Origin: Pseudorhodoferax sp. Leaf274
GTDB lineage: Bacteria > Pseudomonadota > Gammaproteobacteria > Burkholderiales > Burkholderiaceae_C
Direction: 5' to 3'
NCBI RefSeq assembly: GCF_001422445.1
Contig: NZ_LMNA01000006.1
Location: forward strand, 9,106 to 73,105
DNA: 64,000 bases
Both the position numbers and the translations under genes were made by a program. Shown piece after piece: positions 1 through 64,000 of the stretch. Positions within the stretch are counted from its first letter, which is position 1. Each line of letters starts with the position of its first letter. The notes under the pieces are model-generated. The model searched no databases and was not told where the DNA came from. It worked only from the letters and a program-made list of their open reading frames with translations.

Positions 1-1
1 G

Positions 2-1531
2 GGCTGCGCCAGCCTTCCCGCCGAGGTGCAGCGCCCCGTCTCCCAGGCCCTGCAGCAGCCCGAAGACACCCGGCTCGGGCGCTGCGTGGCCGAGTACGTC
101 GCCCGGACCGGCCAGCGCCACGCCTCGGGCTTTCGCCTGATCGGCGCGACGGAAGCGGCCTATACCAGCCGGCTCAGCCTGATCGACGCGGCCGACAAGA
201 CGCTGGACCTGCAGTACTACGCCATCCTGGCCGACCCCAGCACCGGCCTGCTGGCGCAGCGCCTGCGCGATGCCGCCGCCCGCGGCGTGCGCGTGCGCAT
301 CCTGCTGGACGACTTCAACACCACCGGCGCGAACGCGCAGGTGCTGCGGCTGGCCTTCGTGCCCAACATCGAGGTCCGGCTGTACAACCCGCTGCCCGGC
401 TCGCGCCGCTCGCTGGTCGGCCGCGTGCTCGGCTCGCTGGGCAACATCGAGCAGGCCCAGAGGCGCATGCACAACAAGGCCTTCATCGCCGACAACACGC
501 TGGGCATCACGGGTGGGCGCAACCTGGGCGACGCCTACTTCGGCCAGGGGCAGGAGAGCAACTTCATCGACCTCGACGTGCTGGCCGCCGGCCGCGTCGT
601 GCGCGCGATGTCGGCCAGCTTCGACGCCTACTGGAACAACGAACTCGCCTACCCCGTGCAGTCGCTGCTGACGCCCGACGAGCTCGACGCACTCAAGAAG
701 CCCGACGACCCGCTGGACCAGCCCGATGCCGACCCCGGCGCCTCACCGCTGGACCTGTCGCCAGCACGGCTGACCTGGGCCCCCGCGCTGCTACTGGTCG
801 ACAAGGCCGACAAGATCGCGTCCGAGCAGGAGGGCCAGGACGACACCGTGGTCGACGGCCTGCTGCGCCTGATGGCCGCCACGCGCGAAGACCTCTTCAT
901 CGTCTCGCCCTACTTCGTGCCCGGCGAACCCATGATGCAAGTCTTCGCACAGCTGCGCCGCGCTGGCGTGCGGGTGCGCGTGCTGACCAACTCGCTGGCC
1001 TCCAACGATGCGCCGCTGGCCCATGTGGGCTATGCCCGCTACCGCAAGCGGCTGCTGGAGATGGGCGTGGAGCTGTACGAAATGCGCGCCGAACTGGGCG
1101 CCACGGGCTCCGCGCTGGGCAGCGGATCGGGTGGCATGGCGCGGGTGGTGCGCCGCGGCTCGGAAAGCAGTTCGCCGCGCCAGCCGGGCGGCAGCGTCGG
1201 CGCCTCGCGCGCCAGCCTGCATGCCAAGACGCTGGTGCTCGACCACAGCCTGCTGGTGGTCGGCTCGATGAACCTGGACCTGCGCTCGCAGCTGCAGAAC
1301 AGTGAGATCGCGCTGCTGATCCGCAGCGGCACGCTGGCACGCCAGGCCGAAGCAATGGCCAAGCCCGTGCTGGAGCAGGACGCCTACCGCATGGCGCTGG
1401 ACGATGGCGAGCTGGTCTGGAACACGCCGGACGGCCCGCCCATCCGCACCCGCTTCGAGCCCGATGCGGGGCTGGGCATGCAGTGGCTGCTCAAGCTCAT
1501 CGGCCCGCTCGCGCCCGACGAAATGCTCTGA
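2..1531 (+). CDS. Phospholipase D family lipoprotein, cardiolipin synthase C-like (5' end outside window)
   Basis: Two-domain phospholipase D superfamily protein. Two HxK motifs are visible, HNKAFIADNTLGITGGRN near residue 160 and LHAKTLVLDHSLLVVGSMN near residue 400, each followed by the GG/GS and N expected of a PLD half-site. A GTG lies at 26, but the frame stays open to the left edge and reads G-C-A-S-L-P from base 2. That looks like the end of a lipobox, so the true start is upstream and the protein is probably a membrane-anchored lipoprotein. Length and layout resemble the YmdC/ClsC family, which joins phosphatidyl groups to make cardiolipin. A different PLD activity cannot be excluded. 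It converges on cheB with 2 bp between the stops. Confidence 0.85.
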   Translation, partial: GCASLPAEVQRPVSQALQQPEDTRLGRCVAEYVARTGQRHASGFRLIGATEAAYTSRLSLIDAADKTLDLQYYAILADPSTGLLAQRLRDAAARGVRVRILLDDFNTTGANAQVLRLAFVPNIEVRLYNPLPGSRRSLVGRVLGSLGNIEQAQRRMHNKAFIADNTLGITGGRNLGDAYFGQGQESNFIDLDVLAAGRVVRAMSASFDAYWNNELAYPVQSLLTPDELDALKKPDDPLDQPDADPGASPLDLSPARLTWAPALLLVDKADKIASEQEGQDDTVVDGLLRLMAATREDLFIVSPYFVPGEPMMQVFAQLRRAGVRVRVLTNSLASNDAPLAHVGYARYRKRLLEMGVELYEMRAELGATGSALGSGSGGMARVVRRGSESSSPRQPGGSVGASRASLHAKTLVLDHSLLVVGSMNLDLRSQLQNSEIALLIRSGTLARQAEAMAKPVLEQDAYRMALDDGELVWNTPDGPPIRTRFEPDAGLGMQWLLKLIGPLAPDEML

Positions 1532-1533
1532 GC

Positions 1534-2625
1534 CTAGATGCGGTGGTGCAACCGGTCGGTGGCGCTGCCCAGCTTGGCCAGCAGGGCCGGCGCGATCTGG
1601 TTAAGGGGCAGCACCTCGTCCACCGCGCCGTGGGCGATGGCCTCCTTGGGCATGCCGAACACGACGCAGCTGGCTTCGTCCTGCGCGTAGTTGTAGCTGC
1701 CCTTGTCGCGCATCTCGCGCATGGCGCGCGCGCCGTCGTTGCCCATTCCGGTCAGCATGATGCCGTAGGCATTGCGCCCCACCAGCGCGGCCGCGGAGAG
1801 GAACAGCACCTCCACCGATGGCTTGTGCCGGTTCACGGGTGGCGCATCGTCCACCACCGCCATGTAGTTGGCGCCACTGCGCTCGATGCGGAACTGCCGC
1901 CCGCCCGGCGCGATGTAGGCATGGCCCGGCAGGATGCGCTCGCCGTGCTGCGCTTCCTTCACGGTGATGCGGCACAGCCCGTCCAGCCTTGCCGCGAAGC
2001 TCGTCGTGAAGCCCGGCGGCATGTGCTGCGTGATGACGATGGCCGGCGCATCGGCCGGCATGGCCACCAGGATCTCGCGGATCGCCTCAGTGCCGCCCGT
2101 GGAGGCGCCGATGCAGATCAGCTTCTCGGTCGAGACGCGGCCCAGCAAGCTGCTGCGCGGTGCCGGGGTGGCGGGCGCCGCGGTGCCCGCCGGCGCCGGC
2201 ACCACGGGCACCGGCTTGCGGAACTTGGCGACCGAGGCCACCCGCACCTTCTCGACGATCTCGCCCGCCAGCTCCTTCAGCCCGGTGGCCAGGCCGATGC
2301 GCGGCTTGGCCACGAAGTCGACCGCGCCCAGCTCCAGCGCGCGCAGCGTCACCTCGGCGCCTTGCGCCGTCAGCGTGGACACCATCACCACCGGCATCGG
2401 CCGCAGGCGCATCAGCCGGCCCAGGAAGTCGATGCCGTCCATGCGCGGCATCTCGATGTCCAGCGTCACCACGTCGGGGTTGAGCTCGCGGATCATCTCG
2501 CGCGCCACCAGCGGATCGTTGGCCGCGCCCACGCAGGTCATGTCGCTCTGCCGGTTGATGATCTCCGACAGCAGGCTGCGCACCAGCGCCGAATCGTCCA
2601 CCACCAGCACACGGATCTTGGCCAT
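1534..2625 (-). CDS. cheB: CheB, chemoreceptor methylesterase/glutamine deamidase response regulator
   Basis: 363 residues. An N-terminal receiver domain has phospho-acceptor D56 in VTLDIEMP and acidic D10/D11. A C-terminal methylesterase domain follows. The catalytic triad is visible as S175 in IGASTGG, H201 in ITQHMPPG and D297 in GMGNDG, with the same spacing as in E. coli CheB (S164/H190/D286). CheB removes methyl groups from chemoreceptors after phosphorylation by CheA and opposes CheR, giving adaptation. It is the last gene of the minus-strand chemotaxis operon and starts 3 bp after the cheD stop, so translation is probably coupled. Confidence 0.97.
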
Positions 2626-2628
2626 CGG

Positions 2629-3333
2629 TCAGAACAGGTCCACGGACCCGCCGGCGTTGGACTTGGCCACGGTGGCGGCGTTGCCGTTCTTCTCGTGGAT
2701 CTCGATCTGTTCCGGATGCGCATGGGCCAGCCGTTTCACCATGGCCTTGCCCGTCGACGGGAAGAAGCAGACCTTGCGCGGGTAGATGTCCAGCACATCC
2801 TGCGAGAGCAGCGGAATGCGCTCGGTCTGCAGGTAGTCCACCACGAACTTGGTGTTGCGCTCGCCCACGTTCATGGTCGTGAAGTTGGCCATCACCTGGG
2901 CGCCGCCGAAGATCTTGGCCTGCAGCGACTCGCGCCGCGCGCCGCTCTTGAGCAGCTCGTTGATCAGCAGCTCCATCGCGTACGAGCCGTAGCGTCCGAA
3001 CCCCTCCTCGCCGCCGCCATCGGGCAGCATGAAGTGGTTCATGCCGCCGATGCGCGCGCGCGAATCCCACAGGCAGGCCGAGATGCACGAGCCCAGCACC
3101 GTCATCATCACGATGTCGTCGCTCGAGACGAAGTACTCGCCCGGCAGCACCTTCACCGCGTTGTACTGGAAGTGGTGGTCCAAATAGAAGAAGGAGGCCT
3201 CGCCCGGCTTGCGCGGCGCGCTCTTGAGCTGCTGCAGCGACACCGCCGGCGCCGCGGCGCCACGGGCCACGGGCTGCGCCGCCTGGGGTGCCACACGGCG
3301 ACCACCGAGGAAGCCTGGCTCAGCGACGCTCAT
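2629..3333 (-). CDS. cheD: CheD, chemoreceptor glutamine deamidase
   Basis: 234 residues from the ATG at 3333, giving MSVAEPGFLGG. A longer in-frame extension to 3390 would lie inside cheR and is not convincing. CheD deamidates receptor glutamines and can interact with CheC/CheX-type phosphatases. The cysteine in VLGSCISACLWD and the histidine in GGMNHFMLPDG are the expected Cys-His catalytic residues. The first 60 residues or so are an alanine- and proline-containing extension ahead of the conserved core. The start overlaps the end of cheR by 14 bp and cheB follows after 3 bp. Confidence 0.95.
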   Translation of the reverse strand: MSVAEPGFLGGRRVAPQAAQPVARGAAAPAVSLQQLKSAPRKPGEASFFYLDHHFQYNAVKVLPGEYFVSSDDIVMMTVLGSCISACLWDSRARIGGMNHFMLPDGGGEEGFGRYGSYAMELLINELLKSGARRESLQAKIFGGAQVMANFTTMNVGERNTKFVVDYLQTERIPLLSQDVLDIYPRKVCFFPSTGKAMVKRLAHAHPEQIEIHEKNGNAATVAKSNAGGSVDLF

Positions 3334-4168
3334 ACGCGGTCTTTCCCTTGAGCGTGAACAGGTCACGCGACTCGCTGAAATTCTCGGCATGGCCCACGAA
3401 CAGCAGGCCGCCCGGCTTCATCACGCGGTGGATGCGCTCCAGCACGGCGCGCTGCGTCGGCGCGTCGAAATAGATCATCACGTTGCGGCAGAACACCACG
3501 TCGAAAGGCTCGCGGAACGGCCAGTCGTTGCGGATCAGGTTCACGGGCAGGAACTCCACCGCCTTGCACAGCTCGGGCCGCACGCGCACCAGGCCCGCAT
3601 TGCTGCCCTTGCCACGCAGGAAGAAGCGCTGCAGCCGCTCCTGGCTCACGCCCTTGAGCGATTCGAGCCGGTACACGCCGCGCTGCGCCGTGGCCAGCAC
3701 CTTCGAATCGATATCGCTGGCCCACAAGCCGAAGCCGGTGGACCCGCCCAACGCCTCCATCGCCGTCATGACGATGGAATACGGCTCCTCGCCGGTGGAG
3801 GCCGCGCTGCACCAGATGCGCCAGTTGCCCCCGGCCGGCTTGTGCTGGCGCAGGTGCTGGTCCAGCAGCACGAAATGGTGCTGCTCGCGGAAGAAGGCCG
3901 TGAGGTTGGTGGTCAGCGCGTTGACGAACTCCTGCCACTCGGCGCCGTCGTCGCGCTCCAGCCAGCTCAGGTACTCGTCGAAGCTGTCGTGCCCGGTGTC
4001 GCGCAGCCGGCGCGAGAGCCGGCTGTAGACCATGGCGTGCTTGCCGTCGTGCAGGGAGATGCCGGCGCGCTGGTAGATCAGGCGCTGCACGCGCGTGAAG
4101 TCCGCCTGCGTCCAGGCGAACTCACGGCCCACCGAGGGGTCCTGGCCGGTTGCCATGACAGCTGCCAT
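3320..4168 (-). CDS. cheR: CheR, chemoreceptor glutamate methyltransferase
   Basis: 282 residues. An N-terminal helical CheR domain is followed by an S-adenosylmethionine-binding fold with the family signatures WCSAASTGEEPYS and FDVVFCRNVMIYFD, and KPGGLLFVGHAE near the end. It methylates receptor glutamates using SAM. The start is taken as the ATG at 4168 (MAAVMATGQDP); a second ATG at 4156 is possible. The frame is open further upstream through cheW, but that part is out-of-frame translation of cheW. cheW ends 17 bp upstream and cheD overlaps the 3' end. Confidence 0.96.
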   Translation of the reverse strand: MAAVMATGQDPSVGREFAWTQADFTRVQRLIYQRAGISLHDGKHAMVYSRLSRRLRDTGHDSFDEYLSWLERDDGAEWQEFVNALTTNLTAFFREQHHFVLLDQHLRQHKPAGGNWRIWCSAASTGEEPYSIVMTAMEALGGSTGFGLWASDIDSKVLATAQRGVYRLESLKGVSQERLQRFFLRGKGSNAGLVRVRPELCKAVEFLPVNLIRNDWPFREPFDVVFCRNVMIYFDAPTQRAVLERIHRVMKPGGLLFVGHAENFSESRDLFTLKGKTAYERR

Positions 4169-4185
4169 GGTTCGCGTGGCGCGGC

Positions 4186-4671
4186 TCAGGCCGCCACCAG
4201 CCCCATGTCCACGCCGGACATCAGGCGCTCGATGTCCAGCAGGATCAGCATGCGCTCGCTCAGTGCGCCCAGGCCGACGATGCAGTTCGCATCGACCGAG
4301 GTCTCGACCTCCGGCGCCGGCCGGATCTGGTCGGCCTGCAGCTGCAGCACGTCGCTGACCGAGTCCACCACGATGCCCACGATGCGGGCGCGCAGGTGCA
4401 GGATGATCACCACCGTGAAGCTGTTGTACTCGGCCTGCGCGCAGTTGAACTTCAGGCGCATGTCGACGATGGGCACGATGGTGCCGCGCAGGTTCACCAC
4501 GCCCTTCAGGAACACCGGCGCGTGGGCGATGCGCGTGGGCTGCTCGTAGCCGCGAATCTCCTGCACCTTGAGGATGTCGATGCCGTATTCCTCCTGCCCA
4601 AGCCGGAAGGTCAGGTACTCGCCCGCCACCGATGCGTTGGCACCCTCGGTGCTGTCCAGAACTGCTGCCAT
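4186..4671 (-). CDS. cheW: CheW, chemotaxis coupling protein
   Basis: 161 residues, a single CheW domain. Typical motifs are YLTFRLGQEEYGIDILKVQEI, VVNLRGTIVPIVDMR and the C-terminal MLILLDIERL. CheW links CheA to the chemoreceptor arrays. The ATG at 4671 is chosen over an in-frame TTG at 4686 because the TTG overlaps the cheA stop, while the ATG sits 11 bp after it and gives the usual CheW length. Confidence 0.96.
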   Translation of the reverse strand: MAAVLDSTEGANASVAGEYLTFRLGQEEYGIDILKVQEIRGYEQPTRIAHAPVFLKGVVNLRGTIVPIVDMRLKFNCAQAEYNSFTVVIILHLRARIVGIVVDSVSDVLQLQADQIRPAPEVETSVDANCIVGLGALSERMLILLDIERLMSGVDMGLVAA

Positions 4672-4682
4672 GCGTATCCCCG

Positions 4683-6866
4683 TCAATGCCGCGTGCGGCG
4701 CACCAGCGCGCCAATGTCAAGAATGAGGGCGACCTTGCCGTCGCCCAGGATGGTGGCGCCCGACACGTTGGACACCTTGCGGTAGTTCGATTCCAGGTTC
4801 TTCACCACCACCTGGTGCTGGCCCAGCAGCTCGGAGACCAGCAGCGCCGCGCGGCTGCCTTCGGACTCCACCACCACCATGATGCCGCTGCCGCCGTTGT
4901 CGGCCGATGGCGGCACCTGGAACAGGCGCTCCAGCTCGATCACCGGCATGAACTCGTCGCGCACCTTGACCAGCTGGGCACCCTGCGCCACCGTGCTCAC
5001 GGCGTCGTCCTGCACCTGGAAGGACTCGACCACCGCCGACAGCGGCAGGATGTAGACCTCGTCGCCCACGCGCACCGACATGCCGTCCATGATGGCCAGC
5101 GTCAGCGGCAGCCGCACCGAGACCTTCATGCCGCGGCCGAAGTCCGAATCGATGTCCACCGTGCCGCCCAGGGCCGCGATGTTGCGCTTGACCACGTCCA
5201 TGCCCACGCCGCGGCCGGACACGTCGGTCACCACCTCGGCGGTGGAGAAGCCGGGCGCGAAGATCAGCTGCCAGACCTCGCTGTCGGGCACGCTGTCGGA
5301 GACGTTCAGGCCGCGCTCGCGGGCCTTGGCCAGGATCTTCTCGCGCGACATGCCGCGGCCGTCGTCGCGCACCTCGATCACGATGGAGCCGCCCTGGTGC
5401 GAAGCCGCCAGCGTGATCGTGCCGTGCTCGGGCTTGCCGGCGGCCACGCGGTCGGCCGGCATCTCGATGCCGTGGTCGCAGCTGTTGCGCACCAGGTGGG
5501 TCAGCGGGTCGGTGATCTTCTCCACCAGGCCCTTGTCCAGTTCGGTCGCCTCGCCCTGCGTGACGAAGTCCACCTTCTTGCCCAGCTTGTTGGCCAGGTC
5601 GCGCAGCATGCGCGGGAAGCGGTTGAACACGAAGGACATCGGGATCATGCGGATCGACATGACCGATTCCTGCAGGTCGCGCGTGTTGCGGTCCAGGTCG
5701 GCCAGGCCGGCGAACAGCTGCTGGTGCAGCGCCGGGTCGATGGCGCGGCTGTTCTGCGCCAGCATGGCCTGGGTGATCACCAGCTCGCCGACCAGGTTGA
5801 TGATCTGGTCGACCTTGCTGACAGCCACGCGGATCGACGTCGCCTCGAGCGAAGACTGGCTGGCCGCCCCCGCCGCCCCCGCCGCCGCAGCGGGTGCCGC
5901 GCCCGCACCCGCCGCACGGGCCGGCGCTGCGGCCGACGGCGCCGGTGCGGGAGGCTCCTGGAAGAAGCCGAAGCTCTCGCTCTCGGCCACCGGCGCACCC
6001 GCCGGGCGCCCCTGCGCCGCCGCCTGGTCCAGCGCGGCGGCCCGGGCTTCCTCGGCCGCCAGCGGGTCTTCGGCCGGCGCCGCGCCTTCCTCGCGGATGT
6101 CCACCAGCTCCTTGGCCACGTGGAACACGAACAGGTCGAGCAGGTCGTCGTTGGACGAGCTCGTGGTCACGGCATAGACGCGCCGGTCGGGCTGCGCGCT
6201 CTCCAGCGGCGTCATCGTGCCCAGGCCGGGAATGTCACGGAACAGGTCCTGCAGCGCATCGGCCAGTTCGGGCTGCGGCAGCGGACCGATGTGGATCTTC
6301 AGGCTGCGCACGCCGGCCGGCAACGGCTGGGCCGGCGCCGCCGCGGCCACCACGGGCGCGGGCGCGGGCGCTGGGGCAGGCGCCACGACGGGTGCGGGTG
6401 CGGGTGCCGCAGCCGGTGCAGGCGCCGCCGCCGCGGGCACGTTGCCCGCCGCGAGTTCGCTGATGCGGTGCACCAGGCCCGCCGTGGGCGGCACCTCGCC
6501 CTGGCCGCCGTTCTGGTGCCGCGCCAGCAGGCTGCGCGAGGCATCGGCCGATTCCAGCAGCACGTCCACCATCTGCGGCACCGGCGTGATCTCGTGGCGG
6601 CGCAGCTTGTCCAGCAGCGATTCCATGTGGTGCGTCAGTTCCGTCACGTCGCGGAAACCGAAGGTCGCCGCGCCGCCCTTGATCGAGTGCGCGCAGCGGA
6701 AGATGCCGTTCAGCGCCTCGTCGTCGGCCTGCGACAGGTCCAGCCCGACCAGCATCTGCTCCATCTGGTCCAGGTTCTCGCCAGCCTCCTCGAAGAAGAT
6801 CTCGTAGAACTGGCTCAGGTCGAAGTCGGCGCCGCCGCCGGCGGCTTCCTGTGTGTGTTCAGCCAT
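4683..6866 (-). CDS. cheA: CheA, chemotaxis histidine kinase
   Basis: 727 residues. P1 HPt domain with phospho-acceptor H60 in FRCAHSIKGGAATFGF. Long Ala/Pro linkers near residues 150-180 and 270-330 flank the CheY/CheB-binding P2 domain. P3 dimerisation and P4 ATPase follow, with VRNSCDHGIE, EVRDDGRGM, FAPGFST and GRGVGMDVVK as the N, G1, F and G2 boxes. The P5 CheW-like regulatory domain lies at the C terminus. It autophosphorylates in response to receptors and passes phosphate to CheY and CheB. The alanine-rich linkers are longer than in the enterobacterial protein. Confidence 0.97.
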   Translation of the reverse strand: MAEHTQEAAGGGADFDLSQFYEIFFEEAGENLDQMEQMLVGLDLSQADDEALNGIFRCAHSIKGGAATFGFRDVTELTHHMESLLDKLRRHEITPVPQMVDVLLESADASRSLLARHQNGGQGEVPPTAGLVHRISELAAGNVPAAAAPAPAAAPAPAPVVAPAPAPAPAPVVAAAAPAQPLPAGVRSLKIHIGPLPQPELADALQDLFRDIPGLGTMTPLESAQPDRRVYAVTTSSSNDDLLDLFVFHVAKELVDIREEGAAPAEDPLAAEEARAAALDQAAAQGRPAGAPVAESESFGFFQEPPAPAPSAAAPARAAGAGAAPAAAAGAAGAASQSSLEATSIRVAVSKVDQIINLVGELVITQAMLAQNSRAIDPALHQQLFAGLADLDRNTRDLQESVMSIRMIPMSFVFNRFPRMLRDLANKLGKKVDFVTQGEATELDKGLVEKITDPLTHLVRNSCDHGIEMPADRVAAGKPEHGTITLAASHQGGSIVIEVRDDGRGMSREKILAKARERGLNVSDSVPDSEVWQLIFAPGFSTAEVVTDVSGRGVGMDVVKRNIAALGGTVDIDSDFGRGMKVSVRLPLTLAIMDGMSVRVGDEVYILPLSAVVESFQVQDDAVSTVAQGAQLVKVRDEFMPVIELERLFQVPPSADNGGSGIMVVVESEGSRAALLVSELLGQHQVVVKNLESNYRKVSNVSGATILGDGKVALILDIGALVRRTRH

Positions 6867-6884
6867 GCAATTTCCTAGCGGCGG

Positions 6885-7247
6885 TCAGCGGATGACCTTC
6901 TGGATGACCTCGATCAGGCGCGCCGGATCGAAGGGCTTGACCAACCAGCCGGTGGCGCCGGCCGAGCGGCCAGCCTGCTTCATCTGGTCGCTGGACTCGG
7001 TGGTCAGGATCAGGATGGGCACGGTCTTGAATTTGGGGTCGTCGCGCAGCTTGCGCGTCAGACCGAGGCCGTCCAGCCGCGGCATGTTCTGGTCGGCCAG
7101 CACCAGGTCGATGGGATGGGCCTGCGCCTTCTCGTAGGCGTCCTGGCCGTCCACGGCCTCCACCACGTTGTAGCCGGCCCCGGTCAGGGTGAACGACACC
7201 ATCTTGCGCATCGAAGGCGAGTCGTCTACGGCGAGGATCGAATGCAT
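6885..7247 (-). CDS. cheY: CheY-type single-domain response regulator (first copy)
   Basis: 120 residues from the ATG at 7247, preceded on the minus strand by GGAG. An upstream in-frame start at 7283 adds a tail without homology. It is a lone receiver domain with D8/D9, phospho-acceptor D52 in LVLADQNMP, a Thr/Ser switch in LILTTESS and the lysine in WLVKPFDP. It differs clearly in sequence from the CheY at 46004, so the strain has two CheY proteins in this region. This copy may be a phosphate sink or an alternative motor ligand. It lies between the CheZ-like gene and cheA. Confidence 0.93.
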   Translation of the reverse strand: MHSILAVDDSPSMRKMVSFTLTGAGYNVVEAVDGQDAYEKAQAHPIDLVLADQNMPRLDGLGLTRKLRDDPKFKTVPILILTTESSDQMKQAGRSAGATGWLVKPFDPARLIEVIQKVIR

Positions 7248-7290
7248 TGGAAGAACTCCGGGCGAGGTAGGCAGTGCGGGCAACGAGGGG

Positions 7291-7746
7291 TCAGAACAGC
7301 TCGATCGAGCCAGCGTCCATCTCGCTCTGGGTGACGGGGTTGGGGCGGCCGTTGGTCTGCTCGCCGAACGGCGCGGCAGGCTCTTCCTCGGGCCCGCGGC
7401 CCATGGATTCGGCGGCCAGCTTGAAGGCGCAGCCCTGCAGCACCTTGGTGGTGTGGGCGATCAGCTGCGAGGCCATGTCCTGGAACTGCAGCTCCGTCAC
7501 GGCGTCGCGCAGCGTCCCGCGCACCTGGCCCAGGGCCTCGTGGTGCTGCGGTTCGGCCAGTGCGCTGTGCACCTTGTCGAAGCGCTGCATCAGGTTGTCC
7601 ATGGTGTGGGCCAGCAGGCTGTCCAGCCGCTGCAGGTCGTGCATCACGACCATCAGCGAATCCTGCAGGTCGGCCACGACCATCACCGGCAGCTGCACTG
7701 CCGGTGTCTTGGGCTGGTCTGACTCTGCCGACATGTGGGTCTCCAT
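7291..7746 (-). CDS. CheZ-like phosphatase paralogue, small
   Basis: 151 residues, predicted all-helical, with no standard name. The segment ELQFQDMASQLIAHTTK keeps a D-x3-Q pair (D90, Q94) that lines up with D-L-T-G-Q of CheZ, where Asp and Gln carry out CheY-P hydrolysis. The C terminus, DAGSIELF, is acidic followed by hydrophobic residues, like the CheY-docking tail of CheZ (DDLLASLGF in the copy at 46396). It is the first gene of the chemotaxis operon, immediately upstream of the first cheY, so a dedicated phosphatase for that CheY is a reasonable inference. Biochemical activity is unproven. The start could also be the ATG at 7734. Confidence 0.7.
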   Translation of the reverse strand: METHMSAESDQPKTPAVQLPVMVVADLQDSLMVVMHDLQRLDSLLAHTMDNLMQRFDKVHSALAEPQHHEALGQVRGTLRDAVTELQFQDMASQLIAHTTKVLQGCAFKLAAESMGRGPEEEPAAPFGEQTNGRPNPVTQSEMDAGSIELF

Positions 7747-7905
7747 AGCACGGGAGAAGCTGCATTACTGAGCGAATGTATGCCTGATATTAGTGCGGTT
7801 TGGGTACAGGCCCATCAAATGTGTAGGATGGGGCGACGAAGTGCAGCGCCAGGGAGACAGGCGTTGCGCGCCGTACAGCTCCCATACCCCCGCCACCCCC
7901 CCTCC
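7747..7905. promoter_or_regulatory. Divergent intergenic region between the chemotaxis operon and the kinase-regulator pair
   Basis: A 159-bp spacer with genes leaving in both directions, so it must hold promoters for both. Reading leftwards it contains TAATAT (from plus-strand ATATTA near 7787-7792), a plausible sigma-70 -10 element for the chemotaxis operon. No convincing -35 at 17 bp and no sigma-28 match were seen. Confidence 0.4.
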
Positions 7906-9024
7906 ATGGCCGACAACGCCACACCCGCTCCGATCCGCATCCTGCACCTGGAAGACTCCGAGATCGACCACCAGCTCGTGGCCCTGACGCTGCGCAAGCA
8001 CGGCCTGGCCTTCGACATGGAGCGCGTGGAGACGCTGGAGGACTTCGCGCTGCGCCTGGACCAGGCCCCGTTCGACCTGGTCCTGGCCGACTACCACCTG
8101 GCCGGTTTCACGGCGCTGGACGCCTGGGCGCTGCTGCGCGCGCGGGCCGGGCGCCCGCCGTTCGTGCTGCTGTCCGGCGCCATCGGCGAGGCCGCGGCGG
8201 TGGAGGCGATCCGCATCGGGCTGTCCGACTACGTGCTCAAGGACCACATCGGCAAGCTGCCGCACGTGATCACGCGCGCCATCGAGGTCTGGCAGGCGCG
8301 CCAGGACCAGGCCCGCGCCGACGCCGACCTGGCCGCCTCCGAGCGCCGCCTGGCCGCACTGACCGAGCACCTGCAGACCTCCATCGAGCAGGAGCGCGCG
8401 GCGATCGCGCGCGAGGTGCACGACGACATCGGCGGCTCGCTGGCCGCCATCCGGCTCGACCTGGCCTGGATCGCCCGCCACTGCCAGGGCGACGCCGCCA
8501 TGCAGGCCCACGCCGTGGCCGCCAGCGAGATGCTGCAGCATGCGCTGGAGGCCAGCCAGCGCATCATGATGAACCTGCGCCCGCCCATCCTGGACCAGGG
8601 CCTGGTGGCCGCCATCGGCTGGCTGGCCGAGGCCTTCGAACGCCGCACCGGCGTGGCCACCACGCTGGTGGCGCCGCCCGGCGGCATCGACATCGACAAG
8701 ACGCTGGCGCTGGCCGCCTACCGCACGGCGCAGGAGGCGCTGACCAACGCCTCCAAGTACGCCGAGTGCAGCCGCGTGGCGATCGACCTGTCGGACGGCG
8801 AAGGCGTGCTGACGCTGGAGATCAGCGACAACGGGCGCGGCATCGCACCCGAGGCGCTGGCCAAGCCCCGGTCGTTCGGGCTGCGCGGCCTGGCCGAGCG
8901 GGCCAAGACGGTGGGCGGCTGGCTCGACATCTCCAGCCGGCCCGGCGCGGGCACCACCATCATCCTGTCCATCCCGCTGCACGCCGAGGCCGCCGCGCGG
9001 CTGGCGCAAGGAGAGTCCGCATGA
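7906..9024 (+). CDS. Receiver-first hybrid histidine kinase (REC-HisKA_3-HATPase)
   Basis: 372 residues from the ATG at 7906 (MADNATPAPIRILHLEDSE); an in-frame upstream extension reaches back into the promoter region and is rejected. An N-terminal receiver has D62 in LVLADYHLAGF. A NarL-class dimerisation domain follows with H172 in AIAREVHDDIGGSLAAIRL. The C-terminal ATPase has NASKYAECS, ISDNGRGI and SFGLRGLAER. The order, receiver before kinase and no membrane segment, points to a soluble kinase controlled by phosphorylation of its own receiver. It overlaps the regulator gene by ATGA and is its evident partner. The signal is unknown. Confidence 0.9.
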   Translation: MADNATPAPIRILHLEDSEIDHQLVALTLRKHGLAFDMERVETLEDFALRLDQAPFDLVLADYHLAGFTALDAWALLRARAGRPPFVLLSGAIGEAAAVEAIRIGLSDYVLKDHIGKLPHVITRAIEVWQARQDQARADADLAASERRLAALTEHLQTSIEQERAAIAREVHDDIGGSLAAIRLDLAWIARHCQGDAAMQAHAVAASEMLQHALEASQRIMMNLRPPILDQGLVAAIGWLAEAFERRTGVATTLVAPPGGIDIDKTLALAAYRTAQEALTNASKYAECSRVAIDLSDGEGVLTLEISDNGRGIAPEALAKPRSFGLRGLAERAKTVGGWLDISSRPGAGTTIILSIPLHAEAAARLAQGESA

Positions 9025-9650
9025 TCCGCGTCGTGCTCTGCGACGACCACGCCGTGGTGCGGCGCGGCATCCGCGACACGCTGGCCGAGGCCGTCGACAT
9101 CCAGGTCGTGGGCGAAGCCGGCGGCTATGCCGAGGTGCGCGAGCTGCTGCGCAAGACGCCCTGCGACGTGCTGGTGCTGGACCTCAACATGCCCGGCCGC
9201 GGCGGCATGGAGGTGCTGTCCAGCCTGAACGAGGCCGGCGCCACCGTGAAGGTGCTGGTGGTCTCCATGTACCCGGAAGACCAGTACGCGCTGCGCTGCC
9301 TGCGCGCCGGTGCCAAGGGCTACCTCAGCAAGGCCGGCGACCCCGAGGAGCTGGTGCGCGGCGTGCGCACCGTGGCCCAGGGCCGCAACTACGTGACGCC
9401 CGAGGTCGCGCAGATGCTGGTCGACAGCCTGGCCAAGCCGGCGCAGGAATCGCTGCATGCCGCGCTGTCCGAGCGCGAGCTGCAGACCGTCGTCAAGATC
9501 GCCAGCGGCAAGCGCCTGTCGGACATCGCGGAAGAACTCATGCTGAGCCCCAAGACCGTGAGCGTGTACCGCACGCGCGCGCTCGAGAAGCTCAACCTCG
9601 GCAACAACGCCGAACTCACCGTCTACGCCATCCGCAACGGATTGGTCTGA
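9021..9650 (+). CDS. NarL/LuxR-family response regulator
   Basis: 209 residues. The receiver domain has D8/D9, phospho-acceptor D54 in VLVLDLNMPG and the lysine in GYLSKAGDPEEL. The C-terminal LuxR helix-turn-helix runs from LSERELQTVVKIASGKRL to SPKTVSVYRTRALEKL. Its ATG lies inside the stop of the upstream kinase gene, so the pair is translationally coupled and forms a two-component system. Targets cannot be read from the sequence. Position next to the chemotaxis operon allows a role in motility control, but this is only context. Confidence 0.93.
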   Translation: MIRVVLCDDHAVVRRGIRDTLAEAVDIQVVGEAGGYAEVRELLRKTPCDVLVLDLNMPGRGGMEVLSSLNEAGATVKVLVVSMYPEDQYALRCLRAGAKGYLSKAGDPEELVRGVRTVAQGRNYVTPEVAQMLVDSLAKPAQESLHAALSERELQTVVKIASGKRLSDIAEELMLSPKTVSVYRTRALEKLNLGNNAELTVYAIRNGLV

Positions 9651-9662
9651 AGGAGAACCTCC

Positions 9663-10612
<950 letters not shown>

Positions 10613-10625
<13 letters not shown>

Positions 10626-11263
10626 CGCAGCGTCAGGTTGATGCGCTGCGCACCCAGCACCGGGTGCGGCAGCTCCTTGAGCGGCAGCACGCCATGGAAG
10701 CGCAAGCGGTCCACGCCGCCCCAGACCACCACGTCGCCGTGCTGCAGCGGCACGCGCGCGGGCTTGTCGGTGCGCGCCAGGCCGCCGAACAGGAACACGG
10801 CCGGCATGCCGAGGGACACCGAGACGATGGGCGCGGCATGGTCGCGCTCGTCCTTGTCCTGGTGCAGCGACAGGCGCGTGCCGGGCCGGTAGTGGTTGAC
10901 CAGGCAGGCGTCGGGCGCGAAGCCCGCGAACCCCGCGGCGGCCGCAGCGCCCAGGCCCAGCTCGGCGAAGGCCGCGGGCATGGCCGGCCAGGGCGCACCG
11001 CTCACCGGGTCGGTCGCGCTGTAGCGGTAGCCGCGCCGGTCCGACACCCAGCCCAGCGCGCCGCAGTTGGTGTTGGCCACCGACATGGCCAAACCGCCCG
11101 GCGTGACCATGTGCCGCGGCGGCGCGGCCCGCTCGACCTCGGCCAGCGCGGCCAGCAGCCGGTCTACCCAGGGCAGCGCGAAGCCGCGCAGCACCCGGGC
11201 CTGCGGCCCGAGCACGACCACGCCCTGCTGCGCCGGTTCGTCGAACAGAGCGCCCTGGGCCAC
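10613..11263 (-). CDS. alkB: AlkB-family Fe(II)/2-oxoglutarate-dependent DNA repair dioxygenase
   Basis: 216 residues if translation begins at the GTG at 11263, the same length as E. coli AlkB. It directly reverses 1-methyladenine and 3-methylcytosine damage. The iron ligands H134 and D136 (SLHQDKDE) and H190 (RFHGVLPL), and the 2-oxoglutarate-binding R207 and R213 (RINLTLRQ), match the E. coli positions with an offset of three. The GTG overlaps the fliR stop by one base (TAGTG), so it is read as the last cistron of the flagellar export operon. The open frame continues upstream through fliR but that is not coding. It converges on the aldo/keto reductase gene. Confidence 0.93.
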
Positions 11264-12030
11264 TAGCGCGGCCCGAACAGCGCGATGGTGCGCTCCATCA
11301 ACGCCATGAGCGGCTGGTCCATCAGCGGCAGGGTGGCCGCGATGCCGATCAGGCCCATCACCAGCGTCACGGGAAAGCCCACGGCGAACACGTTCATCTG
11401 TGGGGCCACGCGCGAGACAATGCCCAGCGTGAGGTTGACGAACAGCAGCAGGCCGATCATGGGCAGCGCGATCCACAGCGCGCTGGCGAACACCTCGCGG
11501 CCCATGCCGTGCATCTGCAGCCGCGCCAGCGAGTCGAGGAAGTTGCCATCTGCCGGAAAGGCCTCGAAGCTGCGGATCACGGCCATCAGCACCATCAGGT
11601 GGCCGTTGACCACGATGAACAACAGCATCGACATGGTGCCGAGAAAGCGCGACACGGCGCTCACCTGCGCATTGCTGGCCGGGTCGAAGAAGGCCGCGAA
11701 GTTCAGCCCCATCTGCAGGCCCACGAGTTCGCCGGCCAGCTCCACGGCCGTGAACACCAGCCGCACGGCGAAGCCGATGGACAGGCCGATGCCGACCTGC
11801 TGCAACACCGCGCCCAGCGCCTGCGGGCTGTCGATGCCGATGATGGGCTGGCCCGCCAGCGTGGGCTGCGCCGCCACCGCGATCAGGAAGGCCAGGCCGA
11901 CGCGCGCGCGCATGGGCACGGCGCGCATGGAGAAGATCGGCATGGCCGTGAACAGTGCCAGCACGCGCAGGAAAGGCCACAGGATCGGCGAGATCCAGGC
12001 CACCAGCTGCGCTTCGCTGAACGTGATCAC
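11263..12030 (-). CDS. fliR: FliR, flagellar type III export gate protein
   Basis: 255 residues, hydrophobic with about six membrane segments. It begins MITFSEAQLVAWISPILWPF when the GTG at 12030 is used, and that GTG overlaps the fliQ stop (GTGA). With FliP and FliQ it forms the core export gate inside the basal-body ring. Typical motifs are FTAMPIFS and LGFAFLI-like VGLAFLIAVA near the start, and MGLNFAAFFDPASNAQ in the centre. An ATG 66 bp further upstream lies within fliQ and gives a charged leader, so it is rejected. Confidence 0.95.
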   Translation of the reverse strand: MITFSEAQLVAWISPILWPFLRVLALFTAMPIFSMRAVPMRARVGLAFLIAVAAQPTLAGQPIIGIDSPQALGAVLQQVGIGLSIGFAVRLVFTAVELAGELVGLQMGLNFAAFFDPASNAQVSAVSRFLGTMSMLLFIVVNGHLMVLMAVIRSFEAFPADGNFLDSLARLQMHGMGREVFASALWIALPMIGLLLFVNLTLGIVSRVAPQMNVFAVGFPVTLVMGLIGIAATLPLMDQPLMALMERTIALFGPR

Positions 12031-12296
12031 TGGGGCAGCTGCGGGATGAGTTCGATCATGCGCCGCACGTAGTCCACCAGCGTGGTCAGCATCCACGGCC
12101 CGGCCAGCGCCAGCACCAGCAGCGCCGCGATGAGCTTGGGCACGAAGGACAGCGTGGCCTCGTGGATCTGCGTGATGGCCTGGAAGATGCTGATCACCAG
12201 CCCCACCACCAGCACGATGCCCAGCACCGGCGCGGCCACGATGAGCAGCAGCGTCAGCGCCTCCTGGCCCAGCGTGAGGACGAACTGCGGGCTCAT
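12027..12296 (-). CDS. fliQ: FliQ, flagellar type III export gate protein
   Basis: 89 residues with two membrane segments, LTLLLIVAAPVLGIVLVVGL and IAALLVLALAGPWMLTTL. The family motif ISIFQAITQIHEATLSF lies between them. Its start overlaps the fliP stop (ATGA) and its stop overlaps the fliR GTG, so fliP, fliQ and fliR are coupled. It is short but unmistakable in size, sequence and position. Confidence 0.96.
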   Translation of the reverse strand: MSPQFVLTLGQEALTLLLIVAAPVLGIVLVVGLVISIFQAITQIHEATLSFVPKLIAALLVLALAGPWMLTTLVDYVRRMIELIPQLPQ

Positions 12297-13033
12297 CTTG
12301 CGAACGAGGAAGCGAGCGAGCCGATCAGCAGGTTCCAGCCGTCCGCCAGCACGAACACCATGAGCTTGAACGGCAGCGCCACCAGCACCGGCGACAGCAT
12401 CATCATGCCCAGCGACATCAGCACGCTGGCCACCACGATGTCGATGACCAGGAACGGGATGAAGATCATGAAGCCGATCTGGAAGGCCGACTTCAACTCG
12501 CTGGTGACGAAGGCCGGCACCAGCACGCGCAGCGGCGCGGTCTCTGCCGTGACCGAGGCGTCCAGCTGGGCCAGCCGGGCGAACAGCGAGAAGTCGGACT
12601 GGCGCGTCTGCTTGAGCATGAACTCGCGCATCGGCGCCTCGCCGCGCGCCAGCGCCTGCTCGAAGTTGAGCGTGTTGCTGGTGTAGGGCACATAGGCCTC
12701 CTGGTACACCTTGTCCAGCGTCGGGCCCATGACGAACATGGTGAGGAACAGCGACAGCCCGACCACCACCTGGTTGGGCGGCGCCGACTGCGTGCCCAGC
12801 GCCTGGCGCAGCAGCGACAGCACGATCACGATGCGCGTGAAGCCCGTCATCATGAGCAGCACCGCGGGCAGGAACGAGAGCGCCGTGAAGAACAGCAGCG
12901 TCTGGATCGGCACCGAGTAGCTGCTGCCGCCAGGCCCGCTGCCGATGATGAGCGGCAGCTGCCCGTTGTTCTGGGCCAGCGCCGGCCCGGCCAGCAGGGC
13001 CAGGCCCGCCAGCACGGCCAGGCGCGGGCTCAT
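12293..13033 (-). CDS. fliP: FliP, flagellar type III export gate protein
   Basis: 246 residues. A cleavable signal peptide, MSPRLAVLAGLALLAGPALA, is followed by four membrane segments. Signature motifs are FLPAVLLMMTGFTRIVIVLS, FLTMFVMGPTLDKVY and IGFMIFIPFLVIDIVVAS. Five FliP subunits assemble the export pore with FliQ and FliR. The ATG overlaps the fliO stop (ATGA). Confidence 0.97.
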   Translation of the reverse strand: MSPRLAVLAGLALLAGPALAQNNGQLPLIIGSGPGGSSYSVPIQTLLFFTALSFLPAVLLMMTGFTRIVIVLSLLRQALGTQSAPPNQVVVGLSLFLTMFVMGPTLDKVYQEAYVPYTSNTLNFEQALARGEAPMREFMLKQTRQSDFSLFARLAQLDASVTAETAPLRVLVPAFVTSELKSAFQIGFMIFIPFLVIDIVVASVLMSLGMMMLSPVLVALPFKLMVFVLADGWNLLIGSLASSFAR

Positions 13034-13371
13034 CGCGCGACCTCGGCGGCCACTGGCGCCGGCGTGGCCTCGGCCTTGACCAGCGCGCCGGCAAAGTCCG
13101 CCGTGCCGGCCGGCATGCTGTGCAGCAGGTTGACGGACTGCGCCGTCACGCCCAGCACCAGCCAGGTGCGCGCGCCGGGCGGGCCCACCTCCACCGTCAC
13201 CACGCGCTGCTGCGGCCCCACGGCCAGCGCGCCGACCAGGCGCGAGGCCGGGCCGGCCGCCGCCATGCCGCCCTGCACGCGCCGCTGCAGCCACTTGACG
13301 GCCCAGGGCAGCGTGCACAGCGCGGCCACGAACAGGGCCACGACCAGCAGGGTCTGCGAGGAAATCGACAT
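13030..13371 (-). CDS. fliO: FliO, flagellar export apparatus assembly protein
   Basis: 113 residues with one N-terminal membrane segment (TLLVVALFVAALCTLPWAV) followed by a basic stretch and a small cytoplasmic domain containing LAVGPQQRVVTVEVG. FliO helps FliP oligomerise. The sequence is poorly conserved, as usual in the family, so the call rests on topology, size and position between fliN and fliP. Confidence 0.9.
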   Translation of the reverse strand: MSISSQTLLVVALFVAALCTLPWAVKWLQRRVQGGMAAAGPASRLVGALAVGPQQRVVTVEVGPPGARTWLVLGVTAQSVNLLHSMPAGTADFAGALVKAEATPAPVAAEVAR

Positions 13372-13377
13372 CGGCGC

Positions 13378-13809
13378 TCAACCCCCGCGGCTGACGCGGC
13401 GCAGGCGCTCCGAGGGCGTCACCACATCGGTCAGGCGGATGCCGAACTTGTCGTTCACCACCACCACCTCGCCCTGCGCGATCAGGTAGCCGTTGACCAG
13501 CACGTCCATGGGCTCGCCGGCCAGCGCGTCGAGCTCGACCACCGAACCCTGCGCCAGCTGCAGGATGTACTTGATCGGCACCTTGGTGCGGCCCAGCTCC
13601 ACCGACAGGGTGACCGGGATGTCCAGCACCATGTTGATGTCCTGCATGGTGCCGTCCTTGTTGAAGGCCTGGCGCGGCGGCGCCTCGGCCCCGGACAGCG
13701 GGCCGCCCTGCTCGGGATCGGGCGCGGCGGACTTCTGCTCCTCCAGCGCCTCGGCCCAGGCTGCCATCGGATCTTCTTCTGCGTTGTCTTTGGGATCTTC
13801 AGTGGCCAT
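13378..13809 (-). CDS. fliN: FliN, flagellar motor switch protein
   Basis: 143 residues. The N-terminal half is acidic and variable; the C-terminal SpoA domain carries DIPVTLSVELGRTKVPIK, LDALAGEPMDVLVNG and KFGIRLTDVV. FliN forms the lower C-ring with FliM and helps engage FliH during export. Its start overlaps the fliM 3' end by 11 bp and fliO follows after 6 bp. Confidence 0.97.
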   Translation of the reverse strand: MATEDPKDNAEEDPMAAWAEALEEQKSAAPDPEQGGPLSGAEAPPRQAFNKDGTMQDINMVLDIPVTLSVELGRTKVPIKYILQLAQGSVVELDALAGEPMDVLVNGYLIAQGEVVVVNDKFGIRLTDVVTPSERLRRVSRGG

Positions 13810-14800
13810 GGCGGTCCTCAGGATGGGTGTCGTTGCCGCGCAGGCATTCCTCGATGCGGATCGCGTACTTGGCGTTGTGCGTGCCGTACTGGCACGCGAA
13901 GATGGGCACGCCGCCGATGGTGGCGGTGATGCTCTGCTGGCGCTCCAGCTCGATGAAGTCGCCCGGCTTCATGGCCAGCAGCTGCTCGACGGTGGCGTCG
14001 GCGCGCGCCAGCTCGGCCACCAGCGTGACCTCGGCCGACTGGATCTCGCGCGAGAGCACCGAGACCCAGCGCCGGTCCACCTCGACCGAATCGCCCTGGG
14101 TGGACGAATACAGCACGTCGCGGATCGGCTCCAGCGTGGAATAAGGGATGCAGACGTGGATCACGCCGGCGATGTCGCCGATCTCCAGCTGGAACGCGGT
14201 CGACACCACGATCTCGCTGGGCGTGGCGATGTTGGCGAACTGCGGCTGCATCTCCGACCGCTGGTAGTCCAGCTCCAGCGGGTAGATGCCGTGCCAGGCC
14301 TTCTTGTACTCGCCGGAGATGACCTCCAGCAGCCGGTTGATCACGCGCTGCTCGGTGGCGGAGAACTCGCGGCCCTCGATGCGGGTGTGGTACTTGCCGG
14401 CGCCGCCGTACAGCGTGTCGATCACGCCAAACACCAGCGAGGGCTCGCACACCACCAGGCCGCTGCCGCGCAGCGGGCGCACCGCCATGATGTTGAAGTT
14501 GGTGGGCACCGCCAGCTCGCGCAGGAAGGCGCTGTAGCGCTGCACGGTCACGGTGCCGACCGAGATCTCGGGGCTGCGGCGGATCAGGTTGAACAGGCCG
14601 ACGCGGAAGTTGCGTGCGAAGCGCTCGTTCACGATCTCCATGGTCGGCATGCGGCCACGGACGATGCGCTCCTGGCTGGAGATGTCGTAGTTGCGGATCT
14701 CGCCGGTCTCGACGACTTCCTCGACGGCCTTCTGGCTCTCGCCCGTCACGCCCTCCAGCAGGGCGTCGACCTCTTCCTGCGAAAGGAACGACTCACTCAT
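13799..14800 (-). CDS. fliM: FliM, flagellar motor switch protein
   Basis: 333 residues. The extreme N terminus, MSESFLSQEEVDALLEG, is the CheY-P binding peptide. The middle CheC-like domain includes LVVCEPSLVFGVIDTLYGGAG, here split around the core GGxG motif, and the C-terminal SpoA domain pairs with FliN. CheY-P binding switches rotation direction. It sits between fliL (9 bp gap) and fliN (overlapping). Confidence 0.97.
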   Translation of the reverse strand: MSESFLSQEEVDALLEGVTGESQKAVEEVVETGEIRNYDISSQERIVRGRMPTMEIVNERFARNFRVGLFNLIRRSPEISVGTVTVQRYSAFLRELAVPTNFNIMAVRPLRGSGLVVCEPSLVFGVIDTLYGGAGKYHTRIEGREFSATEQRVINRLLEVISGEYKKAWHGIYPLELDYQRSEMQPQFANIATPSEIVVSTAFQLEIGDIAGVIHVCIPYSTLEPIRDVLYSSTQGDSVEVDRRWVSVLSREIQSAEVTLVAELARADATVEQLLAMKPGDFIELERQQSITATIGGVPIFACQYGTHNAKYAIRIEECLRGNDTHPEDRHGH

Positions 14801-14809
14801 GGCCTGGCC

Positions 14810-15385
14810 TCACTGGATGATGAAGCTGGAAAAGAGCACGCGGTAGATCGGGTTGAACGCGGCCGGGCGCGGACGCTTGCGCGGCTTGCCTTCCTGGGCC
14901 GGCGGCTCGTCATCCTCGACCTCGTAGCCCAACGGCGCCGAGGCTTCGCGCAGGATGTCCTTGGCGAGCTTTTCCTTGCCGTCGCGCGTGAGCAGTTCTT
15001 CCGAGGTGCGCTGCGACACCAGCAGCAGCACCGCGCTGCGGATGCCGGGCAGGTGGGCCTTGACCTGGTCGGAGGTCTTCTGGTCCATCACCTCCAGCGT
15101 CACGCCGACCTGCGCGAACTTCTCGCCGCCCGCGTCGGCCAGGTTCACCACCATGTTCTCCAGCGGCAGGTAGACGGGCGGGTGCGCGTCCTTGGGCTTC
15201 TTGGCATGGGCGGCGGCGGGCGCGGCGGTGGCGCCCTCCTCTTCCTCGTCGGCATGGCCGCGGCCCAGCAGCATCCAGGCGGCGCCGGCGCCACCCAGCA
15301 GCAACACGGCCAGGACGCCCAGGATCAGGACCTTCTTGCCCTTGGGCTTGGGCGCGGCGTCAGCAGCAGCGGCAGGAGCGGACAC
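14810..15385 (-). CDS. fliL: FliL, stator-associated flagellar basal body protein
   Basis: 191 residues: a short Ala/Pro/Lys cytoplasmic tail, one membrane segment (VLILGVLAVLLLGGAGAAWML), an acidic and alanine-rich linker, and a periplasmic FliL domain with LENMVVNLAD and LVSQRTSEELLT. The C terminus, PIYRVLFSSFIIQ, is a typical FliL ending. The 109-bp gap to fliK upstream is the largest within this operon and may hold an internal promoter. Confidence 0.94.
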   Translation of the reverse strand: MSAPAAAADAAPKPKGKKVLILGVLAVLLLGGAGAAWMLLGRGHADEEEEGATAAPAAAHAKKPKDAHPPVYLPLENMVVNLADAGGEKFAQVGVTLEVMDQKTSDQVKAHLPGIRSAVLLLVSQRTSEELLTRDGKEKLAKDILREASAPLGYEVEDDEPPAQEGKPRKRPRPAAFNPIYRVLFSSFIIQ

Positions 15386-15415
15386 GGCGGTTTCCTTTTT
15401 CGGAGATCAGATCAG

Positions 15416-15431
15416 TCTTCGCCGGATTATT
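15416..15431. promoter_or_regulatory. Candidate regulatory element upstream of fliL, shared with the fliE/fliF region
   Basis: TCTTCGCCGGATTATT lies about 31-46 bp upstream of the fliL start. Its first 12 bases recur exactly at 22216-22227 between fliF and fliE. A repeated AT-ending 12-mer in two flagellar 5' regions suggests an activator site or a promoter element. The function is inferred only from recurrence and position. Confidence 0.35.
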
Positions 15432-15494
15432 GACCCGTATCGACAGACCAATCTTCCGATTAGGCTGGAAAAACAGCCATATATGCCGCCACGC

Positions 15495-16754
15495 TCAGAC
15501 GTAGAGATCGAGCGCACCGGTGCCGCGGCGCGGCGCCGCCTCGGCCACCGCGGCCACCGGCGCCGCCGGGGCCTGGCGCGGCGGCGGGTTGCGGCCGGCC
15601 GGGCCTTCGCCCGCCTGGCCGCGCCGGCCGCCGGTGTCGTGGGCCCCGACGGACACGCCGGACAGGACCAGCCCCTGGGCGCCGAGCAGGTCGCGTAGCT
15701 GCTCGACGGAACCGGCCAGCATGTCGCGTGTGGCGGCGTGCTCGGCCCGGAACTGCACCTGGGCCTCGTTGCCGTCCAGCGCGATGCGCACCTGCACCGG
15801 CTCGGTGGTGCCCACCGTCAGCTCGGCACTGCGCACGCCCTGGCTGGCCCAGTGGCGCAGCTGGTCGGCCAGCTGCCGGTCGAAGGCCGTGTCGGGCTGC
15901 AGCGCGGCCGACGCGTCCAGGCCGCCCAGCGCCGCGTCGTACTGCACGGTCGGCGTGAACTCGGCCCCGCTCCAGCCGCCCTGGGCCGAGCCGTGGTGGC
16001 CGGTGCCGCCGCCGGCCGCGTCCTGCCCGCCGCCGCGCGCCCGGTCGGCCGCCGCCACGGCCAGTTCCTGCGGCGCGGCCACCGTCATCGACTCGGTGCG
16101 CGCCGCGGCGGCCGACAGGGCGGCCACGCTGCGTTCGGCCCGGGATTCGCGCGCCTCGCGCAGATCGCCCGCCTGCAGCGCCTGCGCCATGGATGTGTTG
16201 GTGGCCGTGGCTGCGGACTTCAGGGCCGACTCGGGTGCAGCCGATTCGCGCGCGGCCAGGTGCTTTTGCAACTGCTCGAACACGCTCGCGTACTCGGGCG
16301 CGAGCCGCGGGTCGGCGCTTGCGCCGGCCGGTCCAGCCGAACCGGCTGCGGCGCCCGCGGCATCTGCTCCCACCGCACCAGCCGCACCGGCCGCTTCGCC
16401 CGGCACCGCGGCGGCCGAAGTCGCCGCCTCGGGCGCCACATGGGCCGCCTTGCGCAGCGCCGCCTCGGCCGCCGGCAGTGGAACGGGCAGCACCAGCGCG
16501 CCGGCCGCTGCAGGATCGAACGGCACCGCGTCGGCGTCGGCTTCGGCGCGGCCCCGCTTGCCGGCGGACTTGGCTTCGCCCTGCAGCGGCGCCAGCGCGT
16601 CGCCCTCCAGCGCGCCGAGCCCGTCCTCCACGGCGGCCATCAGGGCCAGGAAGTCGCCGCTGGCGGCGGCCTGGCCGGCGGTCTTGCCGCCGCCGTGGCG
16701 CTGGCTGGCGGCGTGGGTGTTGTGGCTTGCGGCCGTGCCTCGTTCAACGCTCAT
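15495..16754 (-). CDS. fliK: FliK, flagellar hook-length control protein
   Basis: 419 residues. The N-terminal two-thirds is alanine-, glycine- and glutamate-rich and low in complexity, as expected for the ruler part. The C-terminal substrate-switch domain lies near residues 290-380, with DQLRHWASQGVRSAELTV, VQVRIALDGNEAQVQF and LRDLLGAQGLVLSGVSV. FliK measures the hook and switches FlhB from rod/hook to filament substrates. The tail after the domain is Pro/Ala/Arg-rich. Its start overlaps the end of fliJ by 11 bp. Confidence 0.92.
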   Translation of the reverse strand: MSVERGTAASHNTHAASQRHGGGKTAGQAAASGDFLALMAAVEDGLGALEGDALAPLQGEAKSAGKRGRAEADADAVPFDPAAAGALVLPVPLPAAEAALRKAAHVAPEAATSAAAVPGEAAGAAGAVGADAAGAAAGSAGPAGASADPRLAPEYASVFEQLQKHLAARESAAPESALKSAATATNTSMAQALQAGDLREARESRAERSVAALSAAAARTESMTVAAPQELAVAAADRARGGGQDAAGGGTGHHGSAQGGWSGAEFTPTVQYDAALGGLDASAALQPDTAFDRQLADQLRHWASQGVRSAELTVGTTEPVQVRIALDGNEAQVQFRAEHAATRDMLAGSVEQLRDLLGAQGLVLSGVSVGAHDTGGRRGQAGEGPAGRNPPPRQAPAAPVAAVAEAAPRRGTGALDLYV

Positions 16755-17226
16755 GGTGCTCTTCCTCTTCGGCCTGGATGCGCAGCGTCATGGCGTGGCG
16801 CACGGCGGCCGTCTCGTCGGTCTGCCGCTGCTCGCGGCGGTTCTGTACCAGGGCCATCGCCTCTTCCTTGCGGCGCACCGCCTGGCGCAGCGTGGCCACG
16901 CGCAGCTCGGCCTGCAGCAGCGCCTGGCGCGCCACGTCCTCGCGGCGCAGTTGCTCGGCCACGGCGCGGCGCTGCATGGCGATGGCCTCGTCCAGCCGCG
17001 CCATGAAGCGGTGGTGGTGCAGCATGAGTTCGGGCAGCGCACTGATGCGCGCCTGCGATTCCCAACGCTGCTCGGTCTCGTGCGCGTAGCCGCTCAGCTG
17101 CTCCAGCTGCTGCTCGGCCGCGACGCGGCGCTGCTGGGCCTGGCCCAGCGCCTGGCTGGCCGCATCGCGCCGGCGCTCGGCCAGTTCGATGGCCAGGGCC
17201 AGGGTCTTGAGCAATTGCCTGGACAT
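16744..17226 (-). CDS. fliJ: FliJ, flagellar export chaperone-escort protein
   Basis: 160 residues, almost entirely coiled coil and rich in Ala, Arg, Glu and Gln. FliJ sits in the centre of the FliI hexamer and links it to FlhA. The call rests on coiled-coil character, length and position between fliI and fliK. The ATG at 17226 lies 6 bp after the fliI stop; the longer open frame upstream is out-of-frame fliI sequence. Confidence 0.92.
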   Translation of the reverse strand: MSRQLLKTLALAIELAERRRDAASQALGQAQQRRVAAEQQLEQLSGYAHETEQRWESQARISALPELMLHHHRFMARLDEAIAMQRRAVAEQLRREDVARQALLQAELRVATLRQAVRRKEEAMALVQNRREQRQTDETAAVRHAMTLRIQAEEEEHHER

Positions 17227-17231
17227 GGCTC

Positions 17232-18644
17232 TCAGATCCCGTCCGGGTCCAGCGCCGCCGCCATCTGGCGGATGCTCTGCGACAGCGGCGAGCGGGCGAA
17301 CATGTCCTGCTGCAGGAAGTCGGCCATGCCGGGCGCCAGCCGCACGGCCTCGTCGAGCTGCGGATCGGCGCCGGGCGCGTAGGCGCCGATCTGCACCAGG
17401 TCGCGGCCCTTCTGGTAGCGCGAATACACGGCGCGGAAATGCCGCGCCAGCGTGAAGTGCTCCTGGCTCACCACGTTGTGCATCACGCGCGAGGCCGACT
17501 GCTCGATGTCGATGGCAGGGTAGTGGCCGGATTCGGCGAGTTGGCGCGACAGCACGATGTGCCCGTCCAGGATGGCGCGCGCCGCATCGGCGATGGGGTC
17601 CTGCTGGTCGTCGCCCTCGGACAGCACTGTGTAAAAGGCGGTGATCGAGCCATGGCCGTCCTTGCCGTTGCCGCTGCGTTCCACCAGGCCCGGCAGCTTG
17701 GCGAAGCACGAGGGCGGGTAGCCCTTGGTGGCCGGCGGCTCGCCGATGGCCAGCGCGATCTCGCGCTGCGCCATGGCGTAGCGCGTCAGCGAATCCATGA
17801 GCAGCAGCACGTGCTTGCCCTGGTCGCGGAAGTACTCGGCCACGGCGGTGGCATAGGCGGCGCCCTGCATGCGCAGCAGCGGCGGCGCGTCCGACGGCGC
17901 GGCCACGACGACCGAGCGTGCGCGTCCGTCCTCGCCCAGGATGTCCTCGACGAACTCCTTGACTTCGCGGCCGCGTTCGCCGATCAGGCCGACGACGATC
18001 ACGTCGGCCGCGGTGTAGCGCGCCATCATGCCCAGCAGCACGCTCTTGCCCACGCCGGAGCCGGCGAACAGGCCCAGGCGCTGGCCGCGGCCGACCGTGA
18101 GCATGGCGTTGATGGCGCGCACGCCGGTGTCCAGCACCGTGCGCACGGGGTCGCGGTCCATGGCGTTGATGGGCTGGCGGTCCATCGGCAGGGCCCGCAC
18201 GTCCTGCACCGGCCCCTGGTGGTCCATGGGTTGGCCCTGGGCGTCGACCACGCGGCCCAGCAGCCCGTCGCCCAGCGGCAGGCGCAGCACGCCTTCGGCC
18301 GGCGGCGCGGCGCCGCCCGGCGCATCGCCCAGGCGCGGCACGGGCACGTAGGGCGGGGCCGGCGTCACGCTGGCGCCACGCGACAGGCCATGCACGTCGC
18401 CGGCCGGCATCAGGAAGGCGCGCTCGCCGGCGAAGCCGACCACCTCGGCCAGCACCGGCGCCTGGCCCGGCATCTGGATGTGCACCTGCGAGCCGACCGG
18501 CACGCGCACGCCCGTGGCCTCCAGCACCAGGCCGGCCAGCCGCGTGAGCGTGCCCCGCACTTCCAGCGTGGCGCCGGCGCGCACGCGCGCCAGCGCGGTA
18601 TCGAGCAGGCCGTCCCAGGCGGCAGGCGCGTTCATCTCATGCAT
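17232..18644 (-). CDS. fliI: FliI, flagellar export ATPase
   Basis: 470 residues. It has an F1-beta-like fold with Walker A GSGVGK (195-200), [15 protein letters not shown] and Walker [19 protein letters not shown]. The catalytic region ends with a family-typical C terminus. It powers or assists export with FliH and FliJ. The start is the ATG at 18644 ([10 protein letters not shown]); an in-frame ATG at 18776 lies within fliH and adds an arginine-rich leader unlike FliI. An alternative start is the ATG at 18635. It overlaps fliH by 8 bp. Confidence 0.97.
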
Positions 18645-19359
18645 CGCCGGGCTCCTGCTGCCAGGGCGCGTCCAGCCCCAGCTGCGCCAGCGCCCGGCGC
18701 CAGCGCGCCGGCAGCCGCCCGTCGACGACGGTGCCGGCGGCCTCGACCAGGCAACCGCCGCGCTCCACCTGCGCATCGGCCACCCAGCGCAGCTGCAGCG
18801 CGGCGTGTTCCTCGCGCAGCACCGTCTCCACGACCGCGAGGTCCTCGGGGTTCAGCGTCACCGAGGCCGCCTTGTGCTCGGCGCCCAGCATCGCCAGCGC
18901 CTCGCGCACCACGGGCAGCACGGCATCGGGCTGCACGGCCAGCTCGCGGCGCACCACCTGGCGCGCCAGCTCGGCGGCCAGGTCCAGCACCTGGCGCGCC
19001 TGGCGCTGCTCGCAGTCCGCCAGCCGCTGCTGCAGCTGCTGCACCACGGCCGCCAGCTGCGCCGCGTTCTCGCGGCCCTGGCCGCCGACATAGGCGTCCA
19101 GCTGCTCGTGCCCCACGCGCGCCGCGTCGGCATGGCCGCTGGCATAGCCGGCCGCATGGCCGGCGTCGTAGGCCCGTTGCAGGCGCGCTTCCTCGGGCTC
19201 CGGTTCGGGCTGGGGTTGCGGCTCGGGCTCGGCGCGCGCCACGTCCAGCAGCGGTTCGGGCTCGGGCTCGCCCAGGCGGCCGAACTTCCAGGCCGAGACC
19301 GCGCCGATCTCCTCGCCTGGGATGAAGCGGCTGTACATGCGGTGGTGGGCGACGGACAT
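18637..19359 (-). CDS. fliH: FliH, FliI-regulatory stator protein
   Basis: 240 residues. An acidic Pro-Glu-rich stretch near residues 30-60 ([14 protein letters not shown]) is followed by a GxxxG-repeat helix ([14 protein letters not shown]), typical of FliH. A C-terminal domain resembling the ATP synthase b/delta stalk follows. FliH binds and restrains FliI and docks it at FliN. Its ATG overlaps the fliG stop by one base. Confidence 0.93.
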
Positions 19360-20354
19360 CAGATCAACGCGTCGTCGCCGCCGCCGGCCAGCACGATCTG
19401 GCCCTCGTCGGCCAGGCGGCGCACGGTCTTGAGGATTTCCTTCTGCTGCGCCTCGACCTCGGACAGGCGCATCGGGCCGCGCGACTCCAGGTCCTCGCGC
19501 ATCGACTCGGCGGCGCGGCTGGACATGTTGCCCAGGATCTTTTCCTTGAGCTCGGGCGCGGCGCCCTTGAGCGCGGCGATCAGCGCATCGGACTGCACTT
19601 CCTTGAGCATGACCTGCATGGACTTGTTGTCCAGGTTGATGAGGTCGTCGAACACGAACATCTTGTCCATGATCTTCTGCGCCAGGTCCGGGTCGTGGCC
19701 GCGGATGGACTCGATCACCGTGCCTTCCACATTGGTGCCCAGGAAGTTAATGATCTCCGCTGCGGCCTTGACGCCGCCCAGCGAGGACTTGCGGATCTTG
19801 TCGCCGCCGGCCAGCACCTTGAACAGCACCTCGTTCAGGTCCTTCAGCGCGGTGGGCTGGATGCCCTCCAGCGTGGCCACGCGCAGCAGCACCTCGTTGC
19901 GCTGGCGCTCGCTCAGGTGCTTGAGCACGCCGGCCGCCTGCTCGTGGTCCAGGTGCACCATGATGGCCGCCACGATCTGCGGGTGCTCGTTGCGCAGCAG
20001 TTCGGCCACCGACAGCGGATCCATCCACTTCAGGCTCTCGATGCCGGAGATGTCGCCGCCCTGCAGGATGCGGTCAATCAGCAGCGAGGCCTTGTCGTCG
20101 CCCAGCGCGCGGCGCAGCACGTTCTTCACGTAGTCGCCGGTGTCGGACACCAAGAGGCTCTGGCGGCTGGCGGTCTCGGTGAACTTGCTGACCACCGACT
20201 CCACGCGTTCGCGTGGCACCGTGCGCGTGCGGGCGATGGTCTCGCCCAGGCGCTGCACCTCCTTGGGCGAGAGGTGCTTGAACACCTCGGCCGCCTCCTC
20301 CTCGCCCAGCGACATCAGAAAGATGGCGGCGTCGGTCAGACCTTCTTCATCCAT
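19359..20354 (-). CDS. fliG: FliG, flagellar motor switch protein
   Basis: 331 residues starting MDEEGLTDAAIFLMSLGEEEA. Three armadillo-like domains are recognisable, including EHPQIVAAIMVHLDHEQAAGV with the EHPQ motif and a C-terminal charged torque helix around MREDLESRGP. FliG joins the MS ring (FliF) to FliM and receives torque from MotA. fliF ends 15 bp upstream. Confidence 0.97.
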   Translation of the reverse strand: MDEEGLTDAAIFLMSLGEEEAAEVFKHLSPKEVQRLGETIARTRTVPRERVESVVSKFTETASRQSLLVSDTGDYVKNVLRRALGDDKASLLIDRILQGGDISGIESLKWMDPLSVAELLRNEHPQIVAAIMVHLDHEQAAGVLKHLSERQRNEVLLRVATLEGIQPTALKDLNEVLFKVLAGGDKIRKSSLGGVKAAAEIINFLGTNVEGTVIESIRGHDPDLAQKIMDKMFVFDDLINLDNKSMQVMLKEVQSDALIAALKGAAPELKEKILGNMSSRAAESMREDLESRGPMRLSEVEAQQKEILKTVRRLADEGQIVLAGGGDDALI

Positions 20355-20369
20355 GTTCTCGTACTCCGG

Positions 20370-22139
20370 TCAGGAAGAGCCGCTGGCTTCGCCGTTGATC
20401 CAGTCCTTCACGATGTTGGCCACCGCGATGGGGTTTTCCAGCGCCAGCTTGCGCGCCGCTTCCAGCCGCACCTGGTGGTCGGTGGGCTGCAGGTCCACCG
20501 CGTCGCCGCCCAGGGCCGGGCCGCCCAGCGCCGGGCGCTCGGCGTCGTCGGCCACCAGCGCGTCGAGCTGGCCACCGCCATCGGGACCGGCGCCCGGCCC
20601 GGCCGTGCCGTCGGCCAGCGCCGGCTCGGGCTTGGGCGGCTGCATGGCCTTGAAGCCCGGGCGCACCAGCCCGAACAGCACGATCAGCGCCAGCAGCAGC
20701 ATGCCGATGGGCCAGGCGAAGCTGCGCAGGTTCTCCGCCGTGGCGACCTGCTGCCAGATCGGCCGCGTGTCGGTCGGCTCGACCGTCTGCACGAAGGCGG
20801 CGTTCATGATGTTGACCGAATCACCGCGGTCCTGGCTGAAACCAATGGTTTCACGCACCAGCGCCGTCATCTGGCTGATCTGCTCGGCCGACAGGGCGCG
20901 CGTCGTCGGTGCGCCCTTCTCGTCGGTGGCGGTCTGGTGGTTGACCACGACGGCGGCCGACAGGCGCTTGATGTTGCCCGAGCCACCGCGCACCACGCGC
21001 ACGGTCTTGTCGACCTCGTAGTTGGTGATGGACTCGCGCTTGCTGTTGCTGGGGCCGCCCTGGGTACCGCCGGACGCCTGCAGGGGCGGCACCTGGCCGT
21101 TGATCGGGGCCGCGGCCTGCTGCGGCGGCTGGTTGGACACCGCGCCCGGCACGCCCGAGGGCTGGCCCGGCTGCGGGCCGGTGGTGGTTTCCACCACCTG
21201 CTGGCTGCGCACGGCGCTGGCGTCGGCCGCCAGGTTGGGGCGGTGCTGCTCGCTGGTCTGCTCGGTCTGCGAGAAATCCACCTCGGCCGTGACCTGGGCC
21301 TTCACGTTGTTGCGGCCGACCACGGGCTCCAGGATGTCCATGATGCGGCGCGTGTACTGCTGCTCGATCAGCGAGACGTACTGCAGCTGCTGCGCATCCA
21401 CGCCGCTGCCCGATTCCGGCGCGCCCGACAGCAGCTTGCCGGTGTCGTCCAGCACGCTGACGGCCGTGGGATTCATCTCCGGCACGCTGGAGGCCACCAG
21501 GTGCACGATGCCGGCCAGCTGCGCGCGGTCCAGCGTGCGGCCGGCACGCAGCGTGACCAGCACCGAGGCCGAGGGCTTTTGCTGCTCGCGGAAGAAGCCG
21601 TTCTGGTTCGGCAGCGCCAGGTGCACGCGCGCCGTCTCCACCGAGGCGATGGACTGGATCGAACGCGTGAGCTCGCCCTCCAGGCCGCGCTGGAAGGTCA
21701 GCCGCTCCTGGAACTGCGTCATGCCGAAGCGGTTGCTCTCCATGAGCTCGAAGCCCGTGACCGACCCCTTGGGCAGGCCCAGCGAGGCCAGGCGCAGCCG
21801 CACGTCGTGCACGCGGTCGCCCGGCACCAGGATGGAGCCGCCGCTCTCCGAGTACTTGTAGGGCACGTTCATCTGCGTCAGCTGGGCCACGATGGCGCCG
21901 CCGTCCTTGTCCGTCAGGCCGTTGTACAGCGTGCGGTACTCGGTGCGGTTGCCCATCATGAAGCCGATGACGATGACCAGCAGCAGCAGGCCGATGCCCA
22001 GCCCCAGCCGGATGCGCTGGGCGCGGTCGAGCCGCGCCAGCCGCTCGGCCAGGGGCGAAGTGGCAACAGCGCCCCCGGCAGCCGGCTCGGCGGGAGCGGC
22101 GACCAGTGGACCGGCAGGAACTTCGGCTACGGCGGACAT
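20370..22139 (-). CDS. fliF: FliF, flagellar MS-ring protein
   Basis: 589 residues. It has an N-terminal membrane segment (LGLGIGLLLLVIVIGFMMG), the YscJ-like periplasmic ring domains with RTLYNGLTDKDGG and GSVTGFELME, a Gly/Pro/Gln-rich loop near residues 330-365, a second membrane segment (LRSFAWPIGMLLLALIVLF) and a cytoplasmic tail ending in the FliG-binding helix VANIVKDWING. It is the first gene of the minus-strand fli operon. Confidence 0.97.
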   Translation of the reverse strand: MSAVAEVPAGPLVAAPAEPAAGGAVATSPLAERLARLDRAQRIRLGLGIGLLLLVIVIGFMMGNRTEYRTLYNGLTDKDGGAIVAQLTQMNVPYKYSESGGSILVPGDRVHDVRLRLASLGLPKGSVTGFELMESNRFGMTQFQERLTFQRGLEGELTRSIQSIASVETARVHLALPNQNGFFREQQKPSASVLVTLRAGRTLDRAQLAGIVHLVASSVPEMNPTAVSVLDDTGKLLSGAPESGSGVDAQQLQYVSLIEQQYTRRIMDILEPVVGRNNVKAQVTAEVDFSQTEQTSEQHRPNLAADASAVRSQQVVETTTGPQPGQPSGVPGAVSNQPPQQAAAPINGQVPPLQASGGTQGGPSNSKRESITNYEVDKTVRVVRGGSGNIKRLSAAVVVNHQTATDEKGAPTTRALSAEQISQMTALVRETIGFSQDRGDSVNIMNAAFVQTVEPTDTRPIWQQVATAENLRSFAWPIGMLLLALIVLFGLVRPGFKAMQPPKPEPALADGTAGPGAGPDGGGQLDALVADDAERPALGGPALGGDAVDLQPTDHQVRLEAARKLALENPIAVANIVKDWINGEASGSS

Positions 22140-22314
22140 CGTCTTGGGGCACGCCGCACGGGGCGGACGTACGCATTGGGGTGATGCGGCGGATTATTCT
22201 GAGATCCGGCCGGATTCTTCGCCGGATAAGCGCGCGGATTGGCCGGCATTTCAGCCCATGGCGGCCGCCGGCGGCCACTAGCATTGCCGCCATCGCCCCT
22301 GCCAGGACTGCGCC
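22140..22314. promoter_or_regulatory. Divergent fliF/fliE promoter region
   Basis: A 175-bp spacer from which fliF leaves leftwards and fliE rightwards. It contains several GATCCGG/CCGGAT-type dyads between 22195 and 22250, including TCTTCGCCGGAT at 22216-22227, identical to a 12-mer upstream of fliL, and a related GGATTATT near 22191. It probably holds the early-class activator sites for both transcripts. The regulator is not identifiable from sequence alone. Confidence 0.45.
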
Positions 22315-22638
22315 ATGGACCTTCGCCTCACCCCCTCGATCGGCTCTGCCCTCGCCCGCCCTGCGCCGGCCACGGGCCCGGCCGCGCGCGGCGTCGCGGC
22401 CGAACCCAAGGAGCAGGCCGGCTTTTCCACCGCGCTCAAGAGTGCGCTGGTGTCCGTGAGCGGCGCCCAGGGCGAATCGGGCCGGCTCTCGCGCGAAGTG
22501 CAGCTGGAGAACCCGCAGGTCAGCCTGGAAGAGACCATGGTGGCCATCCAGAAGGCGCAGATCGGCTTCCAGGCCACGCTGCACGTGCGCAACCGCATGG
22601 TGCAGGCCTATACCGACATCATGAACATGCAGGTTTGA
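22315..22638 (+). CDS. fliE: FliE, flagellar hook-basal body junction protein
   Basis: 107 residues. The C-terminal half carries the family signature: LENPQVSLEETMVAIQKAQ and then FQATLHVRNRMVQAYTDIMN. FliE connects the MS ring to the proximal rod and is the first exported rod component. It stands alone on the plus strand, divergent from fliF. The restriction-modification genes lie directly downstream on the opposite strand. Confidence 0.95.
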   Translation: MDLRLTPSIGSALARPAPATGPAARGVAAEPKEQAGFSTALKSALVSVSGAQGESGRLSREVQLENPQVSLEETMVAIQKAQIGFQATLHVRNRMVQAYTDIMNMQV

Positions 22639-22740
22639 AACGGTTCAATTGCCCAAGTGCAGCGTATAGCGCGCCGCCGCCGTCGCCGAGCCCCTATCGC
22701 AGTCTCACGAAGGCCGATGCGGCCGCAAACTCTGAAGCAC

Positions 22741-23802
22741 TCATTCACGGCGGCGCCTGGATGCGGTCGGTCGCATCCGCGGCTTCTCGGGAACGACACG
22801 ATCCAGTTCCTGCTGCCGCTGCATTTTCAGTTCTGCCAAAAATGCTTCGTGAGTTTCGATCAAGGCATCCAACCCTTGCAGCTTGCTCAGCTCTGCCGCC
22901 TTGAACGCCCGCGCGACTCCTGCAATTAGTACATCGTGCTCCTCCTTGGCATCGCTGAAGTGACTGAAGAACTTCACCCAGGCCTGCACAGGAATGCCAG
23001 ACGCCAACTGCTTTCGCGTGGTTGCAATGAACTCATCCATCAAACCGTAGCGAGAGACACGACCAAAGTTGTTGCCGGTATCGTGCGCGGCCTTGTCCGA
23101 ACATTGGTCGACCTTCGAGGAGGGGTATGGCGCGCGGTGGCGCGCCGCCAGAATACGTGGCTCCCCACCCTCAGCCGTTCGCATCTGATGCCAGTAGAAA
23201 TTGCGCAGCAACGCAGCGTACTTAGCCTCGCAAATGAATGGGGGCAGCAATTTTGGGCTTCCGGCCACCACATCGCTGAGCACCCAAGGAAAAACAACCA
23301 GGAGATCCTGCAGCGCGCACGCATCGGGCGTCACCTGGTAACGGAAGGTTGGTTCGCCTTCTTTCGCGATGGCAAACCACCCTTTCAACTCGATGCCCAT
23401 CAAGGGCGACGGCAGTCCAGGATCGTCACTCACAAGGCGCACGTCAGGAAATGCCTGCGCCTGCCGCTCGAACCGGTACAGTGAATACGCTCCGACCGGA
23501 TCCCAAACATCACGCAGCTTGTTGAGTCCGCGCACGACGGCATCCTCGATCGATGCACCCAGCGCGCCGTTGAGGGTGAAAATGTCTGTGGCCCGAAAGT
23601 CTTTCAGTTCGATGCTCGTCGCGAACTCCTCGGGCAACGCATAGACCGCCTTGCGTACATCGTTGCGCAGCTTATGGTGCTCCCATTGCATCAACAGCGC
23701 TTCAGCAGGCTCTGGCCGCTCGATGATGGCCGGCGCGTAGTGCAAGTCGGCCGTTGTCCCCGCAGCCTCTTGTGGCTCGGCAGCCGGCACGCCCGCCATC
23801 AT
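22741..23802 (-). CDS. Putative type II restriction endonuclease (PD-(D/E)XK-like)
   Basis: 353 residues, not matched to a named enzyme. It overlaps the preceding DNA methyltransferase by ATGA. A candidate PD-(D/E)XK nuclease site is visible: P119-D120 in FPDVRLVSDD, then 17 residues, then E138-L-K140 in GIELKGW. Both elements are followed by hydrophobic strands as in that fold. The C terminus is highly basic (RRRRE). With the methyltransferase it most likely forms a restriction-modification pair; the recognition sequence is unknown. Base composition is visibly lower in GC than the surrounding flagellar genes, suggesting acquisition by transfer. Confidence 0.7.
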   Translation of the reverse strand: MMAGVPAAEPQEAAGTTADLHYAPAIIERPEPAEALLMQWEHHKLRNDVRKAVYALPEEFATSIELKDFRATDIFTLNGALGASIEDAVVRGLNKLRDVWDPVGAYSLYRFERQAQAFPDVRLVSDDPGLPSPLMGIELKGWFAIAKEGEPTFRYQVTPDACALQDLLVVFPWVLSDVVAGSPKLLPPFICEAKYAALLRNFYWHQMRTAEGGEPRILAARHRAPYPSSKVDQCSDKAAHDTGNNFGRVSRYGLMDEFIATTRKQLASGIPVQAWVKFFSHFSDAKEEHDVLIAGVARAFKAAELSKLQGLDALIETHEAFLAELKMQRQQELDRVVPEKPRMRPTASRRRRE

Positions 23803-24836
23803 GCGATTCTGAGTTGCGGAGGATCGAGCGCCTCCCGCAACCGCTCAACCGCAGCGTGATAGAACCCTGCATGAATCTCCGCTGCGAAGGCTCTCCTCCC
23901 CAGCTGACTGGCCGCCAGACTTGCACTGCATAAACCACCAAACGGCTCCCAAACAACATCGCCCTCATTCGTGCAAGACAAGATCTGTTTCTCCATGAGC
24001 GCCAATGGCTTCTGATTTGCATGCAGATAACCCACGCCATCAGCAGTCTTCACACGCTCGCGCCCATGAACAGGTTGCTCCCGCCACACGTTCGTCTGGC
24101 CGTGTGTGTGTGTCCATTTGGACCGCATCCGGATCCACGCCTCGCCGTCGAACGGGTTGACACCATCAAGTGAGAAATAGGGCCGCTCTGCCGGTGCGCC
24201 ATGCTCCCGACAATAGTTCGCCATGCCCCTCATCGCCTCAACGGGAGGGAAATACCAGCGATGGCATTGCGTCAGATACTTCCGTGTCGCAGCATTCCTG
24301 ACCCCACATGCGAGGTTGGCCAGGTGCATCGGCAGACCGCTTCGCTGCCACTCCGAACGCACCCAAGCCTTGAGCGGAAGCAGATTTCCACAGGCATCTA
24401 CCAACAGGTTTTTGCGCGTATATCGCACCGCCACCTCGGTGACGACGGGCAACCCGCGAATCGTCCTCGAATTTACGTTGCCCGCAATATGCGCAATCCC
24501 TTTGTCCCAGACGACTGTCTCTTCGTATTGCCAGCCATGGAGGTCAAGAACGGAATGAACAGTCGCCCAACTAAGCTCGGAACCCCAAAACCACAGAGTG
24601 CAGTCGGGTGCGGCTCGTCGCGCCCAAGCCGCCACATGGGGCCCATACCACGCAGGCAGAGGATCAACCGTCGGGGGCTCACCGGGAAACTTGGCCAGTC
24701 CGTAGGGACCATCCGCAATGATGCACGTAGGCTGCGGCCAGCGCTCGTACAACTGCATCGCGTCGCTGTGATGCAGGAACGCGTTGTCGACCCGCGCCGC
24801 TGCAGCATCTTGAATGGGGACCGTTTGTTTGCTCAT
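23799..24836 (-). CDS. Beta-class N4/N6 DNA methyltransferase of a restriction-modification pair
   Basis: 345 residues. The catalytic motif IV comes first as D42-G-P-Y in IIADGPYGLAKF, and the SAM-binding motif I lies near the C terminus (VVWEPFGGLCSAS, about residues 295-305), preceded by HANQKPLALMEKQI. This order defines the beta class, which modifies adenine N6 or cytosine N4. DGPY replaces the commoner DPPY/SPPY. The ATG at 24836 has AGAGG about 8 bases upstream. It sits downstream of fliT on the same strand, behind a LexA-like box. Lower GC than its neighbours fits an inserted cassette. Confidence 0.85.
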   Translation of the reverse strand: MSKQTVPIQDAAAARVDNAFLHHSDAMQLYERWPQPTCIIADGPYGLAKFPGEPPTVDPLPAWYGPHVAAWARRAAPDCTLWFWGSELSWATVHSVLDLHGWQYEETVVWDKGIAHIAGNVNSRTIRGLPVVTEVAVRYTRKNLLVDACGNLLPLKAWVRSEWQRSGLPMHLANLACGVRNAATRKYLTQCHRWYFPPVEAMRGMANYCREHGAPAERPYFSLDGVNPFDGEAWIRMRSKWTHTHGQTNVWREQPVHGRERVKTADGVGYLHANQKPLALMEKQILSCTNEGDVVWEPFGGLCSASLAASQLGRRAFAAEIHAGFYHAAVERLREALDPPQLRIA

Positions 24837-24865
24837 CGCACACCTCTTTGCGCGGCATGGTACCC

Positions 24866-24898
24866 GACAAAAGCTGAATTTTTATACAGTCTTTTGTC
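24866..24898 (-). promoter_or_regulatory. LexA-like (SOS) box within a larger dyad in front of the restriction-modification genes
   Basis: On the minus strand bases 24891-24872 read GACTGTATAAAAATTCAGCT. They match the E. coli-type LexA consensus (TACTG, AT-rich centre, CAGTA) at 14 of 20 positions, with the CTG-N10-CAG core intact. The box lies inside a larger inverted repeat, GACAAAAG (24866-24873) and CTTTTGTC (24891-24898). It begins about 36 bp before the methyltransferase ATG, where RNA polymerase would bind. The AT-rich core may also contain the -10 element. SOS control is an inference. Confidence 0.5.
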
Positions 24899-24920
24899 TC
24901 TTCATAAGAGCGCTCCAGGC

Positions 24921-25220
24921 TCAGTGCAACAGCTGCGGCCGGCTGTCCATCATGTATTCGAACTGCGTCAGCCAGGGCTCGGTGAGGCAGCGGATCTCGG
25001 CGTCGTTGCGCAGGATGCGCTGCATGATGCGCGCCTTCTCTTTGCGCTGCGCGGCCGTCAGCTGCTCGGTCTGCGACTGGTGGCGCAGCTGCTCGATCAG
25101 CACCGCGCAGGCGCCCTCGTGGCGCACCACCTCGTCCCAGTCTTCCTGCTGGGCGGCCCGCAGCATCTTGACGCTGCTGTCCTCGATGGCCTTGTAATAG
25201 TCGATCAGCATGTGCGACAT
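24921..25220 (-). CDS. fliT: FliT, flagellar chaperone
   Basis: 99 residues from the ATG at 25220 (MSHMLIDYYKAIEDSS); a second ATG lies 9 bp further in. It is a small all-helical protein that binds FliD and, in some species, represses early flagellar transcription. Identification rests on length, helical character and position downstream of fliD and fliS. An upstream frame extension is Pro/Arg-rich and lies within fliS. The final part of fliT ends about 30 bp before the LexA-like box. Confidence 0.8.
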   Translation of the reverse strand: MSHMLIDYYKAIEDSSVKMLRAAQQEDWDEVVRHEGACAVLIEQLRHQSQTEQLTAAQRKEKARIMQRILRNDAEIRCLTEPWLTQFEYMMDSRPQLLH

Positions 25221-25230
25221 GGCTGCTGGC

Positions 25231-25659
25231 TCAGGAAGCGGCCGCCTGGCCGGAAGGGGTGGCAATGCTTTTCCAGGCGCCGTAGACCGGCACGATCAGG
25301 TCAATCACTTCTTGGATCATCGGCGCGTCGTTGTGGATGTTGGCTCTTGTGAGTCGGCTGATGCTGTAGTTGTAGACACCGCGCAGGTTGGTCGCCAGCT
25401 CGCCGCCCGCTGCATCGTTGAGGGCGGCCTTCAGGCCTTCCTCGAGGATGCGCACGGACTTGCCGATTTCCTTGCCCTTGGTCTCGATGTCGCCACGCAT
25501 TGTCGCGGCGTGGGCCTGGCGCAATGCGGCAAGCAAGCCCTCATAAAGCAGGCAAATCAGCTGATGGGGGCTGGCGCCCTCGACGCTGGTCTGGGTGCCG
25601 ACACGCTTGTAGGCGGCGGCGGAGCGGGAACTGACCGAGGTGAACATCGAAGAGCCCAT
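25231..25659 (-). CDS. fliS: FliS, flagellin export chaperone
   Basis: 142 residues. Family motifs are AAAYKRVGTQTSVEGASPHQL, LICLLYEGLLAAL and LRGVYNYSISRLTRAN. FliS binds the disordered C terminus of flagellin to prevent early polymerisation. It begins MGSSMFTSVSS; the internal ATG at 25647 would also fit. It lies 71 bp after fliD. Confidence 0.95.
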   Translation of the reverse strand: MGSSMFTSVSSRSAAAYKRVGTQTSVEGASPHQLICLLYEGLLAALRQAHAATMRGDIETKGKEIGKSVRILEEGLKAALNDAAGGELATNLRGVYNYSISRLTRANIHNDAPMIQEVIDLIVPVYGAWKSIATPSGQAAAS

Positions 25660-25730
25660 GAAACTGTCGTTGATGTTTTGGTTATCGGCAGGGTGGCCCC
25701 GGACTCAAGAGCTGCGTGCTTGAAAAGTGG

Positions 25731-27176
25731 CTAGTCGTTCTTCTTGTTCCACTGCGAGACCTGCTGGTCCATGTAGTTGGCCAGCGCCTGCAGCGTGCCC
25801 ATCTTCACGTCCAGCGCGGTGTAGGTCTTGCGCAGCCGCGTCTCGGTCAGCGTGGCGCGGTTCTCCACCTTGTCCTGCTCGCTGAGGTTGCTCTTGGACT
25901 CGCGCTCCAGCGCATCGGTCTTGTTGTTGAGAAGCCCGTCGAACGACAGCAGCGTTCCCGTGTAGCTCTTCATGCTTGCGGCCACGCCCGTGCTCGTGCC
26001 GTCCTGGTTGCGCTGGATGAACAGCTTCTTGACGTTGTCCAGGTCGTCCAGCGCCTTGCTCAGCTTGGCGCCGTCGACCTTCAGGTTGGTGTCGCCCACG
26101 GCGCCGTTGCTGCCCAGGTTGATGCCAATGGAAGACAGCGTGGTGAACGCACCGCCCGAGACGCTGGCCGTCAACACCGATCGCAGGCTGTTGCGCAACC
26201 CCACCGCGGTGGAGTCGCCCTGCAGGTCGCCGGCCGTCTTGGTCTCCTTGTCGTACTTCGTCGCATCGCCCAGCAAGGTGTTGATGGCGTTGTACGCATC
26301 GACGAAATCCTGGATGTTCTTGGTCATCGCCTCCTTGTCGACGGTGCTGGTGATCAGCGCGTCGGCACCGGTGGCCGTGACCTCGTTCAGCGAGATCGTC
26401 AGGCCCGGCACGGCATTGACCAACTGGTTCTTCGCCGACGTGACGGTGATGCCGTTGATCGTGGCCACGGCATCCTGGGCCGGCTGGTAGGTGTTGGCCG
26501 CCATGCCCACGGTGGGCTGGGCCAGGTCGAACGCCAGGCGCGACACGCCCGCGTTGTCGGCGTTGCTGCCGTCGTCGTCGGTGGCGGTGATGCGAAAGCC
26601 CGACACCGCGCCGGTCTCCTTGGAGCGCAGCATCAGCCGGTCGCCCGAGGCGTCGGTCAACACCGTGGCCACCACCCCGGAGCCGGAGTCGTTGATCTTG
26701 GCGGCCACCTGGGCCAGCGTGTCGGTCGCGCCCACGGTGACGTTGACCGCTGCCGCGGTGCCGGCGGTGAACACCCCGGCGTTCCAGCTGCCCAGCTGCA
26801 GCGTGAGCTGGCCCGATCCGATGGTGCCGCCGGCCGAGATGGCGGTGGACACGGTCGACTGCGACTGCGCGAGCTTCTGCACGCCCACCGAAAAGCTGGT
26901 GGCGGCCGCGATGCCGGAGACGCTGACCGACACCGCCGATTCCTTGGACGACTTGACGGCCAGCATGTTCCAGCCGCTGTCCAGCGCCAGCTTGGAGGCC
27001 GCGTCCTGCAGGGTGGAGACCAGCGACTTGATCTCGCCGTAGGAAGAGACCTTGGTGTCGATCTTCGTGGCCTTCTCCTTCAACCCTTCCAGCGGCTTTT
27101 TCTCCAGTGCCACCAGCTTGGTGATGATGTCCTCGACCTCGAGGCCACTGCCGATACCGATGGATGTGATGGCCAT
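25731..27176 (-). CDS. fliD: FliD, flagellar filament cap protein
   Basis: 481 residues. FliD_N occupies about residues 10-110 (IGSGLEVEDIITKLVALEKKP) and FliD_C the last 250 residues, with the typical helical end NRATLTETRLRKTYTALDVKMG and MDQQVSQW. The cap folds and inserts flagellin subunits at the filament tip. It follows fliC on the same strand, beyond a terminator-like hairpin, and precedes fliS and fliT. Confidence 0.96.
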   Translation of the reverse strand: MAITSIGIGSGLEVEDIITKLVALEKKPLEGLKEKATKIDTKVSSYGEIKSLVSTLQDAASKLALDSGWNMLAVKSSKESAVSVSVSGIAAATSFSVGVQKLAQSQSTVSTAISAGGTIGSGQLTLQLGSWNAGVFTAGTAAAVNVTVGATDTLAQVAAKINDSGSGVVATVLTDASGDRLMLRSKETGAVSGFRITATDDDGSNADNAGVSRLAFDLAQPTVGMAANTYQPAQDAVATINGITVTSAKNQLVNAVPGLTISLNEVTATGADALITSTVDKEAMTKNIQDFVDAYNAINTLLGDATKYDKETKTAGDLQGDSTAVGLRNSLRSVLTASVSGGAFTTLSSIGINLGSNGAVGDTNLKVDGAKLSKALDDLDNVKKLFIQRNQDGTSTGVAASMKSYTGTLLSFDGLLNNKTDALERESKSNLSEQDKVENRATLTETRLRKTYTALDVKMGTLQALANYMDQQVSQWNKKND

Positions 27177-27258
27177 GCGAATCTCCTAGCGCGGCAAGCG
27201 CACAAACGCGAAACGGCGGACAGGGTAGCACCCCTGCCCGCCATCCGAAGCGCCGAAA

Positions 27259-27279
27259 AGCGCCCCTTTCCGGGGCGCT
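27259..27279 (-). terminator. Intrinsic terminator after fliC
   Basis: AGCGCCCC (27259-27266) and GGGGCGCT (27272-27279) form an 8-bp perfect GC stem with a 5-base loop. On the minus strand the stem is followed by TTTTC. It lies 13 bp after the fliC stop, in the right orientation to end the flagellin transcript before fliD. Confidence 0.75.
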
Positions 27280-27291
27280 CGCCGGTGCGGT

Positions 27292-28527
27292 TTACTGCAG
27301 CAGGGCCAGCACACCCTGCGGCAGCTGGTTGGCCTGCGCCACCATGGCGGTACCGGCCTGTTGCAGGATCTGCGTACGCGACAGGTTGGCGGTTTCCTGC
27401 GCGAAGTCGGCGTCCACGATGCGGCCACGGGAAGCCGACAGGTTCTCCACCTGGATCTCGATGGAGCCCACAGAGTTCTCGAAGCGGCTCTGCAGAGCAC
27501 CCAGGTCGGCGCGGGCGTTGTTGACCTGGTCGAGGGCGCTGTCGATCTTCTTGAGGGCGACCCAGGCGTTGGCCTGCGTGTCGATGCTCAGCGTGTCGAT
27601 GCCCAGCGAGTCGGTCGTCGTGTCGGTGGCGGTCAGGGAGGCCTGGGTATCGCCGATCGTGCCGATGGCGCCGCCAGCCACGCCGAAGTTGCCGGCCGTG
27701 AAGCCTGCCGACAGGGTCAGCGTCGTGGCATTGCCATCGGTGTCGGTCTTCGAAGACATCAGGTCGATGGAGTACAGGCCATCGCCGCCGCGCGTCAGGA
27801 AAGCGGTGACACCGGTGTCGGCGGACTTGCGGTTGATCGCCTCCACCATCTGGCCCAGACGCTCGGTGCCGGAGCTGGCCGCGCCAATCGCACCCAGGTT
27901 CCAGGTCGTTGCGCCGTCGTTGATGTTCAGGGTCGACGCATCGGTGATCGCGCCCGTGTCGGTGATGCTGGTGGCGTCGATGCCCGTGCTCTGGCTGTAG
28001 GCATAGACCACATCGGCCAGGCCGGTGGCGCGGCTGTCGGTCAGCGCGCCGACGGTGATGTTGTCGCCCGAGTTGGCGCCCACCTGGAACACCGCGCCCG
28101 AGAAGCTGCCGTCCAGGATCTTGGTGCCGTTGAAGCTGGTCTGCTTGGCGACGCGGTCGATCTCGTCCACCAGCTGCGAGACTTCGGCTTGCAGCGCCTT
28201 GCGGTCGTCCTTGCTGTTGGTGGCATTGGACGACTGCACCGCCAGTTCGCGCATGCGCTGCAGCATGTCGCCGACCTTGCCCAGCGCGCCTTCCGCCGTC
28301 TGCGACAGCGAGATGCCGTCGTTGGAGTTGCGGGCCGCCACCGTGTTGCCCTTGATCTGGCTGTTCATGCGCTCGGAGATCGCCAAGCCGGCCGCGTCGT
28401 CCTTGGCGCTGTTCACACGCAGGCCAGAGGACAGGCGCTGCATGGACGTGGCCAGCGAGCTCTGCGAGCCGCTCAGGTTGCGCTGGGCATTCAGCGAAAT
28501 CGAATTCGTGTTGATGGTCGAGGCCAT
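27292..28527 (-). CDS. fliC: Flagellin (first copy)
   Basis: 411 residues. The N-terminal D0/D1 domain starts MASTINTNSISLNAQRNL and includes LSSGLRVNSAKDDAAGLAIS. The C-terminal D1/D0 ends LSRTQILQQAGTAMVAQANQ, with short variable D2 regions in between. The TLR5-recognised helix is present as LQRMRELAVQ. It shares near-identical ends with the flagellin at 28885 but differs in the middle (residues about 160-290) and at several helix positions. It has a good sigma-28 promoter about 150 bp upstream and a terminator downstream. Confidence 0.97.
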   Translation of the reverse strand: MASTINTNSISLNAQRNLSGSQSSLATSMQRLSSGLRVNSAKDDAAGLAISERMNSQIKGNTVAARNSNDGISLSQTAEGALGKVGDMLQRMRELAVQSSNATNSKDDRKALQAEVSQLVDEIDRVAKQTSFNGTKILDGSFSGAVFQVGANSGDNITVGALTDSRATGLADVVYAYSQSTGIDATSITDTGAITDASTLNINDGATTWNLGAIGAASSGTERLGQMVEAINRKSADTGVTAFLTRGGDGLYSIDLMSSKTDTDGNATTLTLSAGFTAGNFGVAGGAIGTIGDTQASLTATDTTTDSLGIDTLSIDTQANAWVALKKIDSALDQVNNARADLGALQSRFENSVGSIEIQVENLSASRGRIVDADFAQETANLSRTQILQQAGTAMVAQANQLPQGVLALLQ

Positions 28528-28680
28528 GAAAAAACTCCAGTTAAAGCGGCAAAACGCCGATCACAACGCCAGCACCGCGCTGGCCGCCCTGACCGGTGGC
28601 GGCGAGAAAGTCATTGATTTACAAGACTTTTTCTCTGCCACTTTGCCGGCCAACAGGTCCTCGGGGACCCATTGCACAGG

Positions 28681-28707
28681 TTTTCGGACCGCCTGGAGAA
28701 AACTTGA
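28681..28707 (-). promoter_or_regulatory. Sigma-28 (FliA) promoter of fliC
   Basis: On the minus strand TCAAGTTT (-35, 28707-28700), an 11-base spacer and TCCGAAAA (-10, 28688-28681) match the FliA consensus TAAAGTTT-N11-GCCGATAA at 7 of 8 and 6 of 8 positions with exact spacing. FliA itself is encoded at 56328. Confidence 0.75.
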
Positions 28708-28756
28708 GGGCCTGTTACTGCTTGAGGCCAGAAATAGCGCAACTTTCGAACGCTTT

Positions 28757-28783
28757 TCAAGCGTATGCGCGGCCCGTGGATCT
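28757..28783 (+). promoter_or_regulatory. Weak candidate sigma-28 promoter for the second flagellin
   Basis: TCAAGCGT, an 11-base spacer and GTGGATCT face the second flagellin gene, about 100 bp before its ATG. The -35 resembles the two good sites in this window but the -10 matches the consensus at only 4 of 8 positions. It may be weak or not a promoter. Confidence 0.25.
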
Positions 28784-28884
28784 CCAGAATTCCCAGCACG
28801 CCCAGGAACGTGGGCGCCGACGGGTCGCCACCTTGGCGATACCGAAACGGTCCCACCACTTCGGACAAGCAGGAGTAACCGTCC

Positions 28885-30111
28885 ATGGCCTCGACGATCA
28901 ATACCAATTCCATCTCGCTCAACGCCCAGCGCAACCTGAGCGCCTCCCAGGGGTCGCTGGCCACGTCGATGCAGCGCCTGTCCTCGGGCCTGCGCGTGAA
29001 CAGCGCCAAGGACGACGCGGCCGGCCTGGCCATCGCCGAGCGCATGAACACCCAGGTGCGCGGCCAGACCGTGGCGGCGCGCAACTCCAACGACGGCATC
29101 TCGCTGGGCCAGACGGCGGAAGGCGCGCTGGGCAAGGTCGGCGACATGCTGCAACGCATGCGCGAACTGGCGGTGCAGGCCTCCAACGCCACGAACAGCG
29201 CAGCCGACCGCGCCGCGCTGCAGGCCGAAGTGGCACAGCTGCGCGACGAAGTCGACCGCGTCGCCAAGCAGACCAGCTTCAACGGCACCAAGATCCTGGA
29301 CGGCAGCTTCTCGGGCGCGGTGTTCCAGGTCGGGTCCAACTCGGGCGACAACATCACCGTGGGCGCGCTGGTCGACACACGGTCCGCGCGGCTGTCCGAC
29401 ATCGCCTATGCCTACGACCAGGCCACCGGCATCCAGGGCACGGACGTCAGCGACATCGCGGCCGTCACCGATCCCTCGGCCCTGAACATCAGCGACGGCA
29501 ACACGACCTGGGGCCTGGGCGCCGTGGCTTCGGCCAGCTCGGGCACCGAGCGGCTGGGCCAGATGGTGGAGGCCATCAACCGCAAGACGGCCGACACCGG
29601 CGTGACCGCCTACCTGACGCGCAACCCCAACGGCAACTTCACGGTCGACCTGCTGTCGTCCAGGACCGACACCGACGGCAATGCCGTCACGTTGACCCTG
29701 GCCGGCTTCAACAACTCCAACTTCGGCTATACGCCGACCACCGTCGGCGCCGCAGGTTCCGTGGTCAACGCCACCGACACCACCACCGACGCGCTCGGCA
29801 TCGACACGCTGTCGGTGGCCACGCAGGCCGGCGCCTGGGTCGCGCTCAAGAAGATCGACAGCGCCATCGACCAGGTGAACAACGCGCGCGCCGACCTGGG
29901 TGCCCTGCAAAGCCGCTTCGAGAACTCGGTGGCCAACATCGAGATCCAGATCGAGAACCTGGCGGCCGCGCGCGGGCGCATCGTGGACGCCGACTTCGCC
30001 GCAGAAACGGCCAACCTGTCGCGCACGCAGATCCTGCAGCAGGCCGGCACCGCCATGGTGGCCCAGGCCAACCAGTTGCCGCAGCAGGTTCTGCAGCTGC
30101 TGCAGCAGTGA
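28885..30111 (+). CDS. Flagellin (second copy, divergent)
   Basis: 408 residues. It has the same N-terminal and C-terminal assembly domains as the first flagellin (MASTINTNSISLNAQRNLSA at the start, QLPQQVLQLLQQ at the end) and the LQRMRELAVQ helix. The central part differs, with NPNGNFTVDLLSSRTDTDG and GFNNSNFGYTPTTVG. AGGAG lies 9 bp before the ATG. The two genes point away from each other. Its promoter match is poor, so it may be expressed at a different level or under another regulator. The adjacent glycan island suggests both flagellins may be glycosylated. Confidence 0.96.
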   Translation: MASTINTNSISLNAQRNLSASQGSLATSMQRLSSGLRVNSAKDDAAGLAIAERMNTQVRGQTVAARNSNDGISLGQTAEGALGKVGDMLQRMRELAVQASNATNSAADRAALQAEVAQLRDEVDRVAKQTSFNGTKILDGSFSGAVFQVGSNSGDNITVGALVDTRSARLSDIAYAYDQATGIQGTDVSDIAAVTDPSALNISDGNTTWGLGAVASASSGTERLGQMVEAINRKTADTGVTAYLTRNPNGNFTVDLLSSRTDTDGNAVTLTLAGFNNSNFGYTPTTVGAAGSVVNATDTTTDALGIDTLSVATQAGAWVALKKIDSAIDQVNNARADLGALQSRFENSVANIEIQIENLAAARGRIVDADFAAETANLSRTQILQQAGTAMVAQANQLPQQVLQLLQQ

Positions 30112-30165
30112 TCGCGGCGCGGCGCCCTCCGGAGAAGGGCCGCTGGCTCGCGCTTCGCAGGAGCG

Positions 30166-30915
30166 TCAGGCGATCCGCCGGAGAAACCCATCCGGCGCCA
30201 CCGTGATCAACAGCTTGTGGTCGATCGTGTGGTCGATCTCGAAATCCGCCGTGGTCTGCAGGTACGCGTGCAGCGCCGTCTTCGGGCTGTTGCCCGGGCC
30301 CCAGGGGCGGTCGGGGAACATGGACTTGGGCATGTCTTCGATCACCGTGTCGAACACCACGCAATAGCTGCCCACGCTCACCAGCGGCGCATAGGCCTGC
30401 AGCTCGGCCAGCACGTGGTCGTGCGTGTGCATGCTGTCCAGGCAGACGAGCACGCGTTGCTTGCCTTGCGCCCGGGCGCGGACCTGCGCGACCACCTCGG
30501 GCGCGATGCTGGAGCCCTGGATCATCCGGATGCGCCGGGCCATCGGGTGCGCCTCGATGGCGGCGCGGTTGTGGGCGCGGATGTCGATGTCCAGCCCCAG
30601 CACCTCGGCATCGGCCGGGCCGCCGCAGGCCGCGTTGAGCTCCAGCATGGCCGCCGAGAAGATCAGCGAGCCGCCGTGCGCGATGCCGGTCTCCACGATC
30701 AGGTCGGGCTGCACGCGCCAGATCAGTTCCTGCATGGCCACGATGTCCTGCGGATACTGGATGATGGGCCGCCCCATCCATTCGAAGTGGTAGGAATACT
30801 TGCCCGCGTTGGCGCGGTCCATCCAGGCCCGGGTGGCCTGCGCCAGTTCGGCGTCGGCGCCCTGGGCCGCGATCTCGGCGCGGCCTTCCTGCTGGAATTG
30901 TTCGTAGGGGGTCAT
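30166..30915 (-). CDS. CmcI-family (cephalosporin hydroxylase-like) methyltransferase-fold protein
   Basis: 249 residues. The family is named after CmcI of cephamycin synthesis but has a SAM-methyltransferase fold, and its members often lie in sugar or lipopolysaccharide clusters. Visible features are LIVETGIAHGGSLIFSAAMLEL (the SAM-binding loop core is ETGIAHGGS), VLGLDIDIR and VLVCLDSMHTHDHVLAEL. The start is the ATG at 30915 with GAGGAG upstream; the longer frame is rejected. It is the last gene of the glycan island. It probably modifies a sugar, for example by O-methylation. The substrate is unknown. Confidence 0.8.
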   Translation of the reverse strand: MTPYEQFQQEGRAEIAAQGADAELAQATRAWMDRANAGKYSYHFEWMGRPIIQYPQDIVAMQELIWRVQPDLIVETGIAHGGSLIFSAAMLELNAACGGPADAEVLGLDIDIRAHNRAAIEAHPMARRIRMIQGSSIAPEVVAQVRARAQGKQRVLVCLDSMHTHDHVLAELQAYAPLVSVGSYCVVFDTVIEDMPKSMFPDRPWGPGNSPKTALHAYLQTTADFEIDHTIDHKLLITVAPDGFLRRIA

Positions 30916-30926
30916 GGGAATGCTCC

Positions 30927-31586
30927 TCAGGGTTGTGGCGCGCGGCGCAGCGGCCGTGCGGGATTGCCGACGACGGTGGTGTCCGGTGGCACGTCGCGCG
31001 TGACGACCGCCCCGGCACCGACGATGCTGTTCTCTCCGATGGTCAGCCGCGGCAGCACCACCGCACCGGCACCCACCATCACGTGCGCATGCAGCGTGAC
31101 CAGGCCGCACAGGGTGGCGCCCGGCGCAAGGTGAACGCCATCGCCGATCCGGCATTCGTGGTCCACCGAGGCCTTGTGGTTCAGGATGCAGGCCGCGCCG
31201 ACCACCGCATCGGCAGCCACCACGGCCTGGGCCAGCACCTGCGTGCCGGCCCCGAGCGTCGCCGTCGCGCAAACCGAGGCGTCGGGGTGCTGCAACGGCG
31301 GCAGTTCAAGCCCGCGCCCGCGGAACAGTTGCTGCAGCGCGAGCCGGTCGCGCCCGCGGCTGCCACCGATGGCGACCAGTCCGCGCACCTGCGCGATGTC
31401 CTGCGCCTGGTCGGCCCAGCGGTGAAAGCCGGCTTCGCCCTGGTACACGGGCACGCCCGGCAGCACGGACGCCACGGCGTCGCGGTCGAACAGCGCCTCC
31501 ACGCAGCCGCCAAGGCGCCCGATCAGCGCTGCCAGCACCTTGGCGTGGCCGGCCGAGCCCCAGATCACGTAGCGCGGTTCAGCCAT
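30927..31586 (-). CDS. NeuD/PglD-family sugar acyltransferase
   Basis: 219 residues. An N-terminal Rossmann-like domain (YVIWGSAGHAKVLAALIGRLG) precedes a left-handed beta-helix of hexapeptide repeats (ATLGAGTQVLAQAVVAADAV, VGAGAVVLPRLTIGENS). The repeats include NHKASVDHEC, where PglD-type enzymes carry the catalytic His. The C-terminal VVGNPARPL is typical. It most likely acylates the 4-amino group produced by the neighbouring aminotransferase. The ATG at 31586 overlaps the aminotransferase stop by 8 bp. Confidence 0.9.
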   Translation of the reverse strand: MAEPRYVIWGSAGHAKVLAALIGRLGGCVEALFDRDAVASVLPGVPVYQGEAGFHRWADQAQDIAQVRGLVAIGGSRGRDRLALQQLFRGRGLELPPLQHPDASVCATATLGAGTQVLAQAVVAADAVVGAACILNHKASVDHECRIGDGVHLAPGATLCGLVTLHAHVMVGAGAVVLPRLTIGENSIVGAGAVVTRDVPPDTTVVGNPARPLRRAPQP

Positions 31587-32688
31587 GGCGCATGCCACGC
31601 AGCACCGCGGCCACGCGCTGCTGCTCCTCGTCCGTCATGTCGTGGTAGCTGGGCAGGTTGATGGCCCGCGCCGCGATGCCAGCGGCCAAGGGCTGGCCCG
31701 CATGGCCGCCCAGCACCGGCAGGCTGGACAGGGGATGGAAGAACACGCGCGCGTCGATGTTCTCGGCCGCGAAAGCGGCCTGCAGCGCCTCGCGCGTGAC
31801 CCCGGTCGCTGGCGCGAACACCGCGGTCGGCATCCAGGCGCCGTTCTCGCAGCCCGCCGGCTCGGGGTTCAGCGCGATGCCGTCGCAGCCCGCCAGCAAG
31901 GCGCGGTACCGGTGGAAGATCGCGCGCTTGCGCGCCACCAGCTCGCCGATCCGCTCCATCTGGCCGCAGCCGATGGCCGCCTGCACGTTGGACATCTTGT
32001 ACTTGTAGCCCACCATGTCAGGCCAGAACTGGCGCGCCTGCCCGCGCGCACGGCCATGGTTGGACAAGGTGTTCACGGTGTCGAACAGGGCGTCGTCGTT
32101 GGTCACGAACATGCCGCCCTCGCCCGTGGTCAAGGTCTTCGTGCCATGGAAGGAGAACGCACCGAAGGCACCCATGCTGCCGGCGCGCCTGCCATGCCAT
32201 ACCGAGCCCAGCGCCTCCGCCGCATCCTCGATCACCGGCAGGCCATGGGCGGTGCCGATGGCGCGCAGCGCATCCATCTCGCACAGGTTGCCGTACAGGT
32301 GCACGGCCAGGATGGCCTTGGTGCGGGGCGTGATCGCACGCTCGACCAGCGCCGGGTCCAGGCACCAGCTGTCGGCCAGGATGTCCACGAACACCGGCGT
32401 GGCGCCCAGGTGCACGATGGGTGCGGCCGAAGCGATCCAGTTGGTGTCGGCCAGGATCACCTCGTCGCCCGGCCCGATCCCGAGCGCGGCCATGCCCATG
32501 TGCAACGCGCCCGTGGCGCTGCTCGTGGCGATGGCATGCCTCACGCCCAGGTGCTCGCGGAACTGCGCCTCGAAGCGGTGGATGTAGTCGTAGCAACGCT
32601 CGCCCCAACCGTTGCGCGTGGCATCGGTCGCGTAGCCGACCTCCAGCTCGGTGACGGAGGGCTTGGTGTAGAGAATGCGTGCCTTCAT
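31579..32688 (-). CDS. DegT/DnrJ/EryC1-family nucleotide-sugar aminotransferase
   Basis: 369 residues. The PLP lysine is K184 in FSFHGTKTLTTGEGG, and the cofactor region EDAAEALGSVW precedes it. Because lysine is present (not the histidine of RfbH/E1 and ColD), it should be a true transaminase that aminates a keto-sugar, resembling PerA/RfbE-type 4-aminotransferases. It would act on the CDP-keto-sugar made by rfbF/rfbG and modified by the epimerase and C-methyltransferase. The start is the ATG at 32688; the long frame upstream belongs to the opposite reading of neighbouring genes. Confidence 0.92.
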   Translation of the reverse strand: MKARILYTKPSVTELEVGYATDATRNGWGERCYDYIHRFEAQFREHLGVRHAIATSSATGALHMGMAALGIGPGDEVILADTNWIASAAPIVHLGATPVFVDILADSWCLDPALVERAITPRTKAILAVHLYGNLCEMDALRAIGTAHGLPVIEDAAEALGSVWHGRRAGSMGAFGAFSFHGTKTLTTGEGGMFVTNDDALFDTVNTLSNHGRARGQARQFWPDMVGYKYKMSNVQAAIGCGQMERIGELVARKRAIFHRYRALLAGCDGIALNPEPAGCENGAWMPTAVFAPATGVTREALQAAFAAENIDARVFFHPLSSLPVLGGHAGQPLAAGIAARAINLPSYHDMTDEEQQRVAAVLRGMRHG

Positions 32689-33911
32689 GCGATCTCCAGG
32701 CGGGGAACGGCCGTCACGAAGCGCGCACCCCATGTGCGCGCGTAGTCCAGCTGCGCGACCAGCTCGCTCCTGAGGTTCCAGGGCAGCAGGACGATGTAGT
32801 CGGGCCGGTCCTGCGCCAACTGCGCCTCGTCGACGATGGGAATGCGGCTGCCCGGCATCCACTTGCCCTGCTTGGCCGGGTTGCGGTCGACCACGTAGGC
32901 CACCTGGTGCGGCCGCACGCCCGCGAAGTTGAACAAGGTGTTGCCCTTGGCCGCCGCGCCATAGGCGGCCACGCGCTTGCCGGCCGCGAACTGCTCGGAC
33001 AGGAAGGCCTGCAGTTCGTTCGCGATGCGCGACGGCTCGCGGCCGAAGCGCGTGTAGAAGTCCGGGCCCAGCATGCCGGCCGCGGCCTCCTCCTCCAGCA
33101 GCCGCGTGACGGCCGCGCTGCGCGGCTGCAGGCCGGTGTCGGCGCGCTGGGCGAACACGCGCAGGCTGCCGCCGTGCGTGGGCAGTTGCTCCACGTCGAA
33201 CACCGCCAGGCCGTTGGCCGCGAAGATGCGCTGCACCGCCGTCAGCGAGAGGTAGGAGTAGTGCTCGTGGTAGGCCGTGTCGAACTGGCACTGCTGCACC
33301 ATGCGCAGCAGGTGCGGGAACTCGAAGGTGGCCACGCCCCGGGGTTGGAGCAGCAGCGCGAAGCCGGCCACGAAATCGTTGATGTCGGGCACGTGGGCCA
33401 GCACGTTGTTGGCGGCCATGAGGTCTGCCTGGCGGCCGGCCGCCGCCAGTTCGCGCGCCAATGCCACGCCGAAGAAGCGCTCGTCGATCTCGATCCCCTT
33501 GGCGCGCGCGGCGGCCGCCGTGCTGGCGGTGGGCTCGATGCCATAGCACGGGATGCCGGCACGCTGCACGTACTGCAGCAGGTAGCCGTCGTTGGCGGCC
33601 ACCTCGACCACGCGACTCGCCGGACCCAGGCCGAAGCGCTCGTGCATCGCGGCCACGTAGGCCTCGGCATGGGCGAGCCAGGACGAGGAGAACGAGCTGA
33701 AGTAGGCGTAGTCCTCGGTGAAGAGCGCCTCCCGGCCGGCATGGTCCTCGGTCTGCACGAGCCAGCACGATCCGCAGGCCAGCACGCGCAGCGGGAACCA
33801 GGTCTCCGGCGCGTTGAGCGCCGCGGCATCCAGGTAGGCGTTGCTGGGCGGGGCGCTGCCCAGGTCCAGGAAAGGCAGGCGCACCTCGGCGGCGCAATGG
33901 CGGCATTTCAC
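32685..33911 (-). CDS. Sugar C-methyltransferase (zinc-binding N-terminal domain, SAM-dependent)
   Basis: 408 residues when started at the GTG at 33911 (MKCRHCAAEVRLPF). It has an N-terminal zinc ribbon (CRHC near residue 3 and CGSCW near residue 47), a central SAM-binding core (RVVEVAANDGYLLQYV) and a C-terminal domain with VAAYGAAAKGNTLFNF and VDRNPAKQGKWMPGS. This three-part layout is that of TylC3/NovU-like 3-C-methyltransferases of deoxysugar pathways. Its ends overlap the aminotransferase and the epimerase-like gene, so all are co-translated. It implies a branched-chain sugar. Confidence 0.9.
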   Translation of the reverse strand: MKCRHCAAEVRLPFLDLGSAPPSNAYLDAAALNAPETWFPLRVLACGSCWLVQTEDHAGREALFTEDYAYFSSFSSSWLAHAEAYVAAMHERFGLGPASRVVEVAANDGYLLQYVQRAGIPCYGIEPTASTAAAARAKGIEIDERFFGVALARELAAAGRQADLMAANNVLAHVPDINDFVAGFALLLQPRGVATFEFPHLLRMVQQCQFDTAYHEHYSYLSLTAVQRIFAANGLAVFDVEQLPTHGGSLRVFAQRADTGLQPRSAAVTRLLEEEAAAGMLGPDFYTRFGREPSRIANELQAFLSEQFAAGKRVAAYGAAAKGNTLFNFAGVRPHQVAYVVDRNPAKQGKWMPGSRIPIVDEAQLAQDRPDYIVLLPWNLRSELVAQLDYARTWGARFVTAVPRLEIA

Positions 33912-34468
33912 GGCAGGAGCCCTCGGAAGTCGTTGTCGAATGCAGGCTGCGCGGCATCGCGCGGCGACAGGCCGCGCACCGGCAGCGGCCAGGCGATGGC
34001 CAGGCGCGGGTCTTCGCAGTGCAGGCCGCCCTCGGCCTGCGGCGCGTAGGCGGCCGAGTGCAGGTAGAGCATGGCAACGTCGCGGCTCAACGCCTGGAAC
34101 CCGTGCGCAAAGCCTGCGGGGATGAGCAGCGCGCGCCCGTTGGCGGCCGACAGCCGCTCGGCATGCCAGCGGCCGAAGGTGGGCGAGCCTGCGCGCAGGT
34201 CCACGGCCACGTCCCAGACCTCGCCGGCCAGGCAGCTCACGAGCTTGGCCTCGGCATGCGGGGCGCGCTGGAAGTGCAGTCCGCGCACGGTGCCGCGCTC
34301 GGCCGTGAAGGTGTGGTTGACCTGGGCGATGGGGCCGGGCCAGCCGGCCTCGGCCAGTTCCTCGGCGCAATACAGGCGTGCCAGGTAGCCACGCGCATCG
34401 CCGAGCAGGCGCCGGTCGATGCGGCGCAGGCCGGCCAGCGGCGTGGCGTGGGCTTCAAGGCGCCGCAT
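33908..34468 (-). CDS. dTDP-4-dehydrorhamnose 3,5-epimerase-like protein
   Basis: 186 residues, a cupin of the RmlC family. The core motif TVRGLHFQRAPHAEAKLVSC contains the catalytic His (GLHFQ), followed by VDLRAGSPTFGRW and IPAGFAHGFQAL. In this cluster it would epimerise a CDP-4-keto-6-deoxy sugar at C3 or C5 rather than a dTDP-sugar, because no rmlA or rmlB is present. It begins at the ATG at 34468, overlapping the rfbG 3' end by 14 bp. Confidence 0.9.
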   Translation of the reverse strand: MRRLEAHATPLAGLRRIDRRLLGDARGYLARLYCAEELAEAGWPGPIAQVNHTFTAERGTVRGLHFQRAPHAEAKLVSCLAGEVWDVAVDLRAGSPTFGRWHAERLSAANGRALLIPAGFAHGFQALSRDVAMLYLHSAAYAPQAEGGLHCEDPRLAIAWPLPVRGLSPRDAAQPAFDNDFRGLLP

Positions 34469-35528
34469 GTTCGTAGGCGTCGATGTCGGCCAGGCACAGT
34501 GCGCGCGCATCGGCGCCTTCAGCCTGGGCCCGGTACCAGGCCATGCTGCGCTGCACGGCGGTGGCCAGCGGCCAGCGCGGGCGCACGCCCAGGCTCTGGC
34601 GCGCGCGGCTCACGTCCAGCGCAAGCAGGCCGGCCTCGTGCGGGCCTGCACGGCCATCGCCGTAGGCGACCTCGCCACGGCCGTAGGCAGCGCGCGCAAG
34701 CTCGACCACGGCCCGCACGGTGGCGGCCTCGTCGGCGGCCGGGCCGAAGTTGTAGGCGCCGGCCAGCGCCGGCTGCGCCCACAGGCGCTCGGCCAGCAGC
34801 AGGTAGGCGGCCAGTGGCTCCAGCACGTGCTGCCAGGGGCGCACGGCCGCGGGGCGGCGGATCTGCAGCGGCTCGCCGGCCGCGAATGCGCGCACCGCGT
34901 CGGGCAGCAGGCGGTCTTCGGCCCAGTCGCCGCCGCCGATCACGTTGCCGGCGCGCGCGCTGGCCACGGCCACGCCCTGGGCGGCCAAGAAGGCATCGCG
35001 CCAGCTGGCCACGGCCAGCTCGGCCGCGGCCTTGCTGGCGCTGTAGGGGTCGTGGCCGCCCAGCGCATCGTCCTCGCGGTAGGGCCAAGCCCATTCGCGG
35101 TTGCGGTAGACCTTGTCGGTGGTCACGGCCACGGCCACGCGCACGCTGTCCTGCCCGCGCAGCGCGTCCAGCACATGGGCCGTGCCCATGGTGTTGGCGG
35201 CCCAGGTGTCCAGGGGCGCGCGGTAGCCCGGCCGCACCAGGGCCTGGGCGGCCAGGTGCAGCACGATCTCGGGGCGCGCGGCCGCGACCACGGCGCGCAC
35301 GGCCTGCGCATCGCGGATGTCGGCCACATGGTGCGCCAGGCCTTCGTCCGCGCGTGCCAGGCCGAACAGGTGCGGCGCGGTCGCCGGCGCCAGCGCCAGG
35401 CCCGTGACCTGGGCGCCCAGCCGCCGCAGCCACAGCGCCAGCCAGCTGCCCTTGAAGCCGGTGTGGCCCGTCAGCAGCACGCGCCGGCCGGCCCAGAACG
35501 CGGGGCTCGGATTCACCAGGTCTTCCAT
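34455..35528 (-). CDS. rfbG: CDP-glucose 4,6-dehydratase
   Basis: 357 residues, extended short-chain dehydrogenase fold. The NAD-binding motif is TGHTGFKG (20-27), a form specific to this enzyme; the catalytic YxxxK is Y162-S-A-S-K166, and TTDKVYRN precedes it. It converts CDP-glucose to CDP-4-keto-6-deoxyglucose. The ATG at 35528 lies inside the end of rfbF, with a 16-bp overlap. It is the entry step of the branched-sugar pathway. Confidence 0.96.
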
Positions 35529-36283
35529 GGCGCCTTTCCGCTCAGCCAGAGGTCTTCGAGCAGGTTCTTCTCGCGCAGCGTGTCCATGGGCTGCCAGAAG
35601 CCCTGGTGCTCGTAGGCCTGGAGTTCGCCATCCCTGGCCAGGCCCGACAGGGGCTCGCTCTCCCAGGCCGTGCCGTCTTCGGCGATGCGCGCGATGACCC
35701 GGGGCGACAGCACGAAGAAGCCGCCGTTGATGAGGCCGCCATCGCCGCGCGGCTTCTCGGTGAAGCCCTGCACGGCGCTGCCCTGCATGCTGAGCGCGCC
35801 GTAGCGCCCGGGGGGCTGCACGGCCGTGACCGTCGCCAGCTTGCCATGCGCCCGGTGGAAGGCGATGGTGGCGGCGATGTCCACGTCGGACACGCCGTCG
35901 CCGTAGGTGAAGCAGAAGGCGTCCTCGCCGCGCACGTAGTCGGCCACGCGGCGCAGGCGCCCGCCGGTCATGGTGTCCTCGCCGGTGTCCACCAGCGTCA
36001 CGCGCCAGGGCTCGGCATGCTTGTGGTGCACCTCCATGCGGTTGCTGGCCATGTCGAAGGTCACGTCGGACATGTGCAGGAAGTAGTTGGCGAAGTACTC
36101 CTTGATCACGTAGCCCTTGTAGCCGCAGCAGATCACGAACTCGTTCACGCCGTGGGCCGAGTACATCTTGAGGATGTGCCACAGGATGGGCTTGCCGCCG
36201 ATCTCGATCATGGGCTTGGGCTTGAGGTGGGTTTCCTCGGAAATGCGGGTCCCGAGGCCACCGGCCAGGATCACGGCTTTCAT
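35513..36283 (-). CDS. rfbF: Glucose-1-phosphate cytidylyltransferase
   Basis: 256 residues. The nucleotidyltransferase signature is at the N terminus, [19 protein letters not shown], with [13 protein letters not shown] as the metal-binding acidic region and GRYGAL and NGGFFVL as later family motifs. It makes CDP-glucose from CTP and glucose-1-phosphate. It overlaps the stop of the giant glycosyltransferase gene (ATGA) and rfbG, so the biosynthetic genes and the transferase form one coupled transcript. Confidence 0.97.
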
Positions 36284-39200
36284 GTCTTCTCCTGTTCCCA
36301 GCGTTGGAACATCTGGCGGTAGGCGTCCTCGACGCTGCGCGCGAAGGCCGGCTCGTCCATGAGCCTGCTCTGCTGCATCTCGGCACGCAGGCTGGCGCGC
36401 AGCGCGGCCAGGCGCGGCAGGTCGGCGGCCAGCGCCGCGGCCTTGTCGATGTATTCCTGTTCGGTGTCGGCGATCCACTCCGGGTGGCCGATGCCGGCCA
36501 GGATGGAACTGCCCAGGCGCCCGGCGCTGGGCCGGCTGGCCAGCGTGACGAAGGGCAGGCCCATGTACAGGCTCTCGAACAAGGTGGTGCCGCTGTTGTG
36601 CGGGAAGCAGTCCAGCATGATGTCGACCTCGCGCAGCAGGTCCCAGGGCGGCGTGTGGTGGCCGATCAGCAGGCGTTCGCGGGCGATGCCGTGCGCGGCG
36701 AAGCGGGCGGCCAGCGTCGCCTGCGTCTCCGCATCCTGGTAGCTGCGGCTGTCGATGACCAGCGTGGCCGTGGGCACGCGCTGCAGCAGCCGCGACCACA
36801 CGCGCACCGTGTGGTCGTTGATGCGCACGGCGCGCGTCAGCGTGCAAAAGCGCACGCCGCCATGGCGCAGCGCCGGCAGCGGCCCGGGATCGCCCATGCG
36901 CGCCGCGCCGGCCGGGCGGAAGACGAAGGCCGTGGGCAGCCGCCACGGGGCCTCGGACAGCAGGTGCTCGCTGCCGGGCGGGGTGTGCTGCACGTCGGTC
37001 AGGAACCAGTCGATGGCCGACAGGCCGGTGGTCGTGCCATAGCCCATCCAGGAGACCGAGACCGGCGCGGGCTTGAGGGCGAAGACCCCCAGGCGGTTGC
37101 CGCCGGTGTGCCCGGCCAGGTCGACCAGCACATCGATGCCGTCGGCGCGGATGCGCTCGGCCAGTGCCTGGTCCGACATGCCGCGCGTGGGCACCCAATG
37201 GTCGACCAGGCGCTTGTAACGCAGCGTCGCCGGGTCCTCGTGCTGCAGTTCGGCATAGGCATGGACCTGCACCGCCCCGTGGTCGTGCTGCGCCAGCAGC
37301 GGCTCCAGGAAATTGGTGACGGAGTGCTGGCGGAAATCCGGCGAGACATAGCCGACCTTGAGCGCACGCATGCCACCGCGCCGCCGGCGCAGCGCTGCGT
37401 TGCCGTGCGCGCGCCACGCGGCCTTCTGCGGCGCGTGAAAGCGCTGGTCGTAGGCCTGGTACTCGGCGAACACCTGCTCGCCCGTCTTGTCCGGGTGGTA
37501 GTTCAGCACGAACAACAGGTTGCCGTGGGCGTTGCGGTCGTTCGGCTGCAGTTGCAGGCCGCGGCGCATGCTGTCCTCGGCCTCGGCCTGGCGGCCCTGG
37601 TTCTGCAGCACGATGCCCAGGCTGCCGTGGGCCTGCGCGAGCTGCGGGTCCAGCGCGATGGCATGGCGGTAGCCCGCTTCGGCCTCGACCAGCCGCTGCG
37701 CCGCGTTGTGGACCTCGGCCAGGTGGTTCCAGGCGACGGCGGCATCGGGCGCCAGCGCCAACACGCGCCGGCACAGCGCCTCGGCCTCGTCCAGGCGGTG
37801 CAGGCTGCGCTGCACCGCCACGCCGGCGTACAGCAGCTGCAGGTTGTCGGGCTCGATCTCGAGCCCGCGGCGCACGCAGTCCAGGGCCTCGCCGTTGCGC
37901 TGCTGCTGGCGCAGCACCTGCGCCAGGTTCAGGTAGCCGGCGACGAAGTCCGGCCGCTCGCGCAGGGCCTGTCGCCACCAGGTTTCCGACTCGATCGCGC
38001 GGCCCTGCTCCTGCAGCAGGCGGTCCAGGTTCAGCAGCGCGCTCTGGAAATCGGGCTGCAGCGCCAGGGCCTGGCGGAACGCCGCCTCGGCTTCGGCGGT
38101 CTTGTGGGCGGCTTTCAGGCAGACGCCCAGGTTGTAGTGGGCGGTGGCCTGGTCCGGCTGCAGCGCCACGGCCTCGCGGTAGCAACGCTCGGCTTCGTCC
38201 AGGGCGCCACGCTCCTGCAGCACCAGGCCCAGGTTGCTCTGGGCTTCGGCGAACTCCGGCACCCAGGCCAGCGCGCGGCGGTAGCACGATTCCGCCGCCT
38301 CGGACTGCCCATCGGCGCGCAGGCGGTTGCCCTCGTCGTAGACCTCCTGCGCGCGTCGCACCAGCGCATGCAGGGGATGCGGGTCGGTGGCGCACCAGGC
38401 CGTGAACATGGCGCGGTAGGCCTGCTCGACCTCGTGTGCGAAACCGGCCTCGTCGCGCAGGGGGCTGGCCTGCATGCGCGCACGCAGCCCGTGGCGCAAG
38501 CGCTCCAGCGCATCCATGTCCGAGGCCAGGGCCACGACCTTGTCGACGTACGCCGCCTCGTCCGTGGCGATCCATTCCGGATGGCCCACGCCGTGGAGCA
38601 CGGAGCTGCCCATGCGCCCGACGCCCGGCCGGCCGGCCAGGGTGACGAACGGAACACCCATCCACAGCGATTCGAACAGGGTGGTGCCAGAGTTGCCCGG
38701 AAAGCAGTCCAGGGTGATGTCGGCACCGCGCAGCAGATCCCACGGCGGGCTGTGGTAGCCGATCTGCAGGCGCGCCGGGTCGACGCCCTGCTCGGCGAAA
38801 CGCTGCGCCAGCGCGGCCTGGGCCGACGGATCGACGAAGCTGCTGCTGTCGATGACCAGCCTGGCGGTCGGCAGGCGCTGCAGGATGGCGGCCCAGGCCC
38901 GCAGCGTGCGGTGGTTGATGCGCACGCTGCGCGTCAGCGTGCACAGCGTCACATGGCCGCGCGCGCGCGCAGGCAGGGGGCCGCAGTCGCCCATTCCCTC
39001 CGCGGGGCGGAACGCCCAGGCGAGCGGCAGGCGCCACGGCGTCTCGGCGAACAGGGCTTCGCAGCCCTGCGGCAGGTTGGCCGCGTCTGCCAGGTAGTGG
39101 TCGATGGCGCTCAGGCCGGTGGTGGTGCCATAGCCCATCCAGCTCACGGAGACCGGCGCCGGCTTGTGCGCGAACACGCCCAGGCGGTTGCGCACGGTGT

Positions 39201-42200
39201 GTCCGGCCAGGTCGACCAGCACGTCGATGCCGTCGGCGCGGATGCGCCGCGCCAGATCGGCGTCGCCGACGCCGCGGGTCGGCACCCAGTGGTCGACCAG
39301 CGCCTGGTAGCGCTGCGTCACCTCGTCCTCGCGCGCCAGTTCGGCATAGGCGTAGACCTCGACCACGGCCTTGTCGTGCGCGGCCAGCAGCGGCTCCAGG
39401 AAGCGCTGGCAGGCATGGCGGCGGAAGTCCGGCGAGACATAGCCGACCTTGAGCCGGCGTTCGGCCGTGCGCGCATTCGCATGGGCCTGCCAGGTGCCGC
39501 GCAGCGGCAGGCCGAAGCGGCGGTCGTACTCGCGGTAGTGCGCGGCGACCTCGGCATCGCTCAGATCCGGGTGGTAGTTGAGCGTGAACAGCATGTTGCT
39601 GTAGATGTCCTCGTATCCCGGATCGATCGCCAATGCGCGCTGGAAGTGCTGGATCGATGCGTCGATGCGCCCGAGCTTCTGGTACGTCACGGCGAGGTTG
39701 TTGTGCGCCTCGCGGTAGTCGGGCCGCAGTGCCAGCGCACGCAACAGCACCGTCTCCGCCTCGACCAGCAGACCCTGGTCCTGCAGCGTCACGCCGAGGT
39801 TGCATTGCGCCTCGGCGTCCTGGGGCAGCAGCGCAGCGGCACGCCGCTTGGCCGCCAGCGCTTCCACCGGGCGCCCCAGCGGCTGCAGCATCACGCCAAG
39901 CGCCTTGAATGCGAAGCCATGGTCGGGGCAGCGCTCGGTCAGCGCCTGCGCCAGCGCCGCGCCCTCCGCGAAGCGGCGGCTGCGGAACAGCTCGGTCAGC
40001 GCCTGCATTTCCGCGTGCGTCGGGGCGGCGCCGCTGCGCACGGGCGTGGCGGCGGGCGTGGCATCGGCCCAGCGCGCGAACATGGCGCGGTAGGCCGCCT
40101 CCACGCTCGCGGCGAAGCCGGCCTCGTCCATCAGCGCGCTGGCCTGCATGCGCGGGCGCAGTTCGCGGCGCAGCCGTGCCAGCGCCCCCAGGTCCGAGGC
40201 CAGCGCGACAGCCTTGTCGACGTAGGCCGCCTCGGTCTCCGCGATCCACTCCGGGTGGCCCACGGCCTGCAGCACCGCGCTGCCCAGACGCCCCACGCTG
40301 GGCCGCCCGGCCAGCGTCACGAAAGGAACGCCGAGGTACAGGCTCTCGAACAGCGTGGTGCCGCTGTTGTGCGGAAAGCAGTCGAGCATCACGTCGATGC
40401 CGCGCAGCACGTCCCAGGGCGGGCTGTGGAAGCCCATCTGCAGCTGCTGCGGCGCCACGCCGAGCGCCACGAAGCGCGCCTGCAGCCGGGCACACGTCTC
40501 GGCATCGGCGAAGTTGCGGCTGTCCAGCACCAGGCGCGCACCGGGCAGGCGCACCAGGATGGCGGCCCAGGCCCGCAGCGTGCGCGTGTTGATGCGGATG
40601 CTGCGCGACAGGCTGCCGAAGGTCACATGGCCCTGGCGCTCGGCCGGCAGCGGCCCGGGCTCGCCCATGCCCTCGGCAGGACGGAACACCCAGGCCACGG
40701 GCAGCCGCCAGGGCGCCTCGGCGCAAACGGCCTCGCTACCGGGCGGCGAGTGCTGCGCATCGCTGAGGTGGTAGTCGATCGACGACAGGCCGGTGGTGCT
40801 GCCGTAGCCCATCCAGGTCAGCGACACCGGTGCCGGCTTGCGCGCGAACACCGCCAGCCGGTTGCCGCGCGTGTGGCCCGCCAGGTCGACCAGGATGTCG
40901 ATGCCGTCGGCGCGGATGCGCTCGGCCAGCTCGGCGTCGCCCAGGCCATGCGTCGGCACCCAGTGGTCCACCAGCTGCCGGTAGCGTGCGGTGACGGCGT
41001 CTTCCTCCGTCAGTTCCGCATAGGCCGTGATCTCGAAGCCACGCCGGTCGTGGGCGGCCAGCAGCGGCTCGAGGAAGCGGGCGCTGGCATGCGCCCGCAG
41101 GTCCGGCGAGACGTAGCCGACCTTGAGCCTGCGGCCAGCGCCGCGCGCATTCGCATGCGGACGCCACTGGGCCCGCAGGGGCTGGCCGATGCGGCGGTCG
41201 TACTCCTGGTAGAGCGCAAAGATCTGCTCGGCCGACAGGTCGGGCGCGTAGTTCGCCAGGAACAGCAGGTTGTCGAACAGGTGCGGCGTGGCCAAGCCCT
41301 GGGCCAGCGCCTGCTGGAAGCTGGCCAGCGCTTCCTCCACCTCGCCGAAGTGCTGCAGCACGTCGCCCAGGTTGTGCAGGGCCAGCGCATAGCCGGGGCG
41401 CACCTGCAAGGCGGTGCGCAGGCTGGCCTCGGCCTCGCGCAGGCGGCCCTGCTCCTGCTGCAGCATGCCCAGGTTGTTGAGCGCCTCGGCATGGTCCGGC
41501 CGCAGTGCCAGGGCCTGGCGCCACTGCTCTTCGGCAGCCGCCTGGCGCCCCTGCGCATGCAGCGCATTGCCCTGGTTGTAGAGCAGTTCGGCCTGCAGGG
41601 CAGCCAGTTCGCTGCCGATCGATTCCGGCTGCGCCTGGCGCGCGCTCCAGCGCGCAAACATGGCGCGGTAGGCGTCTTCCACGGCCCGCACGAAGCGGGG
41701 CTCGTCCATCAGCGCGCTGGCGCGCATCTCCTCGCGCAGGCCGGCGCGCAGGGCGGCCAGCCGCGGCAGGTCCTGGGCCAGCGCCACGGCCTGCCCGATG
41801 TAGCCATCCTCCGTCTGGGCCACCCATTCGGGCCGCCCCAGGCCATGCAGCACGGCACTGCCGACGCGGCCCACGCTGGGCCGCGCCGCCAGCGACACGA
41901 TGGGCACCCCCATGTACAGGCTCTCGAACAGCGTGGTGCCGCTGTTGTGCGGAAAGCAGTCCAGGCCGATGTCGATGCCGCGCAGCACGTCCCAGGGCGG
42001 GCTGTGGCAGCCGATCTCCAGCCGGTCGCGCGCGATGCCGTGCACCGCGAAGCGCGCGGCCAGCGCCTCGGCCAGCACCGGATCGAGGTAGGAGCGGCTG
42101 TCCACCACCAGGCGCGCGCCTGGCACGCGCTGCAGGATCGCCGCCCAGACCCGCACCGTGTGCTGGTTGATGCGCACGCCGCGCGTGAGGGTGCCGAAGG

Positions 42201-43815
42201 TCACATGCCCCTTGCGCAGCGCCGGCAGGGGACCGGGCTCGCCCATGCCCTCGCCGGGGCGGTAGACGGCGAACGGCGCGTCGGCCAGCCGCCAGGGGGC
42301 TTCCGAGAACAGGTGGTCGCTGCCGGGTGGCACGTGGGCGGCGTCGGTCAGGTAGTGGTCGATCGCCGTCAGCCCGGTGGTGTAGCCGAAGCCCATCCAC
42401 GACAGCGACACCGGCGCCGGCTTCAGCGCGAACACGCTCAGGCGGTTGCCGCGGGTGTGGCCGGCCAGGTCGACCAGGATGTCGATGCCGTCGGCACGGA
42501 TGCGCTCGGCCAGCGCCGCGTCGGACAGGCCCCGGGTGGGCACCCAATGGTCGACGACGCCCTGGTAGCGCGCGGTGACCGCATCCTCCTCGTCGCGCAT
42601 CTCGGCGTAGGCGAACACTTCGATGGCGGCGCGGTCGTGGCCCTGCAGCAGCGGCTCCATGAAGAAGCTGCAGGCGTGGTGGCGGAAGTCCGGTGAGACA
42701 TAGCCCACGCGCAGGCGGCGCCCAGCCAGCGCCGGGTTGGTGTGCGGTCGCCACTGCCGGCGCGCGGGAAGGCCGAAGACCCGATCGAACTCGGCATAGG
42801 CGGCGCGAATCTCCTCGGCCGTCTTGTCCGGGTGGTAGTTCAGCACGAACAACAGGTTGTCGAAGGCGATCTGGTAATCGGGCCTGGCGGCGACCGCGCG
42901 CTGCAGCACACCGACGGACTCGTCGATCAGGCCCTGGCTGGTGTAGATGCCGGACAGGTTGTTCAACGCCTCGGCAAAGTCGGGCTGCAGCGCGACCGCC
43001 TGGCGGAAGCAGTCGTGCGCCCGGGCCACCTCGCCCAGCGCGTTGAGCGCCAGGCCCAGGTTGTTGTGCGCCTCGGCATGGCGCGGCGCCAGGGCCACGG
43101 CGCGCTGCAGCACCGCCGCAGCGGCAGCGCTGTCGCCCAGCTCGAAGTGCGCACGGCCCAGGTTGCACAGGGCCTCGGCGTCCCGGGGCAGGAGTTCGGT
43201 GGCGCGGACCTTGGCGGCCAGTGCCTCCTGCTTGCGCCCCAGCTGCTGCAGCATGGCGCCCAGCGCCTTCCACAGGAATCCTTCCTGCGGATGCAGTTCC
43301 AGCAAGGCGCGCGCCTGCCGCTCGCCCTGCGCATGGTCTCCGGCCCGGAACAGCGCGACGAGCGCCTGCTTGTCGGCTTCCTGCAACACGGCGGGGGCCG
43401 CAGGCCGCGGCCCGGCGGCCGGCTTTTCCGCAGCGCGGGCCGCCCGCGCACGTTCGGCCAGGCCATTGGCCATGGCCACCGACAGGCCATTGGCCTGCGC
43501 CACCGGCAGCACCTGCTCGGCCAGCGCCGATTGGCCGGCCCGCACGAGGGCGTCGATGTAGCTGAACCAGAACTGGGGCCGCGCCGGGTCGAGGTTCAGC
43601 GCGGCCTCGAAGCACGGCAAGGCTTCCTGCGGCTGCCCCAGCCCGATGGCATGCAGCACGCCCAGGTTGTGCAAGGCGTCGGCATGGGCAGGATCGCGCG
43701 CCAGCACCTCCCGGTACGCCTGCTCTGCCGCTGCGAAATCGAAGCTGCGGTGGCGTTCGATGGCCTGCCGGAACAAGTCCTGCAGCGCCTCGGCGGCATC
43801 GGGGGTTTCGGTCAT
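36280..43815 (-). CDS. Four-module TPR plus GT41 (OGT/SPINDLY-type) glycosyltransferase
   Basis: 2511 residues in one uninterrupted frame, from the ATG at 43815. Four consecutive units each consist of TPR repeats and then an OGT-type catalytic half. The GYVSPD motif that opens each catalytic half lies near residues 370, 900, 1457 and 2154, and each half ends AYR-MF near 718, 1245, 1802 and 2503. Each contains GYVSPDxRxH, LVDLAGHT, a WMGxGxTTGL segment and [14 protein letters not shown]. Known GT41 enzymes usually have one catalytic domain. Co-transcribed with rfbF and rfbG and close to two flagellins, it probably glycosylates flagellin on Ser/Thr. Donor sugar and targets are unproven. Confidence 0.9.
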
Positions 43816-44088
43816 CGGCGTGCGGTCGTTCGACAAGAGACTGCCGAGAATAGCCAGCGATTCGATCCGACAGAGCGGGAAATACGCGCGAATCATGGCC
43901 CATTTGCAGACGAACCTGCGGCAGCCGCGCCCCAGCCCAGCCGATGTACGTCGCCTTTGCGCCGCTTATTGGCGCTTCAGAAGCTTCGTATCGCCGGGTT
44001 CATCCGATACATTCCTAAGCAAATAGCTTGGGCTTCGGCCTGTACACGGCCATCCCAGGCCTTCGCACCGCCACCTTCCGCACCGCAC
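43816..44088. promoter_or_regulatory. Divergent region between the glycosyltransferase gene and motA
   Basis: 273 bp from which the giant glycosyltransferase leaves leftwards and motA rightwards. It is somewhat less GC-rich than the genes. CATCCGATACATTCC at 44001-44015 resembles a sigma-28 -10, but nothing like a FliA -35 stands 11 bases upstream. An upstream in-frame ATG for the glycosyltransferase lies at 43896 but adds a sequence without TPR character. Confidence 0.4.
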
Positions 44089-44946
44089 ATGATCGTCATC
44101 ATCGGCTACGTCGTCGCCATGGGCTGCATCTTTGGCGTGTACGTCTTCCACGGCGGGAACATCGGCGTGATTCTGACGGCGCTGCCGTTCGAGCTGATCA
44201 CCATCTTCGGCGGCGCGCTGGGCGCCTTCGCGGTGAACAACCAGCCCAAGGTGCTCAAGGCCACGCTCAAGGCCCTGCCGACGGCCTTCAAGGGTTCCAA
44301 GTTCACCAAGGACCGCTACCTGGAGCTCATGGCGCTGCTTTACGACATCCTGCAGAAGGCCCGCAAGGAGGGCCTGATGGCGATCGAGAAGGACGTGGAG
44401 GAGCCCGAGGCGTCGGAGATCTTCAAGAAATACCCCGTGGTGGGCAGCGACCACCACGTGGTGGAGTTCATGACCGACTACCTGCGCATGATGGTCTCGG
44501 GCAACCTGAACGCGCACGAGATCGAATCGCTGATGGACAGCGAGATCGAGACCCACCACCAGGAGGCGCACGCCCCCGTGGCCGCCATCGCCCGGCTGGC
44601 CGGCGCGCTGCCGGCCTTCGGCATCGTGGCCGCCGTGCTGGGCGTGGTGAACACCATGGGCTCGGTCGGCCAGCCGCCCGCGGTGCTGGGCGGCATGATC
44701 GCCTCGGCCCTGGTCGGCACCTTCCTCGGGATCCTGCTGGCCTACGGCGTGGTCGAGCCGCTGGGCGGCCTGCTGGAACAAAAGAGCGAGGACGCGGCCA
44801 AGGAGCTGCAGTGCATCAAGACCACGCTGCTGGCCAGCATGCAGGGCTACAACCCGTCCACCGCCATCGAGTTCGGCCGCAAGGTGCTGTTCTCGACCGA
44901 GCGCCCCAGCTTTGCCGAGCTGGAGGCGCACGTGAAGAAGAAGTAA
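44089..44946 (+). CDS. motA: MotA, flagellar stator proton channel subunit
   Basis: 285 residues with four membrane segments, starting MIVIIGYVVAMGCIFGVYVF. The conserved PAFGIVAAVLGVV segment carries the channel proline, and the cytoplasmic loop has the charged helix typical of MotA. It forms the stator with MotB and pushes on FliG. The open frame continues far upstream, but coding similarity begins only at this ATG. motB follows after 12 bp. Confidence 0.97.
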   Translation: MIVIIGYVVAMGCIFGVYVFHGGNIGVILTALPFELITIFGGALGAFAVNNQPKVLKATLKALPTAFKGSKFTKDRYLELMALLYDILQKARKEGLMAIEKDVEEPEASEIFKKYPVVGSDHHVVEFMTDYLRMMVSGNLNAHEIESLMDSEIETHHQEAHAPVAAIARLAGALPAFGIVAAVLGVVNTMGSVGQPPAVLGGMIASALVGTFLGILLAYGVVEPLGGLLEQKSEDAAKELQCIKTTLLASMQGYNPSTAIEFGRKVLFSTERPSFAELEAHVKKK

Positions 44947-44958
44947 CGGGGTTGGGCC

Positions 44959-45942
44959 ATGGCTGGCGACGCGAAGAAGCTCCAACCGATCATCGTCAAG
45001 AAGATCAAGAAGTCCGGCCATGCGGCGCATGGCGGGGCCTGGAAGATCGCGTACGCCGACTTCGTGACGGCCATGATGGCCTTCTTCCTGCTGATGTGGC
45101 TGCTGGGCTCGACCAGCGAGGGCGACCGCAAGGGCCTGTCGGACTACTTCAACGCGCCGCTCAAGGTCGCGCTGCAGGGCGGCACCGGTGCCGGCGCCAG
45201 CAACTCCATCCTGCCCGGCGGCGGCAAGGACCTGACCGAGCGCGTGGGCCAGGCCGCGCGCGGCCAGGCCGACGATGCGGTGAAACGCAAGATGGCCGCG
45301 CAGCAGGCCGCCCAGCAGGTGAAGGCCGACGCCGCGCGCCAGGACGCGCGCCGCATCGCCGACCTGCGCGCCCGCATCGAGGCGCTGATCACCAACACCC
45401 CCAAGCTCAACGAATACCGCTCGCAGATCCGGCTGGAGACCACGCCCGACGGGCTGCAGATCCAGATCGTGGATGACCAGAACCGGCCCATGTTCGACAG
45501 CGGCAGCGCGCTGGTCAAACCCTACATGCGCGACATCCTGCGCGAGATCGGCACGGCGCTGAACGATGTGGAGAACCGCCTCAGCCTGGCCGGCCACACC
45601 GACGCCACGCCCTACGGCAACGGCGAGCGTGGCTACAGCAACTGGGAGCTGTCGGCCGACCGCGCCAACGCATCGCGCCGCGAGCTGGTGGCCGCCGGCA
45701 TGCCGGATGCCAAGCTGGGCCGGGTGGTCGGCCTGGCCGCCAGCAGCCCGCTGGAGCCGGCCACCCCGAATGCGCCCGTCAACCGCCGCATCACGCTGAC
45801 CGTGCTCACGCGCGAGGCCGAGGAGCGGCTGATGGGCACCCCGCCCGCCGGTGATGCCACAATAGCTTCGCCTGCGCTATCGCAGAACGCCCCGCTGTCT
45901 GAAACCGGGCTCCGCCCGATGACCAAGGGCACCCCACCATGA
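44959..45942 (+). CDS. motB: MotB, flagellar stator peptidoglycan-anchoring subunit
   Basis: 327 residues. The single N-terminal membrane helix, [20 protein letters not shown], contains the proton-binding D34. A plug and linker region lead to an OmpA-like peptidoglycan-binding domain with [13 protein letters not shown] and [16 protein letters not shown]. The C-terminal tail of about 50 residues is Pro/Ala-rich. It is a proton-type stator by sequence. Confidence 0.96.
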
Positions 45943-46003
45943 AGACTCCGAGAGCTCGACCCATGCGCTTTCTTCCCGTCAACACCCATCACGAGGGGCA
46001 ACT

Positions 46004-46387
46004 GTGGCCGAACTTCGTTTCCTGATCGTCGATGACTTCTCCACCATGCGCCGCATCGTGCGCAACCTGCTCAAGGAGAGCGGCTACACCGAGGCCGAGG
46101 AGGCCGAGGACGGCGTCGCCGCGCTGAACAAGCTGCGCAATGGCCGCTTCGATTTCGTGGTGAGCGACATCAACATGCCCAACATGAACGGCTTCGAGCT
46201 GCTCTCGCAGATCAAGGCGGACGAGAAGCTCAAGCACCTGCCGGTGCTGATGGTCACGGCCGAGGCGCGCAAGGAAGACATCGTCGCCGCCGCCCAGGGT
46301 GGCGCCGCCGGCTACATCGTCAAGCCGTTCACCAAGGCCACGCTCGAGGAGAAGGTGGCCCACATCCTGAAGAAGCTCGGTCTGTAA
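46004..46387 (+). CDS. cheY: CheY, motor-switch response regulator (second copy)
   Basis: 127 residues, starting at a GTG with GAGGGG upstream. The receiver has D10/D11, phospho-acceptor D55 in [14 protein letters not shown] in MVTAEA and K in [15 protein letters not shown]. The sequence is close to classical enterobacterial CheY, and cheZ follows 8 bp later, so this is the likely main motor ligand. Confidence 0.97.
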
Positions 46388-46395
46388 GGGCAGCC

Positions 46396-47040
46396 ATGCA
46401 GACCAGCGAATCGATTCCGCAGCCTGCTTCGCCCGCCCCCGCAGCGTCCGACGACACCACGACCGACGTCCACCAGAAACTCGGCCTGCTGACGCGCCAG
46501 CTGCACGACAGCCTGTCCGAGCTGGGTTACGCCGAAAAGCTGCGCGGCAGCGTCGACGAACTGCCCGATGCGCAGAACCGGCTGACCTACATCGCGCGGC
46601 TCACCGGCGAGGCGGCCGAGAAGGTGCTGAGCCGCGTGGAGCAGGCCAAGACCCAGCACGACTTCATCGCCGCCGAGACGCGGCGCGTGGGCGAACTGCT
46701 GGTCAAGGACCCGGTGGCGGCCGTGGCGCGCGGGGTGGTCTACAACTTCCTGGGCGATGTCGACAAGGCCTCGCGGGAGATCGACCAGCACCTGACCGAG
46801 ATCATGATGGCGCAGGACTTCCACGACCTCACGGGCCAGGTCATCGCCCGCGTGGTGAACCTGGCCGCCACCATCGAGGAGCAACTGGTGGCGCTGCTGA
46901 TCCAGACCGCGCCGGCGACCGCCAAGCCCGTCGCGGCCCATGCACCGCTGCAGGGCCCGGTGGTCGACGGCGAAGGCCGCGACGACGTGGTCACCGACCA
47001 GTCGCAGGTCGACGACCTGCTGGCCAGCCTGGGGTTCTGA
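46396..47040 (+). CDS. cheZ: CheZ, CheY-P phosphatase
   Basis: 214 residues, helical. The active-site segment IMMAQDFHDLTGQVIARVV contains D144 and Q148, and the C-terminal DDLLASLGF is the CheY-binding tail. It dephosphorylates CheY-P to end switching signals. It is the last gene of the motA-motB-cheY-cheZ group. Confidence 0.97.
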   Translation: MQTSESIPQPASPAPAASDDTTTDVHQKLGLLTRQLHDSLSELGYAEKLRGSVDELPDAQNRLTYIARLTGEAAEKVLSRVEQAKTQHDFIAAETRRVGELLVKDPVAAVARGVVYNFLGDVDKASREIDQHLTEIMMAQDFHDLTGQVIARVVNLAATIEEQLVALLIQTAPATAKPVAAHAPLQGPVVDGEGRDDVVTDQSQVDDLLASLGF

Positions 47041-47079
47041 TCCCGGCGCTCTGCAGGTCGGCCGTACCTGGAGCGCCCC

Positions 47080-50000
47080 GTGACCACCCTGGCGGAACGG
47101 ATCCTCCCCTTCCTGCAGCAGGCGCTGCAGCAGATCCCGCAGGACAGCGCCGACGCCGAGCGGCTGGACCGCGCGCTCCAGCGACTGACCAGCCGGCCCC
47201 GCCAGGATTTCTTCCAGGCCCTCGGCCGGCCGCCGGCGCCGACCTGCGGCATCTGGGCCGCCTACCTGTTGTCGCTGCTCGCGCAATGGGACGACGCCCG
47301 CGCCGCGGACCACGCCGTCACGCTGGGCGCGCGGCGCGAGCTGCACCCCAGCACCGGTGACGACGCCTGCAACCGCCTGCTCGACGCCGCCTGCGGCGTC
47401 CTGTCGCTGCTGGGCTGGATGGCGTGGGACGGCACGACCGCGCACGCCGCGCACGCCGCGGATGCAGCGGATGCCGCCGACCTGCCCGTGCAGCTGGCCG
47501 CCGCGGCCGACGCGCTGGCGGAGATGGAGCAGCCCGACCAGGCCTACGACTTCCTGGCGCTTGCGCTGTACGCGGCCGGTCCGGCCCTGCCTGCGCTGCG
47601 CGAACGCGTGGCCGGCCAGGGCATGGCGCTGGCGCTGGCGGCGAAGCGCCCCCACCAGGTGGCGGTCTGCGCCATGGCGCTGGCCAAGGCCGTGCAGGAG
47701 ATCGCCGACGCCGACGCCGGCCAGCGCCTGCGGGCCTTCAAGCTGACCGAGATCGCCATCGAGCGGCTCCAGCAGTGCCCGCAGCCCTGGCGCTCGGAGG
47801 TGGCCCGGACCCTGGTGGACCACGTGCGCATGCGCGACTGGCTCCACGTGCTGGCGGTGCCACTGCTGCTCCTGGTCGACGCGGAACACCAGCCGCCTGG
47901 CCTGGCCCAGCACATCGGCCTGGCCGAATGGCAGCCGCGCGTGGCCACGGGGCGGCTGCAGGACCATGCGGCGCAGTTGGCGGAGCAGGTGGGCCTGCAG
48001 CGCTGGGAGCTCGAGATCGACCAGGCGCTGCACGCGCTGGAAAGCCCGCCCGTGCTGGCGGCGGCCAGCGTCGACCCCATCACCTGGACCCTGGAGCACC
48101 CCGCGCATCGGCGCGCCGTGCCGCATTCGCGTTCGTTCCTGCGCGAGCGCGACTTCGACCGGCACCTGGTCGAGCTGGCGCACGAGATCACGCACGTGCT
48201 GAGCTACCTGGGGCACCTGGGGGGCGCCCTCACCTGCCTGCGCCTGGCCAACCACGACAACGAGGGCACGCTGTGGTCGCTCGCCGTGCAGCCCGGCACG
48301 CCGCGCGAGGAGTTGCTGCGCCGCGTGGGCCAGGGGCCGGCGCCGCTGCCGGCGGGCGACGCCGGCCAGCTGATGCGGGCGGAGATCGGCGTCGAGCTGG
48401 CCGCCAAGGCGCGCGCCCTGCAGGACGTCTGGACGCCCTGGCTCGAAGGCCTGGCCGTGTTCGGCGAGACGGCGGCCGACCCGGCCGCCGACCCGAGCCG
48501 CATCCACCGCGTGGCCGAGGCCCTGCGCGGCATGGTCGACTTCATGGCCCAGGGCGACGGCACGGCCGCGCAGGTGCGTGCCCAGGTCGACGCGCATGTC
48601 CGCGAGTTCGAGCAGCGCTGCGCCCAGGCCATCGGCCGGCGCAGCCCCATGCGGCTCGACCAGGTGCTGCGGCACGACGGCAGGCCGTACTTCGCCGGCT
48701 ACGTGGCCGTGCGCAGCGTGCTGGCCAGCTGGCGCCGCACGCTGGGCACGCCGCTGCATGGCGCCCAGGCATTCGACCTGCTGCTGCACGCCACGCGCTT
48801 TTCCACCTCGCCGGCCATTCCCGACCTTGCATTGCCCAGTGAAACATTCGAGCGCGCCGCACGCCACGCCATGGCCGACTGGGTGCGCGGCCTGGCCGAT
48901 GTGGGCGCAGACGTGCTGGCGCTGTTCCTCGCGCCATCCTCGCCCGACGAAGGCGGCAGCACGCTGGTATGGGAAGGTTTCGCGCTGAGGGCCCCGGCCC
49001 CTGGCGACGCGCCGGTCGGCGAGAAGCAGGCAGCCTGGATCAGGGACCGCATGACGCAGGCACTGGCCAGCTGGAACACCCCCGAGGACGCGCAGACGCG
49101 CGCGGCCTGGGGCGGCAGCTGCGCCGCCCTGGCCGACAGCTATGCCATGGCCATGGCCGCATACCGCCGCAGCGCCCCCGCCGTGGCCATGCAGCAGCGG
49201 CTGGAGACCCTGGTCGACGAGCGCATCACCATGGGCGGCCTGCTGCCGATCGGCCGCACCGACGCGTCGTTCCACTTGGTCGTCGATCCCGATGCGGCCG
49301 AGGCCGCGCTGACGCTGCAGCTGCGCACCACCGACGCCCATGTGGAGACGGGCAGGCCGTCGTCGAACCTGCTGTGGCAGCCGATCCCGGTGGACGACGC
49401 GCAGGCGGTGGCGCAGCGCCATGCCGACACCGCCGAGCCGCGCATGCAGGTCACCCGCGTCATCGACCTCATGGGACTGGTGGTGCCAGGCCAGCCCACG
49501 CACCTGCTCGCGATGCGCTACGGCGACTGGTTCGCCGTGCGCGGCACCACGCCGCAGGCCGATGCCGCGTTGCAGGCCGATGCCGGGCGGGCCGCCCACC
49601 TGCGCGCCATGCTGCGCATGCGGCTGCACCCGACGCCGGCCGAACGCATGGTCGGCGAGCAGTTCTTCGCGGAAGACGGCGCGCTGCAACGCACGTTGCA
49701 CTGGCTCGGCGAACCGGTGCCCTGGCACACCGAGGCCGATCCTGTCGACATGGCCCCTTGGGTTGCGCGGGTGGCCGACCGCACGCGCCGCACGCTGGAC
49801 ACCGGAATGCGGCGCGCCCGCGTTGCCGCGGCCTCGCACGCCATGCTGGCGGCGCTGCTGCCCGGCGCCGCGGCGCTCGCGCGGGGCCTGGTCGACGAGG
49901 GCTTCGCGCAGTTCACCGCCGGTGTGCCGCACCTGCGCAGCGACACCATCGACCTGCTGCTGGCAACCGCCCGCGCGCCGCTGGCTGGCACCGCCGCCGA

Positions 50001-50100
50001 TGCGCTGGCGGCCGCGCTGCAGGCCCACGGCGTGCACCTTTTCCAACCCACCCCGGCCGGCTGGGACGTCTGCCCGGCCACCCCTGGACATCCGACATGA
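47080..50100 (+). CDS. Large unrecognised protein with HEITH zinc-peptidase-like motif
   Basis: 1006 residues, no family recognised. The start is the GTG at 47080 with CTGGAG 6 bases upstream. H368-E-I-T-H372 in ELAHEITHVLSYLG is an HExxH zinc-binding motif; E456 in PWLEGLAVFGE, 84 residues later, could be the third ligand of a gluzincin-type peptidase. The N-terminal third is helical and alanine-rich (TPR-like spacing, no clear repeats). No signal peptide and no membrane segment are obvious, so it is probably cytoplasmic. It overlaps the next gene (ATGA) and interrupts the usual cheZ-flhB spacing. A motility role is only suggested by position. Confidence 0.75.
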   Translation: MTTLAERILPFLQQALQQIPQDSADAERLDRALQRLTSRPRQDFFQALGRPPAPTCGIWAAYLLSLLAQWDDARAADHAVTLGARRELHPSTGDDACNRLLDAACGVLSLLGWMAWDGTTAHAAHAADAADAADLPVQLAAAADALAEMEQPDQAYDFLALALYAAGPALPALRERVAGQGMALALAAKRPHQVAVCAMALAKAVQEIADADAGQRLRAFKLTEIAIERLQQCPQPWRSEVARTLVDHVRMRDWLHVLAVPLLLLVDAEHQPPGLAQHIGLAEWQPRVATGRLQDHAAQLAEQVGLQRWELEIDQALHALESPPVLAAASVDPITWTLEHPAHRRAVPHSRSFLRERDFDRHLVELAHEITHVLSYLGHLGGALTCLRLANHDNEGTLWSLAVQPGTPREELLRRVGQGPAPLPAGDAGQLMRAEIGVELAAKARALQDVWTPWLEGLAVFGETAADPAADPSRIHRVAEALRGMVDFMAQGDGTAAQVRAQVDAHVREFEQRCAQAIGRRSPMRLDQVLRHDGRPYFAGYVAVRSVLASWRRTLGTPLHGAQAFDLLLHATRFSTSPAIPDLALPSETFERAARHAMADWVRGLADVGADVLALFLAPSSPDEGGSTLVWEGFALRAPAPGDAPVGEKQAAWIRDRMTQALASWNTPEDAQTRAAWGGSCAALADSYAMAMAAYRRSAPAVAMQQRLETLVDERITMGGLLPIGRTDASFHLVVDPDAAEAALTLQLRTTDAHVETGRPSSNLLWQPIPVDDAQAVAQRHADTAEPRMQVTRVIDLMGLVVPGQPTHLLAMRYGDWFAVRGTTPQADAALQADAGRAAHLRAMLRMRLHPTPAERMVGEQFFAEDGALQRTLHWLGEPVPWHTEADPVDMAPWVARVADRTRRTLDTGMRRARVAAASHAMLAALLPGAAALARGLVDEGFAQFTAGVPHLRSDTIDLLLATARAPLAGTAADALAAALQAHGVHLFQPTPAGWDVCPATPGHPT

Positions 50101-50618
50101 CAAACCTGCTGGTCCTCGACGACACCATCTTCCAGAACGCGCTGCGCGCCGCGCGCGCCATGGGCAACGACACCCCGTTGCCGGTCGGCGTCCTGAACTC
50201 CCCGCTGGGCGACGACGCCAGCTACTGGGTGAACCGGCTCTGGGACGCGGCCGAGACCGCGCTGACGCGTGCCTACCGCGACGGGCGCGCCGCGGCACAG
50301 CCCCTGATCGACAAGCTGGCCGTCCAGCTGCAGGAGGCCGGCACCGCCGTCGCCGGCCGGTTCGCCGACATCAGCGCATCGCTCACCGAGAAGCTCAACG
50401 CCTACCTGCAGGCCGCCATCGACGGCGCGCTGGCCCGGGTGCGGCCCTTCATCACCATTGGCGGCGAGCGGCTGGCATTGCAGAAGGTCGGCGTGGAGCA
50501 GAAGATCAGCCTGTCTGGCTCGCTCAAGGCCTCGCTGGAAAGCCTGTGCGAGTTCGTGGCCGACGGCGAGTTCGCCATCTCGACGGAATACGCCTCGCAC
50601 GCCGCGGGACCGCGCTGA
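50097..50618 (+). CDS. Unrecognised small protein coupled to the HEITH protein
   Basis: 173 residues. The ATG lies within the stop of the upstream gene, so the two are translationally coupled and probably act together. The first 130 residues are predicted helical, with an amphipathic Ala/Leu-rich stretch, and the last 45 look like beta strands (RPFITIGGERLALQKVGVEQ). No catalytic motif is apparent and there is no signal peptide. It could be a regulator, substrate or inhibitor of the HEITH protein. Confidence 0.7.
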   Translation: MTNLLVLDDTIFQNALRAARAMGNDTPLPVGVLNSPLGDDASYWVNRLWDAAETALTRAYRDGRAAAQPLIDKLAVQLQEAGTAVAGRFADISASLTEKLNAYLQAAIDGALARVRPFITIGGERLALQKVGVEQKISLSGSLKASLESLCEFVADGEFAISTEYASHAAGPR

Positions 50619-50682
50619 CGCGGCCGGGGATCAGGCCCGCCAATCCCCTTCTTATCGCGCCTTCGCGGCGGCCCCGGTTTTC

Positions 50683-50688
50683 CACAAT
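50683..50688 (+). promoter_or_regulatory. Candidate sigma-70-like -10 element for flhB
   Basis: CACAAT in TTTTCCACAATGCGG lies 23 bp before the flhB ATG. The same TTCCACAAT string recurs upstream of flgB (59696-59704). No clear -35 was seen. The two similar sites suggest a common housekeeping-type or activator-dependent promoter form. Confidence 0.3.
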
Positions 50689-50711
50689 GCGGCCCATCCC
50701 GAGCCACATCC

Positions 50712-51923
50712 ATGGAATCCAGCAGCCAAGACCGCAACCTGCCCGCGTCCGAGCGCAAGCTCGAACAGGCGCGCAAGGATGGCCAGATCGCCCGTTCGCG
50801 CGACCTGGGCAACCTCGCGGTGCTGGGCGTGGGCGCCTTCGCGCTGCTGGCGCTGGCCCCCTGGATGTTCGGCCGCCTGCAGCTGGCGCTGCACCACCAG
50901 CTGCGCTTCGGCGCCGACACGCTGCTGCACCCGCTGCAGATGCTGGACCGCCTGCAGAGCATGACGCTGGCCGGCCTCGTGGTGGCGCTGGCGCTGGCCG
51001 CCATCGTGCTGGTGGCCGCCGTGGGCAGCACCATCGCGGCCGGCGGCTGGGTCATCACCACCAAGCCGATCACGCCCGACCTGAGCCGCCTGAACCCGCT
51101 CAGCGGCTTCGGCAAGATGTTCACCAAGGACAAGGTGGTGGAGACCGGCAAGCTGCTGGCCATCACCGTCGTGCTGGGCATCGTGTCCTGGCTGTACCTC
51201 AAGGGCAGCATCGAGACCGTGGCGATGATGGTGCTGCAGCCCTCGCCGCGCTCCATCGTGCTGCTGGGCGACTGGCTGACCAAGGGCGTGTCGCTGCTGC
51301 TGCTGGTGATCTTCGCCGTCGCCATGTTCGACGTGCCGATGCAGCTGTTCCTGCACAAGTCGCGGCTCAAGATGTCGCACCAGGAGGTCAAGCAGGAGCA
51401 CAAGGAATCCGAGGGCAACCCGCAGCTCAAGGGCAAGCTGCGCCAGCGCGCGCGCGAGATCGCCAACCGCCGCAGCATCCAGGCCGTGCCCAAGGCCGAT
51501 TTCGTGCTCATGAACCCGACCCACTTCGCCGTGGCGCTGCGCTACGACGAGAAGACCATGGCCGCGCCGCAGGTGATCGCCAAGGGCGCCGACCTGCTGG
51601 CCTTCCGCATCCGCGAGGTGGCGCAGCTGCACGCGGTGCCGGTGCTGCAGTCGCCCATGCTGGCGCGCGCGCTGTACGCGCATGCGGAGCTGGAGGGCGA
51701 GATCCCCTCGGCGCTGTACACGGCCGTGGCCCAGATCCTGGCCTACGTCTACCGCCTGAAGGCGGCGATGCGCGGCGAGGGCCCCATGCCCGAGGAACAG
51801 CCCGAACCCTTCGTGCCGCCCGAGCTGGACCCGCTGGGCAAGACGGTGGTGGCCGAGACCAGCGCCGGCGCCGCCGACCCGGACGCGCCGCTGGATGAAC
51901 TGCGCCCCGTGGAGCCACGCTGA
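50712..51923 (+). CDS. flhB: FlhB, export substrate-specificity switch protein
   Basis: 403 residues with four membrane segments and a cytoplasmic domain. The autocleavage site N268-P-T-H271 is intact in FVLMNPTHFAVALRYDEKT. FlhB switches export from rod and hook to filament proteins on a signal from FliK. The C terminus is extended by an acidic, proline-rich tail of about 50 residues. flhA begins at the last base of its stop codon (TGATG). Confidence 0.97.
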   Translation: MESSSQDRNLPASERKLEQARKDGQIARSRDLGNLAVLGVGAFALLALAPWMFGRLQLALHHQLRFGADTLLHPLQMLDRLQSMTLAGLVVALALAAIVLVAAVGSTIAAGGWVITTKPITPDLSRLNPLSGFGKMFTKDKVVETGKLLAITVVLGIVSWLYLKGSIETVAMMVLQPSPRSIVLLGDWLTKGVSLLLLVIFAVAMFDVPMQLFLHKSRLKMSHQEVKQEHKESEGNPQLKGKLRQRAREIANRRSIQAVPKADFVLMNPTHFAVALRYDEKTMAAPQVIAKGADLLAFRIREVAQLHAVPVLQSPMLARALYAHAELEGEIPSALYTAVAQILAYVYRLKAAMRGEGPMPEEQPEPFVPPELDPLGKTVVAETSAGAADPDAPLDELRPVEPR

Positions 51924-54001
51924 TGCCAACCTCCCCGCAAGCCCTGCTCGCCACGCTGCAGCGCCACGGCAGCCATGTGCGCGGCATCGCCGCGCCGGTG
52001 CTGGTGGTGGCGATCCTCTCGCTCATGGTGCTGCCGATCCCGCCGTGGATGCTGGACACTTTCTTCACCATCAACATCGCGATGGCGCTGATGGTGATGA
52101 TGGTGGCGGCCTACATGGTGCGGCCGCTGGATTTCTCGGCCTTCCCGGCCGTGCTGCTGCTGACCACGCTGATGCGGCTGTCGCTGAACGTGGCCTCCAC
52201 GCGCGTGGTGCTCATGGAGGGCCACACCGGCGCGGGCGCGGCCGGCGCGGTGATCGAGGCTTTCGGCCACTTCCTGATCGGCGGCAACTTCGCGGTCGGC
52301 CTGATCGTGTTCCTGGTGCTGGTGGTGATCAACTTCATCGTGATCACCAAGGGCGCCGAGCGCATCGCCGAGGTCTCGGCCCGGTTCACGCTGGACGCCA
52401 TGCCCGGCAAGCAGATGGCGGTGGACGCCGACCTCAACGCCGGCCTCATCGACGACAAGGAAGCCAAGCGCCGCCGCGCCGAAGTGGCCGAGGAAGCCGA
52501 GTTCTTCGGCTCCATGGACGGCGCCAGCAAGTTCGTGCGCGGCGACGCCATCGCCGCCATCCTGATCCTGGTCATCAACATCGTCGGCGGCTTCGCCATC
52601 GGCATGCTGCAGCATGGCCTGTCGGCCGGCCAGGCGGCCGACAGCTACATCCTGCTGGCCGTCGGCGACGCGCTGGTGGCGCAGATCCCCGGCCTGTTGA
52701 TCTCGGTGGCGGCCGCGATGGTGGTCTCGCGCGTGGGCAAGGACAAGGACATCGGCAAGCAGATCGTGGCGCAGATGTTCGACTCGCCGCGCGCGCTGGG
52801 CATCACGGCCGGCATCCTGGCGCTGCTGGGCCTGGTGCCCAACATGCCGCACGTGGTGTTCCTGGGCGTGGCCTCGGTGCTGGGCTACCTGGCCTGGCGC
52901 ATGGCCAACAAGCCCAAGGAGGGCACCTTGGTGGCCGGCCCGCCGCCCGCGCCGCACGACAACGAGGCCAGCTGGGACGACCTGCAGCCCGTGGACCTGC
53001 TGGGCCTGGAGCTGGGCTACCGGCTCATCACGCTGGTGGACAAGACCCGCCAGGGCGACCTGCTCAACCGCATCAAGGGCGTGCGCCGCAAGTTCGCGCA
53101 GGAGGTGGGCTTCCTGCCGCCGGCCGTGCACGTGCGCGACAACCTGGAGCTCAAGCCCAGCGCCTACCGCATCACGCTGCGCGGCGTGGTCGTCGGCGAG
53201 GGCGAGGCCTACCCGGGCATGTACCTGGCCATCAACCCGGGCGGCATCAGCACGCCGCTGATCGGCACCGCGACCACCGACCCCGCCTTCGGCCTGCCGG
53301 CCCACTGGATCGACGAGCGCCAGAAGGAAGCCGCCCAATTGGCCGGCTTTACGGTCGTTGATTCGGAGACCGTGATGGCCACCCATTTGTCACACTTGAT
53401 GCAGGTGCAGGCGGCCCGTCTGCTCAGCCGCACCGAGACCCAGCAACTGGTGGAACACGTGACGCGCCTGGCTCCCAAACTCATCGAGGAAGTGGTACCG
53501 AAGATGGTGCCGCTCGCCACGTTCCAGAAGGTGCTGCAGCTGCTGCTGGAGGAATCGGTGCACATCCGCGACATCCGCAGCATCGTCGAATCGCTGGCCG
53601 AGCATGCCGGCAGCGTGAGCGATCCCCAGGAACTGGCGCGCCGCGTGCGCATCGCGCTGGCGCCGGCCATCGTGCAGCAGATCTACGGCCCGACCCGCGA
53701 GCTCAACGTGATCGCCATCGAACCCGCGCTGGAGCGCCTCCTGGTGCAGGCCCTGGGCAGCGCCGCCGGCCCCTCGCTGGACCCCAGCGTGGCCGAGCTG
53801 CTGACCAAGAACGCGGCCGACGTGGCCATGCGCCAGGAGGAACTCGGCGTGCCGGCCTGCCTCCTGGTGCCCGACCAGATCCGCAACGCCATCTCGCGCC
53901 TGGTGCGGCGCGTCGCCCCCCGGCTGCAGGTGCTGGGGCACAGCGAAATCCCTGAAACGCATTCCATCCGTATCGGCCCGATCCTCAGAGGTGCAAATTG
54001 A
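51923..54001 (+). CDS. flhA: FlhA, major export gate protein
   Basis: 692 residues. The first half has about eight membrane segments with the FHIPEP-family motifs RLSLNVASTRVVLMEGHTGAG and GNFAVGLIVFLVLVVINF. The second half is the cytoplasmic docking domain, including HWIDERQKEAAQLAGFTVVD. It forms the export ring through which proteins enter. flhF overlaps its stop. Confidence 0.97.
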   Translation: MPTSPQALLATLQRHGSHVRGIAAPVLVVAILSLMVLPIPPWMLDTFFTINIAMALMVMMVAAYMVRPLDFSAFPAVLLLTTLMRLSLNVASTRVVLMEGHTGAGAAGAVIEAFGHFLIGGNFAVGLIVFLVLVVINFIVITKGAERIAEVSARFTLDAMPGKQMAVDADLNAGLIDDKEAKRRRAEVAEEAEFFGSMDGASKFVRGDAIAAILILVINIVGGFAIGMLQHGLSAGQAADSYILLAVGDALVAQIPGLLISVAAAMVVSRVGKDKDIGKQIVAQMFDSPRALGITAGILALLGLVPNMPHVVFLGVASVLGYLAWRMANKPKEGTLVAGPPPAPHDNEASWDDLQPVDLLGLELGYRLITLVDKTRQGDLLNRIKGVRRKFAQEVGFLPPAVHVRDNLELKPSAYRITLRGVVVGEGEAYPGMYLAINPGGISTPLIGTATTDPAFGLPAHWIDERQKEAAQLAGFTVVDSETVMATHLSHLMQVQAARLLSRTETQQLVEHVTRLAPKLIEEVVPKMVPLATFQKVLQLLLEESVHIRDIRSIVESLAEHAGSVSDPQELARRVRIALAPAIVQQIYGPTRELNVIAIEPALERLLVQALGSAAGPSLDPSVAELLTKNAADVAMRQEELGVPACLLVPDQIRNAISRLVRRVAPRLQVLGHSEIPETHSIRIGPILRGAN

Positions 54002-55587
54002 ACATCCAACGCTTTACCGCCGCGACCTCGCGCGAAGCCCTGGCCAAGGCCCGGATGGCATTCGGTGAGGGCACGCTGATCCTGTCCAACCGCCAGACCG
54101 CCACCGGCGTGGAAGTCATGGCCACGGCCGAGGACACCGTCGGCACGCCGCCGGAGCAGGCCGCCGCCGCGCAGCCGCGCTCCACGCCGCGCCGCACGGC
54201 CATCGCCGCCGAGAAGACGCCCGTGGCCGAGGATGCCGAGCAGCTGGCCATGAGCACGCTGTCGTTCCAGGACTACGTGCGCGAACGCATGCTGCGCCGC
54301 CGCCACGAGGCCATGGAGGCGCCGGCTGCGCCCGCCGCCGCGCCCGCCAGGCCGGCGGCCACGCGCATGGCCGCCCCGTCCAGCGCGCCGATCGTGACCA
54401 GGGCCTCCTCGCTGGCCGAACGCGCCGAGCGCGAGGTGCAGACGCTGCGCAAGCCCGCCGCCTCGGCGCAGCTCGCCCAGCTGGCCCAGCGGCTGGAGGC
54501 CGCCAACGCGGCGCAGGCCGCCGCCGCTGCGGCCAAGCCGCCCGCCGCCAAGGCCACGCCGCACGCCCTGCCGTTCGTGAAGGAGGTGCTGCGCACGCGC
54601 CCGCAGGCCGTGCCCATCGCGCCCGTGGCGGCACCGGCCTCGCAGGGCATCGTCGACGAGCTGCACGCGATGAAGGAGATGATCGAGGAGCGCTTCAGCA
54701 CGCTGGCCTGGCTGGGACAGGCCAAGCAGGACCCGATCCAGTCCAACCTCATGCTCAAGCTGATCCGCTCGGGCTACTCGCCCAGCCTGGCGCGCGCCTT
54801 GCTCGAACGCATGCCGGCCGAGGCATCGGCCGCTGAGGCCGTGCACTGGATCATCGAGGTGCTGCAGCGCAACCTGCACACCGATGCGCAGGCCGCGCCG
54901 CTGTATGCCGAAGGCGGCGTGTTCGCGCTGGTGGGCGCCACCGGCGTGGGCAAGACCACCACGGCCGCCAAGCTCGCCGCGCACTGCGTGCAGGTGCACG
55001 GCGCGGCCAGCGTCGGCCTGATCACGCTGGACACCTACCGCGTCGGCGCGCACGAGCAGTTGCGCAGCTACGGCCGCATGCTGGGCGTGGTGGCCCACCT
55101 GGCGCACGACCGTGCCGCGCTGCAGGACCTGCTGGGCCTGCTGGCCAACAAGAAGATGGTGCTGGTGGACACCACCGGCGTGGCCCCGCGCGACCCGCGC
55201 AAGCAAGGCATGCTGGACATGCTGGACCTGCCCGGCGTGCAGCGCCTGCTGGTGGTCAACGCCGGCGGCCAGGGCGACCAGCTCGACGACGTGATGGGCG
55301 CCTTCAAGACCGGCGGCGTTCAGCAGACCATCCTGTCCAAGGTGGACGAGGCGGTGAAGCTGGGCCCGGTGCTGGACGCCACCATCCGCCACCAGCTGCT
55401 GGTGCGCGGCATCTGCAACGGCCAGCGCGTGCCCGAGGACTTCGAGCGCGCCGACGCGGCCAAGCTGGTCGCAGCTTCCATGCGCAGCAACGTGCGCTCG
55501 GCCTACGACCCCAAGGCGGCCGACCTGAGCTTCATCTTCTCCACGGCCGGTGCCGCCCCGCTGCGTGCCGAGCGCGCCCATGCTTGA
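53998..55587 (+). CDS. flhF: FlhF, SRP-type GTPase for flagellar placement
   Basis: 529 residues. The start is a TTG at 53998 that overlaps the flhA stop (TTGA). It is chosen because MNIQRFTAATSREALAKARM is the conserved FlhF N terminus and no ATG is near. A long Ala/Pro linker separates the B domain from the NG GTPase, whose P-loop is GATGVGK (313-319), with LDTYRVGAHEQL, VDTTGV and LSKVDE as later G motifs. FlhF helps set the site of flagella, and usually partners with FlhG. Confidence 0.95.
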   Translation: MNIQRFTAATSREALAKARMAFGEGTLILSNRQTATGVEVMATAEDTVGTPPEQAAAAQPRSTPRRTAIAAEKTPVAEDAEQLAMSTLSFQDYVRERMLRRRHEAMEAPAAPAAAPARPAATRMAAPSSAPIVTRASSLAERAEREVQTLRKPAASAQLAQLAQRLEAANAAQAAAAAAKPPAAKATPHALPFVKEVLRTRPQAVPIAPVAAPASQGIVDELHAMKEMIEERFSTLAWLGQAKQDPIQSNLMLKLIRSGYSPSLARALLERMPAEASAAEAVHWIIEVLQRNLHTDAQAAPLYAEGGVFALVGATGVGKTTTAAKLAAHCVQVHGAASVGLITLDTYRVGAHEQLRSYGRMLGVVAHLAHDRAALQDLLGLLANKKMVLVDTTGVAPRDPRKQGMLDMLDLPGVQRLLVVNAGGQGDQLDDVMGAFKTGGVQQTILSKVDEAVKLGPVLDATIRHQLLVRGICNGQRVPEDFERADAAKLVAASMRSNVRSAYDPKAADLSFIFSTAGAAPLRAERAHA

Positions 55588-56308
55588 CGCGTTCGCCGAC
55601 CAGGGCGCCAGCCTGCGCCAGGCCCGCCCGCCGGCTCCGGCGCGGCTCATCACGCTGGTCAGCCAGGGCGAAGAGCGGCACGAGCAGGCCCTGCTGTGGC
55701 AGCTGTGCCAGGCGCTGCAAAGCTACGGCTATCCGCCGGTGGTGCTGGACGGCACCAGCCTGGAATCCAACGAACACCCGGGCCTGGTGGACCTGATGCA
55801 GCACACGCCCTGGGGCGCGCTGGGCGCGACCGAGGATTCGGACTGGGCCGTGATGCCCGCCGCCGCCGGCCTGCGCGCCTTGGGCCGGGCGCAGCCACGC
55901 CCGCTGGACCTGCTGGGATCGCTGTTCCAGGGCTGCGGCGTGCTGGTGGTCTACGCCCGCGCCGAACTGCTGATCCCGGTGCTGGCCGACAGCGCGGCCC
56001 AGCCGGTGCTGGCGGTGGCGCCGGGCCGGCACGCGCTGCTGCGCGGCTACCGCACGATCAAGCAGTTCCAGCAACAGGGCCGGCTGGCGCCTACGCTGGT
56101 CTCGCTGATCACCTCGTCGCTCAGGAATGCAGACCAATTGGCGCGTACAACCGGCCGAAGTCTGCAAAAATGCGCCCTGACCTTCCTGGGTTGCGAGACC
56201 GACATGATCACCGTGCGCAGCGAACCGCAAGCCGATCACCGCAGCGACGACGTGCGCCGGCTGGCGCTGCGCCTGCTGGAGAACGGTGCCGTTCCCTTCA
56301 TGGCTTGA
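55580..56308 (+). CDS. FlhG (FleN)-like ParA/MinD homologue without a Walker A lysine
   Basis: 242 residues between flhF and fliA, the usual place of flhG. The first strand-and-loop reads ITLVSQGEERHEQALLWQL where FlhG has the deviant Walker A (GKGGVGKT-type), so no P-loop lysine is visible. Middle and C-terminal parts keep recognisable positions such as HALLRGYRTIKQF. It is somewhat shorter than typical FlhG and probably cannot hydrolyse ATP in the classical way. The ATG at 55580 overlaps flhF by 8 bp. It may act as a structural or regulatory remnant. Confidence 0.7.
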   Translation: MLDAFADQGASLRQARPPAPARLITLVSQGEERHEQALLWQLCQALQSYGYPPVVLDGTSLESNEHPGLVDLMQHTPWGALGATEDSDWAVMPAAAGLRALGRAQPRPLDLLGSLFQGCGVLVVYARAELLIPVLADSAAQPVLAVAPGRHALLRGYRTIKQFQQQGRLAPTLVSLITSSLRNADQLARTTGRSLQKCALTFLGCETDMITVRSEPQADHRSDDVRRLALRLLENGAVPFMA

Positions 56309-56327
56309 CGCACGAGCCGTCACCGAG

Positions 56328-57041
56328 ATGTACACCGCCAAAGGCCAACTCGACCGCGAGCACATGATCCGGCAGTACGTGCCGCTGGTGCGCCGCCTGG
56401 CGCACCACATGATCGCCAAGCTGCCCGCCAACGTGGAACTGGACGACCTGATCCAGGTCGGCATGATCGGCCTGTCCGAGGCGCTGACGCGCTACGAGGC
56501 GGCGCAGGGCGTGCAGTTCGAAACGTTTGCGACGCAACGCATCCGCGGCGCGATGATCGACGAGCTGCGCGAAGGCGACTGGATGTCGCGCGGCTCGCGC
56601 AAGAGCCAGAAGGACATCGAGCGCGCCGTGCAGCGCGTGGAGCAGCGCCTGGGCCGCAGCGCCAAGGAATCCGAGATCGCGGCCGAACTCGGCATGGCGC
56701 TCGGCGAATACCAGGAGCTGTTGAACAAGGTGCGCGGCACCCAGCTCGTGTACCTGGAAGACATGGGCGGCGACGAGGACGCCGAGGGTTTCCTGGACCG
56801 CCACACCGGCGACACCGAGGCCGACCCGCTGAACCTGCTGCGCAACGACCGCCTGCGCAGTGCGCTGGTCGAGGCCATCAAGTCGCTGCCCGAGCGCGAG
56901 CAGTACATCATGAGCATGTACTACGAGAAGGACCTGAATCTCAAGGAGATCGCCGCCGTGCTGGGCATCACCGAATCGCGCGTGTGCCAGCTGCACAGCC
57001 AGTCGGTGGCGCGGCTGCGCGCCAAGATGCGCGCGCACTGA
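56328..57041 (+). CDS. fliA: FliA, sigma-28 flagellar sigma factor
   Basis: 237 residues from the ATG at 56328 (MYTAKGQLDREHMIRQYVPL). Region 2 contains LDDLIQVGMIGLSEALTRYE and FETFATQRIRGAMIDELRE; region 4 contains LPEREQYIMSMYYEKDLNLKE and ITESRVCQLHSQSVARLR. An upstream GTG at 56286 lies within the FlhG-like gene and is less likely. FlgM (58437) is its anti-sigma factor. A strong terminator follows. Confidence 0.96.
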   Translation: MYTAKGQLDREHMIRQYVPLVRRLAHHMIAKLPANVELDDLIQVGMIGLSEALTRYEAAQGVQFETFATQRIRGAMIDELREGDWMSRGSRKSQKDIERAVQRVEQRLGRSAKESEIAAELGMALGEYQELLNKVRGTQLVYLEDMGGDEDAEGFLDRHTGDTEADPLNLLRNDRLRSALVEAIKSLPEREQYIMSMYYEKDLNLKEIAAVLGITESRVCQLHSQSVARLRAKMRAH

Positions 57042-57048
57042 CAGCGAA

Positions 57049-57068
57049 AAACCCGCCGCGGCGGGTTT
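57049..57068. terminator. Bidirectional intrinsic terminator between fliA and the PEP-CTERM gene
   Basis: A perfect palindrome, AAACCCGCC-GC-GGCGGGTTT, gives a GC stem flanked by A on one side and T on the other. It lies 7 bp after the fliA stop and 19 bp after the convergent PEP-CTERM gene's stop, so it can end both transcripts. Confidence 0.85.
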
Positions 57069-57087
57069 GCTGCGGGCGCGGCGGAAC

Positions 57088-57834
57088 TCAGGATTGGCGG
57101 CGGCGCACCGCCGTCAGGCCCACCAGTGCCAGCCCGACCAGCGCCAGGGATGCGGGCTCCGGCACTTGGCTTGCCAAGGGCTGCACGCGCGCGGGCACGC
57201 TGCCCGTGATCATGTCCTGCGCGCCGCTGGCCACCAGCGTCATCACGTAGGCGCCGTCCAGCGCATCCGAGGTGTTGACCGCACCGATGAAGGTGTTGAG
57301 CCACGAGGCCGTGCTGCTGTCCGCACCGTAGGCGACGCCGAACTGGCCCGCTGCCCAGTTCCAGCCGCTGGTGTCGTACAGGCTCTCCCAGATGCCGACC
57401 TGGATGGCAGCAGCCACCGCGCCGCTGCGCGGGTTCAGCCAGGCGTAGGGGTCGCTGGTGCCGTAGCGCGTGTTGAGCACGCTGTTCACCGCCCCGAGGA
57501 AATCGAGCGTGCGGGCCGTGCCGCCGTCCAGGTTCACCGTGTAGTCGACCTTGCGGCCGCCCCAGACGGTTTCGTCCAGGTCGTAGCAGTAGGCGTAGAA
57601 CTCCGACGCGCCGAGCACGAAGGTGGATGCCTGCACGCCGTTGAGGTTGGACAGCTTGCCGCTGAACATGCCGGCGGCGACGCCCAGCGTGCTCTTGCCA
57701 TAGCGGATCGCCATGTTGTCGGAGCCGACGGCGAAGATGTTGTCATCGAAGCTCACGCGCACGGTGGCGGCGCCGCACGCCGCGGCGGCAGTGGCGAGGA
57801 CGGCGAACGAGATCAGTTGCTTGATGGAATGCAT
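57088..57834 (-). CDS. PEP-CTERM domain secreted protein
   Basis: 248 residues. An N-terminal signal peptide (MHSIKQLISFAVLATAAAACG) precedes a beta-rich body without a known fold. The C-terminal sorting signal has the VPEPASLALVG motif, a membrane stretch LVGLALVGLTAV and RRR. Such proteins are processed by exosortase/XrtA and are linked to exopolysaccharide export, although no exosortase is in this window. The cysteine in AAAC could also be read as a lipobox. A longer frame reaching 57981 is rejected because the signal peptide starts at the ATG at 57834. Confidence 0.9.
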   Translation of the reverse strand: MHSIKQLISFAVLATAAAACGAATVRVSFDDNIFAVGSDNMAIRYGKSTLGVAAGMFSGKLSNLNGVQASTFVLGASEFYAYCYDLDETVWGGRKVDYTVNLDGGTARTLDFLGAVNSVLNTRYGTSDPYAWLNPRSGAVAAAIQVGIWESLYDTSGWNWAAGQFGVAYGADSSTASWLNTFIGAVNTSDALDGAYVMTLVASGAQDMITGSVPARVQPLASQVPEPASLALVGLALVGLTAVRRRQS

Positions 57835-57986
57835 GGTGCAAGCCATACAGCAGCATTTGTGCCAGCCGCAATCCAAATAATGGCGTGAACAAGCGCACGA
57901 TATGTGCAGGCCGCGGCGCAAATCTGCGACATTTCTCACACCGGCATCTGTCGGCCGATTTGACATCTGCGTGGCCCACAAAGCAA

Positions 57987-58009
57987 AACGCCCCGCACTG
58001 CGGGGCGTT
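57987..58009 (-). terminator. Intrinsic terminator after the flgA-flgM-flgN genes
   Basis: AACGCCCCGC (57987-57996), a 3-base loop and GCGGGGCGTT (58000-58009) form a perfect 10-bp stem. On the minus strand it is followed by TTTGC and TTTG. It lies 16 bp after the flgN stop. Confidence 0.8.
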
Positions 58010-58025
58010 CTGCAGCCGAATAGCT

Positions 58026-58397
58026 TCAGCGCGCCGGGGCCGAGTAGATCTGCGGCGCGGCGCCGCTGAAGCCGGCGCGCCGCCCTGGCGCCTGGTAGGT
58101 CGGCTGCCTCTGCGGCAGCACCACGGCCAGGCTGCGCGCCACCACCATGGCGCGGCGCGCCAGTTGGTCGCGCTGCTGCACCAGCGCGCGCGCCAGCCGG
58201 GCCAGCCGGTCCGCCACGGCGCGGGGCACGGGCGTGGGCTGGTCGGCCGCGGCATGGGCCAGTTGCACCAGGGCCTGCCGGAACGCGAGCGCGCCGGCCT
58301 CATAGGCAGGTGCATCGCCTAGCAGCAGCAAATGGGTCAGGGAGTCGAGCTGGGCCTCGGCCTCGGCCAGCTGGTGGAGAAAGCCCTCAGCCACCAT
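58026..58397 (-). CDS. flgN: FlgN-like flagellar export chaperone
   Basis: 123 residues, helical N-terminal two-thirds with LHQLAEAEAQLDSLTHLLLLGD, then a Pro/Gln-rich tail. FlgN binds the hook-filament junction proteins FlgK and FlgL. Sequence conservation is low. The call rests on size, helical pattern and its place directly after flgM. Confidence 0.8.
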   Translation of the reverse strand: MVAEGFLHQLAEAEAQLDSLTHLLLLGDAPAYEAGALAFRQALVQLAHAAADQPTPVPRAVADRLARLARALVQQRDQLARRAMVVARSLAVVLPQRQPTYQAPGRRAGFSGAAPQIYSAPAR

Positions 58398-58436
58398 GGC
58401 GGTGGCCCCGGTTCAGGGCCGGGCGCGGGCCAGGCC

Positions 58437-58772
58437 TCAGTGGCCGGTGGTGCGGCCCTTGGGTTGCAGCATTTCCTGCGCATTGGCGAGCATCTTGTCG
58501 GCAATGGCCTCGGGATCGATCTGGTAGCTGCCATCGGCGATCGCCGCCTTGACCTCGTCCACCTTGGCCTGGTCGATGTCGCCGGCATCCGCGCGGCGCG
58601 TGGCTTCCAGCGTCTTGCCCAGCGTGGACATGCTCACCGAAGTGCCCGGCGCGGCCGCAGGCGTGCGGACAGCGGCCGCCTTCGCCTGGGCGGCGGCTTC
58701 CGTCTCTGGCCCGGGCCGCTTGGCCGGGGGGGTGATTCCCGGGTTCGGGTCGGGCGTCTGTCCGATCTTCAT
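58437..58772 (-). CDS. flgM: FlgM, anti-sigma-28 factor
   Basis: 111 residues from the ATG at 58772 (MKIGQTPDPNPG). The N-terminal half is disordered and Pro/Ala-rich; the C-terminal half carries the FliA-binding helices (VDEVKAAIADGSYQIDPEAI, ADKMLANAQEML). It holds FliA inactive until exported through the completed hook. A sigma-28 promoter lies 43-69 bp upstream, so it is autoregulated by FliA. flgN follows. Confidence 0.95.
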   Translation of the reverse strand: MKIGQTPDPNPGITPPAKRPGPETEAAAQAKAAAVRTPAAAPGTSVSMSTLGKTLEATRRADAGDIDQAKVDEVKAAIADGSYQIDPEAIADKMLANAQEMLQPKGRTTGH

Positions 58773-58814
58773 TGCACTCTCCATCGCCCCCGTGGAAGGG
58801 GCATCGTGCTGATG

Positions 58815-58841
58815 CTATCGGCAGTTTCCGGAGCGACTTGA
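58815..58841 (-). promoter_or_regulatory. Sigma-28 (FliA) promoter of flgM-flgN
   Basis: On the minus strand TCAAGTCG (58841-58834), an 11-base spacer and GCCGATAG (58822-58815). The -10 matches the FliA consensus GCCGATAA at 7 of 8 and the spacing is exact. The -35 shares TCAAGT with the fliC promoter. Confidence 0.85.
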
Positions 58842-58873
58842 GGGCCAACATGCGAATTCCTTGGCAAACCGGG

Positions 58874-59575
58874 TCACATGGACATTTCGACTGTACGGGC
58901 GTCCAGCACGGTGCCCGTGAGGATGCGGCCGTTGTCCATGCGCACGCGTGCCGCCTGGCCGACCACGCCGACCGTCAGGGCCTGGCCGTCCGAACTGATC
59001 GAGAAGCCGGAGCCCTGCGCCACCACACGCACCTGGGCACCGGCCTGGAAGGCCAGCGGCGCCCGCACCATCGACTGGCGGATGGCCTGCCCGGGCTGGT
59101 AGCTGCGCGTGGTGATCTGGCCCACCCACAGCGCCGGATCGGCCAGCACGGGCGAACGGTCCTCGGCCCAGTCGACCTCGCCCTGCTCGGCGTCTTCGGC
59201 CGTCAGCACGGCGCCCTGGGCCACCGGCCCGCGCAGCATCCAGGCCGGCCCGAAGGCCTTGACCGTGATCGGCAGGAACACGCTCCAGCGCGTCGTCCCG
59301 TCGACGCAGCGCAGGCCCAGCCGCGTGCGGCCCCACAGCCGTGTGTTGGGCGGCAGGTAGGGTTCGACCTGGGCGCAGGGCGCCAGCTTCAGCCGGCTGT
59401 CCAGCGCACCCACGCTGACTTCCATGCGCAGCGGGCCCTTGGCGTCGGCCGGCAACTGGGCCAGCGCCTGGTCCACCCATTGCTGGCTGATCTGTTCGTA
59501 CTGCGCCCAGGCGGGGGCGCACAGCGCCGCCATCAGCGGCAGCGCGGCCTGGCGCAGCCTTCGTGCAAAGCCCAT
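58874..59575 (-). CDS. flgA: FlgA, P-ring assembly chaperone
   Basis: 233 residues. A signal peptide, MGFARRLRQAALPLMAALCAPAWA, is followed by a periplasmic SAF domain with GAVLTAEDAEQGEVDW, YQPGQAIRQSMVRAPLAFQ and a C-terminal GRILTGTVLDARTVEM. It assists FlgI ring assembly. The start is the ATG at 59575, preceded by AGGAGG, divergent from flgB. Confidence 0.95.
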   Translation of the reverse strand: MGFARRLRQAALPLMAALCAPAWAQYEQISQQWVDQALAQLPADAKGPLRMEVSVGALDSRLKLAPCAQVEPYLPPNTRLWGRTRLGLRCVDGTTRWSVFLPITVKAFGPAWMLRGPVAQGAVLTAEDAEQGEVDWAEDRSPVLADPALWVGQITTRSYQPGQAIRQSMVRAPLAFQAGAQVRVVAQGSGFSISSDGQALTVGVVGQAARVRMDNGRILTGTVLDARTVEMSM

Positions 59576-59767
59576 GGGGACACCTCCTGCAAGCTTGAAT
59601 GGGACGACCGCAACTGTAGGCAGGCCGCCGCCGCGCGAAACCGCGAACTGCCCGCCAAACACGCCCCTCATCCCGGCTTCGCGCGGGCAGCGGACTTCCA
59701 CAATTCCCGGCACCCCCTGCTCCGCCCGCACCTGTGGCGGAGCCAACCATTGCACGAGGTGATGCCC
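59576..59767. promoter_or_regulatory. Divergent flgA/flgB promoter region
   Basis: 192 bp between two genes pointing away from each other. CTTCCACAATTCCCGG at 59695-59710 matches the TTCCACAAT upstream of flhB and may contain the -10 for flgB. AGGAGG for flgA and GAGG for flgB are visible at the two ends. No sigma-28 match was seen, as expected for early or middle genes. Confidence 0.4.
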
Positions 59768-60193
59768 ATGTTGGACAAATTGACCGGCACGCTGGACTTC
59801 CAGGCCCGCGCCCTGCTGCTGCGCTCGGAGCGCCAGCGCACCATCGCGAGCAACATCGCCAACGTGGACACCCCCGGCTTCGTCGCACGCGACTACAAGT
59901 TCGGAGACGCGCTCAAGAACGTGATGCACGGCGACAAGGGCTACGTGGTCTCCACCGGCCAGGCCCGCACGCAGGCCGGCCACCTGCCGTTCTCGCGCAT
60001 CGGCGAACTGTCCGGCAGCAACGACCCCGAACTCGGCTACAGCGTGCAGGCCCAGCCCAACCTGGACCAGAACACGGTGGACCTGGACCGCGAACGCGCC
60101 AACTTCGTCGACAACACCGTGCGCTACGAGGCCGCGCTGCGCTTCATCAACGGCCAGGCCAAGACCATGCTGACGGCCATCCAGGGGCAATAA
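59768..60193 (+). CDS. flgB: FlgB, proximal rod protein
   Basis: 141 residues, starting MLDKLTGTLDFQARALLLRS. The N-terminal rod signature is SNIANVDTPGFVARDYKFGD, and the C-terminal helix ends RFINGQAKTMLTAIQG. The ATG at 59768 is preferred to the one at 59762 because GAGG then stands 8 bases away. First gene of the flg rod-hook operon. Confidence 0.96.
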   Translation: MLDKLTGTLDFQARALLLRSERQRTIASNIANVDTPGFVARDYKFGDALKNVMHGDKGYVVSTGQARTQAGHLPFSRIGELSGSNDPELGYSVQAQPNLDQNTVDLDRERANFVDNTVRYEAALRFINGQAKTMLTAIQGQ

Positions 60194-60204
60194 GGAGCCT
60201 TGCC

Positions 60205-60609
60205 ATGTCGATGTTCTCGATCTTCGGCGTCTCGGGCAGCGGCATCAGCGCCCAGTCGCAGCGGCTCAACGTGGTGGCGTCCAACCTGGCCAACGTCGAT
60301 GCCGTGGCCGGCCCGGACGCCCAGCCCTACAAGGCGCGCCAGGTGGTGTTCCAGACCACGCTGATGGGCGCCGACAGCGCCGCCGGCGTGTCCGTGCGCC
60401 AGGTCACCGAGAGCAACGCGCCGGCCCGCAAGGTGCTCGACCCGGACCACCCGCTGTCCGACGCCGACGGCTACGTGACGCACTCCAACGTCAACGCGGT
60501 CGAGGAGATGGTCAACATGATCTCGGCCTCGCGCTCCTACCAGAACAACGTGGAAGTCATGAACACGGCCAAGACGCTGCTGCTCAAGACGCTGCAGATG
60601 GGCCAGTGA
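60205..60609 (+). CDS. flgC: FlgC, proximal rod protein
   Basis: 134 residues. The N-terminal motif NVVASNLANVDAVAGPDAQP and the C-terminal VNAVEEMVNMISASRSYQNN are typical. AAGGAG lies 8 bases before the ATG, 11 bp after flgB. Confidence 0.97.
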   Translation: MSMFSIFGVSGSGISAQSQRLNVVASNLANVDAVAGPDAQPYKARQVVFQTTLMGADSAAGVSVRQVTESNAPARKVLDPDHPLSDADGYVTHSNVNAVEEMVNMISASRSYQNNVEVMNTAKTLLLKTLQMGQ

Positions 60610-60637
60610 GCCCGCGCCCACCAACCGAAAGCACACC

Positions 60638-61306
60638 ATGGCCATCAGCACCGACGTCCTCAACGCCACCAACGGCACCACCACGTCCAGCACGGGCACC
60701 ACCAGCAGCAAGAGCAAGAACGACTCGAGCGCGCAGGCGGTGCAGGACCGCTTCCTCAAGCTGCTGGTCGCGCAGCTGAACAACCAGGACCCGATGAACC
60801 CGCTGGACAACGCGCAGATGACCTCGCAGATCGCGCAGCTCAACACCGTCACGGGCATCGAGAACCTCAATTCCACCGTCGGCAACGTGCTGTCGCAGAT
60901 GGCCTCGATGCAGGCGCTGCAGGGCGCGGCCATGGTCGGCCGCGAGGTGCTGAACGAGGGCTCCACGCTGCAGGTCAGCGACAAGGTGGGCCGCGGCGCG
61001 TTCGATCTCTCGGCGAGCGCCGACAAGGTCAAGGTGGAGGTGCGCACCGCCAGCGGCACCCTCGTCGACACCATCGAAATGAATGCGTTGCCGGCTGGCC
61101 GCCACACCATCGAGTGGGATGCATCGAAGTACAGCGGCAGCGAAGCGCTGAACTTCACCGTGACGCCGACCAGCAAGAACACCGTCACCGCCACCGCGCT
61201 GCAGCGCTCGCGCGTCGAGTCCGTCAGCAACGAGAACAACGTGCTGACGCTGCAACTGGCCGGCGGCAAGTCGCTGGCCTACAGCAGCGTCAAGGCCATC
61301 CTCTGA
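60638..61306 (+). CDS. flgD: FlgD, hook cap and assembly protein
   Basis: 222 residues. The N-terminal region has DRFLKLLVAQLNNQDPMNPL and QMTSQIAQLNTVTGIENLN. The C-terminal half folds as FnIII/Tudor-like domains (LPAGRHTIEWDASKYSGSE). It caps the growing hook and is later discarded. Its Ser/Thr-rich N terminus is longer than usual. Confidence 0.96.
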   Translation: MAISTDVLNATNGTTTSSTGTTSSKSKNDSSAQAVQDRFLKLLVAQLNNQDPMNPLDNAQMTSQIAQLNTVTGIENLNSTVGNVLSQMASMQALQGAAMVGREVLNEGSTLQVSDKVGRGAFDLSASADKVKVEVRTASGTLVDTIEMNALPAGRHTIEWDASKYSGSEALNFTVTPTSKNTVTATALQRSRVESVSNENNVLTLQLAGGKSLAYSSVKAIL

Positions 61307-61331
61307 ACCCCCAACGCCTCAGGAGCTTTCC

Positions 61332-62558
61332 ATGGCATTCCAACAAGGTCTCTCCGGTCTGAACGCCGCCAGCAAGAACCTGGACGTGATCGGCCACAAC
61401 ATCGCCAACGCCAACACCACCGGCATGAAGGCCTCGCGCGCCGAGTTCGCCGAGCTGTACGCCAACGCGATGGGCACGGCCGGCGGCATCAACCAGGGCC
61501 TGGGCGTGGAGGTCAACACGGTCTCGCAGCAATTCACGCAGGGCAACCTGTCGGTGACCGGCAACTCGCTGGACGTGGCCATCAACGGCAACGGCTTCTT
61601 CCAGATCGACCAGCCCAACGGGGTGCGCGCCTACACCCGCGACGGCTCGTTCAAGCTGACCAAGGAAGGCCAGATCGTCACCAACGACAACGGCGCCCTG
61701 CTGGGCATCGTTGCCGACGCCAACGGCCTGATCCCGACCGGTGGCGCCATCGGCCCGCTGATGATGCCGGCCGGCGGCCAGATCGACGCCGCCCGCAGCA
61801 CGAAGCTGGACCTGCGCTTCAACCTGGACGCCAGCGCCACGGTGCCGACCGGCACCGCACCCGCTGCGCTGACGCCGCCGATCGAGACCTACGGCACCTC
61901 GGCCGTGGCCTACAACGCGCAGGGCACAGCCGTTCCCATCAGCATCTACTTCACCAAGACCGCCAACAACAGCTGGGACGTGTGGACCGCAGTGGACGGC
62001 GGCGCCATGACCAACAGCGGCAGCATGACCTTCGGCAACGACGGCGAGCTGACCTCGTCGCCGACGCTGACGTCGCTGAACCTCACGGAATCGGACGGCA
62101 CCACGACCTTCCCGGTCGCCATCAACCTGGAGCGCGCGACGCAGTACGGCTCCTCGCGCTTCGGCGTGACGAAGGGGCTGGCCGACGGCCAGACCTCGGG
62201 CCAGCTGACCGCCGTCAACATCAACGACAGCGGCGTGGTGCAGGGCGTCTACTCCAACGGCAAGACGCTGGCCGTCGGCCAGATCCAGCTGGCCACCTTC
62301 ACCAACGCCCAGGGCCTGGCGCCGGTCGGCGGCAACCTGTGGCTGGCCACGGCCGCCTCGGGCATGACGCCCACCGCCACCGGCACGCCGGGCAGCGGCA
62401 ACCTGGGCGTGGTGCGTGCCGGCACGCTGGAGGACTCCAACGTCGACCTGACCAAGGAGCTCGTGAACATGATGACCGCGCAGCGCACCTACCAGGCCAA
62501 CGCGCAGACCATCAAGACGCAGGACCAGGTCCTGAACACCATCCTCAACATCCGCTAA
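61332..62558 (+). CDS. flgE: FlgE, flagellar hook protein
   Basis: 408 residues. The N-terminal motif MAFQQGLSGLNAASKNLDVI with GHNIANANTTGMKAS, and the C-terminal VDLTKELVNMMTAQRTYQAN, frame a variable middle. It polymerises as the hook under FlgD. AGGAG stands 8 bases before the ATG. Confidence 0.97.
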   Translation: MAFQQGLSGLNAASKNLDVIGHNIANANTTGMKASRAEFAELYANAMGTAGGINQGLGVEVNTVSQQFTQGNLSVTGNSLDVAINGNGFFQIDQPNGVRAYTRDGSFKLTKEGQIVTNDNGALLGIVADANGLIPTGGAIGPLMMPAGGQIDAARSTKLDLRFNLDASATVPTGTAPAALTPPIETYGTSAVAYNAQGTAVPISIYFTKTANNSWDVWTAVDGGAMTNSGSMTFGNDGELTSSPTLTSLNLTESDGTTTFPVAINLERATQYGSSRFGVTKGLADGQTSGQLTAVNINDSGVVQGVYSNGKTLAVGQIQLATFTNAQGLAPVGGNLWLATAASGMTPTATGTPGSGNLGVVRAGTLEDSNVDLTKELVNMMTAQRTYQANAQTIKTQDQVLNTILNIR

Positions 62559-62567
62559 GGCTGAGCC

Positions 62568-63308
62568 ATGGACCACATCATCTACACCGCGATGACCGGC
62601 GCCCTCGCCGCCTCCGGACGGCAGGCGGTGTTGTCCAACAACCTCGCCAACGTCTCGACGACCGGTTTCCGGGCCGAGCTGTCGAACTTCCGTTCGGTGC
62701 CGCTGAACGGCCCGGGCTCCAGCAGCCGGGTGTTCGCGCTGGAGACCACGCGCGGCCACGACGAGAAGGCCGGCCCGGTGCAGCGCACCGGCCGCAACCT
62801 GGACGCCATGGCACGCGACAACGCCTGGTTCGCGGTGCAGGGGCTGGACGGCACCGAGGCCTACACGCGCGGCGGCTCCTTCGAGATCACGGCCGCCGGC
62901 ACGCTCGTCACGCCGACCGGCCTGCCCGTGCTCAGCGACGGCGGCGCGCCCATCGACGTGCCGCCCAATGCCGAGATCACGCTGGGCTCGGACGGCAGCA
63001 TCACGGCCAAGGTCGGCAACCTGCCGCCCACCAACATGGGCCGGCTCAAGCTGGCCACGCCGACGGCGGAAGACAAGCTCAAGCGCAGCGACGACGGGCT
63101 GTTCCGCACCACCTCGGGCGACCCCCTGCCGAGCGATGCGAACGCACGCATGGCCGCCGGAGCGCTCGAAGGCTCGAACGTGAATGCCGTGGAAACCATG
63201 GTCGGCATGATCCAGGTGGCGCGCCAGTTCGAAGTCCAGATGCGTCTGTTGCAACTCGCCGAAGCCGGCGACAAGAGCGCCAGCCAGTTGCTGGGCACCC
63301 AAGGTTAA
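62568..63308 (+). CDS. flgF: FlgF, proximal rod protein
   Basis: 246 residues. N-terminal MDHIIYTAMTGALAASGRQA and SNNLANVSTTGFRAELSNFR, and C-terminal NVNAVETMVGMIQVARQFE, are typical of the rod family. It lies 9 bp after flgE. Confidence 0.97.
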   Translation: MDHIIYTAMTGALAASGRQAVLSNNLANVSTTGFRAELSNFRSVPLNGPGSSSRVFALETTRGHDEKAGPVQRTGRNLDAMARDNAWFAVQGLDGTEAYTRGGSFEITAAGTLVTPTGLPVLSDGGAPIDVPPNAEITLGSDGSITAKVGNLPPTNMGRLKLATPTAEDKLKRSDDGLFRTTSGDPLPSDANARMAAGALEGSNVNAVETMVGMIQVARQFEVQMRLLQLAEAGDKSASQLLGTQG

Positions 63309-63320
63309 GAAAGGTTCGCC

Positions 63321-64000
63321 ATGATCAATTCGCTCTGGATCTCCAAGACCGGCATGGAAGCGCAGCAGACGCAGCTGGACGTCATCTCGCACAACCTGGC
63401 CAACGTCTCGACGACCGGCTTCAAGCGCTCCAACGCGGTGTTCGAAGACCTGATCTACCAGAACCTGCGCCAGGTCGGCGCCAACAACACCGAGGCCGAG
63501 CAGCTGCCCACCGGCCTGCAGCTGGGCCTGGGCGTACGCACCGTGGCCACCAGCCGGCAGTACTCGCAGGGCTCGCTGCAGCTGACGGAGAACCGCTTCG
63601 ACGTGGCCATCAACGGCAACGGCTTCTTCAACGTGCAGCTGCCCGACGGCACCGTGGGCTACACGCGCGACGGCAGCTTCGAGGTCGACTCGCAGGGCCG
63701 CCTGGTGACCTCCAACGGCCTGCCGGTGGCCAACGGCATCACGATCCCGCCCAACACCGTCAACGTCACGATCAGCGAGACGGGCGTGGTCTCGGTGGTG
63801 CTGCCGGGCAACGCGGCGCCGCAGCAGGTGGGCACGATCGCCATGTCCAACTTCGTCAACCCGCCGGGCCTGGAGCCGCGCGGCCAGAACATCTTCACCG
63901 AGACCGCCGCTTCGGGCCAGCCCCAGGGCGGCACGCCGGGCACCAACGGCCTGGGCGTGATGCGCCAGAACTACCTGGAGACGTCCAACGTCAACGTGGT
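63321..64000 (+). CDS. flgG: FlgG, distal rod protein (3' end outside window)
   Basis: At least 226 residues are present, out of about 260 usual. The N terminus MINSLWISKTGMEAQQTQLD and SHNLANVSTTGFKRSNAVFE identifies it, and the sequence runs off the right edge in the C-terminal region (YLETSNVNV). It forms the distal rod between FlgF and the hook. Confidence 0.97.
   Translation, partial: MINSLWISKTGMEAQQTQLDVISHNLANVSTTGFKRSNAVFEDLIYQNLRQVGANNTEAEQLPTGLQLGLGVRTVATSRQYSQGSLQLTENRFDVAINGNGFFNVQLPDGTVGYTRDGSFEVDSQGRLVTSNGLPVANGITIPPNTVNVTISETGVVSVVLPGNAAPQQVGTIAMSNFVNPPGLEPRGQNIFTETAASGQPQGGTPGTNGLGVMRQNYLETSNVNV

Follow-up and report, generated by a model that had tools for sequence, protein, structure and literature searches.

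A four-module TPR-GT41 protein encoded with CDP-sugar genes in the flagellar cluster of Pseudorhodoferax sp. Leaf274: a probable flagellin glycosyltransferase

Human O-GlcNAc transferase (OGT) belongs to glycosyltransferase family GT41 and, to our knowledge, all the characterised members of this family use UDP- or GDP-sugars. The plant protein O-fucosyltransferase SPINDLY (SPY), also of GT41, combines a TPR part with a GT-B half. According to the accessible portion of PMC10027727, the donor is UDP-GlcNAc for OGT and GDP-fucose for SPINDLY; Leu866 of human OGT reads uracil and Lys689 of SPINDLY reads guanine, and the donor-specific residues are Leu866, Arg904 and Cys917 for UDP-GlcNAc, and Lys689, Ala731 and Tyr744 for GDP-fucose.

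In enterobacterial flagellin islands, 'SPINDLY-family' GT41 genes adjoin flagellin and sugar-modifying genes, and one island type carries genes for CDP-4-keto-6-deoxyglucose (PMC4875605); the available part of that paper predicts GlcNAc derivatives and mentions neither a GT41 protein with several catalytic halves nor a donor code. In Dickeya dadantii, an OGT-like island gene is required for the full flagellin mass, and here too the available part of the paper (PMC6637903) mentions neither feature. In FlmG of Caulobacter, as described in the accessible part of PMC7591256, the TPR part binds flagellin and the transferase part modifies it in the cytoplasm; FlmG, compared here by its published description, has one TPR and one transferase part and uses pseudaminic acid.

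The locus described here shares the flagellar setting of these systems. The window, i.e. the whole stretch of 64,000 nucleotides that was analysed, contains a tight eight-gene operon inside a flagellar cluster, composed of a GT41 gene in first position, rfbF, rfbG and five tailoring genes. It differs from SPINDLY in encoding four catalytic halves per chain together with a CDP-sugar pathway. The features are as follows.

27292..28527, minus strand: flagellin 1, likely acceptor (model match)
28885..30111, plus strand: flagellin 2, likely acceptor (model match)
30166..30915, minus strand: rhamnosyl O-methyltransferase/CmcI-type methyltransferase (PF04989), 11 nt past the NeuD gene
30927..31586, minus strand: NeuD/PglB/VioB-family sugar acyltransferase (TIGR03570, 186 bits, cut-off 161)
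31579..32688, minus strand: DegT/DnrJ/EryC1 nucleotide-sugar aminotransferase (PF01041; all NCBIfam matches below cut-off)
32685..33911, minus strand: sugar C-methyltransferase (Methyltransf_13/14)
33908..34468, minus strand: RmlC-type sugar epimerase (PF00908)
34455..35528, minus strand: RfbG, CDP-glucose 4,6-dehydratase (TIGR02622, 459 bits, cut-off 278)
35513..36283, minus strand: RfbF, glucose-1-phosphate cytidylyltransferase (TIGR02623, 476 bits, cut-off 300)
36280..43815, minus strand: four-module TPR-GT41 glycosyltransferase of 2511 aa, heading the operon (Pfam and translation)
36295..37365, minus strand: M4 catalytic half, aa 2151-2507; base-reading Asp2355, codon 36751-36753
37366-38391, minus strand: M4 TPR part
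38392..39456, minus strand: M3 catalytic half, aa 1454-1808; base-reading Asp1656, codon 38848-38850
39457-40065, minus strand: M3 TPR part
40066..41130, minus strand: M2 catalytic half, aa 896-1250; base-reading Asp1098, codon 40522-40524
41131-41643, minus strand: M2 TPR part, the shortest of the four
41644..42717, minus strand: M1 catalytic half, aa 367-724; base-reading Asp572, codon 42100-42102
42718-43815, minus strand: M1 TPR part
44089..44946, plus strand: MotA, divergent, upstream of the operon (TIGR03818)

The start of rfbF, the only copy in the genome scoring over the cut-off, overlaps the stop of the GT41 gene by 4 nt. RfbF and RfbG, assigned by curated models, make CDP-4-keto-6-deoxyglucose, and no second glycosyltransferase was found among the operon genes with NCBIfam and Pfam. 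As is expected for a flagellin glycosyltransferase, the gene sits among flagellar genes and genes for sugar synthesis; the flagellins and MotA beside the operon bear out the flagellar context proposed in an earlier note on this DNA. Upstream of the GT41 gene there is a weak FliA-type promoter candidate (43966-43992, three mismatches), 21 such sites being present in the window against 9.7 expected. At the same place in two genus-mates (G001 and G002), between the flagellin side and a divergent motA, there is a single Ala-type GT41 gene, and no RfbF scores over the cut-off, a natural swap that speaks for a CDP donor in the present locus.

Translation of 36280-43815 on the minus strand, a strand left unstated in the earlier note, yields 2511 residues with one stop, which is terminal. 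The longest ATG start would give 2538 residues; the start at 43815 is preferred because the orthologue in G005 also has MTET and the alignment begins there. The motif GYVSPD is found at residues 371, 900, 1458 and 2155, LVDLAGHT at 447, 975, 1533 and 2230, and [10 protein letters not shown] at 624, 1150, 1708 and 2407. The Pfam GT41 model PF13844 matches eight stretches (E 2.2e-168, 561 bits against a cut-off of 25), and many TPR models match as well, so that the earlier description of one protein with four TPR and GT41 halves is confirmed by translation, motif positions and Pfam. No Maf model was present among the 21 Pfam families matching the protein at E 0.001. The GC content by codon position (0.75/0.48/0.92) is coding-like over the whole frame, with third-position values of 0.91-0.94 in every quarter. 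Antisense to the gene runs an open frame of 2130 residues. Since GC-rich DNA yields long frames by chance, a risk that the antisense frame illustrates, homology and not length is the evidence for the GT41 gene, and its presence in each module rules out a chance frame.

Each module is a TPR array followed by a GT-B half of OGT/SPINDLY topology, as judged for M4 from an AlphaFold model (pLDDT 82.8) and Foldseek, and for M1-M3 by alignment only. The best solved relatives of the M4 model are SPINDLY (8dtf, E 4.7e-41), which has the closest solved fold, and then OGT. Fold and motif order are also shared with the OGTs, including XcOGT and TtOGT (sequence matches 5djs, E 5e-64, and 3pe3, E 7.5e-35). 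The four catalytic halves of the window are 65-71% identical in pairs; when the halves of all three four-module proteins are compared, inside one protein or across two, identity is 63-75%.

Two other species have the same four-module frame with similar module spacing: G005, where it is 2608 aa long, and G166, of another genus, where it is 2565 aa long and lies on a 5.8-Mb contig. Among the loci fetched, 15 frames in several branches contain two to four complete GT41 halves. The architecture is therefore rare but not unique, which qualifies the earlier view that GT41 enzymes normally have one catalytic half. On sequence comparison, M1 and M4 are orthologous lineages across genera, and M3 probably is too; this supports a module duplication predating the split of the present genera, agrees with the proposed divergence after duplication, and is compatible with specialised roles for the lineages kept. 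As to the origins of the modules, both fused arrays and solitary paralogues were seen, and separate neighbouring genes in some distant relatives (e.g. L173 and L187). A plasmid search returned 79 records with relatives, all below 60% identity and many from Azospirillum.

A doubtful but serious alternative is that catalysis is confined to one or two modules and that the others are binding platforms or decaying copies. M2 has NYAPD in place of NYHPD ahead of its catalytic half, lacking the His of this motif, and its TPR part is the shortest. In M3, Gly occupies the position of SPINDLY Tyr744, where M1, M2 and M4 have His. Against this, the 16 positions tabulated carry the same residue in all four modules, dN (0.21-0.25) is lower than dS (0.47-0.76, a rough estimate given the third-position bias) in every module alike, and module spacing is similar across genera. 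The core motifs examined are kept in all four halves, and as far as these motifs show, the loss of required residues considered in the earlier note does not apply.

The residues of the donor site depart from both known donor types. At the base-reading position (SPINDLY Lys689, human OGT Leu866) all four modules have Asp, and the loop at the second base-reading residue (Ala731/Arg904) is shortened. The OGT residues Leu866, Arg904 and Cys917 are replaced by Asp, a gap and His/Gly, and so are Lys689, Ala731 and Tyr744 of SPINDLY; neither signature is present. SPINDLY Asn662 is replaced by Arg, and Thr747, with which a His of OGT aligns, by Gly in all four modules. In common with SPINDLY, the ribose-binding Glu752 is found in all four modules, and Ser496 and Val497 in M4 only. 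The pyrophosphate-binding Lys665 of SPINDLY, which we take to be equivalent to OGT Lys842, is Arg in all four modules. Loss of this Lys abolishes SPINDLY activity, and we found no source showing a functioning Arg at its position; of 45 modules compared, 34 have Arg here and 11 have Lys, so that Arg is a trait of the branch.

On these grounds, we consider it probable that the four-module protein O-glycosylates flagellin in the cytoplasm, its donor being a branched 6-deoxyamino sugar linked to CDP and made by its own operon. RfbF would convert glucose-1-phosphate to CDP-glucose, and RfbG would convert this to CDP-4-keto-6-deoxyglucose, which would undergo epimerisation, C-methylation, amination, N-acylation and O-methylation in some order. 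The TPR stretches may hold flagellin ahead of export, while each GT-B half would transfer the CDP-linked sugar to Ser/Thr of flagellin. The cytosine may be read by the Asp and the shortened loop, the Asp probably accepting a hydrogen bond from the 4-amino group. Four modules per chain would provide high local activity, and the distinct lineages might serve different sites; the distinct acceptors or processive addition suggested in the earlier note are conceivable. More cautiously, we lean towards a wider reading, in which CDP took the place of UDP/GDP in a bacterial GT41 branch through Asp/Glu at the position of SPINDLY Lys689 and OGT Leu866, so that the donor class could be read from one residue, proteins with several engines were built more than once, and the four-module form, with module lineages kept distinct across genera, would work like an assembly line placing sugars on set flagellin sites. 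The idea that extra modules serve extra Ser/Thr sites found no support, because the Ser/Thr content of flagellin does not follow module number: for the window with its four modules, L209, L212 and the broken L075, the Ser+Thr share of the variable part is 0.23-0.28, as against 0.26-0.29 for the single-module genus-mates L138 and L139 (no value could be obtained for L063 and L212_1-522, whose frames are truncated).

The link between residue and donor was surveyed in 148 GT41 loci (208 modules), omitting the duplicates L057 (contig of L066) and L202 (contig of L060) and the fragment L068, with rfbF/rfbG scored within the fetched stretch. These genes were near 22 of 29 Asp/Glu loci, one of three Asn loci, none of 64 Lys-only loci and three of 52 others (4/55 for non-acid, non-Lys loci). 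They were absent from the fetched stretch in 7 of the 29 acid loci, and in L078 even over about 54 kb; a Met-type branch had CDP genes nearby in three of its five loci (L123, L124 and L128, not L102 and L135). In nine of ten CDP-linked Glu loci RfbF was on the opposite strand, 5-7 kb off; L204 and L205 were placed in the Glu clade since a Glu-type query found them, and a column-masked tree agrees (99). As a control on a rule linking Lys to GDP donors, dehydratases beside four Lys loci were compared with NCBIfam; they gave several dehydratase matches far below cut-off and no assignment. Among the best 60 regions from outside the family, rfbF/rfbG accompanied both acid loci and none of the 58 others, and directed searches there added four acid loci, three with these genes. 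Flagellar genes were within the stretch in 21/29 acid loci, against 15/119 others.

This pattern might also reflect shared ancestry, one ancestral island having held both traits and the residue having no role in base reading. Trees and an AU test on 82 of the 208 modules, hand-picked, plus two references, allowed the Asp and Glu clades to be joined without loss (tree slightly better, p 0.583). The test gives two separate origins of Asp and Glu no preference over a single one, and an independent origin is accordingly not claimed. Only two independent pairs are supported, and their agreement, on average 1.8/2 (1.4/2 with Asn outside the acids), is based on too few for significance. However, in a column scan over the catalytic half, with groups defined by neighbourhood and clade, the top column was that of SPINDLY Lys689, the known base-contact residue (acid in 0.93 and 1.00 of two CDP-linked lineages and in 0.04 of unlinked modules), and the second, a gap at Gln730, adjoins the other contact, Ala731. 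In addition, nested among the Asp modules is a clade with Tyr, Phe or His at this position (halves of L172-L175), and rfbF/rfbG are absent from its neighbourhood. Ancestry alone thus seems to us unlikely. Because independent origins are few and the Met-type branch breaks the rule, the link between Asp/Glu and the rfbF/rfbG neighbourhood is a strong association, not proof.

Less likely again is a usual OGT/SPINDLY-type flagellin transferase acting on UDP-GlcNAc or GDP-fucose, the CDP genes serving another transferase or the O-antigen. The donors given for OGT and SPINDLY in the available part of PMC10027727 would fit it, as would the GlcNAc derivatives that De Maayer and Cowan predicted for the enterobacterial islands (PMC4875605, as far as available). 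Nevertheless, the residues named for both donors are replaced in all four modules, the CDP genes overlap the GT41 gene and include the genome's sole RfbF over the cut-off, and the operon yielded no other transferase. The operon argues for a CDP donor whichever residue reads the base. An artefact fusing separate genes, conceivable because repeated DNA can be misassembled and the corresponding region of G004 is split at contig edges with shifted frames, can practically be dismissed, since the joined frame recurs in G005 and G166 and the modules differ by about 30%.

If the preferred reading of a CDP-sugar donor is true, it would widen the donor range of GT41 and reveal how donor use shifts within the family, and the donor class would become predictable for uncharacterised bacterial GT41 proteins now named by their homology to OGT. 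With four enzyme copies per chain and flagellin, simple and abundant, as the likely acceptor, the protein would offer a natural case for testing division of labour.

On the reverse strand of the window, 36280-43815 is one uninterrupted frame of 2511 codons, and along its translation the motifs of a GT41 protein recur four times at regular places. The Pfam GT41 family matches eight stretches of the protein, with TPR models matching between them, which bears out the earlier reading of four TPR-GT41 modules in one frame (M1 to M4, in order):

M1, catalytic half at residues 367-724, preceded by 366 residues of TPR and linker
M2, catalytic half at residues 896-1250, preceded by 171 residues of TPR and linker
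M3, catalytic half at residues 1454-1808, preceded by 203 residues of TPR and linker
M4, catalytic half at residues 2151-2507, preceded by 342 residues of TPR and linker

The predicted model of M4 (12-row alignment; pLDDT 82.8, pTM 0.75) has an extended series of paired helices and, after it, a half of mixed strands and helices, and its nearest solved relatives are SPINDLY and, second, OGT. An antisense open frame of 2130 aa (36304-42696, forward strand) overlies the gene and is presumably a by-product of the 92% GC at third codon positions.

The gene heads an operon that includes rfbF and rfbG, the genes making CDP-4-keto-6-deoxyglucose (CDP genes in the following), and lies in flagellar surroundings:

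upstream and divergent, MotA (family match) and a gene read as MotB
36280-43815, reverse strand, the four-module GT41 protein
downstream, RfbF (476 bits, cut-off 300)
downstream, RfbG (459 bits, cut-off 278)
after RfbG, in order, an RmlC-type epimerase, a C-methyltransferase, a DegT-type aminotransferase, a NeuD-family acyltransferase and a CmcI-type methyltransferase
28885-30111, forward strand, flagellin (family match), beyond the operon
27292-28527, reverse strand, flagellin (family match), beyond the operon
beyond the operon, putative FliD and FliS, from gene reading without family search

According to our own gene calls, neighbours from the GT41 gene through the NeuD gene overlap by 4 to 16 nt, and the last operon gene starts 11 nt after the NeuD gene. 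The two flagellin genes are closely related and point in opposite directions, back to back; two flagellins are also found in several relatives. The flagellar cluster contains, flanked by genes assigned by eye as fliE-like and fliS, two overlapping genes (22741-24836, reverse strand) for a DNA N6/N4-methylase (PF01555) and a protein of 353 aa with no Pfam match; they look like an inserted modification unit.

The catalytic halves were mapped on SPINDLY numbering, with the reference residues as stated in the SPINDLY structure paper (SPINDLY Lys689, His728, Ala731 and Tyr744; OGT Leu866, Arg904 and Cys917). In the sections available to us, that paper assigns the discrimination of guanine from uracil to Lys689 and Ala731 in SPINDLY and to Leu866 and Arg904 in OGT, and that of the sugar to Tyr744 or Cys917 (PMC10027727). 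In all four modules, position 689 is Asp, 731 is a gap, 662 and 665 are Arg, 747 is Gly and 752 is Glu; position 744 is His, His, Gly and His in M1 to M4. Both published signatures, of GDP and UDP type, therefore fail, and the base-reading site (689) is acidic. Cytosine differs from uracil in that a 4-amino group replaces an oxygen, and on chemical grounds an acid replacing a donor residue would suit this amino group.

GT41 loci of the family were fetched regardless of the residue at this site, together with named loci (stretches of 3-21 kb, or 64 kb for the window), and RfbF or RfbG was called at an identity of at least 45% with query coverage of at least 35%. Among these 84 loci, RfbF/RfbG accompanied 9 of 15 Asp loci, all 8 Glu loci and none of the 31 Lys-containing ones. 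Outside the family, in 60 top-ranked regions, CDP genes were present in 2/2 acid (Asp or Glu) loci vs 0/58 others (Fisher p 0.0006). One Asp and three Glu loci came from directed searches; CDP genes were present in all but one of these four, an 8-kb contig that carries flagellin. The pooled counts are 22/29 for acid, 1/3 for Asn, 0/64 for Lys-only and 3/52 for other loci, with a Fisher p of 2e-16 that overstates the association, since related loci enter the count repeatedly.

Seven acid loci lack the CDP genes in the fetched stretch. L067 and L206 are short contigs, and L076 ends at a contig edge, its apparent other part (L075) having RfbF. In L065, L066 and L077 RfbF lies elsewhere in the genome (L064, L128 and L062, respectively); L078 has tailoring genes, and no RfbF/RfbG in about 54 kb. 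Where an Asp locus has RfbF (12 of 12 cases), the two genes share a strand, and the stop-to-stop frame of RfbF adjoins or overlaps the GT41 frame at its end. As to the 10 Glu loci with RfbF, it starts 15 nt behind the GT41 gene in L204, which has two halves, and lies 5-7 kb off on the other strand in the remaining 9.

Relatedness was addressed with a tree, built with the trait column masked, of 82 modules chosen by hand plus two references. The Asp and Glu clades had supports of 98 and 99; holding them together was not rejected and scored slightly better (p 0.583). Well-supported branches provide only two independent pairs, and the CDP genes agree with the acid in 1.8 of 2 on average, falling to 1.4 of 2 if Asn is not counted among the acids. 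In a scan of all columns, in which neighbourhood and clade defined the groups (two linked ones of 30 and 11 modules, against 164 unlinked modules), the first rank went to the known base-contact residue and the second to a residue beside the other base contact. The link between acid and CDP genes is helped by this result, and also by the halves of L172-L175, a clade inside the Asp branch with Tyr, Phe or His at the site and no CDP genes nearby in the fetched stretches.

L172-L176 (genomes G699 and G753), neighbouring genes and one fused pair, share the Arg-Arg motif of the Asp branch, a Tyr/Phe/His site and no CDP genes nearby; the tree placement covers L172-L175, not L176. A secondary donor change is possible there.

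A third branch, with Met at the site (L102, L123, L124, L128, L135), speaks against the rule: CDP genes are 1-6 kb away in 3 of its 5 loci. In all five, the GT41 gene directly adjoins a DegT-type aminotransferase gene, and the donor may therefore differ. Lys-type GT41 genes in L182, L183, L186 and L198 stand directly behind an SDR (sugar dehydratase-like) and a DegT gene; against NCBIfam, these four dehydratases hit several dehydratase models at scores far under the cut-offs, so that no nucleotide class is assigned to them.

Could the long frame be a sequencing error joining separate genes, as the earlier note had considered? This is not upheld, since the same four-module frame occurs in G005 and G166. 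Of the 6 genomes of the genus, the window's own (G000) included, G005 has it with 2608 aa. In the family sample (299 genomes, at least 178 with a match at 1e-20, up to six candidates per genome scored), four-module frames were present in at least three genomes, namely G000, G005 and G166, the last from another genus. In the genus-mate G004 the orthologous array is in pieces at the ends of two contigs (L075, G004:C27, and L076, G004:C14) and shows shifted frames, which may reflect assembly error or gene decay.

Residues between successive catalytic halves
Window: 164, 195, 335
G005: 169, 195, 330
G166: 170, 224, 330

In a tree of 45 halves, M4 of G000, G005, G004 and G166 formed one clade (support 99/95), and so did M1 of G000, G005 and G004 (98/92), joined by M1 and M2 of G166 (92/91); M2 and M3 were intermixed. 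A larger tree by a quick method grouped M1 of all four genomes (81) and M3 of all four (93), and did not recover an M2 grouping. The array is therefore older than the split of the genera, and M1 and M4 at least stayed distinct. In a three-half protein of G246, the first and third halves are 88% identical, which points to recent copying in that genome.

Frames with several complete halves among the fetched loci
Four halves, 3 frames: window, L062, L063
Three halves, 4 frames: L058, L059, L064, L072
Two halves, 8 frames: L071, L073, L074, L075, L142, L148, L172, L204

Four was the largest number in the fetched loci. Since multi-half frames are spread over branches of Asp, Glu, Gln, Ala/Gly, Lys and Tyr type, fusion of GT41 units happened many times.

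RfbF over the cut-off was found, one copy each, in 4 of the 6 genomes of the genus: directly behind this GT41 gene in G000, G004 and G005, and about 250 kb from the GT41 gene in G003. The genus search found none over the cut-off in G001 and G002, where the corresponding position, with flagellin genes on one side and divergent MotA on the other, is occupied by a different, single-half type of GT41 (L139 and L138, Ala at the base-reading site) and a DegT gene. The glycosylation island thus seems to be exchanged as a cassette among genus-mates. G000 also has a second, single-half GT41 of another type (L141, G000:C12, frame 4446-7853, reverse strand; Val at the site), with no flagellar neighbours within the 19.5 kb fetched.

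GT41 enzymes in flagellin islands are already known; the portion of that study available to us reports CDP-4-keto-6-deoxyglucose genes in one island type, does not link them to GT41 donor choice, and predicts GlcNAc derivatives while allowing a wider specificity (PMC4875605). It was the only hit for GT41 together with CDP as whole words in the open literature, which leaves out most subscription journals. Within the excerpts at hand, paratose, made as CDP-paratose, is predicted on Clostridium flagellin (PMC13317340), and a second SPINDLY structure paper discusses GT41 donor choice without mention of CDP (PMC9715652). Among the papers listed for OGT with several catalytic domains or for TPR flagellin transferases, no title or opening abstract line describes tandem GT41 halves.

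By analogy with FlmG, for which the accessible text reports that holding of flagellin by the TPR part in the cytoplasm before export was shown (PMC7591256), the TPR parts would hold flagellin there, and each half would move the sugar of the operon from CDP to Ser/Thr. As final sugar, a C-methylated 4-amino-4,6-dideoxy type carrying acyl and O-methyl groups is predicted. Experiments in Dickeya dadantii support flagellin glycosylation by OGT-like genes: in the part of the report consulted, mutants of two island transferase genes, one OGT-like, had lighter flagellin (PMC6637903).

The loss of active-site residues in three of the halves, which had also been considered, is not seen: M1 to M4 keep the tabulated core residues and evolve at similar rates (dN 0.21-0.25, dS 0.47-0.76), and all four are therefore probably useful. 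In M2, both the window and G005 lack the NYHPD histidine; G166 keeps it. The Ser/Thr content of the flagellins does not rise with module number. The modules may have distinct acceptors or act processively, as the earlier note proposed. The separately conserved module lineages weakly suggest position-specific roles.
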